From contig JALHMR010000040.1 of NCBI GenBank assembly GCA_022843945.1, forward strand, positions 1 through 44,603: DNA of 44,603 nt, given 5' to 3'. The translations under genes were made by a program, and so were the position numbers. Below are positions 1 through 44,603 of this stretch, one piece after another. Numbering within the stretch: position 1 is the stretch's first letter; every line of letters starts with the position of its first letter. The notes beneath the pieces were generated by a model that saw only the letters and a list, made by a program, of their open reading frames with translations, ran no database searches and was not told the origin of the DNA. The stretch is from Rhodospirillaceae bacterium (lineage in GTDB: Bacteria; Pseudomonadota; Alphaproteobacteria; CACIAM-22H2).

Positions 1-601
1 CGCTCGCCGCCACGGCGCGGTCCTGGCCCGAGGGGCTGGCCGGGGCGAGGGCGGCGCGCGCCACCTGCTGGAGCTGGGCGATCGCCTGGCGCGGGTTGCT
101 GCTGCTGGCGGTGGTGCGGACGGAGACTTCGCCGCCGACCGCGTACTGCTTGCCGTCGGGGCCCTGCTGGAAGCTGTAGCTCGGGGCACCGGCCACGCCG
201 GCGCCGGCGGCGGCATGCGCCTGCTCGTGGGCGCGGACTTCGCGGTCGCGGGCGCGCAGCTTGGCGAGCTGCGCCTTCTCCTCGTCGCTGAGCTCGTCCT
301 GACCCGTGGCGGACTTGGACGGGGTGTCCCCGGCGGGTTTTTCTTCGGCCTTCGGCTGGGCGGTCGTGGCTGTGCCGCTCTCGTCGGAGGCGCCCTCTTC
401 TGAGGACTGGGCCTGCGCCACCACGAGGTTGAGGCTGCTGACGTTCGACTTGGACTCGATCGACGGGGCCGCCGCGGCCACTGGCTGGCTCGGCGCCTTC
501 ATGATCATTTGCGGCGCGCATTCCATGCACTGGCAGCCCATGGGCATGACAGAGATGGGCCGCAGCGGCGCTGCCGACGATGAGGAAACTGGCGCGATCA
601 T
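1..601 (-). CDS. SprA-related putative metalloprotease, C-terminus cut by window edge
   Basis: The frame is open from an ATG at 599-601 to the left window edge, so the C-terminus is missing. It reads A-R-D-R-E-V-R-A-H-E-Q-A-H-A, then G-P-D-G-K-Q-Y-A-V-G-G-E-V. This is the signature of the SprA-related / CJM1_0395 putative metalloprotease family, and H-E-x-x-H would be the zinc motif. About 80 residues of low-complexity Ala/Ser/Glu sequence come first. Near the start is a Cys cluster, G-C-Q-C-M-E-C. The first ATG was chosen because GAGAAG stands directly before it; later in-frame Mets at 547, 541, 526 and 508 are possible. No signal peptide is seen. The substrate is unknown and protease activity is inferred from the motif only. 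Confidence 0.75.
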   Translation of the reverse strand, partial: MIAPVSSSSAAPLRPISVMPMGCQCMECAPQMIMKAPSQPVAAAAPSIESKSNVSSLNLVVAQAQSSEEGASDESGTATTAQPKAEEKPAGDTPSKSATGQDELSDEEKAQLAKLRARDREVRAHEQAHAAAGAGVAGAPSYSFQQGPDGKQYAVGGEVSVRTTASSSNPRQAIAQLQQVARAALAPASPSGQDRAVAAS

Positions 602-698
602 CTTCTCGATACGCTTCAAGAGCCTAGCGTTCTGCCAAGCATCCCATCATACCCCAGGGCGGGATTTGAGTCGTTAATGCGGGGTTTTGATTCGTATA

Positions 699-1952
699 TT
701 AGCGATCGGCAGAAAACGGCGCAGGATCAAGGGCCGGTGCCGTGCCGCTGAGCAGATCGGCGACCAGCTTTCCCGAGCCGCAGGCCAGCGTCCAGCCCAG
801 GCCGCCATGCCCGGCATTGACGATCAGGTTGGGAAAACCGAGCGGGCCGATACGCGGGCGGCCGTCGGGCGTCATCGGCCGCAGGCCGGTCCAGCTGGTG
901 ACGTTGGTCTCCGTCGCGTGCGGCGCGAGGCCCGGATAGAGAGTCAGCGCGGCGCGCAGCACGGCTTGCGCGCGCACCGGGTTGAGCGTCCGGTCGTAGC
1001 CGGCGAATTCGGCGGTGCCGGCGGCGCGCAGGTGCTTGCCCAGCGGCGTGGCCGCCATCTTGAGCTGCTCGTGCACCACCGGCAGGCGCGGCGCCTGGTT
1101 CCAGCCCTCCATGGCGACGGTGACGGAATAGCCCTTCACCGGGTAGATCGGCAGGCGCCGGCCGAGGCTGCGCGCCAGCGCCGGCGACCAGGTGCCCATC
1201 GCCAGCACCACCGCGTCGGCGGCGAGGCGCCCCTGCGAGGTGCGCACGGCGGTCACCCGGCCGCCGTCGCTCTCCAGGCCGCTCACGGTTTCGCTGAAAC
1301 GGAAGGCGACACCGGCGGCCCGGCAATGCTCACCCAGCGCCAGGGTGAATTTATGCGCGTCGCCGCTTTCGTCCTCGCCGAAATAGATGCCGCCGATCAG
1401 GCCCTCGGTCCCGGCCAGCGCCGGCTCCTTCGCCAGCACGGCCGCGCGGTCGAGCACCGCGCGCGGCACGCCGAAGGAATGCAGCCGTTCGGCATGCGCC
1501 GCCGCGGCGTCGAACAGGCCCGTGTTGCTGTAGACCCGCATCGTGCCGGCCGTCGTCGCGTCGTAGTCGAGGGCCAGCTCGCGGCGCAGGGCGCGCAGCA
1601 GCGCGAGGTTGTAGAGAGCGAGCCGCGTATTGGCCGCGGCGTTGTGGTGATAAAGGTCGGCCCGCGAGTTCCACAGGAAGCGCAGGCCCCAGCCGGCCAT
1701 GCCGGGCAGGGCGGCGGGACGCAGCAACAGCGGCGAGTCCTCGCGGCCCAGATACTTGATGAGCAGGCCCAGGATGCCGGGCGCATTCCACGGGCCGCTG
1801 TCGCTGGGCGTCACCAGCCCGCCATTGGCGAAGCTGGTGCCCTCGGCCAGGCCCGGCTCGCGCTCGATGACCGTGACCTCGTGCCCGGCCTTGGCGAGAT
1901 ACCAGGCCGTGGTCACGCCCATCAGCCCGCCGCCGAGAACCGCCACCCGCAT
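699..1952 (-). CDS. D-amino acid dehydrogenase / DadA-like FAD oxidoreductase
   Basis: This 417-residue protein belongs to the DAO family. It opens with the dinucleotide-binding loop V-L-G-G-G-L-M-G and the acidic end of the second strand, V-I-E-R-E. The segment E-G-T-S-F-A-N-G-G-L-V-T-P follows, as in small subunits of D-amino acid dehydrogenases. Near the end, N-A-G-H-G-G-L-G-W-T-L-A-C-G-S-G closes the FAD site. The expected reaction is oxidative deamination of a D-amino acid (or a related secondary amine), passing electrons to the quinone pool. The length matches DadA. It is divergent from the NicX-like gene, with 67 bases between the starts. No alanine racemase gene is adjacent, so the substrate is open. 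Confidence 0.85.
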   Translation of the reverse strand: MRVAVLGGGLMGVTTAWYLAKAGHEVTVIEREPGLAEGTSFANGGLVTPSDSGPWNAPGILGLLIKYLGREDSPLLLRPAALPGMAGWGLRFLWNSRADLYHHNAAANTRLALYNLALLRALRRELALDYDATTAGTMRVYSNTGLFDAAAAHAERLHSFGVPRAVLDRAAVLAKEPALAGTEGLIGGIYFGEDESGDAHKFTLALGEHCRAAGVAFRFSETVSGLESDGGRVTAVRTSQGRLAADAVVLAMGTWSPALARSLGRRLPIYPVKGYSVTVAMEGWNQAPRLPVVHEQLKMAATPLGKHLRAAGTAEFAGYDRTLNPVRAQAVLRAALTLYPGLAPHATETNVTSWTGLRPMTPDGRPRIGPLGFPNLIVNAGHGGLGWTLACGSGKLVADLLSGTAPALDPAPFSADR

Positions 1953-2019
1953 GCCGCCAGTCTAGCGCGGCCGCGGCGAAGAGTTGCTATAAGTTGACGG
2001 CGGACAGGAAAGGGACGGG

Positions 2020-3066
2020 ATGCTCGCCGACCGGATCGAAGCCAAGTGGATCGACGCCTTCGCGGCGACCTTCGCGCTCTGCCAGGTGAAGCCGGGCGAG
2101 GCGGTGGCCATTCTCTCGGAGACGCAGTCGCGGGCGCTGAACGTGCAGCTCGCCGAGTTGGCGCTGCTGCAGCTCAAGGCGCGGCCCTTCCATGTCGTGG
2201 TACCCACTCCGCCGCAGCGGGCCCCGGTGCCGATCCGCTCCACCGGCGCCTCCGATGCCGTCCAGCAGCTCGAGCCCGTGGTCAAGGCGCTGGCCAGCGC
2301 CGGCCTGGTTGTCGACCTCACGGTCGAGGGCCTGCTGCACGCACCCGAACTGCCCGCCATCCTCAGGGGCGGGGCGCGCCTGCTGATGGTCTCGAACGAG
2401 CATCCCGAGGCGTTGGAACGCCTGGTGCCCGACCCGGCGCTGGCGCCGAAGGTCAAAGCCGGCATCAAGCTGCTCAAGGCGGCCAAGACGATGCGCGTCA
2501 CATCGGCCGCCGGCACGGCGCTCACCGTCAACCTCGAGGGCGCCATGCCCGGCGGCGTCTGGGGCTGGTGCGAGCGGCCGGGCACGGTGGCGCATTGGCC
2601 GGGGGGGCTCTGCCTGTGCTTTCCACGCGCCGGCGCGGTCGACGGCACCCTGGTGCTCGCTCCCGGCGACGTGAACCTGACCTTCAAGCGCTACATCGAG
2701 ACGCCGATCCGCCTCAGCGTCGAGAAGGACTACGTCACGAAGATCGACGGCAGCGGGGTCGATGCCGAGCTGATGCGCAGCTATTTCGCCGCCTGGGGCG
2801 ACCGCGAGGCCTACGCCGTGTCGCATGTCGGCTGGGGCATGAACCCGAAAGCACGCTGGGACGCCATGGCGATGTATGACAAGCGCGACTTCAACGGCAC
2901 GGAGCTGCGCGCCTTCGCCGGCAACTTCCTCTATTCCACCGGCGCCAACGAGACCGCCGGCCGCCACACGCTCGGCCATTTCGACCTGCCGATGCGCGGC
3001 TGCACCGTGACGCTCGACGGCACGACCGTCGTCGAGAACGGCGTGCTCAGGGGCGAGCTGGCGTGA
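2020..3066 (+). CDS. NicX-like 2,5-dihydroxypyridine 5,6-dioxygenase family protein
   Basis: The protein has 348 residues, close to Pseudomonas NicX (about 350), and shares its aminopeptidase-like fold pattern. NicX opens the 2,5-dihydroxypyridine ring with Fe(II) and O2 to give N-formylmaleamate in nicotinate breakdown. The expected iron ligands are visible: His269 in S-H-V-G-W-G-M-N-P, and His320/Asp322 in G-H-F-D-L-P-M. Other conserved-looking stretches are W-G-W-C-E-R-P-G-T-V-A-H-W-P-G-G and D-G-T-L-V-L-A-P-G-D. The stop overlaps the GTG start of the alpha/beta hydrolase, which suits the next pathway step. The family contains many uncharacterised members, so the exact ring substrate is uncertain. 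Confidence 0.7.
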   Translation: MLADRIEAKWIDAFAATFALCQVKPGEAVAILSETQSRALNVQLAELALLQLKARPFHVVVPTPPQRAPVPIRSTGASDAVQQLEPVVKALASAGLVVDLTVEGLLHAPELPAILRGGARLLMVSNEHPEALERLVPDPALAPKVKAGIKLLKAAKTMRVTSAAGTALTVNLEGAMPGGVWGWCERPGTVAHWPGGLCLCFPRAGAVDGTLVLAPGDVNLTFKRYIETPIRLSVEKDYVTKIDGSGVDAELMRSYFAAWGDREAYAVSHVGWGMNPKARWDAMAMYDKRDFNGTELRAFAGNFLYSTGANETAGRHTLGHFDLPMRGCTVTLDGTTVVENGVLRGELA

Positions 3067-3836
3067 GCCTCCCGCGCTATCGCGAGGCGGGAAAGGGGGC
3101 GCGCACCCTCATCTTCCTGCATGGCGTCGGCTCGGACGCCGATAGCTGGAAGCCGCAGCTCGATCATTTCGCGGCGCGCGGCTATCGCTGCATCGCCTGG
3201 AACATGCCGGGCTACGGCGGCACGCCGCTGTTGCCCGAGCTGTCCTTCCCGGGCATCGCCGGCGCGCTGCTGGCGCTGCTCGATGAACTGTCGGTCGAGA
3301 AGGCCGATCTCGTCGGCCACAGCTACGGCGGCATGGTGGCCCAGGAATTCGCCGCGACGCATGCCGGCCGCCTGCGCACGCTCACCCTCTCCGGCACCAG
3401 CCCGGCCTTCGGGCGGCCGGATGGCGACTGGCAGCAGAAATTCGTCAAGGAGCGGCTGGCGCCGATCGAGGCCGGAAAGTCGATGGCCGACCTGGCGCCG
3501 GGCATGATCAAGAGCCTGACCGGCCGCAGCCCCAACCCGATGGGCATGGCCATCGCCAAGCAGAGCATCGGCCAGGTGCCGGCCCAGACTTTCGCCGCCG
3601 GCATCCGCCTGATCGTCACCTTCGACCGGCGCGACGCGCTGGCCACCTTGCGCGTGCCGACCCTGGTCGTGGCCGGCGAGCACGACACCAATGCCCCGGC
3701 CGAGATGATGCAGCGCATGGCCGGCAAGATCCGCAAGGCGGAGTTTGCCTGCCTGCCGGCCGCCGGCCATCTTGCCAATCTCGAGAACCCGGGGGCCTTT
3801 AATGCCGCCCTCGAACGCTTTCTCGCCGCTCACTGA
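3063..3836 (+). CDS. alpha/beta hydrolase, NicD-like candidate
   Basis: This 257-residue single-domain alpha/beta hydrolase starts at a GTG inside the stop of the NicX-like gene (GTGA overlap), so translation is probably coupled. The oxyanion region is F-L-H-G-V-G-S-D-A. The nucleophile is Ser87 in V-G-H-S-Y-G-G-M, the acid Asp208 in A-G-E-H-D-T-N, and the base His236 in A-A-G-H-L-A-N-L-E-N-P. In nicotinate degradation the step after NicX is N-formylmaleamate deformylase NicD, also an alpha/beta hydrolase. That role is inferred from the pairing. Maleamate amidase (NicF) and maleate isomerase (NicE) genes are not in the window, and a generic ester or enol-lactone hydrolase is the alternative. 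Confidence 0.75.
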   Translation: MSLPRYREAGKGARTLIFLHGVGSDADSWKPQLDHFAARGYRCIAWNMPGYGGTPLLPELSFPGIAGALLALLDELSVEKADLVGHSYGGMVAQEFAATHAGRLRTLTLSGTSPAFGRPDGDWQQKFVKERLAPIEAGKSMADLAPGMIKSLTGRSPNPMGMAIAKQSIGQVPAQTFAAGIRLIVTFDRRDALATLRVPTLVVAGEHDTNAPAEMMQRMAGKIRKAEFACLPAAGHLANLENPGAFNAALERFLAAH

Positions 3837-3847
3837 AGAGGCGCGTC

Positions 3848-5083
3848 ATGGACCTCGAACTCCGCAAGTCGCTTCCCCAGGAACGCCGCGCACGCCAGGC
3901 GGCGCTGATCGAGCTCGTCGGCAAGCTCGGGCGCGAGAAATTCGCGCCGCGCGCCGAGAAGTATGACCGCGAGGCGAGCTTCCCCTTCGAGAATTACGAC
4001 GACCTGCGCGACCACGGGCTGCTCGGCCTCTGCGTGCCGGAGAAGTTCGGCGGCCTGGGTGCCGACTTCGAGACCTACTGCCTGGTCTCGGCCGAGATGG
4101 GCCGCTGGTGCGGCGCCACGGCCCTGACCTTCAACATGCACGCGTCGTCGGCGCTGTGGACCGGGCCGCTGGCCGACGACCTGCCGATGAGCGACGCCGA
4201 GCGGGCGGAGCTCGAAGGCCGGCGGGTGCTGCATTTCCGCCGCATGATCGAGGGTGGCGCGATCTATGCCCAGCCGTTTTCCGAGGGCTCGGCAGCGGCC
4301 GCCGGCAAGGCGCCGTTCGGCACGCTCGCCGCCAAGGTCGAGGGCGGCTGGCTGATCAACGGCAAGAAGATCTTCGCCTCGCTTTCCGGGGCCGCCGACT
4401 ATTACGGCGTGCTGTGCACCGAGGACAAGCCCGAACGCTCGATGCGCGACACGCTATACATTGCCGTGCCGGCGAAGGCGCAAGGCCTGACCATCACCGG
4501 CGACTGGGATCCGCTGGGCATGCGTGGCACGGTGTCGCGCACCCTGGTGATGAAGGACGTCTTCGTGCCTGACGAGGCGCAGCTCATGCCGCGCGGTCTC
4601 TACTTCAAGGCGGCAATGAGCTGGCCGCACATGTTCCTGACCTTGGCGCCGACCTATATGGGCATCGCGCGCGCCGCCTACGATTTCACCGTGCAATACC
4701 TGCGCGGCGAGGTCGAGGGCCAGCCGCCGGTCAAGCGGCGCATGTACCCGACCAAGCAGATCGCCGTGGCCGAGATGTACATCAAGCTGCAGCAGACCCG
4801 CGCCCTGTTCGAACGCACCATCGCCGAGGCGAAGGTGAACCCGTCGAAAGAGGAGCGGCTGCGCTGCTACGCCGCGCAGTACACGATCATGGAGAACGCC
4901 AACGAGATCAGCCGGCTCGCCATCCGCACCTGCGGCGGCCAGTCGATGCTCAAGTCCCTGCCGCTCGAGCGGCTCTACCGCGACAGCCGCTGCGGCGCGC
5001 TGATGCTGCCCTGGACCGCGGAGCTCTGCCTCGACCGGCTGGGCCGCGAAACGCTCTACGAGGCGGACGAGACGGACGACTGA
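3848..5083 (+). CDS. acyl-CoA dehydrogenase family flavoprotein
   Basis: This 411-residue acyl-CoA dehydrogenase has the usual three parts. The helical N-terminal domain contains L-G-L-C-V-P-E-K-F-G-G-L-G. The middle beta domain contains Y-A-Q-P-F-S-E-G-S, W-L-I-N-G-K-K-I-F-A-S and D-W-D-P-L-G-M-R-G-T. The C-terminal helical domain contains R-T-C-G-G-Q-S-M. The C-terminal segment that normally reads Y-E-G-T in medium-chain enzymes reads L-P-W-T-A-E, so the usual catalytic Glu is not in its standard place. The base may sit elsewhere, as in isovaleryl-CoA dehydrogenase. The start is 11 bases after the hydrolase stop, so it is co-transcribed with the upstream pair. Substrate unknown. Confidence 0.85.
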   Translation: MDLELRKSLPQERRARQAALIELVGKLGREKFAPRAEKYDREASFPFENYDDLRDHGLLGLCVPEKFGGLGADFETYCLVSAEMGRWCGATALTFNMHASSALWTGPLADDLPMSDAERAELEGRRVLHFRRMIEGGAIYAQPFSEGSAAAAGKAPFGTLAAKVEGGWLINGKKIFASLSGAADYYGVLCTEDKPERSMRDTLYIAVPAKAQGLTITGDWDPLGMRGTVSRTLVMKDVFVPDEAQLMPRGLYFKAAMSWPHMFLTLAPTYMGIARAAYDFTVQYLRGEVEGQPPVKRRMYPTKQIAVAEMYIKLQQTRALFERTIAEAKVNPSKEERLRCYAAQYTIMENANEISRLAIRTCGGQSMLKSLPLERLYRDSRCGALMLPWTAELCLDRLGRETLYEADETDD

Positions 5084-5120
5084 CTCTTTTTTTACGCCAC
5101 CAACCACGGGGAACACCGCC

Positions 5121-5558
5121 ATGCGCTTCTTTCGCTGCCTGACGATCGCTGCCGCTCTCGTCCTGCCCACCGCCACGGCGAGCGCTCAGGCCATTCCCGA
5201 CATGAAGGGAACCTGGTCCGGCAGTTCGCATTCGATCGTTATGGGCGCCAATCATGGGCACCACGCCGACAACACCCAGCCAGCCGACAAGCCGTTCCTG
5301 GCGTCGCGCACCTTCACCCTGCAGGTCGAGGGCCAGGACGGGCGGCGCTTCTGGGGTACGACGGTGACCAGTCATTCGCGCGAGAGTTTCATCGCCGTGC
5401 TGCGGGCCGACGGCAAGTCCTTCCTCCTCGTCGATAGCGACGGCACGATGTTTGTCGACGCGATGGGGGCTAACAGCTTCGAGGGTTGCTACACCCAGAA
5501 CGGCGCGCATGCCGGCAAGACGCTGGTCGCGTCCTGCACGACCTTCACCAAGCGCTAG
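5121..5558 (+). CDS. small secreted protein of unknown function
   Basis: The 145-residue product begins with a clear Sec signal peptide: R-F-F-R, a hydrophobic A-A-A-L-V-L-P stretch, then a likely cleavage after A-S-A. The mature part starts near D-M-K-G-T-W-S-G-S-S. It alternates hydrophobic and polar residues, suggesting a small beta-sandwich or lipocalin-like barrel. It has a His-rich turn, N-H-G-H-H-A-D-N, and two cysteines near the end (G-C-Y-T and S-C-T-T-F). I do not recognise a named family. It sits between the acyl-CoA dehydrogenase and the acyl-CoA ligase, and the ligase start follows its stop by two bases, so it is part of the same transcript. Confidence 0.7.
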   Translation: MRFFRCLTIAAALVLPTATASAQAIPDMKGTWSGSSHSIVMGANHGHHADNTQPADKPFLASRTFTLQVEGQDGRRFWGTTVTSHSRESFIAVLRADGKSFLLVDSDGTMFVDAMGANSFEGCYTQNGAHAGKTLVASCTTFTKR

Positions 5559-5560
5559 AT

Positions 5561-7033
5561 GTGACGTTTGCCGGGCTGATCGCCGCCCACGCCAGCCGCA
5601 CGCCGGACAAGCCGGCGCTGCGCTGGCTGGGTGGGGACATCACCTATGCAGCCCTTGCGGCGCGTATCGAGCGCATGGCGGCGGCGCTGGCCGCGCGAGG
5701 CATCGGCCGCGGCGACCGCGTGGCGGTCCTCGCCTATAACTGCCCCGAGTATCTGGAACTGCTGTTCGCCTGCGCGCGCCTCGGCGCGGTGCTGGTTACG
5801 CTCAACTGGCGCCTGGCGCCGCCGGAATGGGCCTACATCCTCGAACATTCCGGCGCGAAGCTGCTCGTCCATGACGAAGAGTTCGCCACGGGCCTCGATA
5901 CGCTGAAGCTGCGGATCATGCGGGCCGGGCTCGATGTCGCCGCCTGCAAGGGCGGGGACGTGCCGCCCGCTGCCGGTCAGCCCGACGATCCGTTGCTGCT
6001 GGTCTACACCTCCGGCACCACCGGCAAGCCCAAGGGCGCGGTGCATACGCAAGCCACACTCGCCGCCAACGCCGCCGCCGGTGTCGAGGCGCATGGCCTG
6101 ACGGCGGAGGACCGTATCCTCACCTTCCTGCCGATGTTCCATGTCGGCGGGCTCAACAACCAGACCCTGCCGGCGCTCTCGCTCGGCGCCACCGTGATCC
6201 TGCAGCAGCGCTTCGCGCCCGACGCGGCGCTGGCCGCCATCGAGCGCGAGCGGCCGACCATCATCCTGCTGGTGCCGGCGGTGATGAAGGCGCTGATCGA
6301 GCATCCGCGCTTCGCCGCGACCGATTTCTCCAGCTTGCGTTTCGCCATGGCCGGCTCGTCGGTGGTGCCGGTGGAGCTGATCCGTGCCTTTCACGCCCGC
6401 GGCCTGCCGGTCGGCCAGATCTACGGCTCGACCGAGACCGGGCCGGTCTCCATCGTGCTCAAGCGCGAGGATGCCATACGCAAAGAGGGGGCCTGCGGTG
6501 TGCCGGCGCTGGGCGTCCAGGTGCGCCTCGTCGACGATGCCGGCGCGGAGGTGGCCGACGGCGCCTCGGGCGAGGTGCTGATCAGGGCGCCGAACCTGAT
6601 GACCGGCTACTGGCAGGACGAGGCGGCAACCCGCGCCGCGTTGGTCGATGGCTGGTACCGGACCGGCGATGTCGGCCGGCGCGATGGCGACGGCTTCTAC
6701 TGGGTCGACGAGCGCAAGAAGGACATGATCATCTCCGGCGGCGAGAACATCTACCCGGCGGAGCTGGAGGCGGTTCTCGAGGCCAGCCCGGCCATCGCCG
6801 AATGCGCCGTGGTCGCCCGCCCGGACCCGAAATGGGGGGAGGTGCCCGTCGCGGTGGTCGTGCGCCGGCCGGGGGCCGCCCTCGAAGCCCCTGATGTATT
6901 GGCGCTTTTCGAAGGCCGGCTGGCCCGCTTCAAGCACCCGCGCGGGGTCGTCTTCGTGGACTCCCTGCCGCGCAACGTGATGGGCAAGGTCCTGCGTTAC
7001 CGGCTGCGCGAGGGCCTGGACCGGCTTTCCTAG
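5561..7033 (+). CDS. acyl-CoA synthetase (AMP-forming, class I adenylate-forming)
   Basis: About 490 residues. The enzyme activates a carboxylic acid with ATP to an acyl-adenylate and then to acyl-CoA. Signatures in order are the P-loop Y-T-S-G-T-T-G-K-P-K-G, the Y-G-S-T-E-T-G-P motif, G-W-Y-R-T-G-D-V-G, the hinge region D-M-I-I-S-G-G-E-N-I-Y-P-A-E-L-E, and the C-terminal catalytic Lys in R-N-V-M-G-K-V. I chose the GTG at 5561, giving M-T-F-A-G-L-I-A-A-H-A, because it directly follows the upstream stop. An in-frame ATG at 5486 lies inside the preceding gene and adds unrelated residues. With the dehydrogenase upstream it suggests a small acid-catabolic operon. Substrate length cannot be told. 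Confidence 0.9.
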   Translation: MTFAGLIAAHASRTPDKPALRWLGGDITYAALAARIERMAAALAARGIGRGDRVAVLAYNCPEYLELLFACARLGAVLVTLNWRLAPPEWAYILEHSGAKLLVHDEEFATGLDTLKLRIMRAGLDVAACKGGDVPPAAGQPDDPLLLVYTSGTTGKPKGAVHTQATLAANAAAGVEAHGLTAEDRILTFLPMFHVGGLNNQTLPALSLGATVILQQRFAPDAALAAIERERPTIILLVPAVMKALIEHPRFAATDFSSLRFAMAGSSVVPVELIRAFHARGLPVGQIYGSTETGPVSIVLKREDAIRKEGACGVPALGVQVRLVDDAGAEVADGASGEVLIRAPNLMTGYWQDEAATRAALVDGWYRTGDVGRRDGDGFYWVDERKKDMIISGGENIYPAELEAVLEASPAIAECAVVARPDPKWGEVPVAVVVRRPGAALEAPDVLALFEGRLARFKHPRGVVFVDSLPRNVMGKVLRYRLREGLDRLS

Positions 7034-7079
7034 GGTGCCGGCAAGCTGTTGAGGCGGCTAAGCAAACCCTTTATTAACC

Positions 7080-7085
7080 TATAAT
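7080..7085 (+). promoter_or_regulatory. candidate -10 hexamer before the CheZ-like gene
   Basis: A perfect TATAAT lies in an A/T-rich patch, unusual in this GC-rich sequence, 37 bases before the CheZ-like ATG. I see no convincing -35 box at 16-18 bases upstream, so this is only a candidate promoter. It would make the gene independent of the ligase operon. Confidence 0.35.
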
Positions 7086-7122
7086 AACTAGGCTTCGGGC
7101 CTCAATTGACGAGGCCTCGCCC

Positions 7123-7893
7123 ATGGCGCCCCCCTTTCCGCAGAAATCCGTCTTCTCCGCCGAGGTCCATCTCGGCCGCGCCAATGGCCATGCGGCCAAC
7201 GGTTACGCCAATGGCCACGCGAACGGTGAGGCTTCCCTGTCGTCCGGCGACGTCGAGGCGCTGCGCGCCGAGATCAAGGCGCTGAGCAGCAAGATCGACG
7301 GCCTCGCCGCCACCGGTGTCGCGGTGCCGCCCGACGGCCTGCAGGCCAATGTCTCGAACACCGACCAGGCCGCCCTCGACAGGGTGAAGGCCGAAGTCGA
7401 GGCGATCGCCGCGCGCATCACGCTGACCAAGCAGGAGATCGCCAACCTGCGCCATCCGCTGGCCAAGGAGGACAAGCTCCAGTCGGCCTCGATGGAGCTC
7501 TCGGCCGTGGTCAAGTCAACCGAGGAGGCGACCAGCGTCATCATGAGCGTCGCCGAGCATCTCGAGGAGATCGCCCGCGAGCTCACCGGCCACGTCACCG
7601 ATTCTTACGTCGTCTCGCGCCTCAACGAGATGACCGAGCAGATCACCAAGCTATTCGAGGCCTGCTCGTTCCAGGATCTGACCGGCCAGCGCATCACCAA
7701 GGTGGTCAAGACCATCGACTACATCGAGGAGCGCATCGAGACGATGCAGGCGATTTGGGGCCGCAAGGAGATGGAGAAGCTGCCGGTCCTCGATGACGAC
7801 ATCGTCAAGAAGGACGGCGACCTCGAGCTCCACGGCCCGCAGGGGGCCGCCCAGGCGATCAGCCAGGACGACATCGACAAGCTGTTCAACTGA
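7123..7893 (+). CDS. CheZ-like protein phosphatase
   Basis: This 256-residue, mostly helical protein carries the CheZ core motif F-Q-D-L-T-G-Q-R-I-T-K-V-V. Asp185 and Gln189 correspond to Asp143 and Gln147 of E. coli CheZ, where the Gln positions water for dephosphorylation of CheY-P. The C-terminus, I-S-Q-D-D-I-D-K-L-F-N, resembles the CheY-binding tail of CheZ and the FliM N-terminal peptide. The first 40 residues hold an odd Asn-Gly-His repeat tract (N-G-H-A-A-N-G-Y-A-N-G-H). No cheA, cheY or flagellar gene is nearby, so it stands alone. It is followed by a palindromic repeat and a strong terminator. Confidence 0.8.
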   Translation: MAPPFPQKSVFSAEVHLGRANGHAANGYANGHANGEASLSSGDVEALRAEIKALSSKIDGLAATGVAVPPDGLQANVSNTDQAALDRVKAEVEAIAARITLTKQEIANLRHPLAKEDKLQSASMELSAVVKSTEEATSVIMSVAEHLEEIARELTGHVTDSYVVSRLNEMTEQITKLFEACSFQDLTGQRITKVVKTIDYIEERIETMQAIWGRKEMEKLPVLDDDIVKKDGDLELHGPQGAAQAISQDDIDKLFN

Positions 7894-7904
7894 CGCGTCT
7901 TCGC

Positions 7905-8008
7905 GTCATCCCGGACCAGTGAGCGCCGATCCGGGATCCAGCATGAAGTCGCGCGCTTCGCGCACCGTTTCGTCCGAGAGTCTGGACCCCGGCTTTCGCC
8001 GGGGTGAC
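7905..8008 (+). repeat. dispersed palindromic intergenic repeat
   Basis: The element begins G-T-C-A-T-C-C-C-G-G and ends with the hairpin CCCCGGCTTTCGCCGGGG followed by TGAC. Its ends and internal GATCCGGGATCCA are shared with the element at 26691-26783. It lies between the CheZ-like stop and a terminator. It is non-coding. Confidence 0.7.
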
Positions 8009-8022
8009 GGTCTTCATAAACA

Positions 8023-8048
8023 GGCCATCCCTCGGGATGGCCTTTTTG
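8023..8048 (+). terminator. Rho-independent terminator after the CheZ-like gene
   Basis: A perfect 9-bp stem GGCCATCCC / GGGATGGCC with a TC loop is followed by TTTTTGCTTT. It ends transcription on the plus strand, 130 bases past the CheZ-like stop. Confidence 0.85.
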
Positions 8049-8118
8049 CTTTGGCGGCCGGGATTGCTTCAGCTCGCTAGGATGCGCTAGCTCACCGCCC
8101 CGGGCGCCGCCAAGCGCG

Positions 8119-9204
8119 TCAACGTCCGGTCGTGATCCGCGTCCAGGCGCGGTTGCGCTGGCGCTCGTAGGCGCGGGCCGGGGCCGAGATCGTGTAGAAG
8201 CGCTGGCGCAGCTCGGTGGGCGGATAGATCGTCGGGTCGGCGCGCACCTCGGCGTCGAGCAGCGGCAGCGAGGCGGGCACGGCGTTGGCGTAGCCGATGA
8301 AGTTGCTGTTGCGGGCCGCCACGTCCGGGCGCATGACGAAATCGAGGAAGCGGTGGGCGGCGTCGGCGTTGCGCGCGTCGGCGGGGATCGCCCAGGTGTC
8401 GATCCAGACCAGCGTGCCTTCCTGCGGGATGGCGTACTCGACCTTGAAGCTCTTCTTGGCTTCGGCGGCGCGCTTGCCCGCCTGCTTGATGTCGCCGGAG
8501 TAGCCGAAGGTCAGGCAGGCATCGCCGTTGGCCAGGTCGTTGATGTATTCCGAGGAATGCCATTTGCGCACGAAGGGCCGGATGGCGGTCAGCACCTTGC
8601 TCGCCGCCTCGAGGTCCTCGGGCGAGTGGCTGTCGGGATTGCGGCCGAGATAGGCGAGTGCCGCCGGGATCACGTCGGTCGCCGAATCGAGGATCACCAC
8701 GCCGCAACTCTTGAAGCGCGAGACGACCGCGGGATCGAACAGGATCTTCAGGCTGTAGACCGGCGCGTCGGGCATGGCGCGCAAGATACGCTCGGCGTTG
8801 TAGCCGATGCCCGTGGTGCCCCACATCCAGGGGACGGCGTGGCGGTTGCCGGGATCGTACTTGGCCAGCTGCTGCATCAGCGCAGGATCGAGGTTCTTGT
8901 AGTTGGTCAGCTTGTCGCGATCGAGCGGGCGGTAGAGCTTGGCCGGCACCTGCTGGGCGAGGAAGGGCGAGGCGGTGGGCACCACCAGGTCGTAGCCCGA
9001 GCGGCCGGCGCGCAGCTTGGCGTCAAGCACCTCGTTGGCGTCGTAGACGTCGTAGCGCACCTTGATGCCGGTCTCCTTCTCAAAGGCGGCGACCGTCTGC
9101 TCGTCGATATAGTCGTTCCAGTTGTAGACGTTGAGCGTGCGCTGCTGGCCGACGGCCGGCGCGGCGACGACCAAGGCGAATGCGAGCGACAGCACAAGGC
9201 GCAT
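8119..9204 (-). CDS. periplasmic spermidine/putrescine-type binding protein (PotF/PotD family)
   Basis: This 361-residue solute-binding protein has a signal peptide ending near A-V-G-Q-Q. The mature N-terminus T-L-N-V-Y-N-W-N-D-Y-I is typical of polyamine receptors. Also present are F-E-K-E-T-G-I-K-V-R-Y-D-V-Y-D, the G-Y-D-L-V-V-P-T segment, and the P-W-M-W-G-T-T-G-I-G-Y-N motif. The product would deliver putrescine or spermidine to an ABC importer. No permease or ATPase gene is adjacent, so it is an orphan receptor here. AGGGGAG before the ATG supports the start. Its 3' end faces the CheZ-like terminator region. Confidence 0.88.
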   Translation of the reverse strand: MRLVLSLAFALVVAAPAVGQQRTLNVYNWNDYIDEQTVAAFEKETGIKVRYDVYDANEVLDAKLRAGRSGYDLVVPTASPFLAQQVPAKLYRPLDRDKLTNYKNLDPALMQQLAKYDPGNRHAVPWMWGTTGIGYNAERILRAMPDAPVYSLKILFDPAVVSRFKSCGVVILDSATDVIPAALAYLGRNPDSHSPEDLEAASKVLTAIRPFVRKWHSSEYINDLANGDACLTFGYSGDIKQAGKRAAEAKKSFKVEYAIPQEGTLVWIDTWAIPADARNADAAHRFLDFVMRPDVAARNSNFIGYANAVPASLPLLDAEVRADPTIYPPTELRQRFYTISAPARAYERQRNRAWTRITTGR

Positions 9205-9388
9205 GACGGAGACTCCCCTGAAGAATCCCGGTGATTGAGCCCGCCGACCCGTGTCCTGTCAACGGATGGAGGGAGAAGCTGCGGCGGCGACCCAGCGGAG
9301 GTAGAGGCTCGCCGCGCCGGAACCCCGGGGCTCTACGGCGCGTTGGGCTACCGTAGAACCATTCCGGCTGTGGCTTCAGGGAGTTCAA

Positions 9389-11575
<2,187 letters not shown>

Positions 11576-11637
11576 CGCTTCCCGGCATACAGGCGCGGCC
11601 CGCTTGGCGCGCGTGTCGCGTTACGCTACATGGGGAC

Positions 11638-13446
11638 ATGAGCCGCGCACGCCAGGCGAGATGGACATGGCGGTTCGCCGAGCCGCCGGAGCGCATCTGG
11701 CCGGCCCTCGCCGATACCGCCCGCTTCAACGAAGCCGCCGAGCTGCCCAAGCACCGCATCGAAGAGGTGCTGCAGCCTGACGGCTCGGTGATCTATATCG
11801 GGCGTGCCAGGCTTGGACCGTTCGCGGTCGCCTGGCGCGACGTTCCCGTCGAGTGGTCGACGGGCCGCTATTTCCGGCATGCGCGGCTGTTCCACAACGG
11901 GCCGTTCAAGTCGATGATCGCGGCGCTCACCCTCTCGCGCGAGGGCACCGGGACCCGGGCCGAGTACACCCTCGAAGTCGAGCCGGCCAACCTGCTCGGC
12001 CGCCTGATCCTCGCCGCCGGCTTCTTCCGCAACACCGAACGGACCTTCGCGCGGCTGGTCGCCGGGGTCGCGGACTACGCCGCCGGCCGGGCCGAGCAAC
12101 CCTATGTCGCCAAGGCCGCTGCCCTGCCGGCCGAAGCCGCGGCGCGTCTGCAGGTGCAGCTCCGACAAGTCGAATCAGAAGGCGTGCGGCCGGAGCTGGT
12201 GCTCCGCCTCGAAACGCTGGTGGTCGAGGGGCTGGAGTTCGACCTGCAGCATATCCGGCCGCTGCGCCTGGCCCGGCTGTGGGCCGCACCCGAGCGCGAA
12301 GTCATCGAGCTCTGCCTGCGCGCCGTGCGGGCCGGCATGCTGACCCTGCAATGGGAGTTGCTCTGCCCGAACTGCCGCGGCGCCAAGCAGGGCTCGGGCA
12401 CGCTCGAGCAGCTGCCGCGCGGCGCCCATTGCGCGACCTGCAACATCGATTACGAGCGTGACTTCTCGCGCAACGTCGAGCTGACCTTCCGCCCGTCGGC
12501 GGCCATCCGGCCGCTGGTCGAAGGCGAGTTCTGCCTGTTCAGCCCGATGACCACGCCGCACGTGGCGGTCCAGCAGACGCTGGCCTCCGGCGAGACGCGC
12601 GACGTGTCGGCGGACCTGCCGTTCGACGCCTACTGCCTGCGCACGCTCCACCCGGGCGGCTCGACGACCGTGGAGTGGAAGTCGGGCGGCTTTCCAGCGG
12701 TGGTCGCCGACGCAACGGGTGTCAGCGCCGGCCCGCCGGCGCCGCCGGGCATGGTGCGGCTGGAGAACCGGGGGGAGCGCGAGGTGACGCTGGTGGTCGA
12801 ATCCCGCGCCTGGGTGGCCGAGGCGCTGACCGCGCACCGCGCCACCACCATGCAGACCTTCCGCGACCTGTTCGCCACCGAGATCCTGCGGCCGGGCGAC
12901 GAGGCCGGCATCGGGCAGGTGACCTTGATGTTCACCGACCTGCGCGGCTCGACCGCGCTCTACGGCCGGATCGGCGACGCCGCGGCCTACCGGCTGGTGC
13001 GCGAGCACTTCGCCTTTCTCGCCGCGGTGGTCCGCGAGAATGACGGCGCCGTCATCAAGACCATCGGCGACGCGGTGATGGCCGCCTTCAGCGATCCCGC
13101 CCGGGCGCTGGCCGCGGCGCTGGCCGTGCAGGGCCGGGTGGCGGCGTTCAACCGCGACCATGCCGCCGGCTCGCAAGACGTGGTGATCAAGGTCGGCCTG
13201 CACACGGGGGCGTGTATCGCCGTGAGCCTCAACGGCCGGCTCGACTATTTCGGCGCGACCGTCAACCTCGCCGCCCGCCTCCAGGGCCAGAGCCGCGGCG
13301 GCGACATCGTGGTCTCCGATGACATGGCCGGCGATCCCGGAGTCGGCGGCCAGCTCGCGACCCTCGGCGCGCAGCCGGAAACGGCGCTGGTCAAGGGCAT
13401 CGAAACCCCGATCGCTTTCCAGCGGATCGTGCTCGCCCCGTCGTGA
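11638..13446 (+). CDS. class III adenylate/guanylate cyclase with SRPBCC and DUF5939 sensor half
   Basis: 602 residues in three parts. Residues 1-150 look like an SRPBCC/START-type ligand pocket (W-R-F-A-E-P-P-E-R-I-W-P-A-L-A-D). Residues 160-400 match the DUF5939 layout and include a zinc-ribbon-like pair, C243-P-N-C246 and C265-A-T-C268. Residues 425-602 are the cyclase homology domain. Metal aspartates are Asp434 (M-F-T-D-L-R-G-S-T) and Asp478 (K-T-I-G-D-A-V-M), and the transition-state pair is Asn543/Arg547 (V-N-L-A-A-R-L). Lys474 favours ATP, so cAMP is the likely product. No membrane segment or signal peptide is present. The cyclase appears active; the pocket ligand is unknown. Confidence 0.88.
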   Translation: MSRARQARWTWRFAEPPERIWPALADTARFNEAAELPKHRIEEVLQPDGSVIYIGRARLGPFAVAWRDVPVEWSTGRYFRHARLFHNGPFKSMIAALTLSREGTGTRAEYTLEVEPANLLGRLILAAGFFRNTERTFARLVAGVADYAAGRAEQPYVAKAAALPAEAAARLQVQLRQVESEGVRPELVLRLETLVVEGLEFDLQHIRPLRLARLWAAPEREVIELCLRAVRAGMLTLQWELLCPNCRGAKQGSGTLEQLPRGAHCATCNIDYERDFSRNVELTFRPSAAIRPLVEGEFCLFSPMTTPHVAVQQTLASGETRDVSADLPFDAYCLRTLHPGGSTTVEWKSGGFPAVVADATGVSAGPPAPPGMVRLENRGEREVTLVVESRAWVAEALTAHRATTMQTFRDLFATEILRPGDEAGIGQVTLMFTDLRGSTALYGRIGDAAAYRLVREHFAFLAAVVRENDGAVIKTIGDAVMAAFSDPARALAAALAVQGRVAAFNRDHAAGSQDVVIKVGLHTGACIAVSLNGRLDYFGATVNLAARLQGQSRGGDIVVSDDMAGDPGVGGQLATLGAQPETALVKGIETPIAFQRIVLAPS

Positions 13447-13454
13447 TCCGTTTC

Positions 13455-13492
13455 TTATCCCCTCTCCCCTAGGGTTAGGGTGAGGGGCGGTT
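13455..13492 (+). repeat. CCCCTC...GAGGGG imperfect palindrome
   Basis: CCCCTCTCCCCTA and TTAGGGTGAGGGG form an imperfect hairpin right after the cyclase stop. A related palindrome lies at about 27810-27853. It has no U-tract, so it is not a clear terminator. Confidence 0.5.
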
Positions 13493-13630
13493 CGGGCCGC
13501 TCCGGGACGCGGTAAGCGGAACGGAGCATACGTCCTACATATGGTTCGGCCGATCTTTATATATTTGCAGGAGATTCCGGCGCGGCCCTAGCATGGCGCT
13601 TGCGCAGCCGCCGCTGCTTCGAGGCGCAAG

Positions 13631-14722
13631 ATGTCGGGCGCACCGCGTGTCAGGTTCTGCAAATCCGGTCCCGACGAGGTGCGGATCGCCTACACGGTGA
13701 TCGGCCGGGGGCCGCCGCTGGTCAAGGCCGGCAACTGGCTCAGCCAGCTCGAGGTGATGTGGGCCTCGCCGCTGTGGCGGCATTGGATCGATGCGCTTGC
13801 GCAGCATTACACGCTCGTTCTGTACGATCCGCGGGGCTGCGGGCTTTCGGACCGGGCGCCGCCGGCGCTATCCTTCGACGCTTGGCTGCGCGACCTGGAA
13901 GCGGTCGTCGAGGCGGCCGGCCTGGAGCGGTTTGCGCTGCTTGGTTTTTCCGGCGGCGCGCTGTTCGCGATGGCCTACGCGGCCCGCCACCCGACCCGGG
14001 TTTCGCATCTGGTGCTGCATGCCGCCTTCGCCCGCGGGGCGAACCGGCGCGACGCCTCGCGGGAGGATCTCGCCCTCAGCAACGGCCTGGCGACGCTGGT
14101 CGAGTTCGGCTGGGGGTCGTCCTTCTCGACGTTCCACCGGCTGTTCGCTCTGCAATTCATGCCCGACGCGACGGTCGAGCAGCAGAGGCTTTTCGAGGCG
14201 CTGATCCGGGCCTCGACATCGCCGGAACAGGCGGTGCGCCGCCTGCAGATCGTCCATGACGCCGATGTGACGGTCCTTGCCGCGCGGCTCGCTTGTCCCA
14301 CGCTGGTGCTCCATGCCGTCGGCGATGCGCGCGTGCCCTTCGAGGAGGGACGGCGGCTCGCGGGCCTGATCCCGGGGGCCCGCTTCGTGGCCCTGCGCAG
14401 CCGCAACCATATCCTGGCGGAGAACGAGCCGGCGTGGCGGCAATGGCTCGACGCGGTGACCTCGTTCCTGCCGCGCGAGGACGAGGGTCCGTCAGTCGCC
14501 GGGCTCACCCGCCGCGAGCGGGAATTGCTGACTTTCGTGGTTCGAGGCTGGGCGAATCGCGAGATCGCCGCGGCGCTGCGCCTCAGCATCAAGACCGTGA
14601 AGAACCATTTGTCACACGCCTTTTCCAAGCTGGGCGTGCGCAACCGGGCGCAGGCGATCGTCCTGCTGCACGAGGCGAGGGCAGGCCGGGAGCCGCCTCC
14701 GGCCGCGCGTCCGGCGGCCTGA
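13631..14722 (+). CDS. alpha/beta hydrolase fused to a LuxR-type DNA-binding domain
   Basis: 363 residues. The first 280 form an alpha/beta hydrolase with a complete triad: Ser107 in G-F-S-G-G, Asp232 in A-V-G-D-A-R-V-P and His260 in S-R-N-H-I-L-A-E-N-E-P. Residues 291-350 are a LuxR/GerE helix-turn-helix: L-T-R-R-E-R-E-L-L, then N-R-E-I-A-A-A-L, then T-V-K-N-H-L-S-H-A-F-S-K-L-G-V. The plan suggests a transcription factor whose sensor is a hydrolase fold, active or ligand-binding. The N-terminal half resembles hydrolase domains found linked to cyclases, and a cyclase gene lies just upstream. The 184-base gap before it contains an A/T-rich patch near 13548-13567 that may be its promoter. Confidence 0.85.
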   Translation: MSGAPRVRFCKSGPDEVRIAYTVIGRGPPLVKAGNWLSQLEVMWASPLWRHWIDALAQHYTLVLYDPRGCGLSDRAPPALSFDAWLRDLEAVVEAAGLERFALLGFSGGALFAMAYAARHPTRVSHLVLHAAFARGANRRDASREDLALSNGLATLVEFGWGSSFSTFHRLFALQFMPDATVEQQRLFEALIRASTSPEQAVRRLQIVHDADVTVLAARLACPTLVLHAVGDARVPFEEGRRLAGLIPGARFVALRSRNHILAENEPAWRQWLDAVTSFLPREDEGPSVAGLTRRERELLTFVVRGWANREIAAALRLSIKTVKNHLSHAFSKLGVRNRAQAIVLLHEARAGREPPPAARPAA

Positions 14723-14767
14723 GGGGACCGGTTGTCGGGCGGCGCGGCCTTGCCTACACTCGGGCCC

Positions 14768-15013
14768 ATGCCCCAAACAGCCATCCCCGCCGACATCGCC
14801 AAGCTGGGCTTCGAAGAAGCCCTGCAGGAGCTCGAGACCATCGTCCGGAATCTGGAGGGGGGGAAAGGCAAGCTGGAGGATTCGATCAAGGCCTATGAGC
14901 GGGGTGCCTTCCTCAAGCAGCATTGCGAGGCCAAGCTGCGCGACGCACAGATGAAGGTCGAGAAGATCGTGCTCGGCCCCGACGGCGCGGAGAAAACCCA
15001 AAGCCTCGACTGA
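14768..15013 (+). CDS. xseB: exodeoxyribonuclease VII small subunit
   Basis: This 81-residue protein has the XseB pattern L-G-F-E-E-A-L-Q-E-L-E-T-I-V, then L-E-G-G-K-G-K-L-E-D-S-I-K-A-Y-E-R-G, then L-K-Q-H-C-E-A-K-L. It pairs with XseA (not in this window) to degrade single-stranded DNA. I chose the ATG at 14768; a TTG at 14732 is in frame but adds a poorly conserved tail. It is followed after 7 bases by ispA, the standard alphaproteobacterial order. Confidence 0.93.
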   Translation: MPQTAIPADIAKLGFEEALQELETIVRNLEGGKGKLEDSIKAYERGAFLKQHCEAKLRDAQMKVEKIVLGPDGAEKTQSLD

Positions 15014-15020
15014 TCCAACC

Positions 15021-15911
15021 ATGACTCCCCGCCTGCAGCAGGCGCTGGCCTCGGCCTCGGCCGAGATCGAGACGGCGCTCGAGGCCCATCTCGCGATCCC
15101 CGAGGGACCGGAGGCGCGGTTGCTCGAGGCCATGCGCTACGCCACCCTGGGCGGCGGCAAGCGCCTGCGCCCGTTCCTGCTGCTGGAATCGGCGCAGCTC
15201 TTCGGGGTCGGCCGCAGCTCGGCCCTGCGCGCCGCCTGCGCGATAGAGATGGTGCACTGCTACAGCCTCGTGCATGACGACCTCCCGGCCATGGACGACG
15301 ATGATCTGCGGCGGGGGCGGCCGACGGTGCACAGGAAATTCGACGAGGCCACGGCGATCCTGGCGGGCGATGCTCTTCTGACACGGGCGTTCAAGCTGCT
15401 GGCGCACAGCGCGACGCATGGCGACGCGCAGGTCAGGGCGGACCTGGTGCTGGCGCTGGCCGAGGCGTCGGGTGCGTCGGGCATGGTCGGCGGGCAGATG
15501 CTGGACCTGATCGCCGAGAAACAGCCGCTCGATCTCGGCGCCATCACGCGGCTGCAGCGCCTGAAGACCGGCGCGATCATTGCGTTTGCGGCCGAAGCCG
15601 GCGCTCTCCTCGGCAAGGCGCCAAGCCAAGCGCGCCACGCGCTGCATGCCTATGCCCACGATCTCGGCCTGGCGTTTCAGATCGCGGATGACTTGTTGGA
15701 TGTGGAAGGGACGGAAAAGCAGACCGGCAAGAAAACCAATAAGGACGCGGCCCGCGGCAAGGCGACCTTCGTCTCTCTCCTGGGTCCGGAACGGGCCCGC
15801 GGCCAGGCAAGGCTGCTGGCCGACCAGGCCTGCGCCCATCTTGATTTATTCGCCGAAAAGGCCGACCTTCTGCGCGACGTCGCGCGCTGGGTGATCGAGC
15901 GGCGCAATTAG
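15021..15911 (+). CDS. ispA: polyprenyl (farnesyl) diphosphate synthase
   Basis: This 296-residue cytoplasmic enzyme condenses IPP with DMAPP/GPP to farnesyl diphosphate. Signatures are G-G-G-K-R-L-R-P, the first Asp-rich motif H-D-D-L-P-A-M-D-D-D with R-R-G-R-P, and the second Asp-rich motif I-A-D-D-L-L-D-V-E-G. Length and motif spacing fit IspA. Its neighbours xseB and dxs support the role: dxs feeds the precursor pathway. Confidence 0.94.
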   Translation: MTPRLQQALASASAEIETALEAHLAIPEGPEARLLEAMRYATLGGGKRLRPFLLLESAQLFGVGRSSALRAACAIEMVHCYSLVHDDLPAMDDDDLRRGRPTVHRKFDEATAILAGDALLTRAFKLLAHSATHGDAQVRADLVLALAEASGASGMVGGQMLDLIAEKQPLDLGAITRLQRLKTGAIIAFAAEAGALLGKAPSQARHALHAYAHDLGLAFQIADDLLDVEGTEKQTGKKTNKDAARGKATFVSLLGPERARGQARLLADQACAHLDLFAEKADLLRDVARWVIERRN

Positions 15912-15944
15912 TTAACGCGCTGACCTAAAACGCTCTTTTGGGCA

Positions 15945-15975
15945 CTGGATACCCGGGTCAAGCCCGGGTATGACA
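15945..15975 (+). repeat. short dispersed palindrome between ispA and dxs
   Basis: TACCCGGG and CCCGGGTA are separated by TCAAG and flanked by TGGA and TGAC. The same layout occurs at 18104-18133. It lies 9 bases before the dxs start. Confidence 0.6.
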
Positions 15976-15983
15976 ATCAAAGA

Positions 15984-17963
15984 ATGACCAACACGATCGG
16001 ACATAACTCGGGATCGACCCCGGTCCTCGACCGCATCGCCACGCCCGAGGACATGCGCGGCCTCACCGTCGACGAGCTCAAGCAGCTGGCCGGCGAGGTG
16101 CGCCGCGAGACCATCGACGCTGTTTCCAGGACCGGCGGCCACCTGGGCGCCGGCCTGGGCGTCGTCGAGCTGACCGTCGCCCTCCACCATGTCTTCGACA
16201 CGCCGCGCGCCAAACTCATCTGGGATGTCGGCCACCAGGCCTATCCGCACAAGGTGCTGACCGGAAGGCGCGAGCGCATCCGCACCCTGCGCCAGGGCGG
16301 CGGCCTCTCCGGCTTCACCCGCCGCAGCGAATCCGAATACGACCCGTTCGGCGCCGCGCATTCCTCGACCTCGATCTCGGCCGCCCTGGGCATGGCCGTG
16401 GCCCGCGACCTCTCGGGCGGCAAGCACGACTGCATCGCGGTGATCGGCGACGGGGCGATGAGCGCCGGCATGGCCTACGAGGCGATGAACAACGCCGGCG
16501 CCATGCAGAGCCGGCTGATCGTCATCCTCAACGACAACGACATGTCCATCGCCCCGCCGGTCGGCGCGATGAGCGCCTATCTCTCGCGGCTGCTCTCCTC
16601 CAAGCCCTATCTCTCCCTGCGCCATTTCGCCCGCGACATGGCGGCCAAGCTGCCGCGCCGGCTGCAGAAGACGGCGGAGCGCGCCGAGGAATTCGCCCGC
16701 GGCATGGTCACCGGCGGCACCCTGTTCGAGGAGATGGGCTTCTATTATGTCGGCCCGATCGACGGGCACAACCTCGACCACCTGCTCCCCGTGCTCAAGA
16801 ACGTGCGCGATTCGACCGAGCCCGGGCCGGTGCTGATCCATGTCGTCACGCAGAAGGGCTACGGCCACCCGTTCCCCACCGAATCGGCCGACAAGTACCA
16901 CGCGGTCAACAAGTTCGACCTGGTGGAGGGCGACCTTGGGAATGGCGCTAACGCGCCGGGCGGCCTGACCGGCTTGCTGCAAAAGGCCAAGGCCACCGCG
17001 CCCACCTATACCAAGGTCTTCGCCGACGCGCTGGTCCAGCAGGCGACCACGGACGACCGCATCGTCGCCATCACCGCGGCCATGCCATCGGGTACCGGCC
17101 TCGACGTGTTCCAGAAGAATTTCCCGGAGCGCTGTTTCGACGTCGGCATCGCGGAGCAGCATGCCGTCACCTTCGCCGCCGGCCTTGCCGCCGAGGGCTA
17201 CAAGCCGTTCGTCGCCATCTACTCCACGTTTTTGCAGCGCGCCTACGACCAGGTGGTGCACGACGTCGCCATCCAGAAGCTGCCGGTCCGCTTCGCTCTG
17301 GACCGCGCCGGCCTGGTCGGCGCCGACGGGCCGACGCATGCCGGCAGTTACGACCTAGCTTATCTCGGTTGCCTGCCGGACCTGGTGTTGATGGCGGCGG
17401 CGGACGAGGCGGACCTGGTGCACATGGTGGCGACCTGCGCCGCGATAGACGACCGGCCGTCGGCCGTTAGGTTCCCCAGGGGCGAAGGCGTGGGCGTGGC
17501 GCTGCCCCAGGCTGGCGTGCCCCTGGAAATCGGCCGCGGCCGCATCGTGCGCGAGGGCACCAAGGTGGCGCTGCTGTCCCTGGGCACAAGGCTGGCGGAT
17601 TGCCTGAAGGCGGCGGAGGCGCTGGAGGCTAGAGGGTTGTCCACCACGGTGGCCGACGCAAGGTTTGCCAAGCCGCTGGATCGCGAGATGGTGCTCCGGC
17701 TGGCCAGGGAGCACGCGGTGCTGATCACGGTGGAGGAGGGGGCGATCGGCGGGTTCGCGGCGCAGGTGATGCAGCTCCTGGCCACGTCCGGCGCCCTGGA
17801 CAAGGGCGAGCTCAAGATCCGGCCGATGATCCTGCCCGACCGCTTCATCGAGCACGACACCCCCGCCCGCCAATACGAAGACGCCGGCCTGGACGCGAAA
17901 GCCATCGTCGCCACGGTGACGCAGGCATTGGGTCTGCCGGCGGCCGGAGCGGTTCGCGCCTAA
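15984..17963 (+). CDS. dxs: 1-deoxy-D-xylulose-5-phosphate synthase
   Basis: This 659-residue thiamine-diphosphate enzyme joins pyruvate and glyceraldehyde 3-phosphate, the first step of the MEP isoprenoid pathway. The N-terminal catalytic His region is [12 protein letters not shown]. The ThDP/Mg motif is [18 protein letters not shown]. The central part has [15 protein letters not shown], and the transketolase C-domain has E-E-G-A-I-G-G-F. The length is slightly above the usual 620-640. It starts 72 bases after ispA, with one palindrome between them. Confidence 0.96.
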
Positions 17964-18059
17964 CTCTCCGGAAGACTAAGCGCGTGCTGACAGCTTATTC
18001 GTCCGCGAATTAGCGAGAAGCACGCTACCGCATAGAACAAGGGCGCAGCTCCTTCTCTT

Positions 18060-18133
18060 GTCATTGCCGGGCTTGACCCGGCAATCCATAGTTCAGCGGC
18101 ACCATGGATGCCCGGATCAAGTCCGGGCATGAC
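18060..18133 (+). repeat. paired dispersed palindromes after dxs
   Basis: Two hairpins stand in tandem. The first is ATTGCCGGG-CTTGA-CCCGGCAAT at 18063-18085. The second is ATGCCCGGA-TCAAG-TCCGGGCAT at 18107-18129. The first also occurs at 28964-28993. The ATG at 18104 lies in this repeat and is not a credible start for the next gene. Confidence 0.65.
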
Positions 18134-18148
18134 GGAAGAAGAGGGAAC

Positions 18149-18802
18149 ATGCGCGACGCTGGTTTCTTAATCGTCTGGTCCGACGTCGACCACCCCAGGG
18201 ACACCGACTACCTGCACTGGTTCACAAGGGAACACGCGCAGGAGCGCGTCAGCACCCCCGGTTTCCAGGCCGTCCGCCTGTTCCGCACCAAGCTGCCGAC
18301 CACCAACCGCTACCTGATCGTCTACGAGCTGGACCGGCCGGAGACGCTGACCAGCCCGGATTACATCGCCAAGCTCAACAACCCCAGCAAGTGGACACAG
18401 GCGACCTTCAAGACCCTGACCAACTTCATGCGCGCCGGCGGGCGCATCCAGCACCAGGCCGGGACCGGCCAGGGCGGCGTGGTCACCGCCTTGACGTTTC
18501 CCGAACAGCTGCCGGCCGACGGCGCCGGGCTTGTATCAAGCCTGGCCCAGGGCGACCGCATCGCGGCGGCCCGGCTCTACCAGACGGACCGCGACCGGAC
18601 CGCGGTGAAGACGAAGGAGAAAGAGGTCCGCCAGGTCACCGACGACCGCTCGTTCGCCGGCATGCTGCTGATCGAAGGGCTGGACGAGGCGGCGGTCACC
18701 GCCGCGATCAAGCGGCTGGGTGAGACGGAGATCGTGCGGGGGTCAACGGTGGGGGCGCGGGTCTACAACGCGGTGTTCACGCTTGAGAAGCGGATGCTGT
18801 GA
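18149..18802 (+). CDS. dimeric alpha-beta barrel (EthD-like) protein of unknown function
   Basis: About 217 residues with two similar halves. Each has a beta-strand start (F-L-I-V-W-S-D-V and V-T-A-L-T-F-P-E) and a compact ferredoxin-like pattern, as in EthD/Dabb proteins. The W-F-T-R-E-H-A-Q-E-R segment resembles the E-H-x-x-E-R helix of that fold. The ATG at 18149 was chosen because GAAGAAGAGGG precedes it; the upstream in-frame ATG sits in a repeat. No cofactor motif is visible. A role in heme- or polyketide-type chemistry would be guesswork. It is the last high-GC gene before the composition changes. Confidence 0.65.
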   Translation: MRDAGFLIVWSDVDHPRDTDYLHWFTREHAQERVSTPGFQAVRLFRTKLPTTNRYLIVYELDRPETLTSPDYIAKLNNPSKWTQATFKTLTNFMRAGGRIQHQAGTGQGGVVTALTFPEQLPADGAGLVSSLAQGDRIAAARLYQTDRDRTAVKTKEKEVRQVTDDRSFAGMLLIEGLDEAAVTAAIKRLGETEIVRGSTVGARVYNAVFTLEKRML

Positions 18803-19046
18803 CGAGCGAGATGGTGAGGGAGGGGCTGGGCGTAAGTAAGGCGGGCCGTCTCAACAGAGAGCCGCTTGGCTAGGAAAACCTTAAGGGCTGTAGAGAAAAG
18901 TAAGTTTTCATTCTATGGTTGTGGCGTCCCGTTCTGGGGAGCCATCGCTACATGCCCGGCATTGTTCTTGATAGTTCATCTGAGACCGTAGACGGCGTCG
19001 GTGGGCGGGCTCAGGTGGTTAATTGTAGCCACGTGGCCAACCAACC

Positions 19047-20480
19047 ATGATGGACAATCCTCCACCCCGCAGCGGTCAGGCCGATCTCGGTCGGGATCCT
19101 GGAGATCTTGCTAGACGCATCGATGGCATAGAAGAGCGGCTTAAGGAGTTAAAGGAACAGCCCAAGCCAAAAGACGGCTGGGACAAATTTTCAACAGTGA
19201 CAGCTTTCCTATCCAGTGTGCTCCTCGCTGGTCTAGCAACAACGTTTACTATCATCTATCAAAGCGATGAGGCCGACCGCCGAGGCCGCGCCGAATTGTC
19301 ACAGAGCCGGCAGCAGGACCATCAGAACCGTGTACGGGAGCTTGAGGCGGTTGCTAAGTTCGTTCCTTATTTAACCGGCCGAGAAGCCAGCGAAGATAGC
19401 AAGAAGCTGGCTGTCATTGCGCTTCGTGAATTCGCAAGCACCGGGGTGGCGACAAAGTTCGCCGAGGCTTTTCCTTCCGACGGAACGATCCGTGCCCTGA
19501 CCGAGATAAGGTCTACCGCGTCGACCACAGAGCAGAAGGTGATTGATGCCGCTCTTGCGCGCATTCGTGCCGCGCCGGCTGCTAGCAACGCGTTACCCTT
19601 CAAAGGCGAGCTCCATCGTGCGGATATCGGGACTTGGAATCTCCGCTGGTTCACAAAGCAGGGCTTTGCTGCTTCAGGCTCGCGGGGCGTAAGCTGGGAG
19701 CGCCGCGTCGAAACGGTTGCCGGCGCTATCGTCGGTCTCGATCCCGATATCTTGGCGGTAACAGAGGTCGATTCCTCCGCACTGAACGACCTGGTGCAAG
19801 TCCTCGAGACTAAGGGTTATCCGGCCAGCTTCGTGACGAGACGTGCCACCGGCCAGCCGGAGGTAGGAATTGTTTACAACAAGAACAAAGTTACAGTTAG
19901 CGATCTGAGCGCCGACTTCGATAGAAAATTCAAGTCGGAGCTGGAGGCAACAACCAGCGGTGGCCTTGCTGCCTTTGTCCGAAAGCCATTATTCGCGCGG
20001 GTGTCGATCAAGGAGCGTTGCGAAGTCGTATCCCTGATGCTGATGGTCGTGCATTTGAAGGCGGGTTTTCCAAGGCCCGATATCGTCGAGCAACGCCTTC
20101 TTGCTGCTCGGTCCTTGGCTGAGATCGTCAAGAGAATTCGTCGTGAAACCAATGAGTCGATTGTTCTCTTGGGAGATTTTAACGATCCGCTCGACTCACC
20201 TCAGCTGCAGCCTCTCACCGGTTCCAGCGATTTGATTCACGTAAGCGAAACTGAAGGAGGGACGCCTGTCTCGTGGATCGGCATGCGGGATCAAGGAACA
20301 GTCGCGTTGGACCACATCATGGTAAGCCGCGACTTGGCTAATAGGATCCGTAGCGATCAGTTTCGGTGGAAGGATGCTCCGGCCGTTCGTCTTGATCAGG
20401 AAATTCAAAGCTATCGTGAGCTCGTGTCGGACCACGTCCCCGTTATGATTCCGCTCTCCTATTTACAAGAATGCAGGTGA
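19047..20480 (+). CDS. membrane-anchored endonuclease/exonuclease/phosphatase (EEP) family protein
   Basis: 477 residues. Residues 20-45 form a charged, probably coiled segment. Residues 49-71 are one membrane helix, and residues 95-175 are helical and HEAT-like. From about 190 comes an EEP (DNase I-like) domain with every landmark: Asn198 (T-W-N), Glu240 (V-T-E-V-D), His336 (V-V-H-L-K-A-G), Asp377/Asn379 (G-D-F-N-D), D422-H423, and D462-H463 (S-D-H-V-P). It should cleave nucleic-acid or other phosphodiesters. Whether the domain faces cytoplasm or periplasm is unclear. Codon use is visibly less GC-rich than its neighbours', suggesting transfer. No clear ribosome site; the ATG at 19050 is an equal choice. 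Confidence 0.8.
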   Translation: MMDNPPPRSGQADLGRDPGDLARRIDGIEERLKELKEQPKPKDGWDKFSTVTAFLSSVLLAGLATTFTIIYQSDEADRRGRAELSQSRQQDHQNRVRELEAVAKFVPYLTGREASEDSKKLAVIALREFASTGVATKFAEAFPSDGTIRALTEIRSTASTTEQKVIDAALARIRAAPAASNALPFKGELHRADIGTWNLRWFTKQGFAASGSRGVSWERRVETVAGAIVGLDPDILAVTEVDSSALNDLVQVLETKGYPASFVTRRATGQPEVGIVYNKNKVTVSDLSADFDRKFKSELEATTSGGLAAFVRKPLFARVSIKERCEVVSLMLMVVHLKAGFPRPDIVEQRLLAARSLAEIVKRIRRETNESIVLLGDFNDPLDSPQLQPLTGSSDLIHVSETEGGTPVSWIGMRDQGTVALDHIMVSRDLANRIRSDQFRWKDAPAVRLDQEIQSYRELVSDHVPVMIPLSYLQECR

Positions 20481-20499
20481 AGTACCGCCTGCCAATTCA

Positions 20500-21363
20500 T
20501 CACTCGATAACAAACTCACCATCTTGAAAGAGTGACCGTGAAGGTAGTCTCATTCGGTCAATAATTTCCTGTAACCATCGGCTGAGTTGTACTTCGTCGA
20601 GCTGGGTTTCATAGCGATACCAGCCCTGTGTTGTTTCCCTATCGATGCGAAGCGCCCCTTGCCCAGGCACAGTCGTCTCAAGGTGGCGCTTTATGGTGTC
20701 ACGCTGAGCGACCGTAAGATTCACGATACGGATATTGTATGTTCGCCTCACGAAGTTTCTGACGATATCAACGCGTAGCTGCTCGCCTACATCGCCGGCG
20801 AGTGGGGTGACTTGCGGGTCGAAACGCGTCTTTTCGCAGGCCTCGGGGCATAGCATGGGAAACGTCAGGTGGGGTTTGAGTATCTTGTCTGACGATGCAA
20901 CGAGCGCGCCGGTTCTCACATTCATAACGTCGGCTCTTATTCGAAGATGGCCGGAATTGAAATTCGCTCCGACGCTTACGGTCGGGGTAATAGCGACAAG
21001 CACCAGAAGATCAATGGCCGGCTCGCGGATAGCCTTGGTGATACTGATGATCTGCTCTCGTTTCGCCCGAATGCTTTGCGCTTGTGCGAACGAGGATACG
21101 GCGGCAACATGGTCAATTATCTGGAATAAGGGCCGCTCATCGCAGGTAGCCATCCTTATTGTCTTGCCGATTTCGCGGATGACGTCAGTTGCGACTCGAT
21201 CGCGTCGCCGCGCCGTCTCTTGATCGTCTCCGATGTCTTCGACAGCGATGAGAACGGTCGTGGCGGCACGGCACGCCTCCTGGGCGCGAGCGTGAGGCAA
21301 GGCGACAAATATCGCAGCGACGACGATCGATGCGAAGAGCGGACATTTCCCTCGACGCTCCAT
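20500..21363 (-). CDS. secreted CsgG-like protein of unknown function
   Basis: 287 residues from the ATG at 21363, which has AGGGGG before it; an in-frame start 132 bases earlier would bury the signal. The signal peptide runs through a hydrophobic stretch to A-R-A, with cleavage near residue 27. The middle (L-L-V-L-V-A-I-T-P-T, then I-R-A-D-V-M-N-V-R-T-G-A-L-V-A-S) looks like the alpha/beta module of CsgG/FlgT/TolB-N proteins, which handle envelope assembly. Four cysteines follow the signal (two in C-P-E-A-C). The C-terminal 80 residues look like a second small alpha/beta unit. It converges on the EEP gene (19-base gap) and diverges from the caspase gene. Assignment to the CsgG-like fold is tentative. 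Confidence 0.6.
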   Translation of the reverse strand: MERRGKCPLFASIVVAAIFVALPHARAQEACRAATTVLIAVEDIGDDQETARRRDRVATDVIREIGKTIRMATCDERPLFQIIDHVAAVSSFAQAQSIRAKREQIISITKAIREPAIDLLVLVAITPTVSVGANFNSGHLRIRADVMNVRTGALVASSDKILKPHLTFPMLCPEACEKTRFDPQVTPLAGDVGEQLRVDIVRNFVRRTYNIRIVNLTVAQRDTIKRHLETTVPGQGALRIDRETTQGWYRYETQLDEVQLSRWLQEIIDRMRLPSRSLFQDGEFVIE

Positions 21364-21591
21364 ATGAGCCCCCTGCAAGTAGCCTAGCTCCTCGCATAGA
21401 AACTGGCGCGCCTCGTTAATAAAGTTGGGCGCCACCGCCGTTAACACGCTCGTTACTTTATTACACGTATTGGCAGCAGTATGAAGTACTTGCACTACCG
21501 ATGGAAAGTCAGTCTAATCGCCTCAGCGTGTTCGCTCGACAAGACGAATTCCGATCGGCGCCGTTAGTTGTCATGAAAACGGGAGGGCGGA

Positions 21592-23220
21592 ATGCGCGAG
21601 CCTGCCTGGCGCACCGATTCGTGTCGATTGCAGAGCGTCGTGCGTTGGGCGGCAACCGCTACGTCTCTTGTGCTGCTCAGTTGCGCGGATGGGGCTGGCT
21701 TCGGGCAGGCCGGGCTAGTTGGCGCTACCGCATCGAATGCCTATCGGTCTGCGTACGCTTCCCAACCCGGATTTAAGAGTTTTGCGAATGCTGATGATGG
21801 AAGCTGGGGATGGGTCTCGGGGCGCGGCACAGCACAACAGGCCGTAACTGATGCGCTCGCGCGCTGTTCACGTCATTCTACTACATGCAAAACCTATGCG
21901 ATCGATGACGTTGTAGTTGGAGGCTTGGTTCCGAGCCAGATCGATCGCGCTATTGCGCAGATTGAGGCGCAAGGCTCTGCCGGGCGGCCACGGGTCGTTC
22001 GTGCGGAAACACCAGCCACCGGCGCGTTGCCGACCAATGTTCCGCCTATCGGGCCCCAAGCCTCAGTCCCTACACCCCCGGCAACGCCTAGGCCGCCTCT
22101 GGGGACCAGCTCAGCCGCGTCGTCTTCAGTCGCGCCACCAAATCCCGCCTCACCGCCGGCGCTTGCCGACCTTACTCAGAACCGCGGCATCGTTCGGTAT
22201 ATCCAAACGTCACTGAGAATTCTCGGACTCGATCCCGGGCGCTTCGATGGCGTGGCTGACGCAAAAACAAAAATTGCAATTCGGGCATTTCAGAGTAGCC
22301 GAAATTTACCCGCCAGCGACGTTATTACGGTCGATACCTTTGAGCAAATCGTGTCAGCCGCCGATGATGTGGGGCCGGTGGCTCAGCCAACCAATGTCGT
22401 GGCCGCCATCGTGGGTATTCGCAACTACGAGGATCGGGCGCCGGATGTCCTATTTGCCGATAACGATGCGGCGGCAGTTGAAAAATTCGTTTCGGATACC
22501 TTGAAAGCCGATCGACGCAACATCCTGCGACTCCAGAGCGGTCGCGGCTCGAAGGGAGAGCTGGAGGAGATTTTTGGCAGTGATCGTGCCGCGGAGGGCC
22601 GGCTATATAGGCTCGTTCGAGCCCAAACGCAGCCCTCCAACGTCGACGTGCTTGTGTACGTGTCCAGCCACGGTGTGTCGCGAGTGACCGAGTCAGACAA
22701 CCTACGGGATCGGAGAGGCCCGGTCGCAGAACAGTATTTATTGCCCAAAGATGGCGATCCGGAGAATCCTCAAATCAATGCATATTCGCTTCAGTTGCTG
22801 CGCCGCAATCTGCTGGCGCTCAATGCGCGATCTGTCACGTTGATCCTGGAGGCTTGCTTCTCAGGACAATCTGACGGTGGGCCAGTTCAGAAGGACGTGT
22901 CTCTCATCAACACCGTCATCAACCTTCCGCCAGACAGAACCGACGCTCGCGGGATTACGATTCTGGCTGCGTCGCAATTCAACGAGACCGCGAGATGGGA
23001 CCGCGATGCTAAGCAAGGGCGATTTACTAAGCATCTCCTCGAAGGCTTAAGTGGTTTGGCGGACGCGCGGCCATACGGAAACGCTGATGGCTCTATAACG
23101 CTGGGGGAGGTGCGCGCCTATCTCGCCGAAGCGATGCGGCACGATGCACGCATGGAGTTTCGAAACCAAAAGCCAGATCTTCTGGGTGACGATCGCCAGA
23201 TACTCGTCGTTCTGAGATGA
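21592..23220 (+). CDS. caspase-like (peptidase C14) lipoprotein with peptidoglycan-binding domain
   Basis: 542 residues. A hydrophobic leader ends in L-V-L-L-S-C31, a plausible lipobox. Residues 48-110 resemble DUF4189 (W-G-W-V-S-G-R-G, Cys92 and Cys99). Residues 130-190 are a Pro/Ala/Ser-rich linker. Residues 198-255 are a peptidoglycan-binding repeat (I-Q-T-S-L-R-I-L-G-L-D-P-G-R-F-D-G). From 268 comes a caspase p20-like domain with A-D-N-D-A-A-A-V, catalytic His360 in Y-V-S-S-H-G-V and Cys422 in L-E-A-C-F-S-G. The protease should act in the periplasm, tethered to lipid and wall. GGGAGGGCGGA supports the start. The stop overlaps the next gene by ATGA. Confidence 0.85.
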   Translation: MREPAWRTDSCRLQSVVRWAATATSLVLLSCADGAGFGQAGLVGATASNAYRSAYASQPGFKSFANADDGSWGWVSGRGTAQQAVTDALARCSRHSTTCKTYAIDDVVVGGLVPSQIDRAIAQIEAQGSAGRPRVVRAETPATGALPTNVPPIGPQASVPTPPATPRPPLGTSSAASSSVAPPNPASPPALADLTQNRGIVRYIQTSLRILGLDPGRFDGVADAKTKIAIRAFQSSRNLPASDVITVDTFEQIVSAADDVGPVAQPTNVVAAIVGIRNYEDRAPDVLFADNDAAAVEKFVSDTLKADRRNILRLQSGRGSKGELEEIFGSDRAAEGRLYRLVRAQTQPSNVDVLVYVSSHGVSRVTESDNLRDRRGPVAEQYLLPKDGDPENPQINAYSLQLLRRNLLALNARSVTLILEACFSGQSDGGPVQKDVSLINTVINLPPDRTDARGITILAASQFNETARWDRDAKQGRFTKHLLEGLSGLADARPYGNADGSITLGEVRAYLAEAMRHDARMEFRNQKPDLLGDDRQILVVLR

Positions 23221-24281
23221 TAGTATTCAAGGTGGGACGACTTCTACGCACACGGAGTCATTCAGGTCGAGTGGCCAGGTGGGCAGTGATCGCAACGCTA
23301 ACGTGCGTGCTCTTTGTCACAAGCCGCGCAGAAGCCGATTGTTCGCAACGGAGCTCTGTCGAGCGTACAGCCTGTCTCTTTTCGCTGCAGGTCGACGGCG
23401 TTCTAAAGGAACGTTCGATAGGCCTCCTCTTCGAGCGTAGCTTCACGCTGGCCGAAGGATTCGATACCACCGGCTTCGGCGGTTATTTGTCAGCACGCTT
23501 TGCAGGTGCTTTGGAGCGACGCCAGAGTTATCGGATGAAGCGGAGAAAACCGGAGCTGTCTCTAAGTGAAATGCAAGGGTTAGGCGGTGATGATTTCGAT
23601 TCGACGGTGTTGCAACTCAATCCCGGCGCATTTCTGCTTACCGGGAATATCGAGTTATTTGCTGATCGTCATGAAGTCGAAGTTACGGTACGTCTGCGGT
23701 CGACTGATGGTCCGCATCTGCTCTTCACGGGATATATTCTCTTGGTCGACGTACCGGAGCGTTTTTCGCCGATAACGGGAGTGGGGGGTGATCCGTGGGA
23801 GCGAATGCCACGATACAATCCGCTTGGCTTGACGTTGTGGACAAACAGGGGGCGAGACGCAATCTTCTACGCAAGTGGCGCGAATGGAAAACCAGACAGC
23901 TTTCACCTCCAGTGGTCGATTGCTGCGGACGGCTTTGTGCATTGCTATGCGAAGGATAACGCGGGGAGACTGCAGAAACTCTTTCCTAACGAAGCGCATC
24001 CGGTCGCCGGATTTCGAGGCGGGGCGCTTTTCCAAATCCCGAAGGACCTTGCGCCACCGCAAAGAGGCGCCCCCTTTACTTGGCAGACTGATACCCCGGG
24101 TCGAAATGTGGTGCGGTGCTTTGCGACCCGGGAAGATCCGGCAAAATGGTTATCGGAGAAGCTCCGGGCGAACTATAGCGGTAAGCAGATCATCGACGGA
24201 CTTACCGGCGATGACTTAATGGCGGAATATCGAAAGACTGACAGCGTGTCAGAAGCCGTCGTGGTCGTTGATGTCCACTAG
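23217..24281 (+). CDS. secreted protein with CsgG-like and DUF4384 regions
   Basis: 354 residues, starting inside the caspase stop (ATGA), so the two are translationally coupled. Residues 18-41 are a signal or anchor helix ending T-S-R-A-E-A-D-C. Residues 60-190 (F-T-L-A-E-G-F-D-T-T-G-F, then L-L-T-G-N-I-E-L-F-A-D-R) have a CsgG/TolB-N-like pattern. Residues 225-310 fit DUF4384: S-I-A-A-D-G-F-V-H-C-Y, L-F-P-N-E-A, F-Q-I-P-K-D, then V-R-C-F-A-T-R-E. DUF4384 is often fused to or next to caspase-like proteases, so this is probably the partner or regulator of the C14 protein. The low-GC island ends here. Confidence 0.7.
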   Translation: MIVFKVGRLLRTRSHSGRVARWAVIATLTCVLFVTSRAEADCSQRSSVERTACLFSLQVDGVLKERSIGLLFERSFTLAEGFDTTGFGGYLSARFAGALERRQSYRMKRRKPELSLSEMQGLGGDDFDSTVLQLNPGAFLLTGNIELFADRHEVEVTVRLRSTDGPHLLFTGYILLVDVPERFSPITGVGGDPWERMPRYNPLGLTLWTNRGRDAIFYASGANGKPDSFHLQWSIAADGFVHCYAKDNAGRLQKLFPNEAHPVAGFRGGALFQIPKDLAPPQRGAPFTWQTDTPGRNVVRCFATREDPAKWLSEKLRANYSGKQIIDGLTGDDLMAEYRKTDSVSEAVVVVDVH

Positions 24282-24331
24282 TTCTCCATATCAGCGCCTT
24301 GCGCACCGCCCATGCTGGGTGAGCGATGGCC

Positions 24332-25273
24332 TTAGAAGCTCAACACCTCATTCCGATCCGAACTCGATCCGCCCGGCGTCGGGCCGCCGGCCAGCACGTG
24401 GAGCCGGCCGCCCTGGGCCACCGCGGCCAAGCCGTGGCGCGGGGTGGGCAGGCGCGCGAGGCTGGTCCACGTCTTGGTCGTCGGGTTGAAGCCCTCGACC
24501 TCGCCGAAGGTGCCGCTGGGCGCCTCGCCGCCGACGATGACGATGGTGCCCGATAGCGCGGCGCCGGCGATGCCGCTGCGCGCCGTCGGCAGCGGGGGTT
24601 GCGTCTCCCAGCGGTCCGTGGCCGGATCGTAGACCTCGTGCGTCGCCAGGTTGCGGGCGTAGGAGCCGTCGACCCGGCCGCCAATGGCGTGGAGCCTGCC
24701 GTTGAGCGCCACCACCGCGTGATGGTCGCGCGGGGTGGGTAGGGGCGCCAGGGTCGTCCAGCGATCGGCGTTGATCTCATAGGCCTCGTGCACCGGCGTG
24801 TTGCGCCGCGGCTGGCCGGGGCCGATGCCGCTCACCGCGTGGATGCGGTTGCCGAGCAGGTCGGCGGCCAGGGCGCCGCGCGCCGTGGGCATGGGGCCGA
24901 GGCCGCGCCAGCGGTCCTGGACCGGATCGTATTCGTGGAGCTCGTCGGTCACCGTCCAGTGATGGTCGGTGTAGCCGCCCAGCACGTAGAGCTTGCCGGC
25001 GGTCCCCACCGCGGCGGTGTGATGCAGCGGCCGGGGCACGGGCGCGCCGCGGCTCCAGCGGTCGGCGGCGACGTCGTAGATCTCCAGCTCCCGGTTGAAC
25101 CGATAGTCGCCCACCACATAGATCCGCCCGCCCACCGCGGCCGCCGCGATTTCTCCGCGCGGGGCGGGCAGGGGCGCGGCAGTGGTCCAGCGGCCGGGGC
25201 CGGTCTGGGCGAGGGTGGGGCGGGCAAGCAGAGTCGCGGCGGCAGACGACAGGAGCAGGCGGCGGGTGAGCAT
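24332..25273 (-). CDS. exported Kelch-repeat beta-propeller protein
   Basis: 313 residues. The N-terminus L-T-R-R-L-L-L-S-S-A-A-A is a twin-arginine-like leader ending T-L-A-Q. Five to six Kelch blades follow, each with a double-Gly strand end and a W-x-x-x-x-P-L-P turn (for example L-Y-V-L-G-G-Y and D-R-W-S-R-G-A-P-V-P). The fold is a beta-propeller for binding; no catalytic residues can be assigned. The ATG at 25273 has GGGAGG five bases before it; an in-frame GTG at 25279 is less likely. Codon use returns to the high-GC type. Confidence 0.85.
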   Translation of the reverse strand: MLTRRLLLSSAAATLLARPTLAQTGPGRWTTAAPLPAPRGEIAAAAVGGRIYVVGDYRFNRELEIYDVAADRWSRGAPVPRPLHHTAAVGTAGKLYVLGGYTDHHWTVTDELHEYDPVQDRWRGLGPMPTARGALAADLLGNRIHAVSGIGPGQPRRNTPVHEAYEINADRWTTLAPLPTPRDHHAVVALNGRLHAIGGRVDGSYARNLATHEVYDPATDRWETQPPLPTARSGIAGAALSGTIVIVGGEAPSGTFGEVEGFNPTTKTWTSLARLPTPRHGLAAVAQGGRLHVLAGGPTPGGSSSDRNEVLSF

Positions 25274-25423
25274 AAGCACCTCCCGGTGGTCGGTTCAGCG
25301 GCCCTGCTGTCGTTCGCGGCCCCGGGCGATCAGGGTTTCGCCATCAATCTGCACCTCGGCGGCGCAGTGCCGGACCGATCGTTCGCCTGATGCCGCGGCA
25401 TGCTGCCGCAACTCCCGGTCGAC

Positions 25424-25648
25424 CTAGATCGCCGTCGTCCCGGCCGCAATGCCTGCCGCCAGCTTGCCCAGCTCATCAAGATCCTGCATGACCCGGACGC
25501 TCATGCAGGCGCAGAACGCCGACGCCTTCGCATCGCCCACCGCCGGGTCGATCCCCAACAGGGTCCGCTCGCACGAGGTTTGTGCCTGGACCGTGGCCGG
25601 CATGAGGACGCCGGCGGCCAAGACCCCGAGAATGCCGATCCGCTTCAT
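25424..25648 (-). CDS. small secreted Cys-containing protein
   Basis: 74 residues. It starts M-K-R-I-G-I-L-G-V-L-A-A-G-V, a Sec signal cleaved near V-Q-A-Q. The mature part has three cysteines (T-S-C-E-R and F-C-A-C-M-S-V-R) around a short helix, D-L-D-E-L-G-K-L-A-A-G. The start has GAGGGAGTGG before it; an upstream in-frame ATG at 25759 would cross the operator region. It is divergent from the HNH-repeat gene across an operator-rich gap. Function not recognised. Confidence 0.6.
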   Translation of the reverse strand: MKRIGILGVLAAGVLMPATVQAQTSCERTLLGIDPAVGDAKASAFCACMSVRVMQDLDELGKLAAGIAAGTTAI

Positions 25649-25674
25649 CGTCCACTCCCTCTCCCAGAGTATCA

Positions 25675-25753
25675 AAATGTCTATAGGCATTTGTAAACTT
25701 GAAACCGGGCCGGGCGAAACCCTACATGAGGATATAGACGAAATGTCTATAGG
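25675..25753. promoter_or_regulatory. operator-like cluster of GTCTATA sites in a divergent promoter
   Basis: The 13-mer AAATGTCTATAGG occurs exactly twice, at 25675-25687 and 25741-25753. The second copy also forms the perfect inverted repeat TATAGAC-GAAAT-GTCTATA at 25733-25751. The first copy is symmetric as AAATG-N8-CATTT. The cluster lies between divergent starts at 25648 and 25771. A weak TTGAAA (25699-25704) may be a -35. It looks like binding sites for a dimeric regulator, not identified. Confidence 0.6.
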
Positions 25754-25770
25754 TTGCAAAGGAGCCCGCC

Positions 25771-26688
25771 ATGCCCCGCCTGGTTCCCGCTGTCGACCGC
25801 GACGGCTGTATCGCCCGGATGCAGGCGCTGACCGCCGAGCGCGGCCGGCGCGTCAGCCGCGCCGAGTTCTGCGCCGCCACCGGCCTGTCCAACTTCCAGC
25901 TGATCCGGGAGTTCGGCGGCTATAACGGGCTGCTCCAGGCTTCCGGCTTCGCGCCGCATCTGGCCAACCAGAAGATCCCGGACGACGACCTGCTGTGTCG
26001 CCTGCGCGATGCCTGCCTGTCGGCCGGGCATGTCGTGTCGCAGAGCGAATTCGACCGGCTCTGCACCCGGGGTGCCAGCCAGGGCCGCTTCAAACCCTAT
26101 CACCGGCGCTGGGGCCGCTGGCCGAACGTGCTGGCCGCCTTGCGCGTCTGGGTGGAGAAGAACGACCCGGGTTTCATCCACCGCGCCGGCCTGCCCGGCG
26201 TCGAGGCGGTGCCCGATCCGGTTCGCCACCGGGCGCCGCCGCCCGCAAGACGCTACGGCGCGCCGATGAACTTCCGCGGCGTGCTGCACGAGCCGGTCAA
26301 CGAGCCCGGCGTGATCCTGTTGTTCGGCGTGCTGGCCCGCGATCTCGGCTTCGGCATCGAGAGCGTGCATGCGAGCTTCCCCGACTGCGAGGCCAAGCGG
26401 CGCACCGGCGTCGATACCTGGGAGCGGGTGCGCATCGAGTTCGAGTATGAGAGCCGCAACTTCAAGGTCCACGGCCACGACCCGGAGGCCTGCGACCTCA
26501 TCGTCTGCTGGGCGCACACCTGGCCGGACTGCCCGCTGCCGGTGCTGGAGCTGCGCGCCGAGGTGGAGAGCCGCCGGCACGAGGTGCTGCCGCCGGTGCT
26601 GCCCGGCTGGGTGCGGGGTGCGGCGCCCCGGCCGAGCGCCCTGGAGGACCGGCCGCGGGCGCGGCCGGCGAGGGCGATTACTGATTGA
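25771..26688 (+). CDS. putative nuclease with homing-endonuclease-associated (HNH-type) repeats
   Basis: 305 residues. Two N-terminal repeats (about 10-58 and 70-128) follow the homing-endonuclease-associated repeat pattern: a helix, then R-V-S-R-A-E-F-C or V-V-S-Q-S-E-F-D, then F-G-G-Y-N-G-L-L-Q-A-S-G-F or W-G-R-W-P-N-V-L-A-A-L. These repeats probably bind DNA. The C-terminal half, with E223/E225 (R-I-E-F-E-Y-E-S-R-N-F), D242 (C-D-L-I-V-C-W-A-H) and E260 (V-L-E-L-R), resembles a PD-(D/E)xK core with Arg in place of the usual Lys. Nuclease activity is inferred. AAGGAG supports the start. The tail from 275 is Pro/Arg-rich. It may bind the operator cluster just upstream. Confidence 0.6.
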   Translation: MPRLVPAVDRDGCIARMQALTAERGRRVSRAEFCAATGLSNFQLIREFGGYNGLLQASGFAPHLANQKIPDDDLLCRLRDACLSAGHVVSQSEFDRLCTRGASQGRFKPYHRRWGRWPNVLAALRVWVEKNDPGFIHRAGLPGVEAVPDPVRHRAPPPARRYGAPMNFRGVLHEPVNEPGVILLFGVLARDLGFGIESVHASFPDCEAKRRTGVDTWERVRIEFEYESRNFKVHGHDPEACDLIVCWAHTWPDCPLPVLELRAEVESRRHEVLPPVLPGWVRGAAPRPSALEDRPRARPARAITD

Positions 26689-26690
26689 TC

Positions 26691-26783
26691 GTCATCCCGG
26701 ACAAGCGGCTCTTCCGAGAGCCGCGCGATCCGGGATCCATCTGTCCGGTGGCACGATGGACCCCCGCTTTCGCGGGGGTGACA
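26691..26783 (+). repeat. dispersed palindromic intergenic repeat
   Basis: It shares its ends and internal GATCCGGGATCCA with 7905-8008. It contains GCGGCTCT-TCCG-AGAGCCGC (26705-26724) and CCCCCGC-TTTC-GCGGGGG near its right end, followed by TGACATG and a short T-run. It could also act as a weak terminator for the preceding gene. Confidence 0.7.
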
Positions 26784-26804
26784 TGTTTTTATGAGCGCCT
26801 TCTC

Positions 26805-26862
26805 GCGCTTCCGCAGACGGAAGCGCGGCCGGCGCGCCGGGCGTAGCCTCGGAAGGCTACGC
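26805..26862 (+). repeat. two small hairpins at the 3' end of the FAH gene
   Basis: GCGCTTCCG-CAGA-CGGAAGCGC spans 26805-26826, and GCGTAGCCT-CGGA-AGGCTACGC spans 26841-26862. The second overlaps the last codons of the FAH-family gene. The CT-CGGA-AG core recurs at 29014-29035 and, reversed, at 26705-26724. Confidence 0.6.
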
Positions 26863-27786
26863 CACGTAAGCCGCAATCGGGTTTCTGAGCACGCCGATCT
26901 TCTCGATCTCGCTCTCCACCACGTCGCCGGGCAGGCAGTAGCGCGTGGCGGCGGTCAGGCCGGGCTGCGGCGTCCACTTGCCGCCGAGCTCCTTGTCCAC
27001 CGACCAGGCGGTGCCCGACGGCGTGCCGGTGATGATCACCATGCCGGGCTTGAGGGTGAAGTTGGTGGAGAAGAAGTGGATGAGCTGGGCGCAGGACCAG
27101 ATCATGCGGCCGGTATGGCTGGACTGGCGCGTCTCGCCGTTGATGCGCGTCTGCAGCTTGAGGTTCTGCGGGTCGCCGATCTCGTCGGCGGTGACGATGC
27201 AGGGGCCGAGGGGTGCGGAGGTGTCGAAGGCCTTGCCGCGGCCGAGCTCGTACCAGGTGACACCGTCCTTCTGCCGGACCTGGCGGTCGCGCGCCGTGAC
27301 GTCGTTGACGATGGTGTAGCCGAAGACGTGCTCGAGGGCCTTGGCCTCGGGGATGTAGCGGCCGGGCTTGCCGATGACGATGGCGAGCTCCGTCTCGCAG
27401 TCGATCTTCTTCGACAGGCGCTCGTCGTGGATGATCGCCTCGCCGGGGCCGATGACGCAGTCCGCGGTCTTGACGAAGAACTCCGGCTCCTTGCCGCTGA
27501 TCGGGGTGTTGGATTTCTCGGCGTTGTGGTCGGTGTAGTTGCTGCCCGAACAGAGGATGGTCGAAGGGACCAGCGGGGCCAATAGCCTGGCGCTGGCCAG
27601 CGGCTGGCGCGCCGAGGCCGGGGCGTTGCGGATCGCGGTTTCGGCGGCGCGCCGGCCGCGCTCGCCGGACTGGATGAAGACCAGCGAATCGCGGAACAGC
27701 GGATCGTTGTCGGGATCGACGACGGAGGTCCCGTCGATGAAGCCGAGACGCGGGCCGGTGGCGGATTGAAAGCGGACGAGTTTCAT
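26857..27786 (-). CDS. fumarylacetoacetate hydrolase (FAH) family protein
   Basis: 309 residues. The N-terminal strand is M-K-L-V-R-F. The FAH catalytic core includes C-S-G-S-N-Y-T-D-H, the acidic metal site D-C-E-T-E-L-A-I-V-I-G, Y-T-I-V-N-D-V-T-A-R-D, G-K-A-F-D-T-S-A-P-L-G-P and I-I-T-G-T-P-S-G-T. Members hydrolyse or decarboxylate acylpyruvates and related diketo acids at the end of aromatic catabolism. The substrate cannot be told. It lies downstream of the TctC gene on the same strand, separated by 169 bases of palindromic sequence. No good ribosome site precedes the ATG. Confidence 0.9.
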   Translation of the reverse strand: MKLVRFQSATGPRLGFIDGTSVVDPDNDPLFRDSLVFIQSGERGRRAAETAIRNAPASARQPLASARLLAPLVPSTILCSGSNYTDHNAEKSNTPISGKEPEFFVKTADCVIGPGEAIIHDERLSKKIDCETELAIVIGKPGRYIPEAKALEHVFGYTIVNDVTARDRQVRQKDGVTWYELGRGKAFDTSAPLGPCIVTADEIGDPQNLKLQTRINGETRQSSHTGRMIWSCAQLIHFFSTNFTLKPGMVIITGTPSGTAWSVDKELGGKWTPQPGLTAATRYCLPGDVVESEIEKIGVLRNPIAAYVA

Positions 27787-27809
27787 GGAGGCGTGTCCTG
27801 AAAAAAGAA

Positions 27810-27853
27810 CCCCCTCGCCCCCGTCTACGGGGGAGAGGGTAGGGTGAGGGGGA
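27810..27853. repeat. CCCCTCGCCCCC...GAGGGG palindrome
   Basis: CCCCTCGCCCCCGT and the later GGGGGAGAGGG/GGTGAGGGG form an extended imperfect hairpin between FAH and TctC. It is related to 13455-13492. Confidence 0.5.
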
Positions 27854-27937
27854 CTCTAGCAAAGAAGAGCGCACCTCGCGCAACCGCGGACGAAGACGCG
27901 CAAACGCTTCGCGTTTCGCGGACGCTGTGGGCGCTTC

Positions 27938-27981
27938 GGCGATTGGTTCGCAAACCTATCCGGTTTGCAAACCAATCGCCT
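27938..27981. repeat. long near-perfect inverted repeat at the TctC 3' end
   Basis: GGCGATTGGTTCGCAAACC and GGTTTGCAAACCAATCGCC form a 19-bp stem with one mismatch and a five-base loop. The right arm is the last six codons of the TctC gene. There is no T-run after it on the minus strand. It may block read-through or protect the mRNA end. Confidence 0.65.
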
Positions 27982-28933
27982 TGATCAAAGGCGTCCAGCG
28001 GGCGATGTCGGCTTCGAGGAAACGGCGCGCCGCGCTGGGGCTCGCGTCCTTGACCGGCTCGAGCCCGGCGGAGAGCACCAGCTTCTGGAAGTCCGGGTCG
28101 GCCAGCGCCGCGTGGGTGGCGGTGGCGATGCGGTCGACGACCACGGCCGGTGTTTTCGCCGGCGCCCAGATGCCGGTGAAGTTCTGCGCCACCATGCCGG
28201 GCAGGCCGGCTTCCACGGCGGTCGGGATCTCGGGCGCCGAGATCAGGCGCTGCGGGTTGGTGGTGGCCAGCACGCGCAGCTTGCCCGTCCGGTGGAACTC
28301 CAGCACCTGGCCGGTGATATTGACGAAGCTCATCGACACCTGGCCGGCCAGCAGGTCGGTGGTGGATTGGGCCGCCCCTCGATACGGCACGTGGCCGAGA
28401 TCGGGGGCGCCGATCAGCTGCTTGAACAGCTCGCCCGCCAGGTGCACCGCCGTGCCGACACCCGAGGAGGCATAGAACAGCTTGCCGGGGTTCGCCTTGA
28501 TATGGGCGATGAGCTCCTTGAGGTTGGTGGCCGGCACCGAGGGATGCACGGTGATGGCGAGGCCGGCGAGTGCGAGCAGCGACACCGCCTCGAAATCGTC
28601 GAGCGGGTGATAGGTGACGTTGGGGTTGGCCACCGGGTTGACGGTCAGGCCGGCGGCGCCGCCGAGCAGCAGCGTGTAGCCGTCGGGCCGCGCCCTGGCC
28701 ACCAACGTGGTGCCGATGACGCTGCCGCCGCCGCCGACATTGTCGACCGCCACGGTGCCCAGCCGGCTCCTCATCGCGTCGGCCCAGGGCCGGGCCACGG
28801 CGTCGTTCACCCCGCCGGGCGGGAAGGGCACGACCAGGCGGATCGCCCGCTCGGGGTAATTGCTCTGGGCGCGGGCAGAAGCAGGCAGGAGTGTGGCGGC
28901 GCTGGCGGCGAGCAGCGCGCGACGGGCGAGCAT
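27956..28933 (-). CDS. tripartite tricarboxylate transporter receptor (TctC/Bug family)
   Basis: About 325 residues from the ATG at 28933, which has GGAGGG before it; an upstream in-frame ATG lies in a repeat. The leader is M-L-A-R-R-A-L-L-A-A-S-A-A, with cleavage after A-R-A. The Bug signature Y-P-E-R-A-I-R-L-V-V-P-F-P-P-G-G follows, then D-N-V-G-G-G-G-S-V-I-G and Y-T-L-L-L-G. Such receptors bind carboxylates such as citrate or aromatic acids in the periplasm. Membrane subunits TctA/TctB are not adjacent, as is common for this expanded family. FAH downstream hints at an organic-acid substrate. Confidence 0.9.
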   Translation of the reverse strand: MLARRALLAASAATLLPASARAQSNYPERAIRLVVPFPPGGVNDAVARPWADAMRSRLGTVAVDNVGGGGSVIGTTLVARARPDGYTLLLGGAAGLTVNPVANPNVTYHPLDDFEAVSLLALAGLAITVHPSVPATNLKELIAHIKANPGKLFYASSGVGTAVHLAGELFKQLIGAPDLGHVPYRGAAQSTTDLLAGQVSMSFVNITGQVLEFHRTGKLRVLATTNPQRLISAPEIPTAVEAGLPGMVAQNFTGIWAPAKTPAVVVDRIATATHAALADPDFQKLVLSAGLEPVKDASPSAARRFLEADIARWTPLIKAIGLQTG

Positions 28934-28963
28934 GGGCGATCCCTCCGGTGTTTGTTTTATTCT

Positions 28964-28993
28964 GTCATTGCCGGGCCTGACCCGGCAATCCAT
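28964..28993 (+). repeat. dispersed palindrome upstream of TctC
   Basis: GTCATTGCCGGG-CCTGA-CCCGGCAATCC is nearly identical to the first hairpin at 18060-18088. Confidence 0.65.
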
Positions 28994-29013
28994 AGCCGGA
29001 AAGGAGCGCTCTC

Positions 29014-29067
29014 GCGCAATCTCGGAAGATTGCGCTGCCGCGCTGCCGCGTAACCCTGCGGGTTACG
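29014..29067 (+). repeat. two small hairpins with CGGA and TGC loops
   Basis: GCGCAATCT-CGGA-AGATTGCGC (29014-29035) and CGTAACCC-TGC-GGGTTACG (29049-29067) are both perfect. The loops match hairpins elsewhere in the window, while the stems differ. Confidence 0.6.
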
Positions 29068-29122
29068 CCGGAACTCCCCTAGCTCGGCTGTCGTTCCTTC
29101 TCCAACCACATCGGAGAGAGCC

Positions 29123-29467
29123 ATGCGTTTGACCCTTCTTGCCGGCCCGGTGCTGGCCCTGGGAGCGTTCGTCCTGATCGCCACCCCGGAACTGATTCGC
29201 GACGCCGCCGCCCAGATGCCGTCGCCACCCCGCCCCGGGGATTCGCGCCTCAACCAGAGCAAACCCGGCGAGGCCGTCCTGCCCGAAGGCGCCCAGCCGC
29301 AAGGCCGCGACACCAAGGGTCCCGGCAAGGGCGACGGGCTGACCACCGGCAAGGACGGCGACAAGATCGGCGCCACCGACGACGACCAGGCGCGCCACGG
29401 CGAGGCCCATTCCGACCCGACCCTGGCGGTGCGCCCGGCCCCGCCTTCGGATCCCGCGAAGCAGTAG
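29123..29467 (+). CDS. small secreted low-complexity protein
   Basis: 114 residues. The hydrophobic leader L-L-A-G-P-V-L-A-L-G-A-F-V-L-I-A ends in D-A-A-A-Q. The mature part is hydrophilic and probably disordered, rich in Pro, Gly, Asp and Lys (G-K-G-D-G-L-T-T-G-K-D-G-D-K-I-G-A-T). GGAGAGAGCC before the ATG supports it. It converges on the MBL-fold gene, with three bases between the stops. No family recognised; the Lys/Asp-rich tail may bind ions or nothing specific. Confidence 0.6.
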   Translation: MRLTLLAGPVLALGAFVLIATPELIRDAAAQMPSPPRPGDSRLNQSKPGEAVLPEGAQPQGRDTKGPGKGDGLTTGKDGDKIGATDDDQARHGEAHSDPTLAVRPAPPSDPAKQ

Positions 29468-29470
29468 CGG

Positions 29471-30832
29471 TCAGCCGAGGGTCGGCCAGGCCTGCTTGAG
29501 CGGCGTGCCGAGGTCGATGACGTAGCCCTTCTTGTCGTCTTTGACCTCGCGGATTAGCTTGGCGAACTTGGGATGCTTGGCGAGGAGCGCCGCGAGGCTG
29601 TGCTTCTCGGCCGACCATGGACCCCGCACCTTGGTTCCGGGGCGCTTCTCCTTGCGCTTCTTCTCCTTGGCGCGCTCCTTGTTCCAGTCGGCTTCGCGGC
29701 CCGCGTCGATCTCGTCCACCGGATAGGTGAGGTGCACGGCGTAGCCGGTCTCGCCGCGCGCGGCGATCAGCATCTCCAGGGCCTCGCGATCCGGATTGCC
29801 GTGCTCGCCGTTGCCCGAGAAGACGTAGTGGTCGGCGGGCAGACGCTCGAAGAACTTCTGCTCGAGGTTGCGGGCGCTGCCGTGATGCGGGACCTTGAGC
29901 AGGCCGAGCTTGAGCGTGCCGCCTTTCGGCACGAGCTGGGTGAACTCCAGGCCTTCGAGGATCTTGTCGCCGCGGGCATCGCCGGTCAGCAGCATTTTCT
30001 TGCCCGCCGCCTCGGCCAGCACAACCAGGCTGGAAAGGTTGGCCGGCGAGGTGTCGGCGTAGGCAGCCAGCACGTCGGAGACCGGGTCGCCTGATTCCGC
30101 GCGGTCGCGCAACCATTCCTGATGCTTCTTGCGCAGCGCGTCGAGTTCCTTCTGCAGCGGGCCGATCACCCGGAAGGTCAGGCCGGGCGCTACCTTGAGC
30201 GGTGGCGCGCCCGGCTGGGCAATGACCGGCTTGTTCTTGTAAGCGGAGGGATCCTCGAAGCCCAGCTGCTTTGCCCTGAAATAGCCGACGGCGAGGCTGC
30301 GCAGGGTGTGGCCCTGCTCGACGCTGGCCAGAACCTGGAGCGTGGCCCGCAGCGTGACCGGATCGTTGTCGATGATGGCCGCGTCCGAGTCGAGGACCAG
30401 GTCGTCGGGCAGCTCGCCGTCGATGGTCGCGGAAGCCGTGACCACGCCGTTGCCGGGCTTGAGCTTCTTCTTGACCTTGCCGGCATCGTCGTCGATCACC
30501 GCATCGAAGCTGTTGTGCCAGAGGTGCTTGACGCGCACGGCCATGGGTTTGTTGCCGGTATGGCGCTGCTTGAGCTCGCTCACCAGCTCGATGACGCCCT
30601 GGATATGGTCGTCGTCGACATGGCTCACCATGAGCGCATCGACGGTGAGCGGTTGCAACTCGGTGAGCGGGCGCGCCTGGCGGATGGCCGTGATGCGCGG
30701 CTGGAGATGCGGGGTATAGACCTGCTTGGGCCCGCCATCGACGATCACCAGGCCGGGATCGTCCTTGCTGCCGCTGTGGATCAGGAAACAATCGCCTTTG
30801 CGGGCTCGCCGCAGATCGAAGCTGAAGATCAT
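29471..30832 (-). CDS. ComEC/Rec2-like metallo-beta-lactamase-fold hydrolase
   Basis: 453 residues with no signal peptide or membrane segment. The metal site is present: His71-V-D73-D-D75-His76 in V-S-H-V-D-D-D-H-I-Q-G, Asp285 in L-L-T-G-D-A, and H316-H317 in V-P-H-H-G-S-A. This layout is that of the stand-alone beta-lactamase domain of ComEC/Rec2, linked to nuclease activity. About 200 residues between the first and second sites are an insertion of unknown fold. Residues 385-405 are extremely basic (K-E-K-K-R-K-E-K-R), which suits nucleic-acid contact. It is the last gene of the patatin-subtilase-MBL operon, 34 bases after the subtilase stop. The substrate is unknown. Confidence 0.82.
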   Translation of the reverse strand: MIFSFDLRRARKGDCFLIHSGSKDDPGLVIVDGGPKQVYTPHLQPRITAIRQARPLTELQPLTVDALMVSHVDDDHIQGVIELVSELKQRHTGNKPMAVRVKHLWHNSFDAVIDDDAGKVKKKLKPGNGVVTASATIDGELPDDLVLDSDAAIIDNDPVTLRATLQVLASVEQGHTLRSLAVGYFRAKQLGFEDPSAYKNKPVIAQPGAPPLKVAPGLTFRVIGPLQKELDALRKKHQEWLRDRAESGDPVSDVLAAYADTSPANLSSLVVLAEAAGKKMLLTGDARGDKILEGLEFTQLVPKGGTLKLGLLKVPHHGSARNLEQKFFERLPADHYVFSGNGEHGNPDREALEMLIAARGETGYAVHLTYPVDEIDAGREADWNKERAKEKKRKEKRPGTKVRGPWSAEKHSLAALLAKHPKFAKLIREVKDDKKGYVIDLGTPLKQAWPTLG

Positions 30833-30866
30833 CGCTCCCCCTTTCGCGGCTCTGGCCGCGCTTCAA

Positions 30867-32789
30867 TCACACGCGCTGAAACGCCCGCAGCACGTCGAGC
30901 ATGCCGTGGCCCTGGAAGCTGCGCTCCCGTCCCAGATCGGTGGCGCTCTCGCAGAGGATCTTCTTGATGCGCCGCGGTTGGCCGATCAGCTCGCTGTAGC
31001 GCGCCATGAGCATGGCCGCCGCCCCGCTGACATGCGGCGCCGCCATGCTGGTGCCGTCGAGATCGGTCCACGGCCCGCCGGCAGCAACGGGCGCGGTGCT
31101 GCGGATGCGCTCGCCCGGCGCCACCAGGTCCGGCTTGGGCCTTCCGTCGCCGGTCGGGCCGCGGCTGGAGAAGAAGCTGACGCCGTAGGTGTGCGGCGAG
31201 TTGCGGTGCGTCGAGCCGACGGTGATGACGCCGTCGGCGTTGCCCGGGTCGGTGATGCTGAAGGAGGCGTAGCTCTCGAAGGGGCCTTCCTTGGTCTCGA
31301 AGCTCTGATAGCCGCGGTTGCCGGCGGCGGCCACCACCACCACCCCGCTATCCACCAGCTGCTCACTCTCCAGGCAGACCGGCGTGCGGCCGCAGGCGTA
31401 GTTGCGCACGTCGTGGCGGATGGAGAGGCTGAGATTGGCGCCGTGGATGACGGTGAAGCGGTGACGCTCGTTGAGATAGCGGATGTATTGGAGGGCGGCG
31501 ATGATGGCGAACTCGGTGTCCTCGAGCGTCGGCCCCATGACGCGGAAATCGTAGAGGCCGATATCCGGACACATGCCGTCGCCGATATCGGAGTCGAGGC
31601 CGGCTTGCCGTAGCTTGGCGGAGTTGGCGCCGATGATTCCGGCGACATGCGTGCCATGGTTGCTCAGCGGCGCGGTGCCGTCCGGCAGGGTGACGATCTG
31701 TTCGATCAGCGGCCAGTTGAGACGCCGGCCTTTGTCGACGTCATCGGCGATCTGCGCCAGGTCGCCATCGATCTTGGCGAGATTCTTCTGCTCCTCGGGC
31801 TTCAGGGGCTGGTTAGGGTCGTAGCGACTGAGCTTCATCGCGTTGTGCGCGCGGGTCTCGTCGTCCTCGTTGCTCAGGCTGACGATCTGCCGGAACTGGC
31901 TGAAATCGTAGCTCGCCTTGACGCGCGAGGGTTTCTCGTTGGGCTTGGGCTTCTCCTTCTGGAAGGCAGGATGGGTGGCGTCGATCCCGGAATCGAGGAC
32001 GGCCCAGTTGATGTCGCCGCAGTTGACCGCGAAAAGGAGCTTGGCCGCGTCGCCCTTGACCGCCGGCACCGAGCGCGCGACCGCGGCGGTGGCCGTACGG
32101 TTGAGCGAGATCTGAAAGACCAGCGGCGCGTCGGGCTGCCGCATGGCGTTGAGCAGCTGCAGAAGCGGCCTGGCGACGGCATCGACCTTGACCTTCTCGA
32201 GCGCCCGCTGGATCTCCTCCTCGGCCGTTCCCTTGCGCGCCCCCTTGCGCGGCTGCGCCTCGCCGGCCCAGAGGATCAGCGCCGCGAGCCCGACATACTT
32301 GTCGAGAGTGGAGAAGCTGTCCGTCCCGGGGCCGCGGCTCCTGCCGCAGGCGATCTGCAGCATGTATTCGAGCGCCCGGCGCAGCTTCTCGCTGATTGCC
32401 TCCGGCCGCGCCGGATCGAAGTAGAGGTTGAACTCCTGCCGGTTCCGCGGCTCGTGCCACCACCCCGTCATGGGCACGATCACCTGCAGGAGCTGGTCGA
32501 ATTTAAGCCGGGCCGCGACGACGGCCTGCAGGAACGCGACCTCCGGATCCGGGCGCGGCTTCGCGTCTCGCTGCCTTTCTTCCTTCAGGCGCCGGTTGAT
32601 GGCGCTGGCCACTTCGCTGGCGAGCTTGCTCTTGTGCGGCGTGATCAGCAGGTCGGCGGCGTCCGCCGGTTTCTTCGCGAAGGCGATCCAGACGTCGCCC
32701 AGGATCGGCGAATCCTGCAGCTGGCGCCGGTCGTTGGGCGCGCCCAGCAGCATGTGCTCGACGGTCGCACGCGGGACTTCGATGGGCAT
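30867..32789 (-). CDS. cytoplasmic S8 (subtilisin-like) serine protease with long N-terminal region
   Basis: 640 residues, no signal peptide. The catalytic triad is intact: Asp266 (A-V-L-D-S-G-I-D), His378 (N-H-G-T-H-V-A-G) and Ser581 (G-T-S-M-A-A-P-H), with oxyanion Asn491 (A-A-A-G-N-R-G). The first 255 residues match no propeptide I recognise. They are helical, with W-W-H-E-P-R-N and L-I-L-W-A-G-E segments, and may be a sensor or partner-binding part. Between Asp and His is a charged insertion of about 110 residues, where subtilisins have about 30. It starts 2 bases after the patatin stop. A secreted degradative role is unlikely; a regulated intracellular cut is inferred. Confidence 0.88.
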   Translation of the reverse strand: MPIEVPRATVEHMLLGAPNDRRQLQDSPILGDVWIAFAKKPADAADLLITPHKSKLASEVASAINRRLKEERQRDAKPRPDPEVAFLQAVVAARLKFDQLLQVIVPMTGWWHEPRNRQEFNLYFDPARPEAISEKLRRALEYMLQIACGRSRGPGTDSFSTLDKYVGLAALILWAGEAQPRKGARKGTAEEEIQRALEKVKVDAVARPLLQLLNAMRQPDAPLVFQISLNRTATAAVARSVPAVKGDAAKLLFAVNCGDINWAVLDSGIDATHPAFQKEKPKPNEKPSRVKASYDFSQFRQIVSLSNEDDETRAHNAMKLSRYDPNQPLKPEEQKNLAKIDGDLAQIADDVDKGRRLNWPLIEQIVTLPDGTAPLSNHGTHVAGIIGANSAKLRQAGLDSDIGDGMCPDIGLYDFRVMGPTLEDTEFAIIAALQYIRYLNERHRFTVIHGANLSLSIRHDVRNYACGRTPVCLESEQLVDSGVVVVAAAGNRGYQSFETKEGPFESYASFSITDPGNADGVITVGSTHRNSPHTYGVSFFSSRGPTGDGRPKPDLVAPGERIRSTAPVAAGGPWTDLDGTSMAAPHVSGAAAMLMARYSELIGQPRRIKKILCESATDLGRERSFQGHGMLDVLRAFQRV

Positions 32790-32791
32790 CC

Positions 32792-33946
32792 CTAGACTTT
32801 CGCGGCCGGGTAGGGGAACTCCACCGCCGGCGTTAGAGTTGGATCGACATGCTTGCGCAGCGCCGCATCGCAGACGGCATAGCCCCAGTTGATCAGGCGT
32901 TCCTGATGAGCCGCCTTGAGCGCCTCAAGGCGCGTCGGCGTCTCCGCCAGCGCGAGCGTCCTCGCCACTGGGCAATCGAGGGTCTTGTTCAGGCCGTAAT
33001 TCCGGATATCGGTGCGAATGCCCCAATAGGCGCCTTTGCGGTGGATGCTTTGATCCGGCGGAGCCTTGTAGGCGTCTATCAGCGCCCGCTTGCGCAGCGA
33101 GCGGACCTGGTTGTCGATCAGATCGAGGACGCGATAGGCATGGCCGGCCCAGTTCGAGGCCGGCGAGGCTTCCGGTTGTGTCTTGCCGCCCCCGTCGCTG
33201 ACCAGCACCGTGCGGTAGCGCTTGAACACGGTTTCGAGGCCGAGGTTGTCGTAGACCCCGCCGTCGGTCAGCACCACCTTGCTGGTGTACGGTGGATGCT
33301 GCAGGTCGGTCCCGGAATTCGCCGTGAAATCGTTGGGGTTCACCGTGATCTCGGCCGGTGAAAGAATCGGCGGAAAGGCCGAGGAGGCAGCCATGGCGAC
33401 CGACAGGGGAATCTCCGGCTTCTTGATCTCGCCGACACGATAGTCGCGCATGTAGCGCTTGGAGAACCGCCACAGGGCACCGGACTGCACATTGGTGGCG
33501 TTGATCACGAAGCGCGGCGCGTCCGGCAGGGCCTGCAACGTCGCGCCCTTGAGCTCGAGGTGTGCCTCGTAGGCTTCGGCAACGCGGTCGCTGACCCGTC
33601 CGGGCAGCAGGACGCCCGTGATAACCGATCCAACGTCGATGGTTTCTCCCGCCAGGCGGCGCAGCGGCGCGACTACCCTGGGCACGAAGTCGGCTTGGGG
33701 CTGCGGCGCGGCGAAGTTGAGGTTTCGCCATTGCAGACCCAGCACCGCCGCGGTGATCGAGCCGCCCGAGACGCTGGAGATTCGCGCGACCTTGCCGAGG
33801 ATGCCGGTTTCGTAGAGCCGCCAGAGCACGCCGATGTGAAACACCATGGCCCGGTAGCCGCCTCCCGAGAGGCAGAGGCCGATGCCATCCTCGGGTTGCG
33901 GGCTTTCGGACGTGGCGGAAAGCGCCTGGCGAATAGTGTCTGACAT
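32792..33946 (-). CDS. patatin-like phospholipase
   Basis: 384 residues, no signal peptide. The oxyanion loop is L-S-G-G-G-Y-R-A. The nucleophile is Ser60 in S-V-S-G-G-S, where the first Gly of G-x-S-x-G is replaced by Ser. The dyad Asp228 is in L-T-D-G-G-V-Y-D-N. Patatins cleave acyl chains from membrane phospholipids, and several bacterial ones are toxic effectors in defence systems. AGGGGG before the ATG supports the start. It is the first gene of the three-hydrolase operon and is divergent from tetR (132 bases). No sensor gene such as a cyclic-nucleotide synthase is adjacent. Confidence 0.88.
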   Translation of the reverse strand: MSDTIRQALSATSESPQPEDGIGLCLSGGGYRAMVFHIGVLWRLYETGILGKVARISSVSGGSITAAVLGLQWRNLNFAAPQPQADFVPRVVAPLRRLAGETIDVGSVITGVLLPGRVSDRVAEAYEAHLELKGATLQALPDAPRFVINATNVQSGALWRFSKRYMRDYRVGEIKKPEIPLSVAMAASSAFPPILSPAEITVNPNDFTANSGTDLQHPPYTSKVVLTDGGVYDNLGLETVFKRYRTVLVSDGGGKTQPEASPASNWAGHAYRVLDLIDNQVRSLRKRALIDAYKAPPDQSIHRKGAYWGIRTDIRNYGLNKTLDCPVARTLALAETPTRLEALKAAHQERLINWGYAVCDAALRKHVDPTLTPAVEFPYPAAKV

Positions 33947-34060
33947 GCGGGCCCCCTTTCCCCGTATGCGAGCACGTCAGTCTCCAGGAACAACTATACC
34001 GAGAAAGGCCCTGCCTCACCACAGATGGGCGCCGTCGGGTGCGTGTATTCACCGCCGGTT

Positions 34061-34081
34061 CATGTTAGAGGTCTTTACATG
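34061..34081. promoter_or_regulatory. TetR operator candidate overlapping the tetR start
   Basis: CATGT and ACATG are inverted around 11 bases, ending in the tetR start codon. Thirteen of 21 positions match the palindrome at 34747-34767 (ATGT-AG-N5-TTTACAT). The position would give autorepression and could also affect the divergent patatin promoter. Confidence 0.55.
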
Positions 34082-34705
34082 GGCTGGTCGGACCACCGGG
34101 GCGAGCGCCGCGGCTATCATCACGGCAATCTGCGTGAGGCGCTGATCCGCGCCGCTCTCGATCTCATTGGCCAGAAGGGGCCGGCGGGGTTCACCTTCGC
34201 CGACGCGGCGCGTGCCGCCGGGGTCAGCTCCGCCGCTCCCTATCGCCACTACCGCGACCGCGATGCGCTGCTCGGCGACGTCGCCAAGCGCGGCTTCGAG
34301 CTCTTCGCCGAGCGGCTCGAGCGTGCCTGGAGCGAGGGCGGGCCGGACCCCATGGCCGCTTTCGAAAGCCTGGGGCGCGCCTATCTCGCCTTCGCCCGCG
34401 ATGAGGCCTCGTATTACTCGGCGATGTTCGAGGCCGGCGTGTCGCTCGATGCCGAGCCGGGTTTGCGCGAGGCCGCCGACCGCGCCTTCGCGAGCCTGCG
34501 GCGCGCCGCCGAGAGCGTGGTGGCCCAGCTCCCGGCCGGCAGGCGCCCGCCGGCGCTGATGATGAGCCTGCATATCTGGGCGATGGCGCACGGCATCGCC
34601 TCGCTCTTCGCCCGGGCCGATGCCGGCCGCCGGCCGCTGCCGATGACGCCGGAGGAGCTGCTGGAGGCGGGGTTGCTGGTCTACCTCAGGGGCTTGGGCG
34701 TCTAA
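34079..34705 (+). CDS. TetR/AcrR family transcriptional regulator
   Basis: 208 residues. The N-terminal helix-turn-helix region is Y-H-H-G-N-L-R-E-A-L-I-R-A-A-L-D-L-I, then F-T-F-A-D-A-A-R-A-A-G-V-S, then A-P-Y-R-H-Y-R-D-R-D-A-L-L. This is close to the subgroup beginning R-x-x-Y-H-H-G-x-L-R. Residues 80-200 are the all-helical ligand pocket of the WHG type (F-E-A-G-V near 120). The ATG at 34079 was chosen; the longer frame from 34025 lacks conserved sequence. Likely targets are itself, the DUF2852 gene and perhaps the patatin operon, judged from the two palindromes. Ligand unknown. Confidence 0.9.
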   Translation: MGWSDHRGERRGYHHGNLREALIRAALDLIGQKGPAGFTFADAARAAGVSSAAPYRHYRDRDALLGDVAKRGFELFAERLERAWSEGGPDPMAAFESLGRAYLAFARDEASYYSAMFEAGVSLDAEPGLREAADRAFASLRRAAESVVAQLPAGRRPPALMMSLHIWAMAHGIASLFARADAGRRPLPMTPEELLEAGLLVYLRGLGV

Positions 34706-34746
34706 CGCCGGTGCTTCTTGACTCACCGGGCTGGATGTCTTATGTG

Positions 34747-34767
34747 AATGTAAGTAACATTTACATT
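34747..34767. promoter_or_regulatory. TetR operator candidate before the DUF2852 gene
   Basis: AATGTAA-GTAACAT-TTACATT is a palindrome with perfect 7-bp arms. It resembles the site at the tetR start and lies 72 bases before the DUF2852 ATG, where it could overlap a promoter. Confidence 0.65.
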
Positions 34768-34839
34768 GCCTCCTGAGACGAGGCGCCAGTCGAGCCGTGG
34801 GGGCCGGGTTGCCCCTGTTTCTGACCCTCGGGGACAAGA

Positions 34840-35256
34840 ATGACGAGCATCGCAGCGAGATTGGACGACATGGGCAAGCCGGCCTGGATCGGCCTGCTGG
34901 TCCTGAGCTTCATCGTGTTCTGGCCGCTGGGATTCGCCATCCTGGCCTATCTGATCTGGAGTGGACGCATGGGTTGCGGACGTTGGCAGCACAAGGTCGA
35001 TCGTATGCGCGAGCGCGCCGAGGAATGGGAGCGCCGCGGGTTCAAGGGCTGGCACGGGCCGTCGAGCGGCAACCACGCCTTCGACGAGTACCGGAACGAG
35101 ACCATGCGCCGGCTCGAGGAGGAGCAGCGCGAGTTCAAGGATTTCCTCGAGCGCCTGCGCCACGCCAAGGACAAGCACGAGTTCGACCAGTTCATGGCCG
35201 ACCGCCGCACGCGCCGGCCGAACAACGACAGCCCGGCGCCGGAAGCGTCTGCTTAA
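34840..35256 (+). CDS. DUF2852 family membrane protein
   Basis: 138 residues. A single N-terminal membrane helix is made by W-I-G-L-L-V-L-S-F-I-V-F-W-P-L-G-F-A. The conserved DUF2852 block follows: F-D-E-Y-R-N-E-T-M-R-R-L-E-E-E-Q-R-E-F, then F-L-E-R-L-R, then A-K-D-K-H-E-F-D-Q-F-M. The long charged helix may be coiled. The family is largely alphaproteobacterial and its function is unknown. A TetR-type palindrome lies upstream and a strong terminator downstream, so it forms its own unit. Confidence 0.88.
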   Translation: MTSIAARLDDMGKPAWIGLLVLSFIVFWPLGFAILAYLIWSGRMGCGRWQHKVDRMRERAEEWERRGFKGWHGPSSGNHAFDEYRNETMRRLEEEQREFKDFLERLRHAKDKHEFDQFMADRRTRRPNNDSPAPEASA

Positions 35257-35279
35257 AGCGCTTCGGTTGAAAAGCGAAA

Positions 35280-35310
35280 GGCCCGCAGGAGACTGCGGGC
35301 CTTTTTCTTT
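35280..35310 (+). terminator. Rho-independent terminator after the DUF2852 gene
   Basis: A perfect 9-bp stem GGCCCGCAG / CTGCGGGCC with a GAGA loop is followed by TTTTTCTTT. Confidence 0.92.
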
Positions 35311-35324
35311 GTCTGGAGCGCGCG

Positions 35325-35373
35325 ACGCGCAACTGCGTTGCGCTGGCACGCTATGCGCGAAGCTGCGCTTCGC
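35325..35373 (+). repeat. two small hairpins with TGC loops
   Basis: GCGCAAC-TGC-GTTGCGC and GCGCGAAGC-TGC-GCTTCGCGC stand in tandem just before the EAL gene stop. They share the loop of the hairpin at 29049-29067. Confidence 0.55.
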
Positions 35374-35375
35374 GC

Positions 35376-36680
35376 TCAATCATCCATCAGCGACGCGGTC
35401 TTGATCGCGTCGGCGATGCGCATGCCCTTGCGCAGGACCGCGTCCACGGCGTGGCCCTGGACCAGGTCGATGCCGTTCTTGTTGGCGTAGAGCAGGCCGG
35501 TCACCGTGCTGCAGCGCGCCAGGATGAGCTTGCACTGGCCCTCGCGCGCTGCCGCGATCTTGTCGAGGAAGGCGCGCTCGGCCTCGGGCTCCAGGGTGAT
35601 GTAGCTGTTCGACCAGAAGACCTTGGCGTAGTGGCAGCCCAGCGAGTCGAGATCGAACTGGGTCACCCAGAACTCGTCGAGCCCGTCGAGACAGATGCGG
35701 TACTCGCGGCTATGGGCGAAATCGAGCAGCTCGCGATAGAGATGCAGATGCTCGAACAGGTCGCTCTTGTTGATCTCCAGCACCACCTTGCCGCGATAGG
35801 CGGCCGGCAGGCGCTCGTCGAACTTCTGGAAGTCCGCCGACAGCGCCGTCGACAGGTTCATGTTGATGCCGATCGACTCGCTGCCCATGAACTCCAGCCC
35901 GTGGTTGAGGCTGCGCAGGAGCGAGCGATCGAGGCTGGCGGTGAAATGGTTGAACAGCCAGCGGTTGGCCAGCAGGTCGTAGTCCGGCGACAGGCGCGTC
36001 TGCAGCTCGCGGATCGAGATGTAGAGCTCGAAGTATTCCTTGTTCTTGTCGCTGTCGTCCTTGATGTCGATTACCGCCTGGTTGAACAGGAACGGCGACA
36101 GGTCGAACATGCGCAGGGATTTGTCGATCTTGGCCAGTTCCTCGGGCGTGATCGCCGGCTTGGCGTCGCTGCCGGCCGTCAGGGCGCTGCTGTCCGACTT
36201 GGTGATCGATTCCACGTAGCGGATGACGTGGACGAAGTTCATCGACAGCTCGAGAATCGAGTAGAGCGACGCCTCCTTGTACGGGTTGACGCCCGTCATC
36301 TTGCTCTTGTTGAGCAGCGACACCTCGATCTTCTTGCACACCTCCTCGACCGAGGAAAACTTCAGCCCCTTGTAGAGCATGATGATGTCGCCGTTCGACA
36401 TGTCGAACATCTGCACATGGGCCGAGTTGGCGGCGAGCTCGCCCAGGGCGCGCTGGATCATGGTGGTGTCGGAGAGCTCGACCTTCTCGAGCAGGCCGAG
36501 ATGCAGGTGCACCAGGCGCATGCCCTGCAGTTCCTTGCTCGAGGACTGCAGCAGGGCGAGCAGCTTGGCGTCCTCGAATTCCTTTTCCTGCGGAAGCTGC
36601 GCCGCGGCATTGCGGGTGCCGGGCGTCACGCGCACGTGGTCGCGCATCGGACGGTGTTGTTGCTGCGGCGGCGGCCTCAT
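35376..36680 (-). CDS. EAL-domain-like protein, probably catalytically inactive
   Basis: 434 residues. About 200 N-terminal residues have a PAS/GGDEF-like alpha/beta pattern (M-F-D-M-S-N-G-D-I-I-M-L-Y). The last 240 follow the EAL fold: I-N-M-N-L-S-T, V-V-L-E-I-N-K-S, I-C-L-D-G-L-D-E, F-W-S-N-S-Y and L-V-Q-G-H-A-V-D-A. The motifs needed for c-di-GMP hydrolysis are changed: no E-A-L tripeptide, the D-D pair reads D-G, and E-x-T-E reads E-I-N-K. It is likely a binding or scaffold protein. GGGGAA before the ATG supports the start. It is divergent from the MATE gene. Confidence 0.75.
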   Translation of the reverse strand: MRPPPQQQHRPMRDHVRVTPGTRNAAAQLPQEKEFEDAKLLALLQSSSKELQGMRLVHLHLGLLEKVELSDTTMIQRALGELAANSAHVQMFDMSNGDIIMLYKGLKFSSVEEVCKKIEVSLLNKSKMTGVNPYKEASLYSILELSMNFVHVIRYVESITKSDSSALTAGSDAKPAITPEELAKIDKSLRMFDLSPFLFNQAVIDIKDDSDKNKEYFELYISIRELQTRLSPDYDLLANRWLFNHFTASLDRSLLRSLNHGLEFMGSESIGINMNLSTALSADFQKFDERLPAAYRGKVVLEINKSDLFEHLHLYRELLDFAHSREYRICLDGLDEFWVTQFDLDSLGCHYAKVFWSNSYITLEPEAERAFLDKIAAAREGQCKLILARCSTVTGLLYANKNGIDLVQGHAVDAVLRKGMRIADAIKTASLMDD

Positions 36681-36934
36681 CGCGGATTCCCCGTGGACAT
36701 TTCCCGCACCCGGTTCAGGTGCAGGTCGACACTGCCAAGCTTAGAAGTACTAATACCGCTCGGGTCTATTCGATTGGTTGCAGAACATACTGACAATGCG
36801 AAGCTTTTACACAATAGCATGGAACAAATCGTTAAGGCGACGGTCACCCGTCAAACAAAGGTAAACACCGGCGACTCCAGCCAAGTCCCGCTGCGGCAGC
36901 AATTTTTCGGCACTCTGCTACAACCCGCACCCCC

Positions 36935-38344
36935 ATGACGTTAACCACGATTCCCGCCTCTTCTGCCGCTCCTGCGGTGTCGCCCTGGCACGCCGAAATC
37001 GGCGCCATGCTGCGGCTCGCCCTGCCGCTGGTCGGTACCCAGCTCGCCCAGATCGCCATCATGACCACGGATGTGCTGTTCATGGGCTGGATGGGCCCGG
37101 AACCGCTGGCGGCCGGGGCGCTGGGCTCGAACGTCTATTTCCTGCTCTGGGTCTCGGCCATCGGCCTGGGGCTGGCGGTGGCGCCGCTGGCCGCCCAGGC
37201 GGTCGGCCGCAAGCAGCGCTACCTGCGCGACGTGCGTCGCTCGGTTCGCCAGGGCCTGTGGGCGACGCTGACCGTGTCGCTGCCCGGCATGCTGGTCATG
37301 TGGCATGCCGCTCCGGTTCTGCGCGCCCTGGGCCAGGACCCGGCGATCGCGCTCATGGCCCAGGATTACACGCGGGCCCTGGCGCCCGGCCTGGTGGCGG
37401 CGACCTGGTTCATCGTCCTGCGCACTTTCGTCGCGGCGTTCGAGCGGCCGCGCTCGGGCCTCGTGGTGCAGGTGCTGACCTTCCTGCTCAACGCCGCGCT
37501 CGCCTACGCCTTGATCTTCGGTCGCTGGGGCGCGCCGGAATTGGGGCTGGTCGGCGCCGGCATCGCCAGTGCGATCGCGCATTGGGCCAGCGTCGTCATG
37601 CTGCTCGGCTTCATCCTGGTCGATCGCCGCTTCCGACGCTTTCATCTTCTCGGCCGGTTCTGGCGGCCGGACTGGCGTCGGTATGGCGAGATCTGGCGGC
37701 TTGGCCTGCCGGTCTCGGCAACCATGCTGTTCGAGGTCGGCCTATTCTCGGGCGCGGTCTACGCCATGGGCATCATCGGCACCGCCGAGCTCGCCGCCCA
37801 CCAGATCGCCCTGCAATGCGCCGCCGTGACCTTCATGGTGCCGCTCGGCGTGGGGCAGGCGGCGACGGTGCGCGTCGGCCTGTTCGCCGGAGCCGGCGAC
37901 AGCGAGGGCGTGCGGCGGGCCGGCAACGTGGCGCTCGCCATCGGCATCGGCTTCATGGCGGTGACCATGGTGGCGATCTGGATCCTGCGCTACCCGCTGG
38001 CCGCGCTGTTCCTGGATCTCGAGCAGCCCGGCGCTCACCCGGTCTGGGAACTGGCGGCGGCTTTCCTGGTCGTGGCTGCGGTCTGGCAGGTCATGGACGG
38101 CGCCCAGGTCGTGGCCATCGGAGCGCTGCGCGGTCTCAAGGATACAAGCATGCCAATGGTCATCGCCGGTGTCGGCTACTGGGCCATCGGCGCTCCGGCC
38201 GGTCTCCTGGCGGCCTTCGCGCTGGGCCTGGGCGGGCTGGGCGTCTGGTACGGCCTGGCGCTCGGCCTGCTTGTCGTGTCGGTGCTCATGGTGCATCGCT
38301 GGATACGACGCGAAGCATTAGGCCTAGTCGTACCGCGCGCCTAA
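36935..38344 (+). CDS. MATE family multidrug efflux transporter
   Basis: 469 residues with about 12 hydrophobic helices in two similar halves. The first helix contains L-A-L-P-L-V-G-T-Q-L-A-Q-I-A-I-M and the matching one in the second half G-L-P-V-S-A-T-M-L-F-E-V-G. Also typical are P-L-G-V-G-Q-A-A-T-V-R-V-G and D-G-A-Q-V-V-A-I-G-A-L-R-G-L-K-D-T. It would export cationic drugs or metabolites by Na+ or H+ antiport. The 254-base gap upstream holds the promoters of this gene and the divergent EAL gene. tlyA follows 12 bases later. Confidence 0.94.
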   Translation: MTLTTIPASSAAPAVSPWHAEIGAMLRLALPLVGTQLAQIAIMTTDVLFMGWMGPEPLAAGALGSNVYFLLWVSAIGLGLAVAPLAAQAVGRKQRYLRDVRRSVRQGLWATLTVSLPGMLVMWHAAPVLRALGQDPAIALMAQDYTRALAPGLVAATWFIVLRTFVAAFERPRSGLVVQVLTFLLNAALAYALIFGRWGAPELGLVGAGIASAIAHWASVVMLLGFILVDRRFRRFHLLGRFWRPDWRRYGEIWRLGLPVSATMLFEVGLFSGAVYAMGIIGTAELAAHQIALQCAAVTFMVPLGVGQAATVRVGLFAGAGDSEGVRRAGNVALAIGIGFMAVTMVAIWILRYPLAALFLDLEQPGAHPVWELAAAFLVVAAVWQVMDGAQVVAIGALRGLKDTSMPMVIAGVGYWAIGAPAGLLAAFALGLGGLGVWYGLALGLLVVSVLMVHRWIRREALGLVVPRA

Positions 38345-38356
38345 ACTGCGGCCACC

Positions 38357-39100
38357 ATGAGCAGCAAGCCGAAGAAGATCCGCCTCGACCAGATACTGGT
38401 CGATCGCGGACTGGCCGAAAGCCGGACCAAGGCGCAAGGCCTGATCCTGGCCGGCCTGGTGTTTTCCGGCGAGGCGCGGCTCGACAAGCCGGGCGTGGCC
38501 ATCGCCGAGGACCGGGCGCTCGAGGTCCGCGGCCAGCCGCATCCCTGGGTGTCGCGGGGCGGCCTGAAGCTCGCCCATGCGCTCGAGCATTTCGCGCTCG
38601 ATGTGAAAGGCCTGGTCGCGCTCGATGTCGGAGCGTCGACCGGCGGCTTCACCGACGTGCTGCTGGCGGGCGGCGCCGCCAAGGTCTATGCCGTCGATGT
38701 CGGTCACGGCCAGCTCGCCTGGAAGCTGCGCAACGATCCGCGTGTGATCGTGCTGGAGAAGACCAATGCGCGGCACCTTACCGCCGGGCAGGTGCCTGAA
38801 CCGGTCGATCTCGTCGTCTGCGATGCCAGCTTCATCGGCCTGGAAACCCTCCTGCCGGCGCCGCTGGCCCTGGCGAAGCCCGGCGCCATCCTGGTGGCCT
38901 TGATCAAGCCGCAGTTCGAAGTGGGCAAGGGCCGCACGAAAGGCGGCGTGGTCACCGATCCGGCGCTGCACCAGGAAGTCTGCCAGCGCATCGCCGCCTG
39001 GCTGCCAGGCCTCGGCTGGCGCGTGCTCGACCTCGAGCCGAGCCCGATCCTCGGCCCCGAGGGCAACCGCGAGTTCCTGATCGCCGCGCGCCGCGCCTGA
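38357..39100 (+). CDS. tlyA: TlyA family rRNA (cytidine-2'-O)-methyltransferase
   Basis: 247 residues. An N-terminal S4 RNA-binding domain (R-L-D-Q-I-L-V-D-R-G-L-A-E-S-R) is joined to an FtsJ/RrmJ-type SAM methyltransferase. The SAM loop is L-D-V-G-A-S-T-G-G-F-T-D. The K-D-K-E tetrad is visible in S-R-G-G-L-K-L, V-C-D-A-S-F-I, L-I-K-P-Q-F-E and G-N-R-E-F-L. Members methylate ribose of 16S/23S rRNA cytidines. In many alphaproteobacteria tlyA follows dxs directly; here it lies about 20 kb away, after a MATE gene. Confidence 0.93.
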   Translation: MSSKPKKIRLDQILVDRGLAESRTKAQGLILAGLVFSGEARLDKPGVAIAEDRALEVRGQPHPWVSRGGLKLAHALEHFALDVKGLVALDVGASTGGFTDVLLAGGAAKVYAVDVGHGQLAWKLRNDPRVIVLEKTNARHLTAGQVPEPVDLVVCDASFIGLETLLPAPLALAKPGAILVALIKPQFEVGKGRTKGGVVTDPALHQEVCQRIAAWLPGLGWRVLDLEPSPILGPEGNREFLIAARRA

Positions 39101-39176
39101 GAACAGTCAGCGACCGTCGGCTCCGTTTGAGCTAAGACTCGAGCGACAACCGGAAAACTCAAGGCGGGAGGACACC

Positions 39177-39788
39177 ATGATCGATCTCTACACGGCGGCG
39201 ACGGGCAACGGGCGGCGCGCCTCGGTCATGCTCGAGGAATGCGGCCTGCCGTACACGGTGCACAAGCTCGACCTCACCAAGAGCGAGCAGAAGACGCCGG
39301 CATACCTGAAGATCAATCCGGCCGGCGCCATTCCGGCCATCGTCGACACGGAGGCCGCGGGCGGCCCGCTCACGCTCGCCCAGTCCGGTGCCATCGCGCT
39401 CTATGCCTGCGAGAAGTCCGGCAGGTTCCTGCCCAGGGATGCGGCCAAGCGTGCCGCCGCGATGCAGTGGTTCCTGCACGCGATGTCGGACCAGGCGGCG
39501 TCCTCCGGCGCGCTGTTCCGTCTCGGCTCCCTGCCGGAAAAGCCCGCGGCCGCGATTTCGAGCTTCGAGACCCGCCTCGGCGACATGTTTCGTTACGTCA
39601 ACAACCGGCTCGGCCAGGCCGAGTATCTCGCCGACGAGCTCTCGGTGGCCGATTTCGCCCTCTACCCGGTGGTCGCCAGCCGCACGGCGCTGGTCGAGAG
39701 CACCGGCGGTCTCGACAACCTGAAGCGCTGGGCGGCGGCGCTCGCGGCGCGCCCGGGCGTCGCCAAGGGCATGAAGGTTCCGGCTTAG
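39177..39788 (+). CDS. glutathione S-transferase family protein
   Basis: 203 residues. The N-terminal thioredoxin-like half contains L-Y-T-A-A-T-G-N-G-R-R-A-S-V-M-L-E-E, the cis-Pro strand G-A-I-P-A-I-V-D and the glutathione motif L-A-Q-S-G-A-I. The C-terminal helical half has S-V-A-D-F-A-L-Y-P-V, the usual N-cap motif. It resembles the Nu/YfcG-like class. GGGAGG before the ATG is strong. Its stop overlaps the stop of the convergent NupC gene by 4 bases. Confidence 0.92.
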   Translation: MIDLYTAATGNGRRASVMLEECGLPYTVHKLDLTKSEQKTPAYLKINPAGAIPAIVDTEAAGGPLTLAQSGAIALYACEKSGRFLPRDAAKRAAAMQWFLHAMSDQAASSGALFRLGSLPEKPAAAISSFETRLGDMFRYVNNRLGQAEYLADELSVADFALYPVVASRTALVESTGGLDNLKRWAAALAARPGVAKGMKVPA

Positions 39789-41035
39789 GTCAGCAGGCCG
39801 ACGATGGCGCCGATCAGGCAGGTGGCGAGCGTGCCGGAGACGATGGTCCTGAGGCCGAGATCGACGATGTCGTCGCGCCGCTCCGGCGCCATCGTCACCA
39901 GGCCGCCGATCATGATGCCCAGGCTGGCGAAGTTGGCGAAGCCGCAGAGCGCGTAGAGCATGATCAGGCGCGAGCGCGGGTCGAGCGCCTCGGGCGGCAG
40001 CTTCGACAGTTCGAGATAGGCGAGGAGCTCGTTGAGGATCGTCTTGGTGCCCATCAGGCTGCCGGCGGTCAGCGCCTGCTCCCACGGGATGCCCATCAGC
40101 CAGCAGATCGGCGCCATGACGGCGCCGAGCAGGCGCTGCAGGGTGACCGGCGCGCCGCCGACTTCCGGCGCCAAGCCGAGGATGGCGTTGACGAGATAGA
40201 CCAGCGCGGTGAGCACCAGCAGCATGGCGATGATGTTGAACAGCAGCTCGAGCCCGGCCATCGTCCCCTTGACGATGGCGTCCATGGTGCTCGAGGCCAC
40301 CGGCTCCGGGTCCTGCAGCAGCGCCTCGGTGCGCGGATCGCTGGTCTCCGGCACCATGATCTGGCCGATGACGATGGCGGCGGGCGCGCCGAGCACCGAG
40401 GCGATGACCAGGTGGGCGGCGGCGTCCGGGATCAGGGCGGAGACGAACATGGCGTAGAGCGCCAGCACCGTGCCGGCGATGCCGGCCATGCCGCCGGTCA
40501 TCACCACGAACAGCTCGCTGCGCGACAGGCGCGCGAGGTACGGCTTGATGAACAGGGGGGCTTCGACCATGCCGACGAAGATGTTGGCCGCGGTCGACAG
40601 GCCGACGGCGCCGCCGACCTTCATCGTCCGCTCGAGGGCCCAGGCGAAGCCGCGCACCACCGGCGGCAGGATGCGCCAGTAGAACAGGAGCGTGGTGAGC
40701 ACGCTCATCACCAGCACGATGGGCAGCGCCTGGGTCGCCAGCACGAAGGCCGCCCCCGGGAATTTCGGATCGAAGGGCAGCGGCCCGCCCCCGAGATAGC
40801 CGAAGACCAGCGAGGTGCCGGCGCGGGTGGCGGCGGCGATCGTATCGACGATGCTGTTGACCGCCGCGAAGGCGGCACGGAGCGGCGGCACCTTGAGCAG
40901 CAGGAGGGCGAGCACGATGGTGACCGCCAGGCCGATGGCGATGCGTTTGAGAGAGACCGCTCGCCGGTCCTCGCTGAGCGCCCAGGTCAGGGCGAGCAGC
41001 CCCACGATCCCCACGGCCGATTGCACTGCCAGCAT
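39785..41035 (-). CDS. NupC-type concentrative nucleoside transporter
   Basis: 416 residues from the ATG at 41035, matching NupC/CNT length. An upstream in-frame start at 41257 adds a Pro/Arg/His-rich tail with no membrane character. Signatures include F-Y-W-R-I-L-P-P-V-V, T-A-A-N-I-F-V-G-M-V-E-A-P-L-F-I-K-P-Y, M-T-G-G-M-A-G-I-A-G-T-V-L, L-M-G-T-K-T-I-L-N-E and L-C-G-F-A-N-F-A-S-L-G-I. It imports nucleosides with H+ or Na+ across the inner membrane. GGGGGG lies before the start. It is probably transcribed with the rhodanese gene upstream. Confidence 0.93.
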   Translation of the reverse strand: MLAVQSAVGIVGLLALTWALSEDRRAVSLKRIAIGLAVTIVLALLLLKVPPLRAAFAAVNSIVDTIAAATRAGTSLVFGYLGGGPLPFDPKFPGAAFVLATQALPIVLVMSVLTTLLFYWRILPPVVRGFAWALERTMKVGGAVGLSTAANIFVGMVEAPLFIKPYLARLSRSELFVVMTGGMAGIAGTVLALYAMFVSALIPDAAAHLVIASVLGAPAAIVIGQIMVPETSDPRTEALLQDPEPVASSTMDAIVKGTMAGLELLFNIIAMLLVLTALVYLVNAILGLAPEVGGAPVTLQRLLGAVMAPICWLMGIPWEQALTAGSLMGTKTILNELLAYLELSKLPPEALDPRSRLIMLYALCGFANFASLGIMIGGLVTMAPERRDDIVDLGLRTIVSGTLATCLIGAIVGLLT

Positions 41036-41198
41036 GAGCCCCCCGGTCGCCCATGGGTCGCTTGGAGCGCGACTCGCCGGACGAGTGTGGGATATGTGCA
41101 TACACGGAGCAATATGCGCATGCGCGCGGAACACTACGCTTACGCGCGAAGCCGGTGGATGACACAACCCGGTGACGGGCGGAGTCGCGCTCTCGACG

Positions 41199-41531
41199 CT
41201 AGACCCCACTGCCCTCGGTCGGCAGGCCGGCGGCCTTCCAGCCGAAGATGCCCTCATGAAGGGTGAGCGGCACGGGCAGGCCGGCGGCTGGGAACAGGGC
41301 CGCCGCGCGTGCCGAGCGGGTGCCGGACAGGCAGTAGAGGACCAGCGTGCGGCCGGCGTGGTCGGCGGTGACTTTCCCGGGATCGAAGGACGCCGGCGGC
41401 ACGAGCGCCGAACCGGCGATGCGCTCGTCCTCGTGCTCTTCCGGTTCGCGCACGTCGATCAGGGCGATATTTTCCCGCTTCAGGCGCCCGGCCAGGGTCG
41501 CGGCGTCGATCTCGGGAAGAGGGTTGCTCAT
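41199..41531 (-). CDS. rhodanese-like sulfurtransferase
   Basis: 110 residues, a single rhodanese domain: I-A-L-I-D-V-R-E-P-E-E-H, I-A-G-S-A-L-V-P and the active-site loop L-Y-C-L-S-G-T-R-S, with the catalytic Cys present. It ends E-G-I-F-G-W-K-A-A-G-L-P. It carries persulfide sulfur to an acceptor in the cytoplasm. It is divergent from the ABC transporter genes (about 144 bases). Confidence 0.92.
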   Translation of the reverse strand: MSNPLPEIDAATLAGRLKRENIALIDVREPEEHEDERIAGSALVPPASFDPGKVTADHAGRTLVLYCLSGTRSARAAALFPAAGLPVPLTLHEGIFGWKAAGLPTEGSGV

Positions 41532-41675
41532 CGCAGCGGCGTTTTACAGAGGGCGGGTCCGGCTGGCAAACGAAACGCTGGCGGGGCGGAGGCCGATCTG
41601 TAAGATGCGCCTCGGTTCGGGATATGCGGTGCCGTGACACTCGGAATCGAGGGCTGGCGCCGGGAGAGGGCGGGG

Positions 41676-42464
41676 GTGGCTTTCGTCAGTCTGGAAAAGG
41701 CCCGGCTTGTATACGGTTCGGGCAGCGGCGGCACGCTGGCTGTCGAGGACGCCTCGCTCACCATCGAACGCGGCGAGTTCGTCGCCGTGGTCGGCCCGTC
41801 GGGCTGCGGCAAGTCGACCATCCTCAAGATGGTCTCCGGGCTGCTGCAGCCATCGGCTGGCCTGGTCACCGTCGAGGGCCAGCGGGTGACCCAGCCGCGC
41901 AAGGATTGCGGCATCGCCTTCCAGAACCCGACGCTGCTTCCCTGGCGCACGACACTCGACAACATCCTGCTCTCGGTCGAGATCGCCGAGGAGCACAGCA
42001 AGAAATACCGGCGCGACAAGAAGCCTTATCTCGACGCGGCGCACGACCTGCTGGCGACCGTCGGCCTTTCCGGGTTCGAGAACAAGTCTCCCTGGCAGCT
42101 CTCCGGCGGCATGCAGCAGCGGGCTTCTCTTTGTCGGGCCCTCATCCACCAGCCGCAGCTCCTGCTGCTCGATGAGCCTTTCGCGGCGCTCGATGCCTTC
42201 ACCCGCGAGGATCTCTGGCTGGTGCTGCAGAACCTCTATCGCACGCGCCAGTTCACGGTGATCCTGGTCACCCATGATCTGCGCGAGGCGGCGTTCCTCG
42301 CCGACACGATCTACATCATGAGCCGGCGCCCGGGGCGCATCGTCAGCAGCACGAAGGTCGGGCTGCCGCGCCCGCGCGCGCTCGCCGACTGTTTCAAGCC
42401 GGAATTCACCGAGATGGTGATGGAACTGCGCACGCGCATCGCCAGGGAACTGGAGGCGGCATGA
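41676..42464 (+). CDS. ABC importer ATPase (nitrate/sulfonate/taurine type)
   Basis: About 262 residues. Walker A G-P-S-G-C-G-K-S-T, Q-loop F-Q-N-P-T-L-L-P-W-R, signature L-S-G-G-M-Q-Q-R, Walker B L-L-L-L-D-E-P-F and switch V-T-H-D are all intact. W-R-T-T after the Q-loop is typical of the SsuB/TauB group. The GTG at 41676 with GGGAGAGGG before it gives the usual length; the GTG at 41634 is an alternative. It overlaps the permease by ATGA, so they form one unit. No binding protein is next to the pair. Confidence 0.92.
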   Translation: MAFVSLEKARLVYGSGSGGTLAVEDASLTIERGEFVAVVGPSGCGKSTILKMVSGLLQPSAGLVTVEGQRVTQPRKDCGIAFQNPTLLPWRTTLDNILLSVEIAEEHSKKYRRDKKPYLDAAHDLLATVGLSGFENKSPWQLSGGMQQRASLCRALIHQPQLLLLDEPFAALDAFTREDLWLVLQNLYRTRQFTVILVTHDLREAAFLADTIYIMSRRPGRIVSSTKVGLPRPRALADCFKPEFTEMVMELRTRIARELEAA

Positions 42465-43288
42465 GCACGCCGCCGCCCAACGATCCCAATATCGGCGCGC
42501 CGGCGGCGCCCGATTCACTGGGAACGAAGACGCTCGAGAAGGTCATGCCCTGGGCCGTGATCGTGGGCATGTTCCTGCTCTGGGAGATCGTCTGCATCGT
42601 CTTCGACGTGCCGGTGTTCATCCTGCCGCGTCCGTCGGTCGTCACCGAGACGCTGTTCCGCCTGTGGACGCCGATCATGCGCCACACGCTCTACACGCTG
42701 TGGACGACGCTGATCGGCTTCGGCCTGGCGATCGTGTTCGGGGTGGCGCTGGGTGTCGCCGTCGGCGCCTGGCGGATGGTCTATAACGGCCTCTACCCGG
42801 TGCTGATCGGCTTCAACAGCGTGCCCAAGGTGGCGCTCGTCCCCGTGCTGGTGATCTGGTTCGGCTTCGGCCCGATCCCGGCGGTGCTCACCGCCTTCTC
42901 GATCTCGTTCTTCCCGATCGTGGTCAACGTGGCCACCGGCATCGCCACGATGGAGCCGGAGCTGCAGGACGTGCTGCGCTCGCTCGGCGCCAAGAAGCAC
43001 CAGATCCTGTTGAAAGTGGGCATCCCGCGCTCGCTGCCGTATTTCTTCGCCTCGCTCAAGGTGTCGATCACGCTCGCCTTCGTCGGCTCGGTGATCGCCG
43101 AGACGGTGACCGGCAACCGCGGCGTGGGCTACCTGATGGTCGACGCCAGCTCGCGCTTCGATGCGCCGCTGGTCTTCGCCGGCCTCATCGTGCTGTCGTT
43201 CATGGGCGTCGGGCTCTACCTGGTCTTCGCCGAGATCGAGCGCCGCACCACCGGCTGGGCGCATCGCGGCCAGGAAGGCAACGGCTAG
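42461..43288 (+). CDS. ABC importer permease (nitrate/sulfonate/taurine type)
   Basis: 275 residues with six predicted membrane helices. The cytoplasmic coupling motif is in S-L-G-A-K-K-H-Q-I-L-L-K-V-G-I-P-R-S-L-P-Y-F, the SsuC/TauC version of the E-A-A loop. F-N-S-V-P-K-V-A-L-V-P is also typical. It would form the channel for a small organic anion or vitamin precursor with the ATPase just upstream. The stop overlaps the convergent gene by 4 bases. Confidence 0.92.
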   Translation: MSTPPPNDPNIGAPAAPDSLGTKTLEKVMPWAVIVGMFLLWEIVCIVFDVPVFILPRPSVVTETLFRLWTPIMRHTLYTLWTTLIGFGLAIVFGVALGVAVGAWRMVYNGLYPVLIGFNSVPKVALVPVLVIWFGFGPIPAVLTAFSISFFPIVVNVATGIATMEPELQDVLRSLGAKKHQILLKVGIPRSLPYFFASLKVSITLAFVGSVIAETVTGNRGVGYLMVDASSRFDAPLVFAGLIVLSFMGVGLYLVFAEIERRTTGWAHRGQEGNG

Positions 43289-43815
43289 CGCTCGTCTGGC
43301 GCTTCCGGCGGCGGCCAGTAGCGCTTGATGGCCGCCATGATGTCGGCGGCCTTGGTGTCGAGGCTCTGGGTGACGATCGAGATGCCCGTGGCCGAGCCCA
43401 TCCGCCCGGCGATCGGGTCACCGGCGATGCGCATGCCCACCTTGGCCCGGGCGCGGGTGGCGATGTCGACGTCGATGTCCACGCGGTGCCGGCCGAGCAG
43501 GCCACCGGGATAGCTGGCGTTGCGCAGGGCACTCCAGGAAATGGGATCAGGCAGGGCGCTCGGCAGGTAAAGCCCCGCCGGGCCGACCGTGACCACCGGC
43601 GAGCGGTCCCAGCATTGGCGCAGCGTGTGCCAGAAGTAGACCGCCAGGATCACGGTGAAGAACGCGCTGGCGATCAGGCGGTCGCGCGGGCCCTCGCCGA
43701 TATCCCAGAAGAGGATGACGCTGTAGACGGCGGCGACCAGCAGCACCGCGGTGAAGGCCGCCTGCAGATAAGCAATCGGCCGCGAGCGTCGGACCTCGAG
43801 CACGGGTTCGGACAT
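43285..43815 (-). CDS. two-helix membrane protein, STM3941-like
   Basis: 176 residues. Two hydrophobic helices (A-A-F-T-A-V-L-L-V-A-A-V-Y-S-V and A-F-F-T-V-I-L-A-V-Y-F) form a hairpin. A cytoplasmic beta-rich part follows, with T-V-G-P-A-G-L-Y-L-P, I-S-W-S-A-L-R-N and R-H-R-V-D-I-D-V. This plan resembles STM3941-type proteins, whose function is unknown. It lies 27 bases after aroC on the same strand, so it is probably co-transcribed. Confidence 0.7.
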   Translation of the reverse strand: MSEPVLEVRRSRPIAYLQAAFTAVLLVAAVYSVILFWDIGEGPRDRLIASAFFTVILAVYFWHTLRQCWDRSPVVTVGPAGLYLPSALPDPISWSALRNASYPGGLLGRHRVDIDVDIATRARAKVGMRIAGDPIAGRMGSATGISIVTQSLDTKAADIMAAIKRYWPPPEAPDER

Positions 43816-43842
43816 TGTCAGGCGCGGATCAGCCGCCCACCA

Positions 43843-44603
43843 CTACGAACCGCACTGGGCCCGGTGGCGCAGCAGGTGGTCGGCGAGCACGCAAGCGAGC
43901 ATCGCTTCACCCACCGGCACGGCGCGGATGCCGACGCACGGATCGTGGCGGCCCTTGGTGACGATCTCCGTCTCCTTGCCGTCGACCGTCACGGTCTGGC
44001 GCGGCGACAGGATCGAGGAAGTCGGCTTGACGGCAAAGCGCGCCACCACATCCTGGCCGGTGGAGATGCCGCCGAGGATGCCGCCGGCCTGGTTCGAGAG
44101 GAAGGCGACCTTGCCGCCGCGCATGCGCATCTCGTCGGCGTTCTCCTCGCCCGAGAGGGCGGCGGCGCCGAAGCCGGCGCCGATCTCGACACCCTTCACC
44201 GCGTTGATGCTCATCAGCGCGGCGGCTACTTCGGCGTCGAGCTTGCCGTAGATCGGCGCGCCCAGGCCGGCCGGTACGCCCGAGGCCACGACCTCGATCA
44301 CCGCGCCGCACGACGAGCCGGCCTTGCGCACGCCGTCGAGATAGCCTTCCCAGGCCTGCGCCGCCTGGCGGTCCGGGCACCAGAAGGGGTTGTCCTCCAC
44401 CGCCTCCCAGTCCCAGCGCGCGCGGTCGATTTTGTGCGGGCCCATCTGGACCACCGCGCCGCGGATCGTGACGCCCGAGCCGAGCACCAGCCGCGCGATG
44501 GCGCCGGCCGCGACGCGCGACGCGGTCTCGCGCGCCGAGGAGCGGCCGCCGCCGCGATAGTCGCGGATGCCGTACTTCGCCCAGTAGGCGTAGTCGGCAT
44601 GGC
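43843..44603 (-). CDS. aroC: chorismate synthase, N-terminus cut by window edge
   Basis: The frame is open to the right edge, giving the last 253 or so residues. It includes [52 protein letters not shown] and [12 protein letters not shown]. These are classic AroC signatures around the FMN and EPSP sites. The enzyme makes chorismate from EPSP, the last shikimate-pathway step. Confidence 0.95.

Follow-up and report, generated by a model that had tools for sequence, protein, structure and literature searches.

Discussion of bacterial caspases has centred mostly on their role as effectors in the cytoplasm. In the alphaproteobacterial DNA analysed here (the window, 44,603 nucleotides), a caspase gene lies in a 5.2-kb block of foreign-looking DNA that holds four genes (19047-24281) and also encodes an EEP-fold enzyme, a CsgG-fold protein and a DUF4384 protein. 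The locus raises the question of whether these genes were acquired together and whether they constitute one protease/nuclease system, as an earlier note had proposed from the sequence. The reading favoured here, to which about even chances are given, is that horizontal transfer brought in a compact version of a little-studied caspase module of the envelope, with the EEP enzyme as a passenger or an accessory.

Composition, borders and distribution of the block

To the left of the block, a DUF4286-like gene stops at 18802; to its right lies a kelch-repeat gene (24332-25279). Within the block, the EEP and CsgG-fold genes are convergent, the CsgG-fold and caspase genes are divergent, and the caspase and DUF4384 genes overlap by an ATGA. 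In 200-base windows, GC falls on the left from 0.72 (from 18,400) through 0.62 (18,700) to 0.55 (18,800) and rises on the right from 0.59 (24,200) to 0.72 (24,300). The left edge of the island is a low-GC stretch (0.56) at 18803..19046, which separates the EEP gene from the end of the native DUF4286-like gene. The island as a whole has a GC of 0.562, a value as low as which occurs in none of 600 windows of the same genome (mean 0.668, sd 0.022, minimum 0.598); these reference windows, each 5.24 kb long, were taken with overlap from 20 stretches of 20 kb and are not independent of one another. GC3 is uniform across the block (EEP 0.592, CsgG-fold 0.588, caspase 0.587, DUF4384 0.569), and the larger flanking genes lie at 0.85-0.94 (ispA 0.852, dxs 0.908, DUF4286-like 0.897, kelch 0.918, FAH 0.942, Bug 0.893), the exception being a small ORF at 25424-25759 with 0.759. 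Sliding-window GC and GC3 agree on the low-GC island that had been placed between 18802 and 24281, and its coordinates are right. The even composition of the four genes suggests one donor and one event, and is no proof of their joint function.

No tRNA was detected in the whole window, no long direct repeats were found at the block edges, and Pfam recognised no recombinase among the four block genes. Promoters are presumed, from the gene layout, in the divergent intergenic region between the CsgG-fold and caspase genes (21364..21591), where a promoter scan gave no match to the sigma-70 consensus. Promoter and terminator scans returned match counts below those of shuffled sequence, and no such element is claimed. 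A separate three-gene cassette is located 5 kb from the block, and its MBL-fold and subtilase proteins match defence models.

The block is absent from G001, the only genome of the same genus that was compared, whose dxs protein is 83% identical. This genome keeps dxs and, 2 kb on, homologues of window positions 26094-26528 and of the FAH gene (window 26878-27579). The interval between them holds HigB-like and HTH antitoxin-like ORFs, a HigBA-like pair named by eye, and no counterparts of the DUF4286-like and kelch genes were seen there. Since these two genes are also lacking, the difference between the two genomes exceeds the low-GC block, and the junction was not located. Moreover, in searches of 31 genomes per gene, no other genome gave matches to both block-flanking genes on one contig, and identities were 25-42%, so that an exact junction between 18802 and 24332 was not obtained; dxs and the distal flank were used for the comparison instead. 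The expectation that relatives would lack the block with a clean junction therefore held for the absence but not for the junction. What is observed is that the interval between dxs and the distal flank is variable.

Related sequences are scarce. The caspase profile matches two of the 23 genomes of the order, namely the own genome and one distant match. With the single caspase sequence at E 1e-3, 19 of 61 relatives match, mostly over short stretches in or near the peptidoglycan-binding region; besides the own genome, the only good match among these 61 is G051 (41%), from another family of the class, and G023 is weak. A single-sequence scan of genome contigs gave no match; the profile scan did. 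Matches to the EEP enzyme were found in 2/61 relatives and 2/289 genomes, the own genome counted in both, and the others are weak and partial. Viral sequence scans yielded one distant caspase and no EEP, and phage records, searched with these two proteins, matched neither. Plasmids gave one distant caspase, two distant EEPs and one DUF4384 match, and none to the EEP N-terminus. In a quick caspase tree, the window caspase forms a long branch of unsure placement, so no donor is named. Taken together, composition, absence from G001 and rarity in the order make horizontal acquisition of the block, which the earlier note had also inferred, a well-supported reading.

The four predicted proteins

The caspase gene (21592..23220, + strand) encodes a putative lipoprotein of 542 aa, assigned by PF00656, PF01471 and alignments. 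A PG_binding_1 domain (PF01471) covers residues 201-251 (22192..22344, + strand; 34.1 bits against a cut-off of 23; E 3e-8). It is followed by the Peptidase_C14 catalytic domain (PF00656) at residues 270-488 (22399..23055, + strand), which scores 31.7 bits against a gathering cut-off of 21.4 (E 1.6e-7) and has an intact His/Cys dyad (His360, 22669-22671; Cys422, 22855-22857). Among 96 related domains, each dyad position is conserved in 95, and Asp292 of the window protein is Asp in 94. The position two before Cys422 is acidic in all 96 (Asp 87, Glu 9), the window protein having Glu420. Judging from metacaspase work, the acids Asp292 and Glu420 presumably indicate a preference for basic residues at the cut site. 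The assignment as a caspase is thus borne out, and the term lipoprotein goes back to a lipobox-like LLSC with Cys31 that was read by eye. A DUF4189 match in this protein stays below the Pfam cut-off.

The DUF4384 protein (23217..24281, + strand; 354 aa) carries a signal peptide as read by eye and exceeds the gathering cut-off of PF14326 (31.9 bits against 27; E 1.4e-7). It is shorter than its relatives, whose additional N-terminal part looks CsgG-like by eye in the alignment. Its predicted structure had a pLDDT of 51 and was discarded. The start of this gene and the stop of the caspase gene share four nucleotides (ATGA, 23217..23220, + strand), which suggests translational coupling of the two.

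The CsgG-fold protein (20500..21363, − strand; 287 aa) is encoded in an ORF whose longest form reaches 21495, and its signal peptide was likewise read by eye. No Pfam family, CsgG (PF03783) included, matches it up to E 1. An AlphaFold2 model built on 11 sequences (pLDDT 76, pTM 0.66) shows two domains, numbered here as in the model, which is the protein numbering plus one as the query had one upstream codon. Domain 1 (residues 33-207) is CsgG/FlgT/PelC/TolB-N-like, and domain 2 (206-288) is small and alpha/beta. Foldseek retrieved a flagellar LPHT ring chain (E 3e-6), FlgT (2e-5), and PelC and CsgG (2e-4 to 1e-3), with low TM-scores of 0.23-0.40 by query length. In VIA, residues 33-207 aligned with HpaA, the TolB N-domain, PelC, FlgT and CsgG at Z about 10-11 (the CsgG chains at Z 8.5-10.1), in agreement with a CsgG-type fold of a periplasmic domain. 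The lower VIA rows include tRNA synthetase domains at Z 8.5-9.5, so that the fold is a common one; it is also found in TolB, PelC, FlgT, LptE and many unrelated periplasmic proteins. The earlier description as a secreted CsgG-like protein is hence correct as to the predicted fold (AlphaFold2, Foldseek and VIA) and incorrect as to family membership, and secretion follows the signal read by eye.

The EEP-fold enzyme (19047..20480, + strand; 477 aa) is putatively membrane-anchored. One hydrophobic segment (about residues 52-71) is followed by about 120 residues with no known kin and by the EEP domain (195-463), which scores 60.9 bits against a cut-off of 24.5 for PF03372 (E 1.9e-16). The description as an EEP enzyme with a hydrophobic segment is therefore upheld. 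Residues at the usual motifs were located (N198, E240, H336, D377/N379, D422 and D462/H463), and we take them to have the metal-binding and catalytic roles known for such positions. Basic residues are commoner on the N-terminal side of the hydrophobic segment, a heuristic that suggests a periplasm-facing enzyme. A search of the 397 other genomes with the N-terminal 190 residues gave no match. Additionally, searches of PDB sequences with the EEP, CsgG-fold, DUF4384 and caspase proteins returned nothing useful.

Partners of related caspases

Searches of 289 genomes of the class with the window sequences found the CsgG-fold protein in three and DUF4384 in five, the own genome counted. In G181 and G301 the two are close together, and a caspase is also in the neighbourhood. 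A four-sequence CsgG-fold profile extended the count to 12 of the 289, again including the own genome. Of the 11 others, seven carry a caspase and/or DUF4384 in the fetched stretch (G181, G301, G215, G307, G232, G243 and G139); G215, G307 and G232 have DUF4384 and no caspase there. G204 has other cluster families, and G063, G189 and G285 have a short CsgG-fold protein only. Additional CsgG-fold copies in G307 and G301 (L103, L104) are without partners. G181, G301, G215 and G307 contributed to the profiles and are not independent of them, but the window sequence alone sufficed to find DUF4384 in all four and the CsgG-fold gene in G181 and G301.

A broader view was obtained by scanning named genomes with a caspase profile and keeping the best 80 of 264 relatives, which gave 79 caspase loci; families at these were assigned by best hit. 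DUF4384 is present at 15/79 of these loci, the CsgG-fold family at 13/79, a transglycosylase at 12/79, a 500-aa family at 9/79 and OmpA at 6/79. The terms 500-aa family and Lon-like are our own labels for families with no Pfam match, and the latter is presumably apt from the look of the sequence. At least one of DUF4384 and the CsgG-fold family is found at 21 of the 79 loci against none of 40 control stretches (Fisher p 8e-5), a test that is indicative, since locus lengths vary, several loci share a genome and partner-bearing caspases were part of the scan profile. The controls come from three genomes (20 stretches of 18 kb from G181 and G232, and 20 of 20 kb from the own genome), have a caspase in 0/40 and contain one transglycosylase. 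The scan profile included caspases from the partner-bearing G181 and G301 and may favour such loci; moreover, one of the 79, L170, is apparently a record of G051, which was itself in the profile. Neither partner is nearby at the other 58 loci, some of which are on short contigs.

The coupling of caspase and DUF4384, as the earlier note had it, recurs with the identical 4-nt overlap at five of the 79 loci drawn from the best 80 of 264 relatives (L125, L129, L141, L152 and L165); a second start with a 10-nt overlap is also present. At L120, L162 and L173 the DUF4384 ORF opens 71-142 bases past the caspase stop, and at L128 one ORF contains both the caspase and a weak DUF4384 match. In Thalassobaculum litoreum (L165) the caspase, DUF4384 and CsgG-fold genes are directly consecutive. 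At L143, DUF4384 is followed by the caspase, a CsgG-fold gene that is split over two frames, OmpA-subtilase and a further CsgG-fold gene. On a Methylobacterium plasmid (L114) the caspase gene likewise shares 4 nt with its downstream neighbour, which has no DUF4384 profile match; this locus was not counted. Co-occurrence of an envelope-type caspase with DUF4384 and CsgG-fold proteins elsewhere is supported.

In several genomes the three-gene set is part of a larger cluster that includes OmpA, transglycosylase and other proteins. One strand of an Azospirillum plasmid carries genes for an ECF sigma factor and zf-HC2; about 3 kb downstream, the same strand encodes a PG_binding-DUF4384 protein with a sub-threshold CsgG match, followed in the list by OmpA and another DUF4384 protein, and also a CHASE2-cyclase and a caspase-SH3-SUMF1 protein. 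Cell-wall-linked domains in and around the caspase relatives are OmpA, transglycosylase, SH3 and PG_binding. In the block, the caspase, DUF4384 and CsgG-fold families are adjacent and the OmpA, transglycosylase and 500-aa part of the larger cluster is lacking; none of the four island genes encodes OmpA, a transglycosylase or another member of it, and a one-sequence query without a positive control did not find the 500-aa family in the own genome. This lack of partners, together with the long caspase branch and an EEP enzyme without close relatives, would fit a chance co-arrival of genes that are neutral or decaying and have no joint function. Such an outcome is considered improbable, for the four ORFs are open, the active-site residues are intact, the 4-nt overlap is kept, and the same three families are linked in distant bacteria.

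The EEP gene behaves differently from these three. It was found beside none of the 79 related caspase loci (best 80 of 264 relatives) by a one-sequence profile that did detect two plasmid EEPs, and the full set of four genes occurs at no other locus examined. This recurrence record and the convergent orientation of the gene speak against the earlier assignment of the EEP enzyme to one protease/nuclease system. It is treated here as a passenger or an optional local accessory, given a composition in common with the block and no recurrence. The same facts weigh on the idea of an anti-phage or anti-plasmid module, in which the four genes would cooperate, the caspase causing abortive lysis and the membrane EEP nuclease destroying DNA that enters the periplasm. 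The composition common to all four genes, the HigBA-like pair (by eye) at the same interval in G001 and the defence-model matches of the MBL-fold and subtilase proteins in the three-gene cassette 5 kb off would suit it. Against it stand the convergent EEP gene missing from all 79 loci, the phage records with neither a caspase nor an EEP match, and the PADLOC defence models, none of whose families matched any of the four proteins up to E 1. The defence reading thus found no positive evidence, and it is regarded as quite unlikely.

A possible cell-wall role and known systems

The repeated company of PG_binding, OmpA, SH3 and transglycosylase domains, together with the export signals read by eye, suggests that the caspase module is located at the cell wall; its anatomy and recurrence are observed, its export, activation, substrate and biological role inferred. 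The caspase would be exported, lipid-anchored and held at the peptidoglycan via its PG-binding domain. DUF4384 would be made in step with it, as its partner or regulator. The CsgG-fold protein could serve as a periplasmic or outer-membrane-side adaptor, possibly forming rings like FlgT, PelC and CsgG. A changed state of the envelope or peptidoglycan would free the caspase from restraint, and the freed enzyme would cut envelope proteins after basic residues, by which the envelope might be remodelled or broken. At the inner membrane, the periplasm-facing EEP enzyme may be a passenger of the same transfer, or it may assist by cutting nucleic acid or some other phosphodiester in the periplasm.

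The same three proteins might instead act in surface assembly or polysaccharide export, as CsgG, PelC and FlgT do, with the caspase as a maturation protease and not a death or stress enzyme. The fold matches to FlgT, PelC and CsgG and the co-occurrence with OmpA and transglycosylase genes agree with this. It is nevertheless held to be unlikely, as no fibre, polysaccharide or secretion-substrate genes were recognised in the block or the cluster genes read, and the fold is common to many unrelated periplasmic proteins. A bolder version of the envelope caspase module, also rather doubtful, would see in the block a pared-down, mobile version of a proteolytic machine, as yet undescribed, that spans the envelope in Alphaproteobacteria and some other bacteria. 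There, a peptidoglycan-held caspase, joined in larger versions by OmpA, a subtilase, a lytic transglycosylase and a presumed Lon-like protein, would act across the envelope as a stress or death switch, and the window form would have gained a further effector in the periplasm-facing EEP nuclease. If an exported caspase with fixed, overlapping partners does sit at the peptidoglycan, caspase proteolysis would be placed in the Gram-negative envelope. The three-gene set would then offer a small, testable system for the role of such caspases, and the compact acquired copy a convenient minimal version.

Several known systems resemble parts of the block. Like the window enzyme, the MnuA and ExeM/NucH nucleases have an EEP domain and are membrane-anchored or exported, but the window protein falls far below the models of both (29.5 bits against a cut-off of 185 for MnuA membrane nuclease, NF045851; 34 bits against 300 for ExeM/NucH). 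For domain 1 of the CsgG-fold protein, TolB, PelC, FlgT and CsgG chains align over 118-152 residues with Z about 10-11; identity to them is low, about 10%, and the protein differs in an extra C-terminal alpha/beta domain and the lack of a Pfam CsgG match. No description of the caspase/DUF4384/CsgG-fold set was found in the literature searched, subscription papers being outside its scope. Metacaspases that carry a peptidoglycan-binding domain, and operons that include OmpA, have been published before: on prokaryotic metacaspases (orthocaspases), PMC3501461 reports OmpA in 14 operons and a peptidoglycan-binding domain in 11 sequences. The caspases there are of the PF00656 type, as in the window; its operon section describes no partner set of CsgG-fold and DUF4384 proteins, and the terms CsgG and DUF have 0 occurrences in its main text. 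The window caspase reaches 55.2 bits against a cut-off of 140 for the EACC1-associated caspase (NF047832). The EACC1-caspase two-gene membrane system (PMC7159879), like the module proposed here, combines a near-membrane caspase with a constant small partner gene; its partner is a single-TM EACC1 domain, whereas the window partners are, by eye, exported multi-domain proteins.

Proteases, OmpA-family proteins and conserved families of the caspase clusters

Among the five OmpA-family proteins read from caspase clusters in other genomes, four (loci L081, L082, L083 and L143) are divergent apart from a shared [RV]IKW C-terminal end, which the protein of L080 alone lacks. This end is possibly a signal for C-terminal processing or docking. 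A second protease is added to the cluster by a fusion of an OmpA domain to a subtilase, recognized by Pfam matches in L143 (9206-11116) and by an OmpA profile and likeness in L081 (7126-9360). Transglycosylase genes and caspase partners are adjoined by several conserved families without a Pfam match: proteins of roughly 500, 180 and 400 aa, the last of which is presumed to be Lon-like, and a small TM protein (L080, 934-5874; also L082, L083, L125, L131, L141 and L165). On an Azospirillum ramasamyi plasmid (L256, 7134-20002), genes for an ECF sigma factor and a zf-HC2 protein lie upstream of DUF4384, OmpA, CHASE2-cyclase and caspase-SUMF1 genes, an arrangement that hints at regulation by envelope stress.

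Variable interval in the same-genus genome

Where the window carries the island, the same-genus genome has two genes that resemble, by eye, a HigB/HigA toxin-antitoxin pair (locus L209, reverse complement 5261-5947), with dxs on one side of them and the FAH side on the other. The protein with homing-endonuclease-associated HNH repeats (window 25771-26688, plus strand), which lies at the distal edge of this variable interval, is conserved between the two genomes.

Other features of the window

GC falls locally to 0.59 across a minus-strand gene at 35376-36680, whose EAL-domain match lies below the cut-off.

Three adjoining minus-strand genes of native GC (29471-33946), encoding an MBL-fold hydrolase, a subtilase and a patatin-like phospholipase, constitute a candidate defence cassette. 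The phospholipase has no match in the PADLOC models; the subtilase matches defence subtilase models, and the hydrolase matches the LmuA, RTasMBL and Avs1a defence models.
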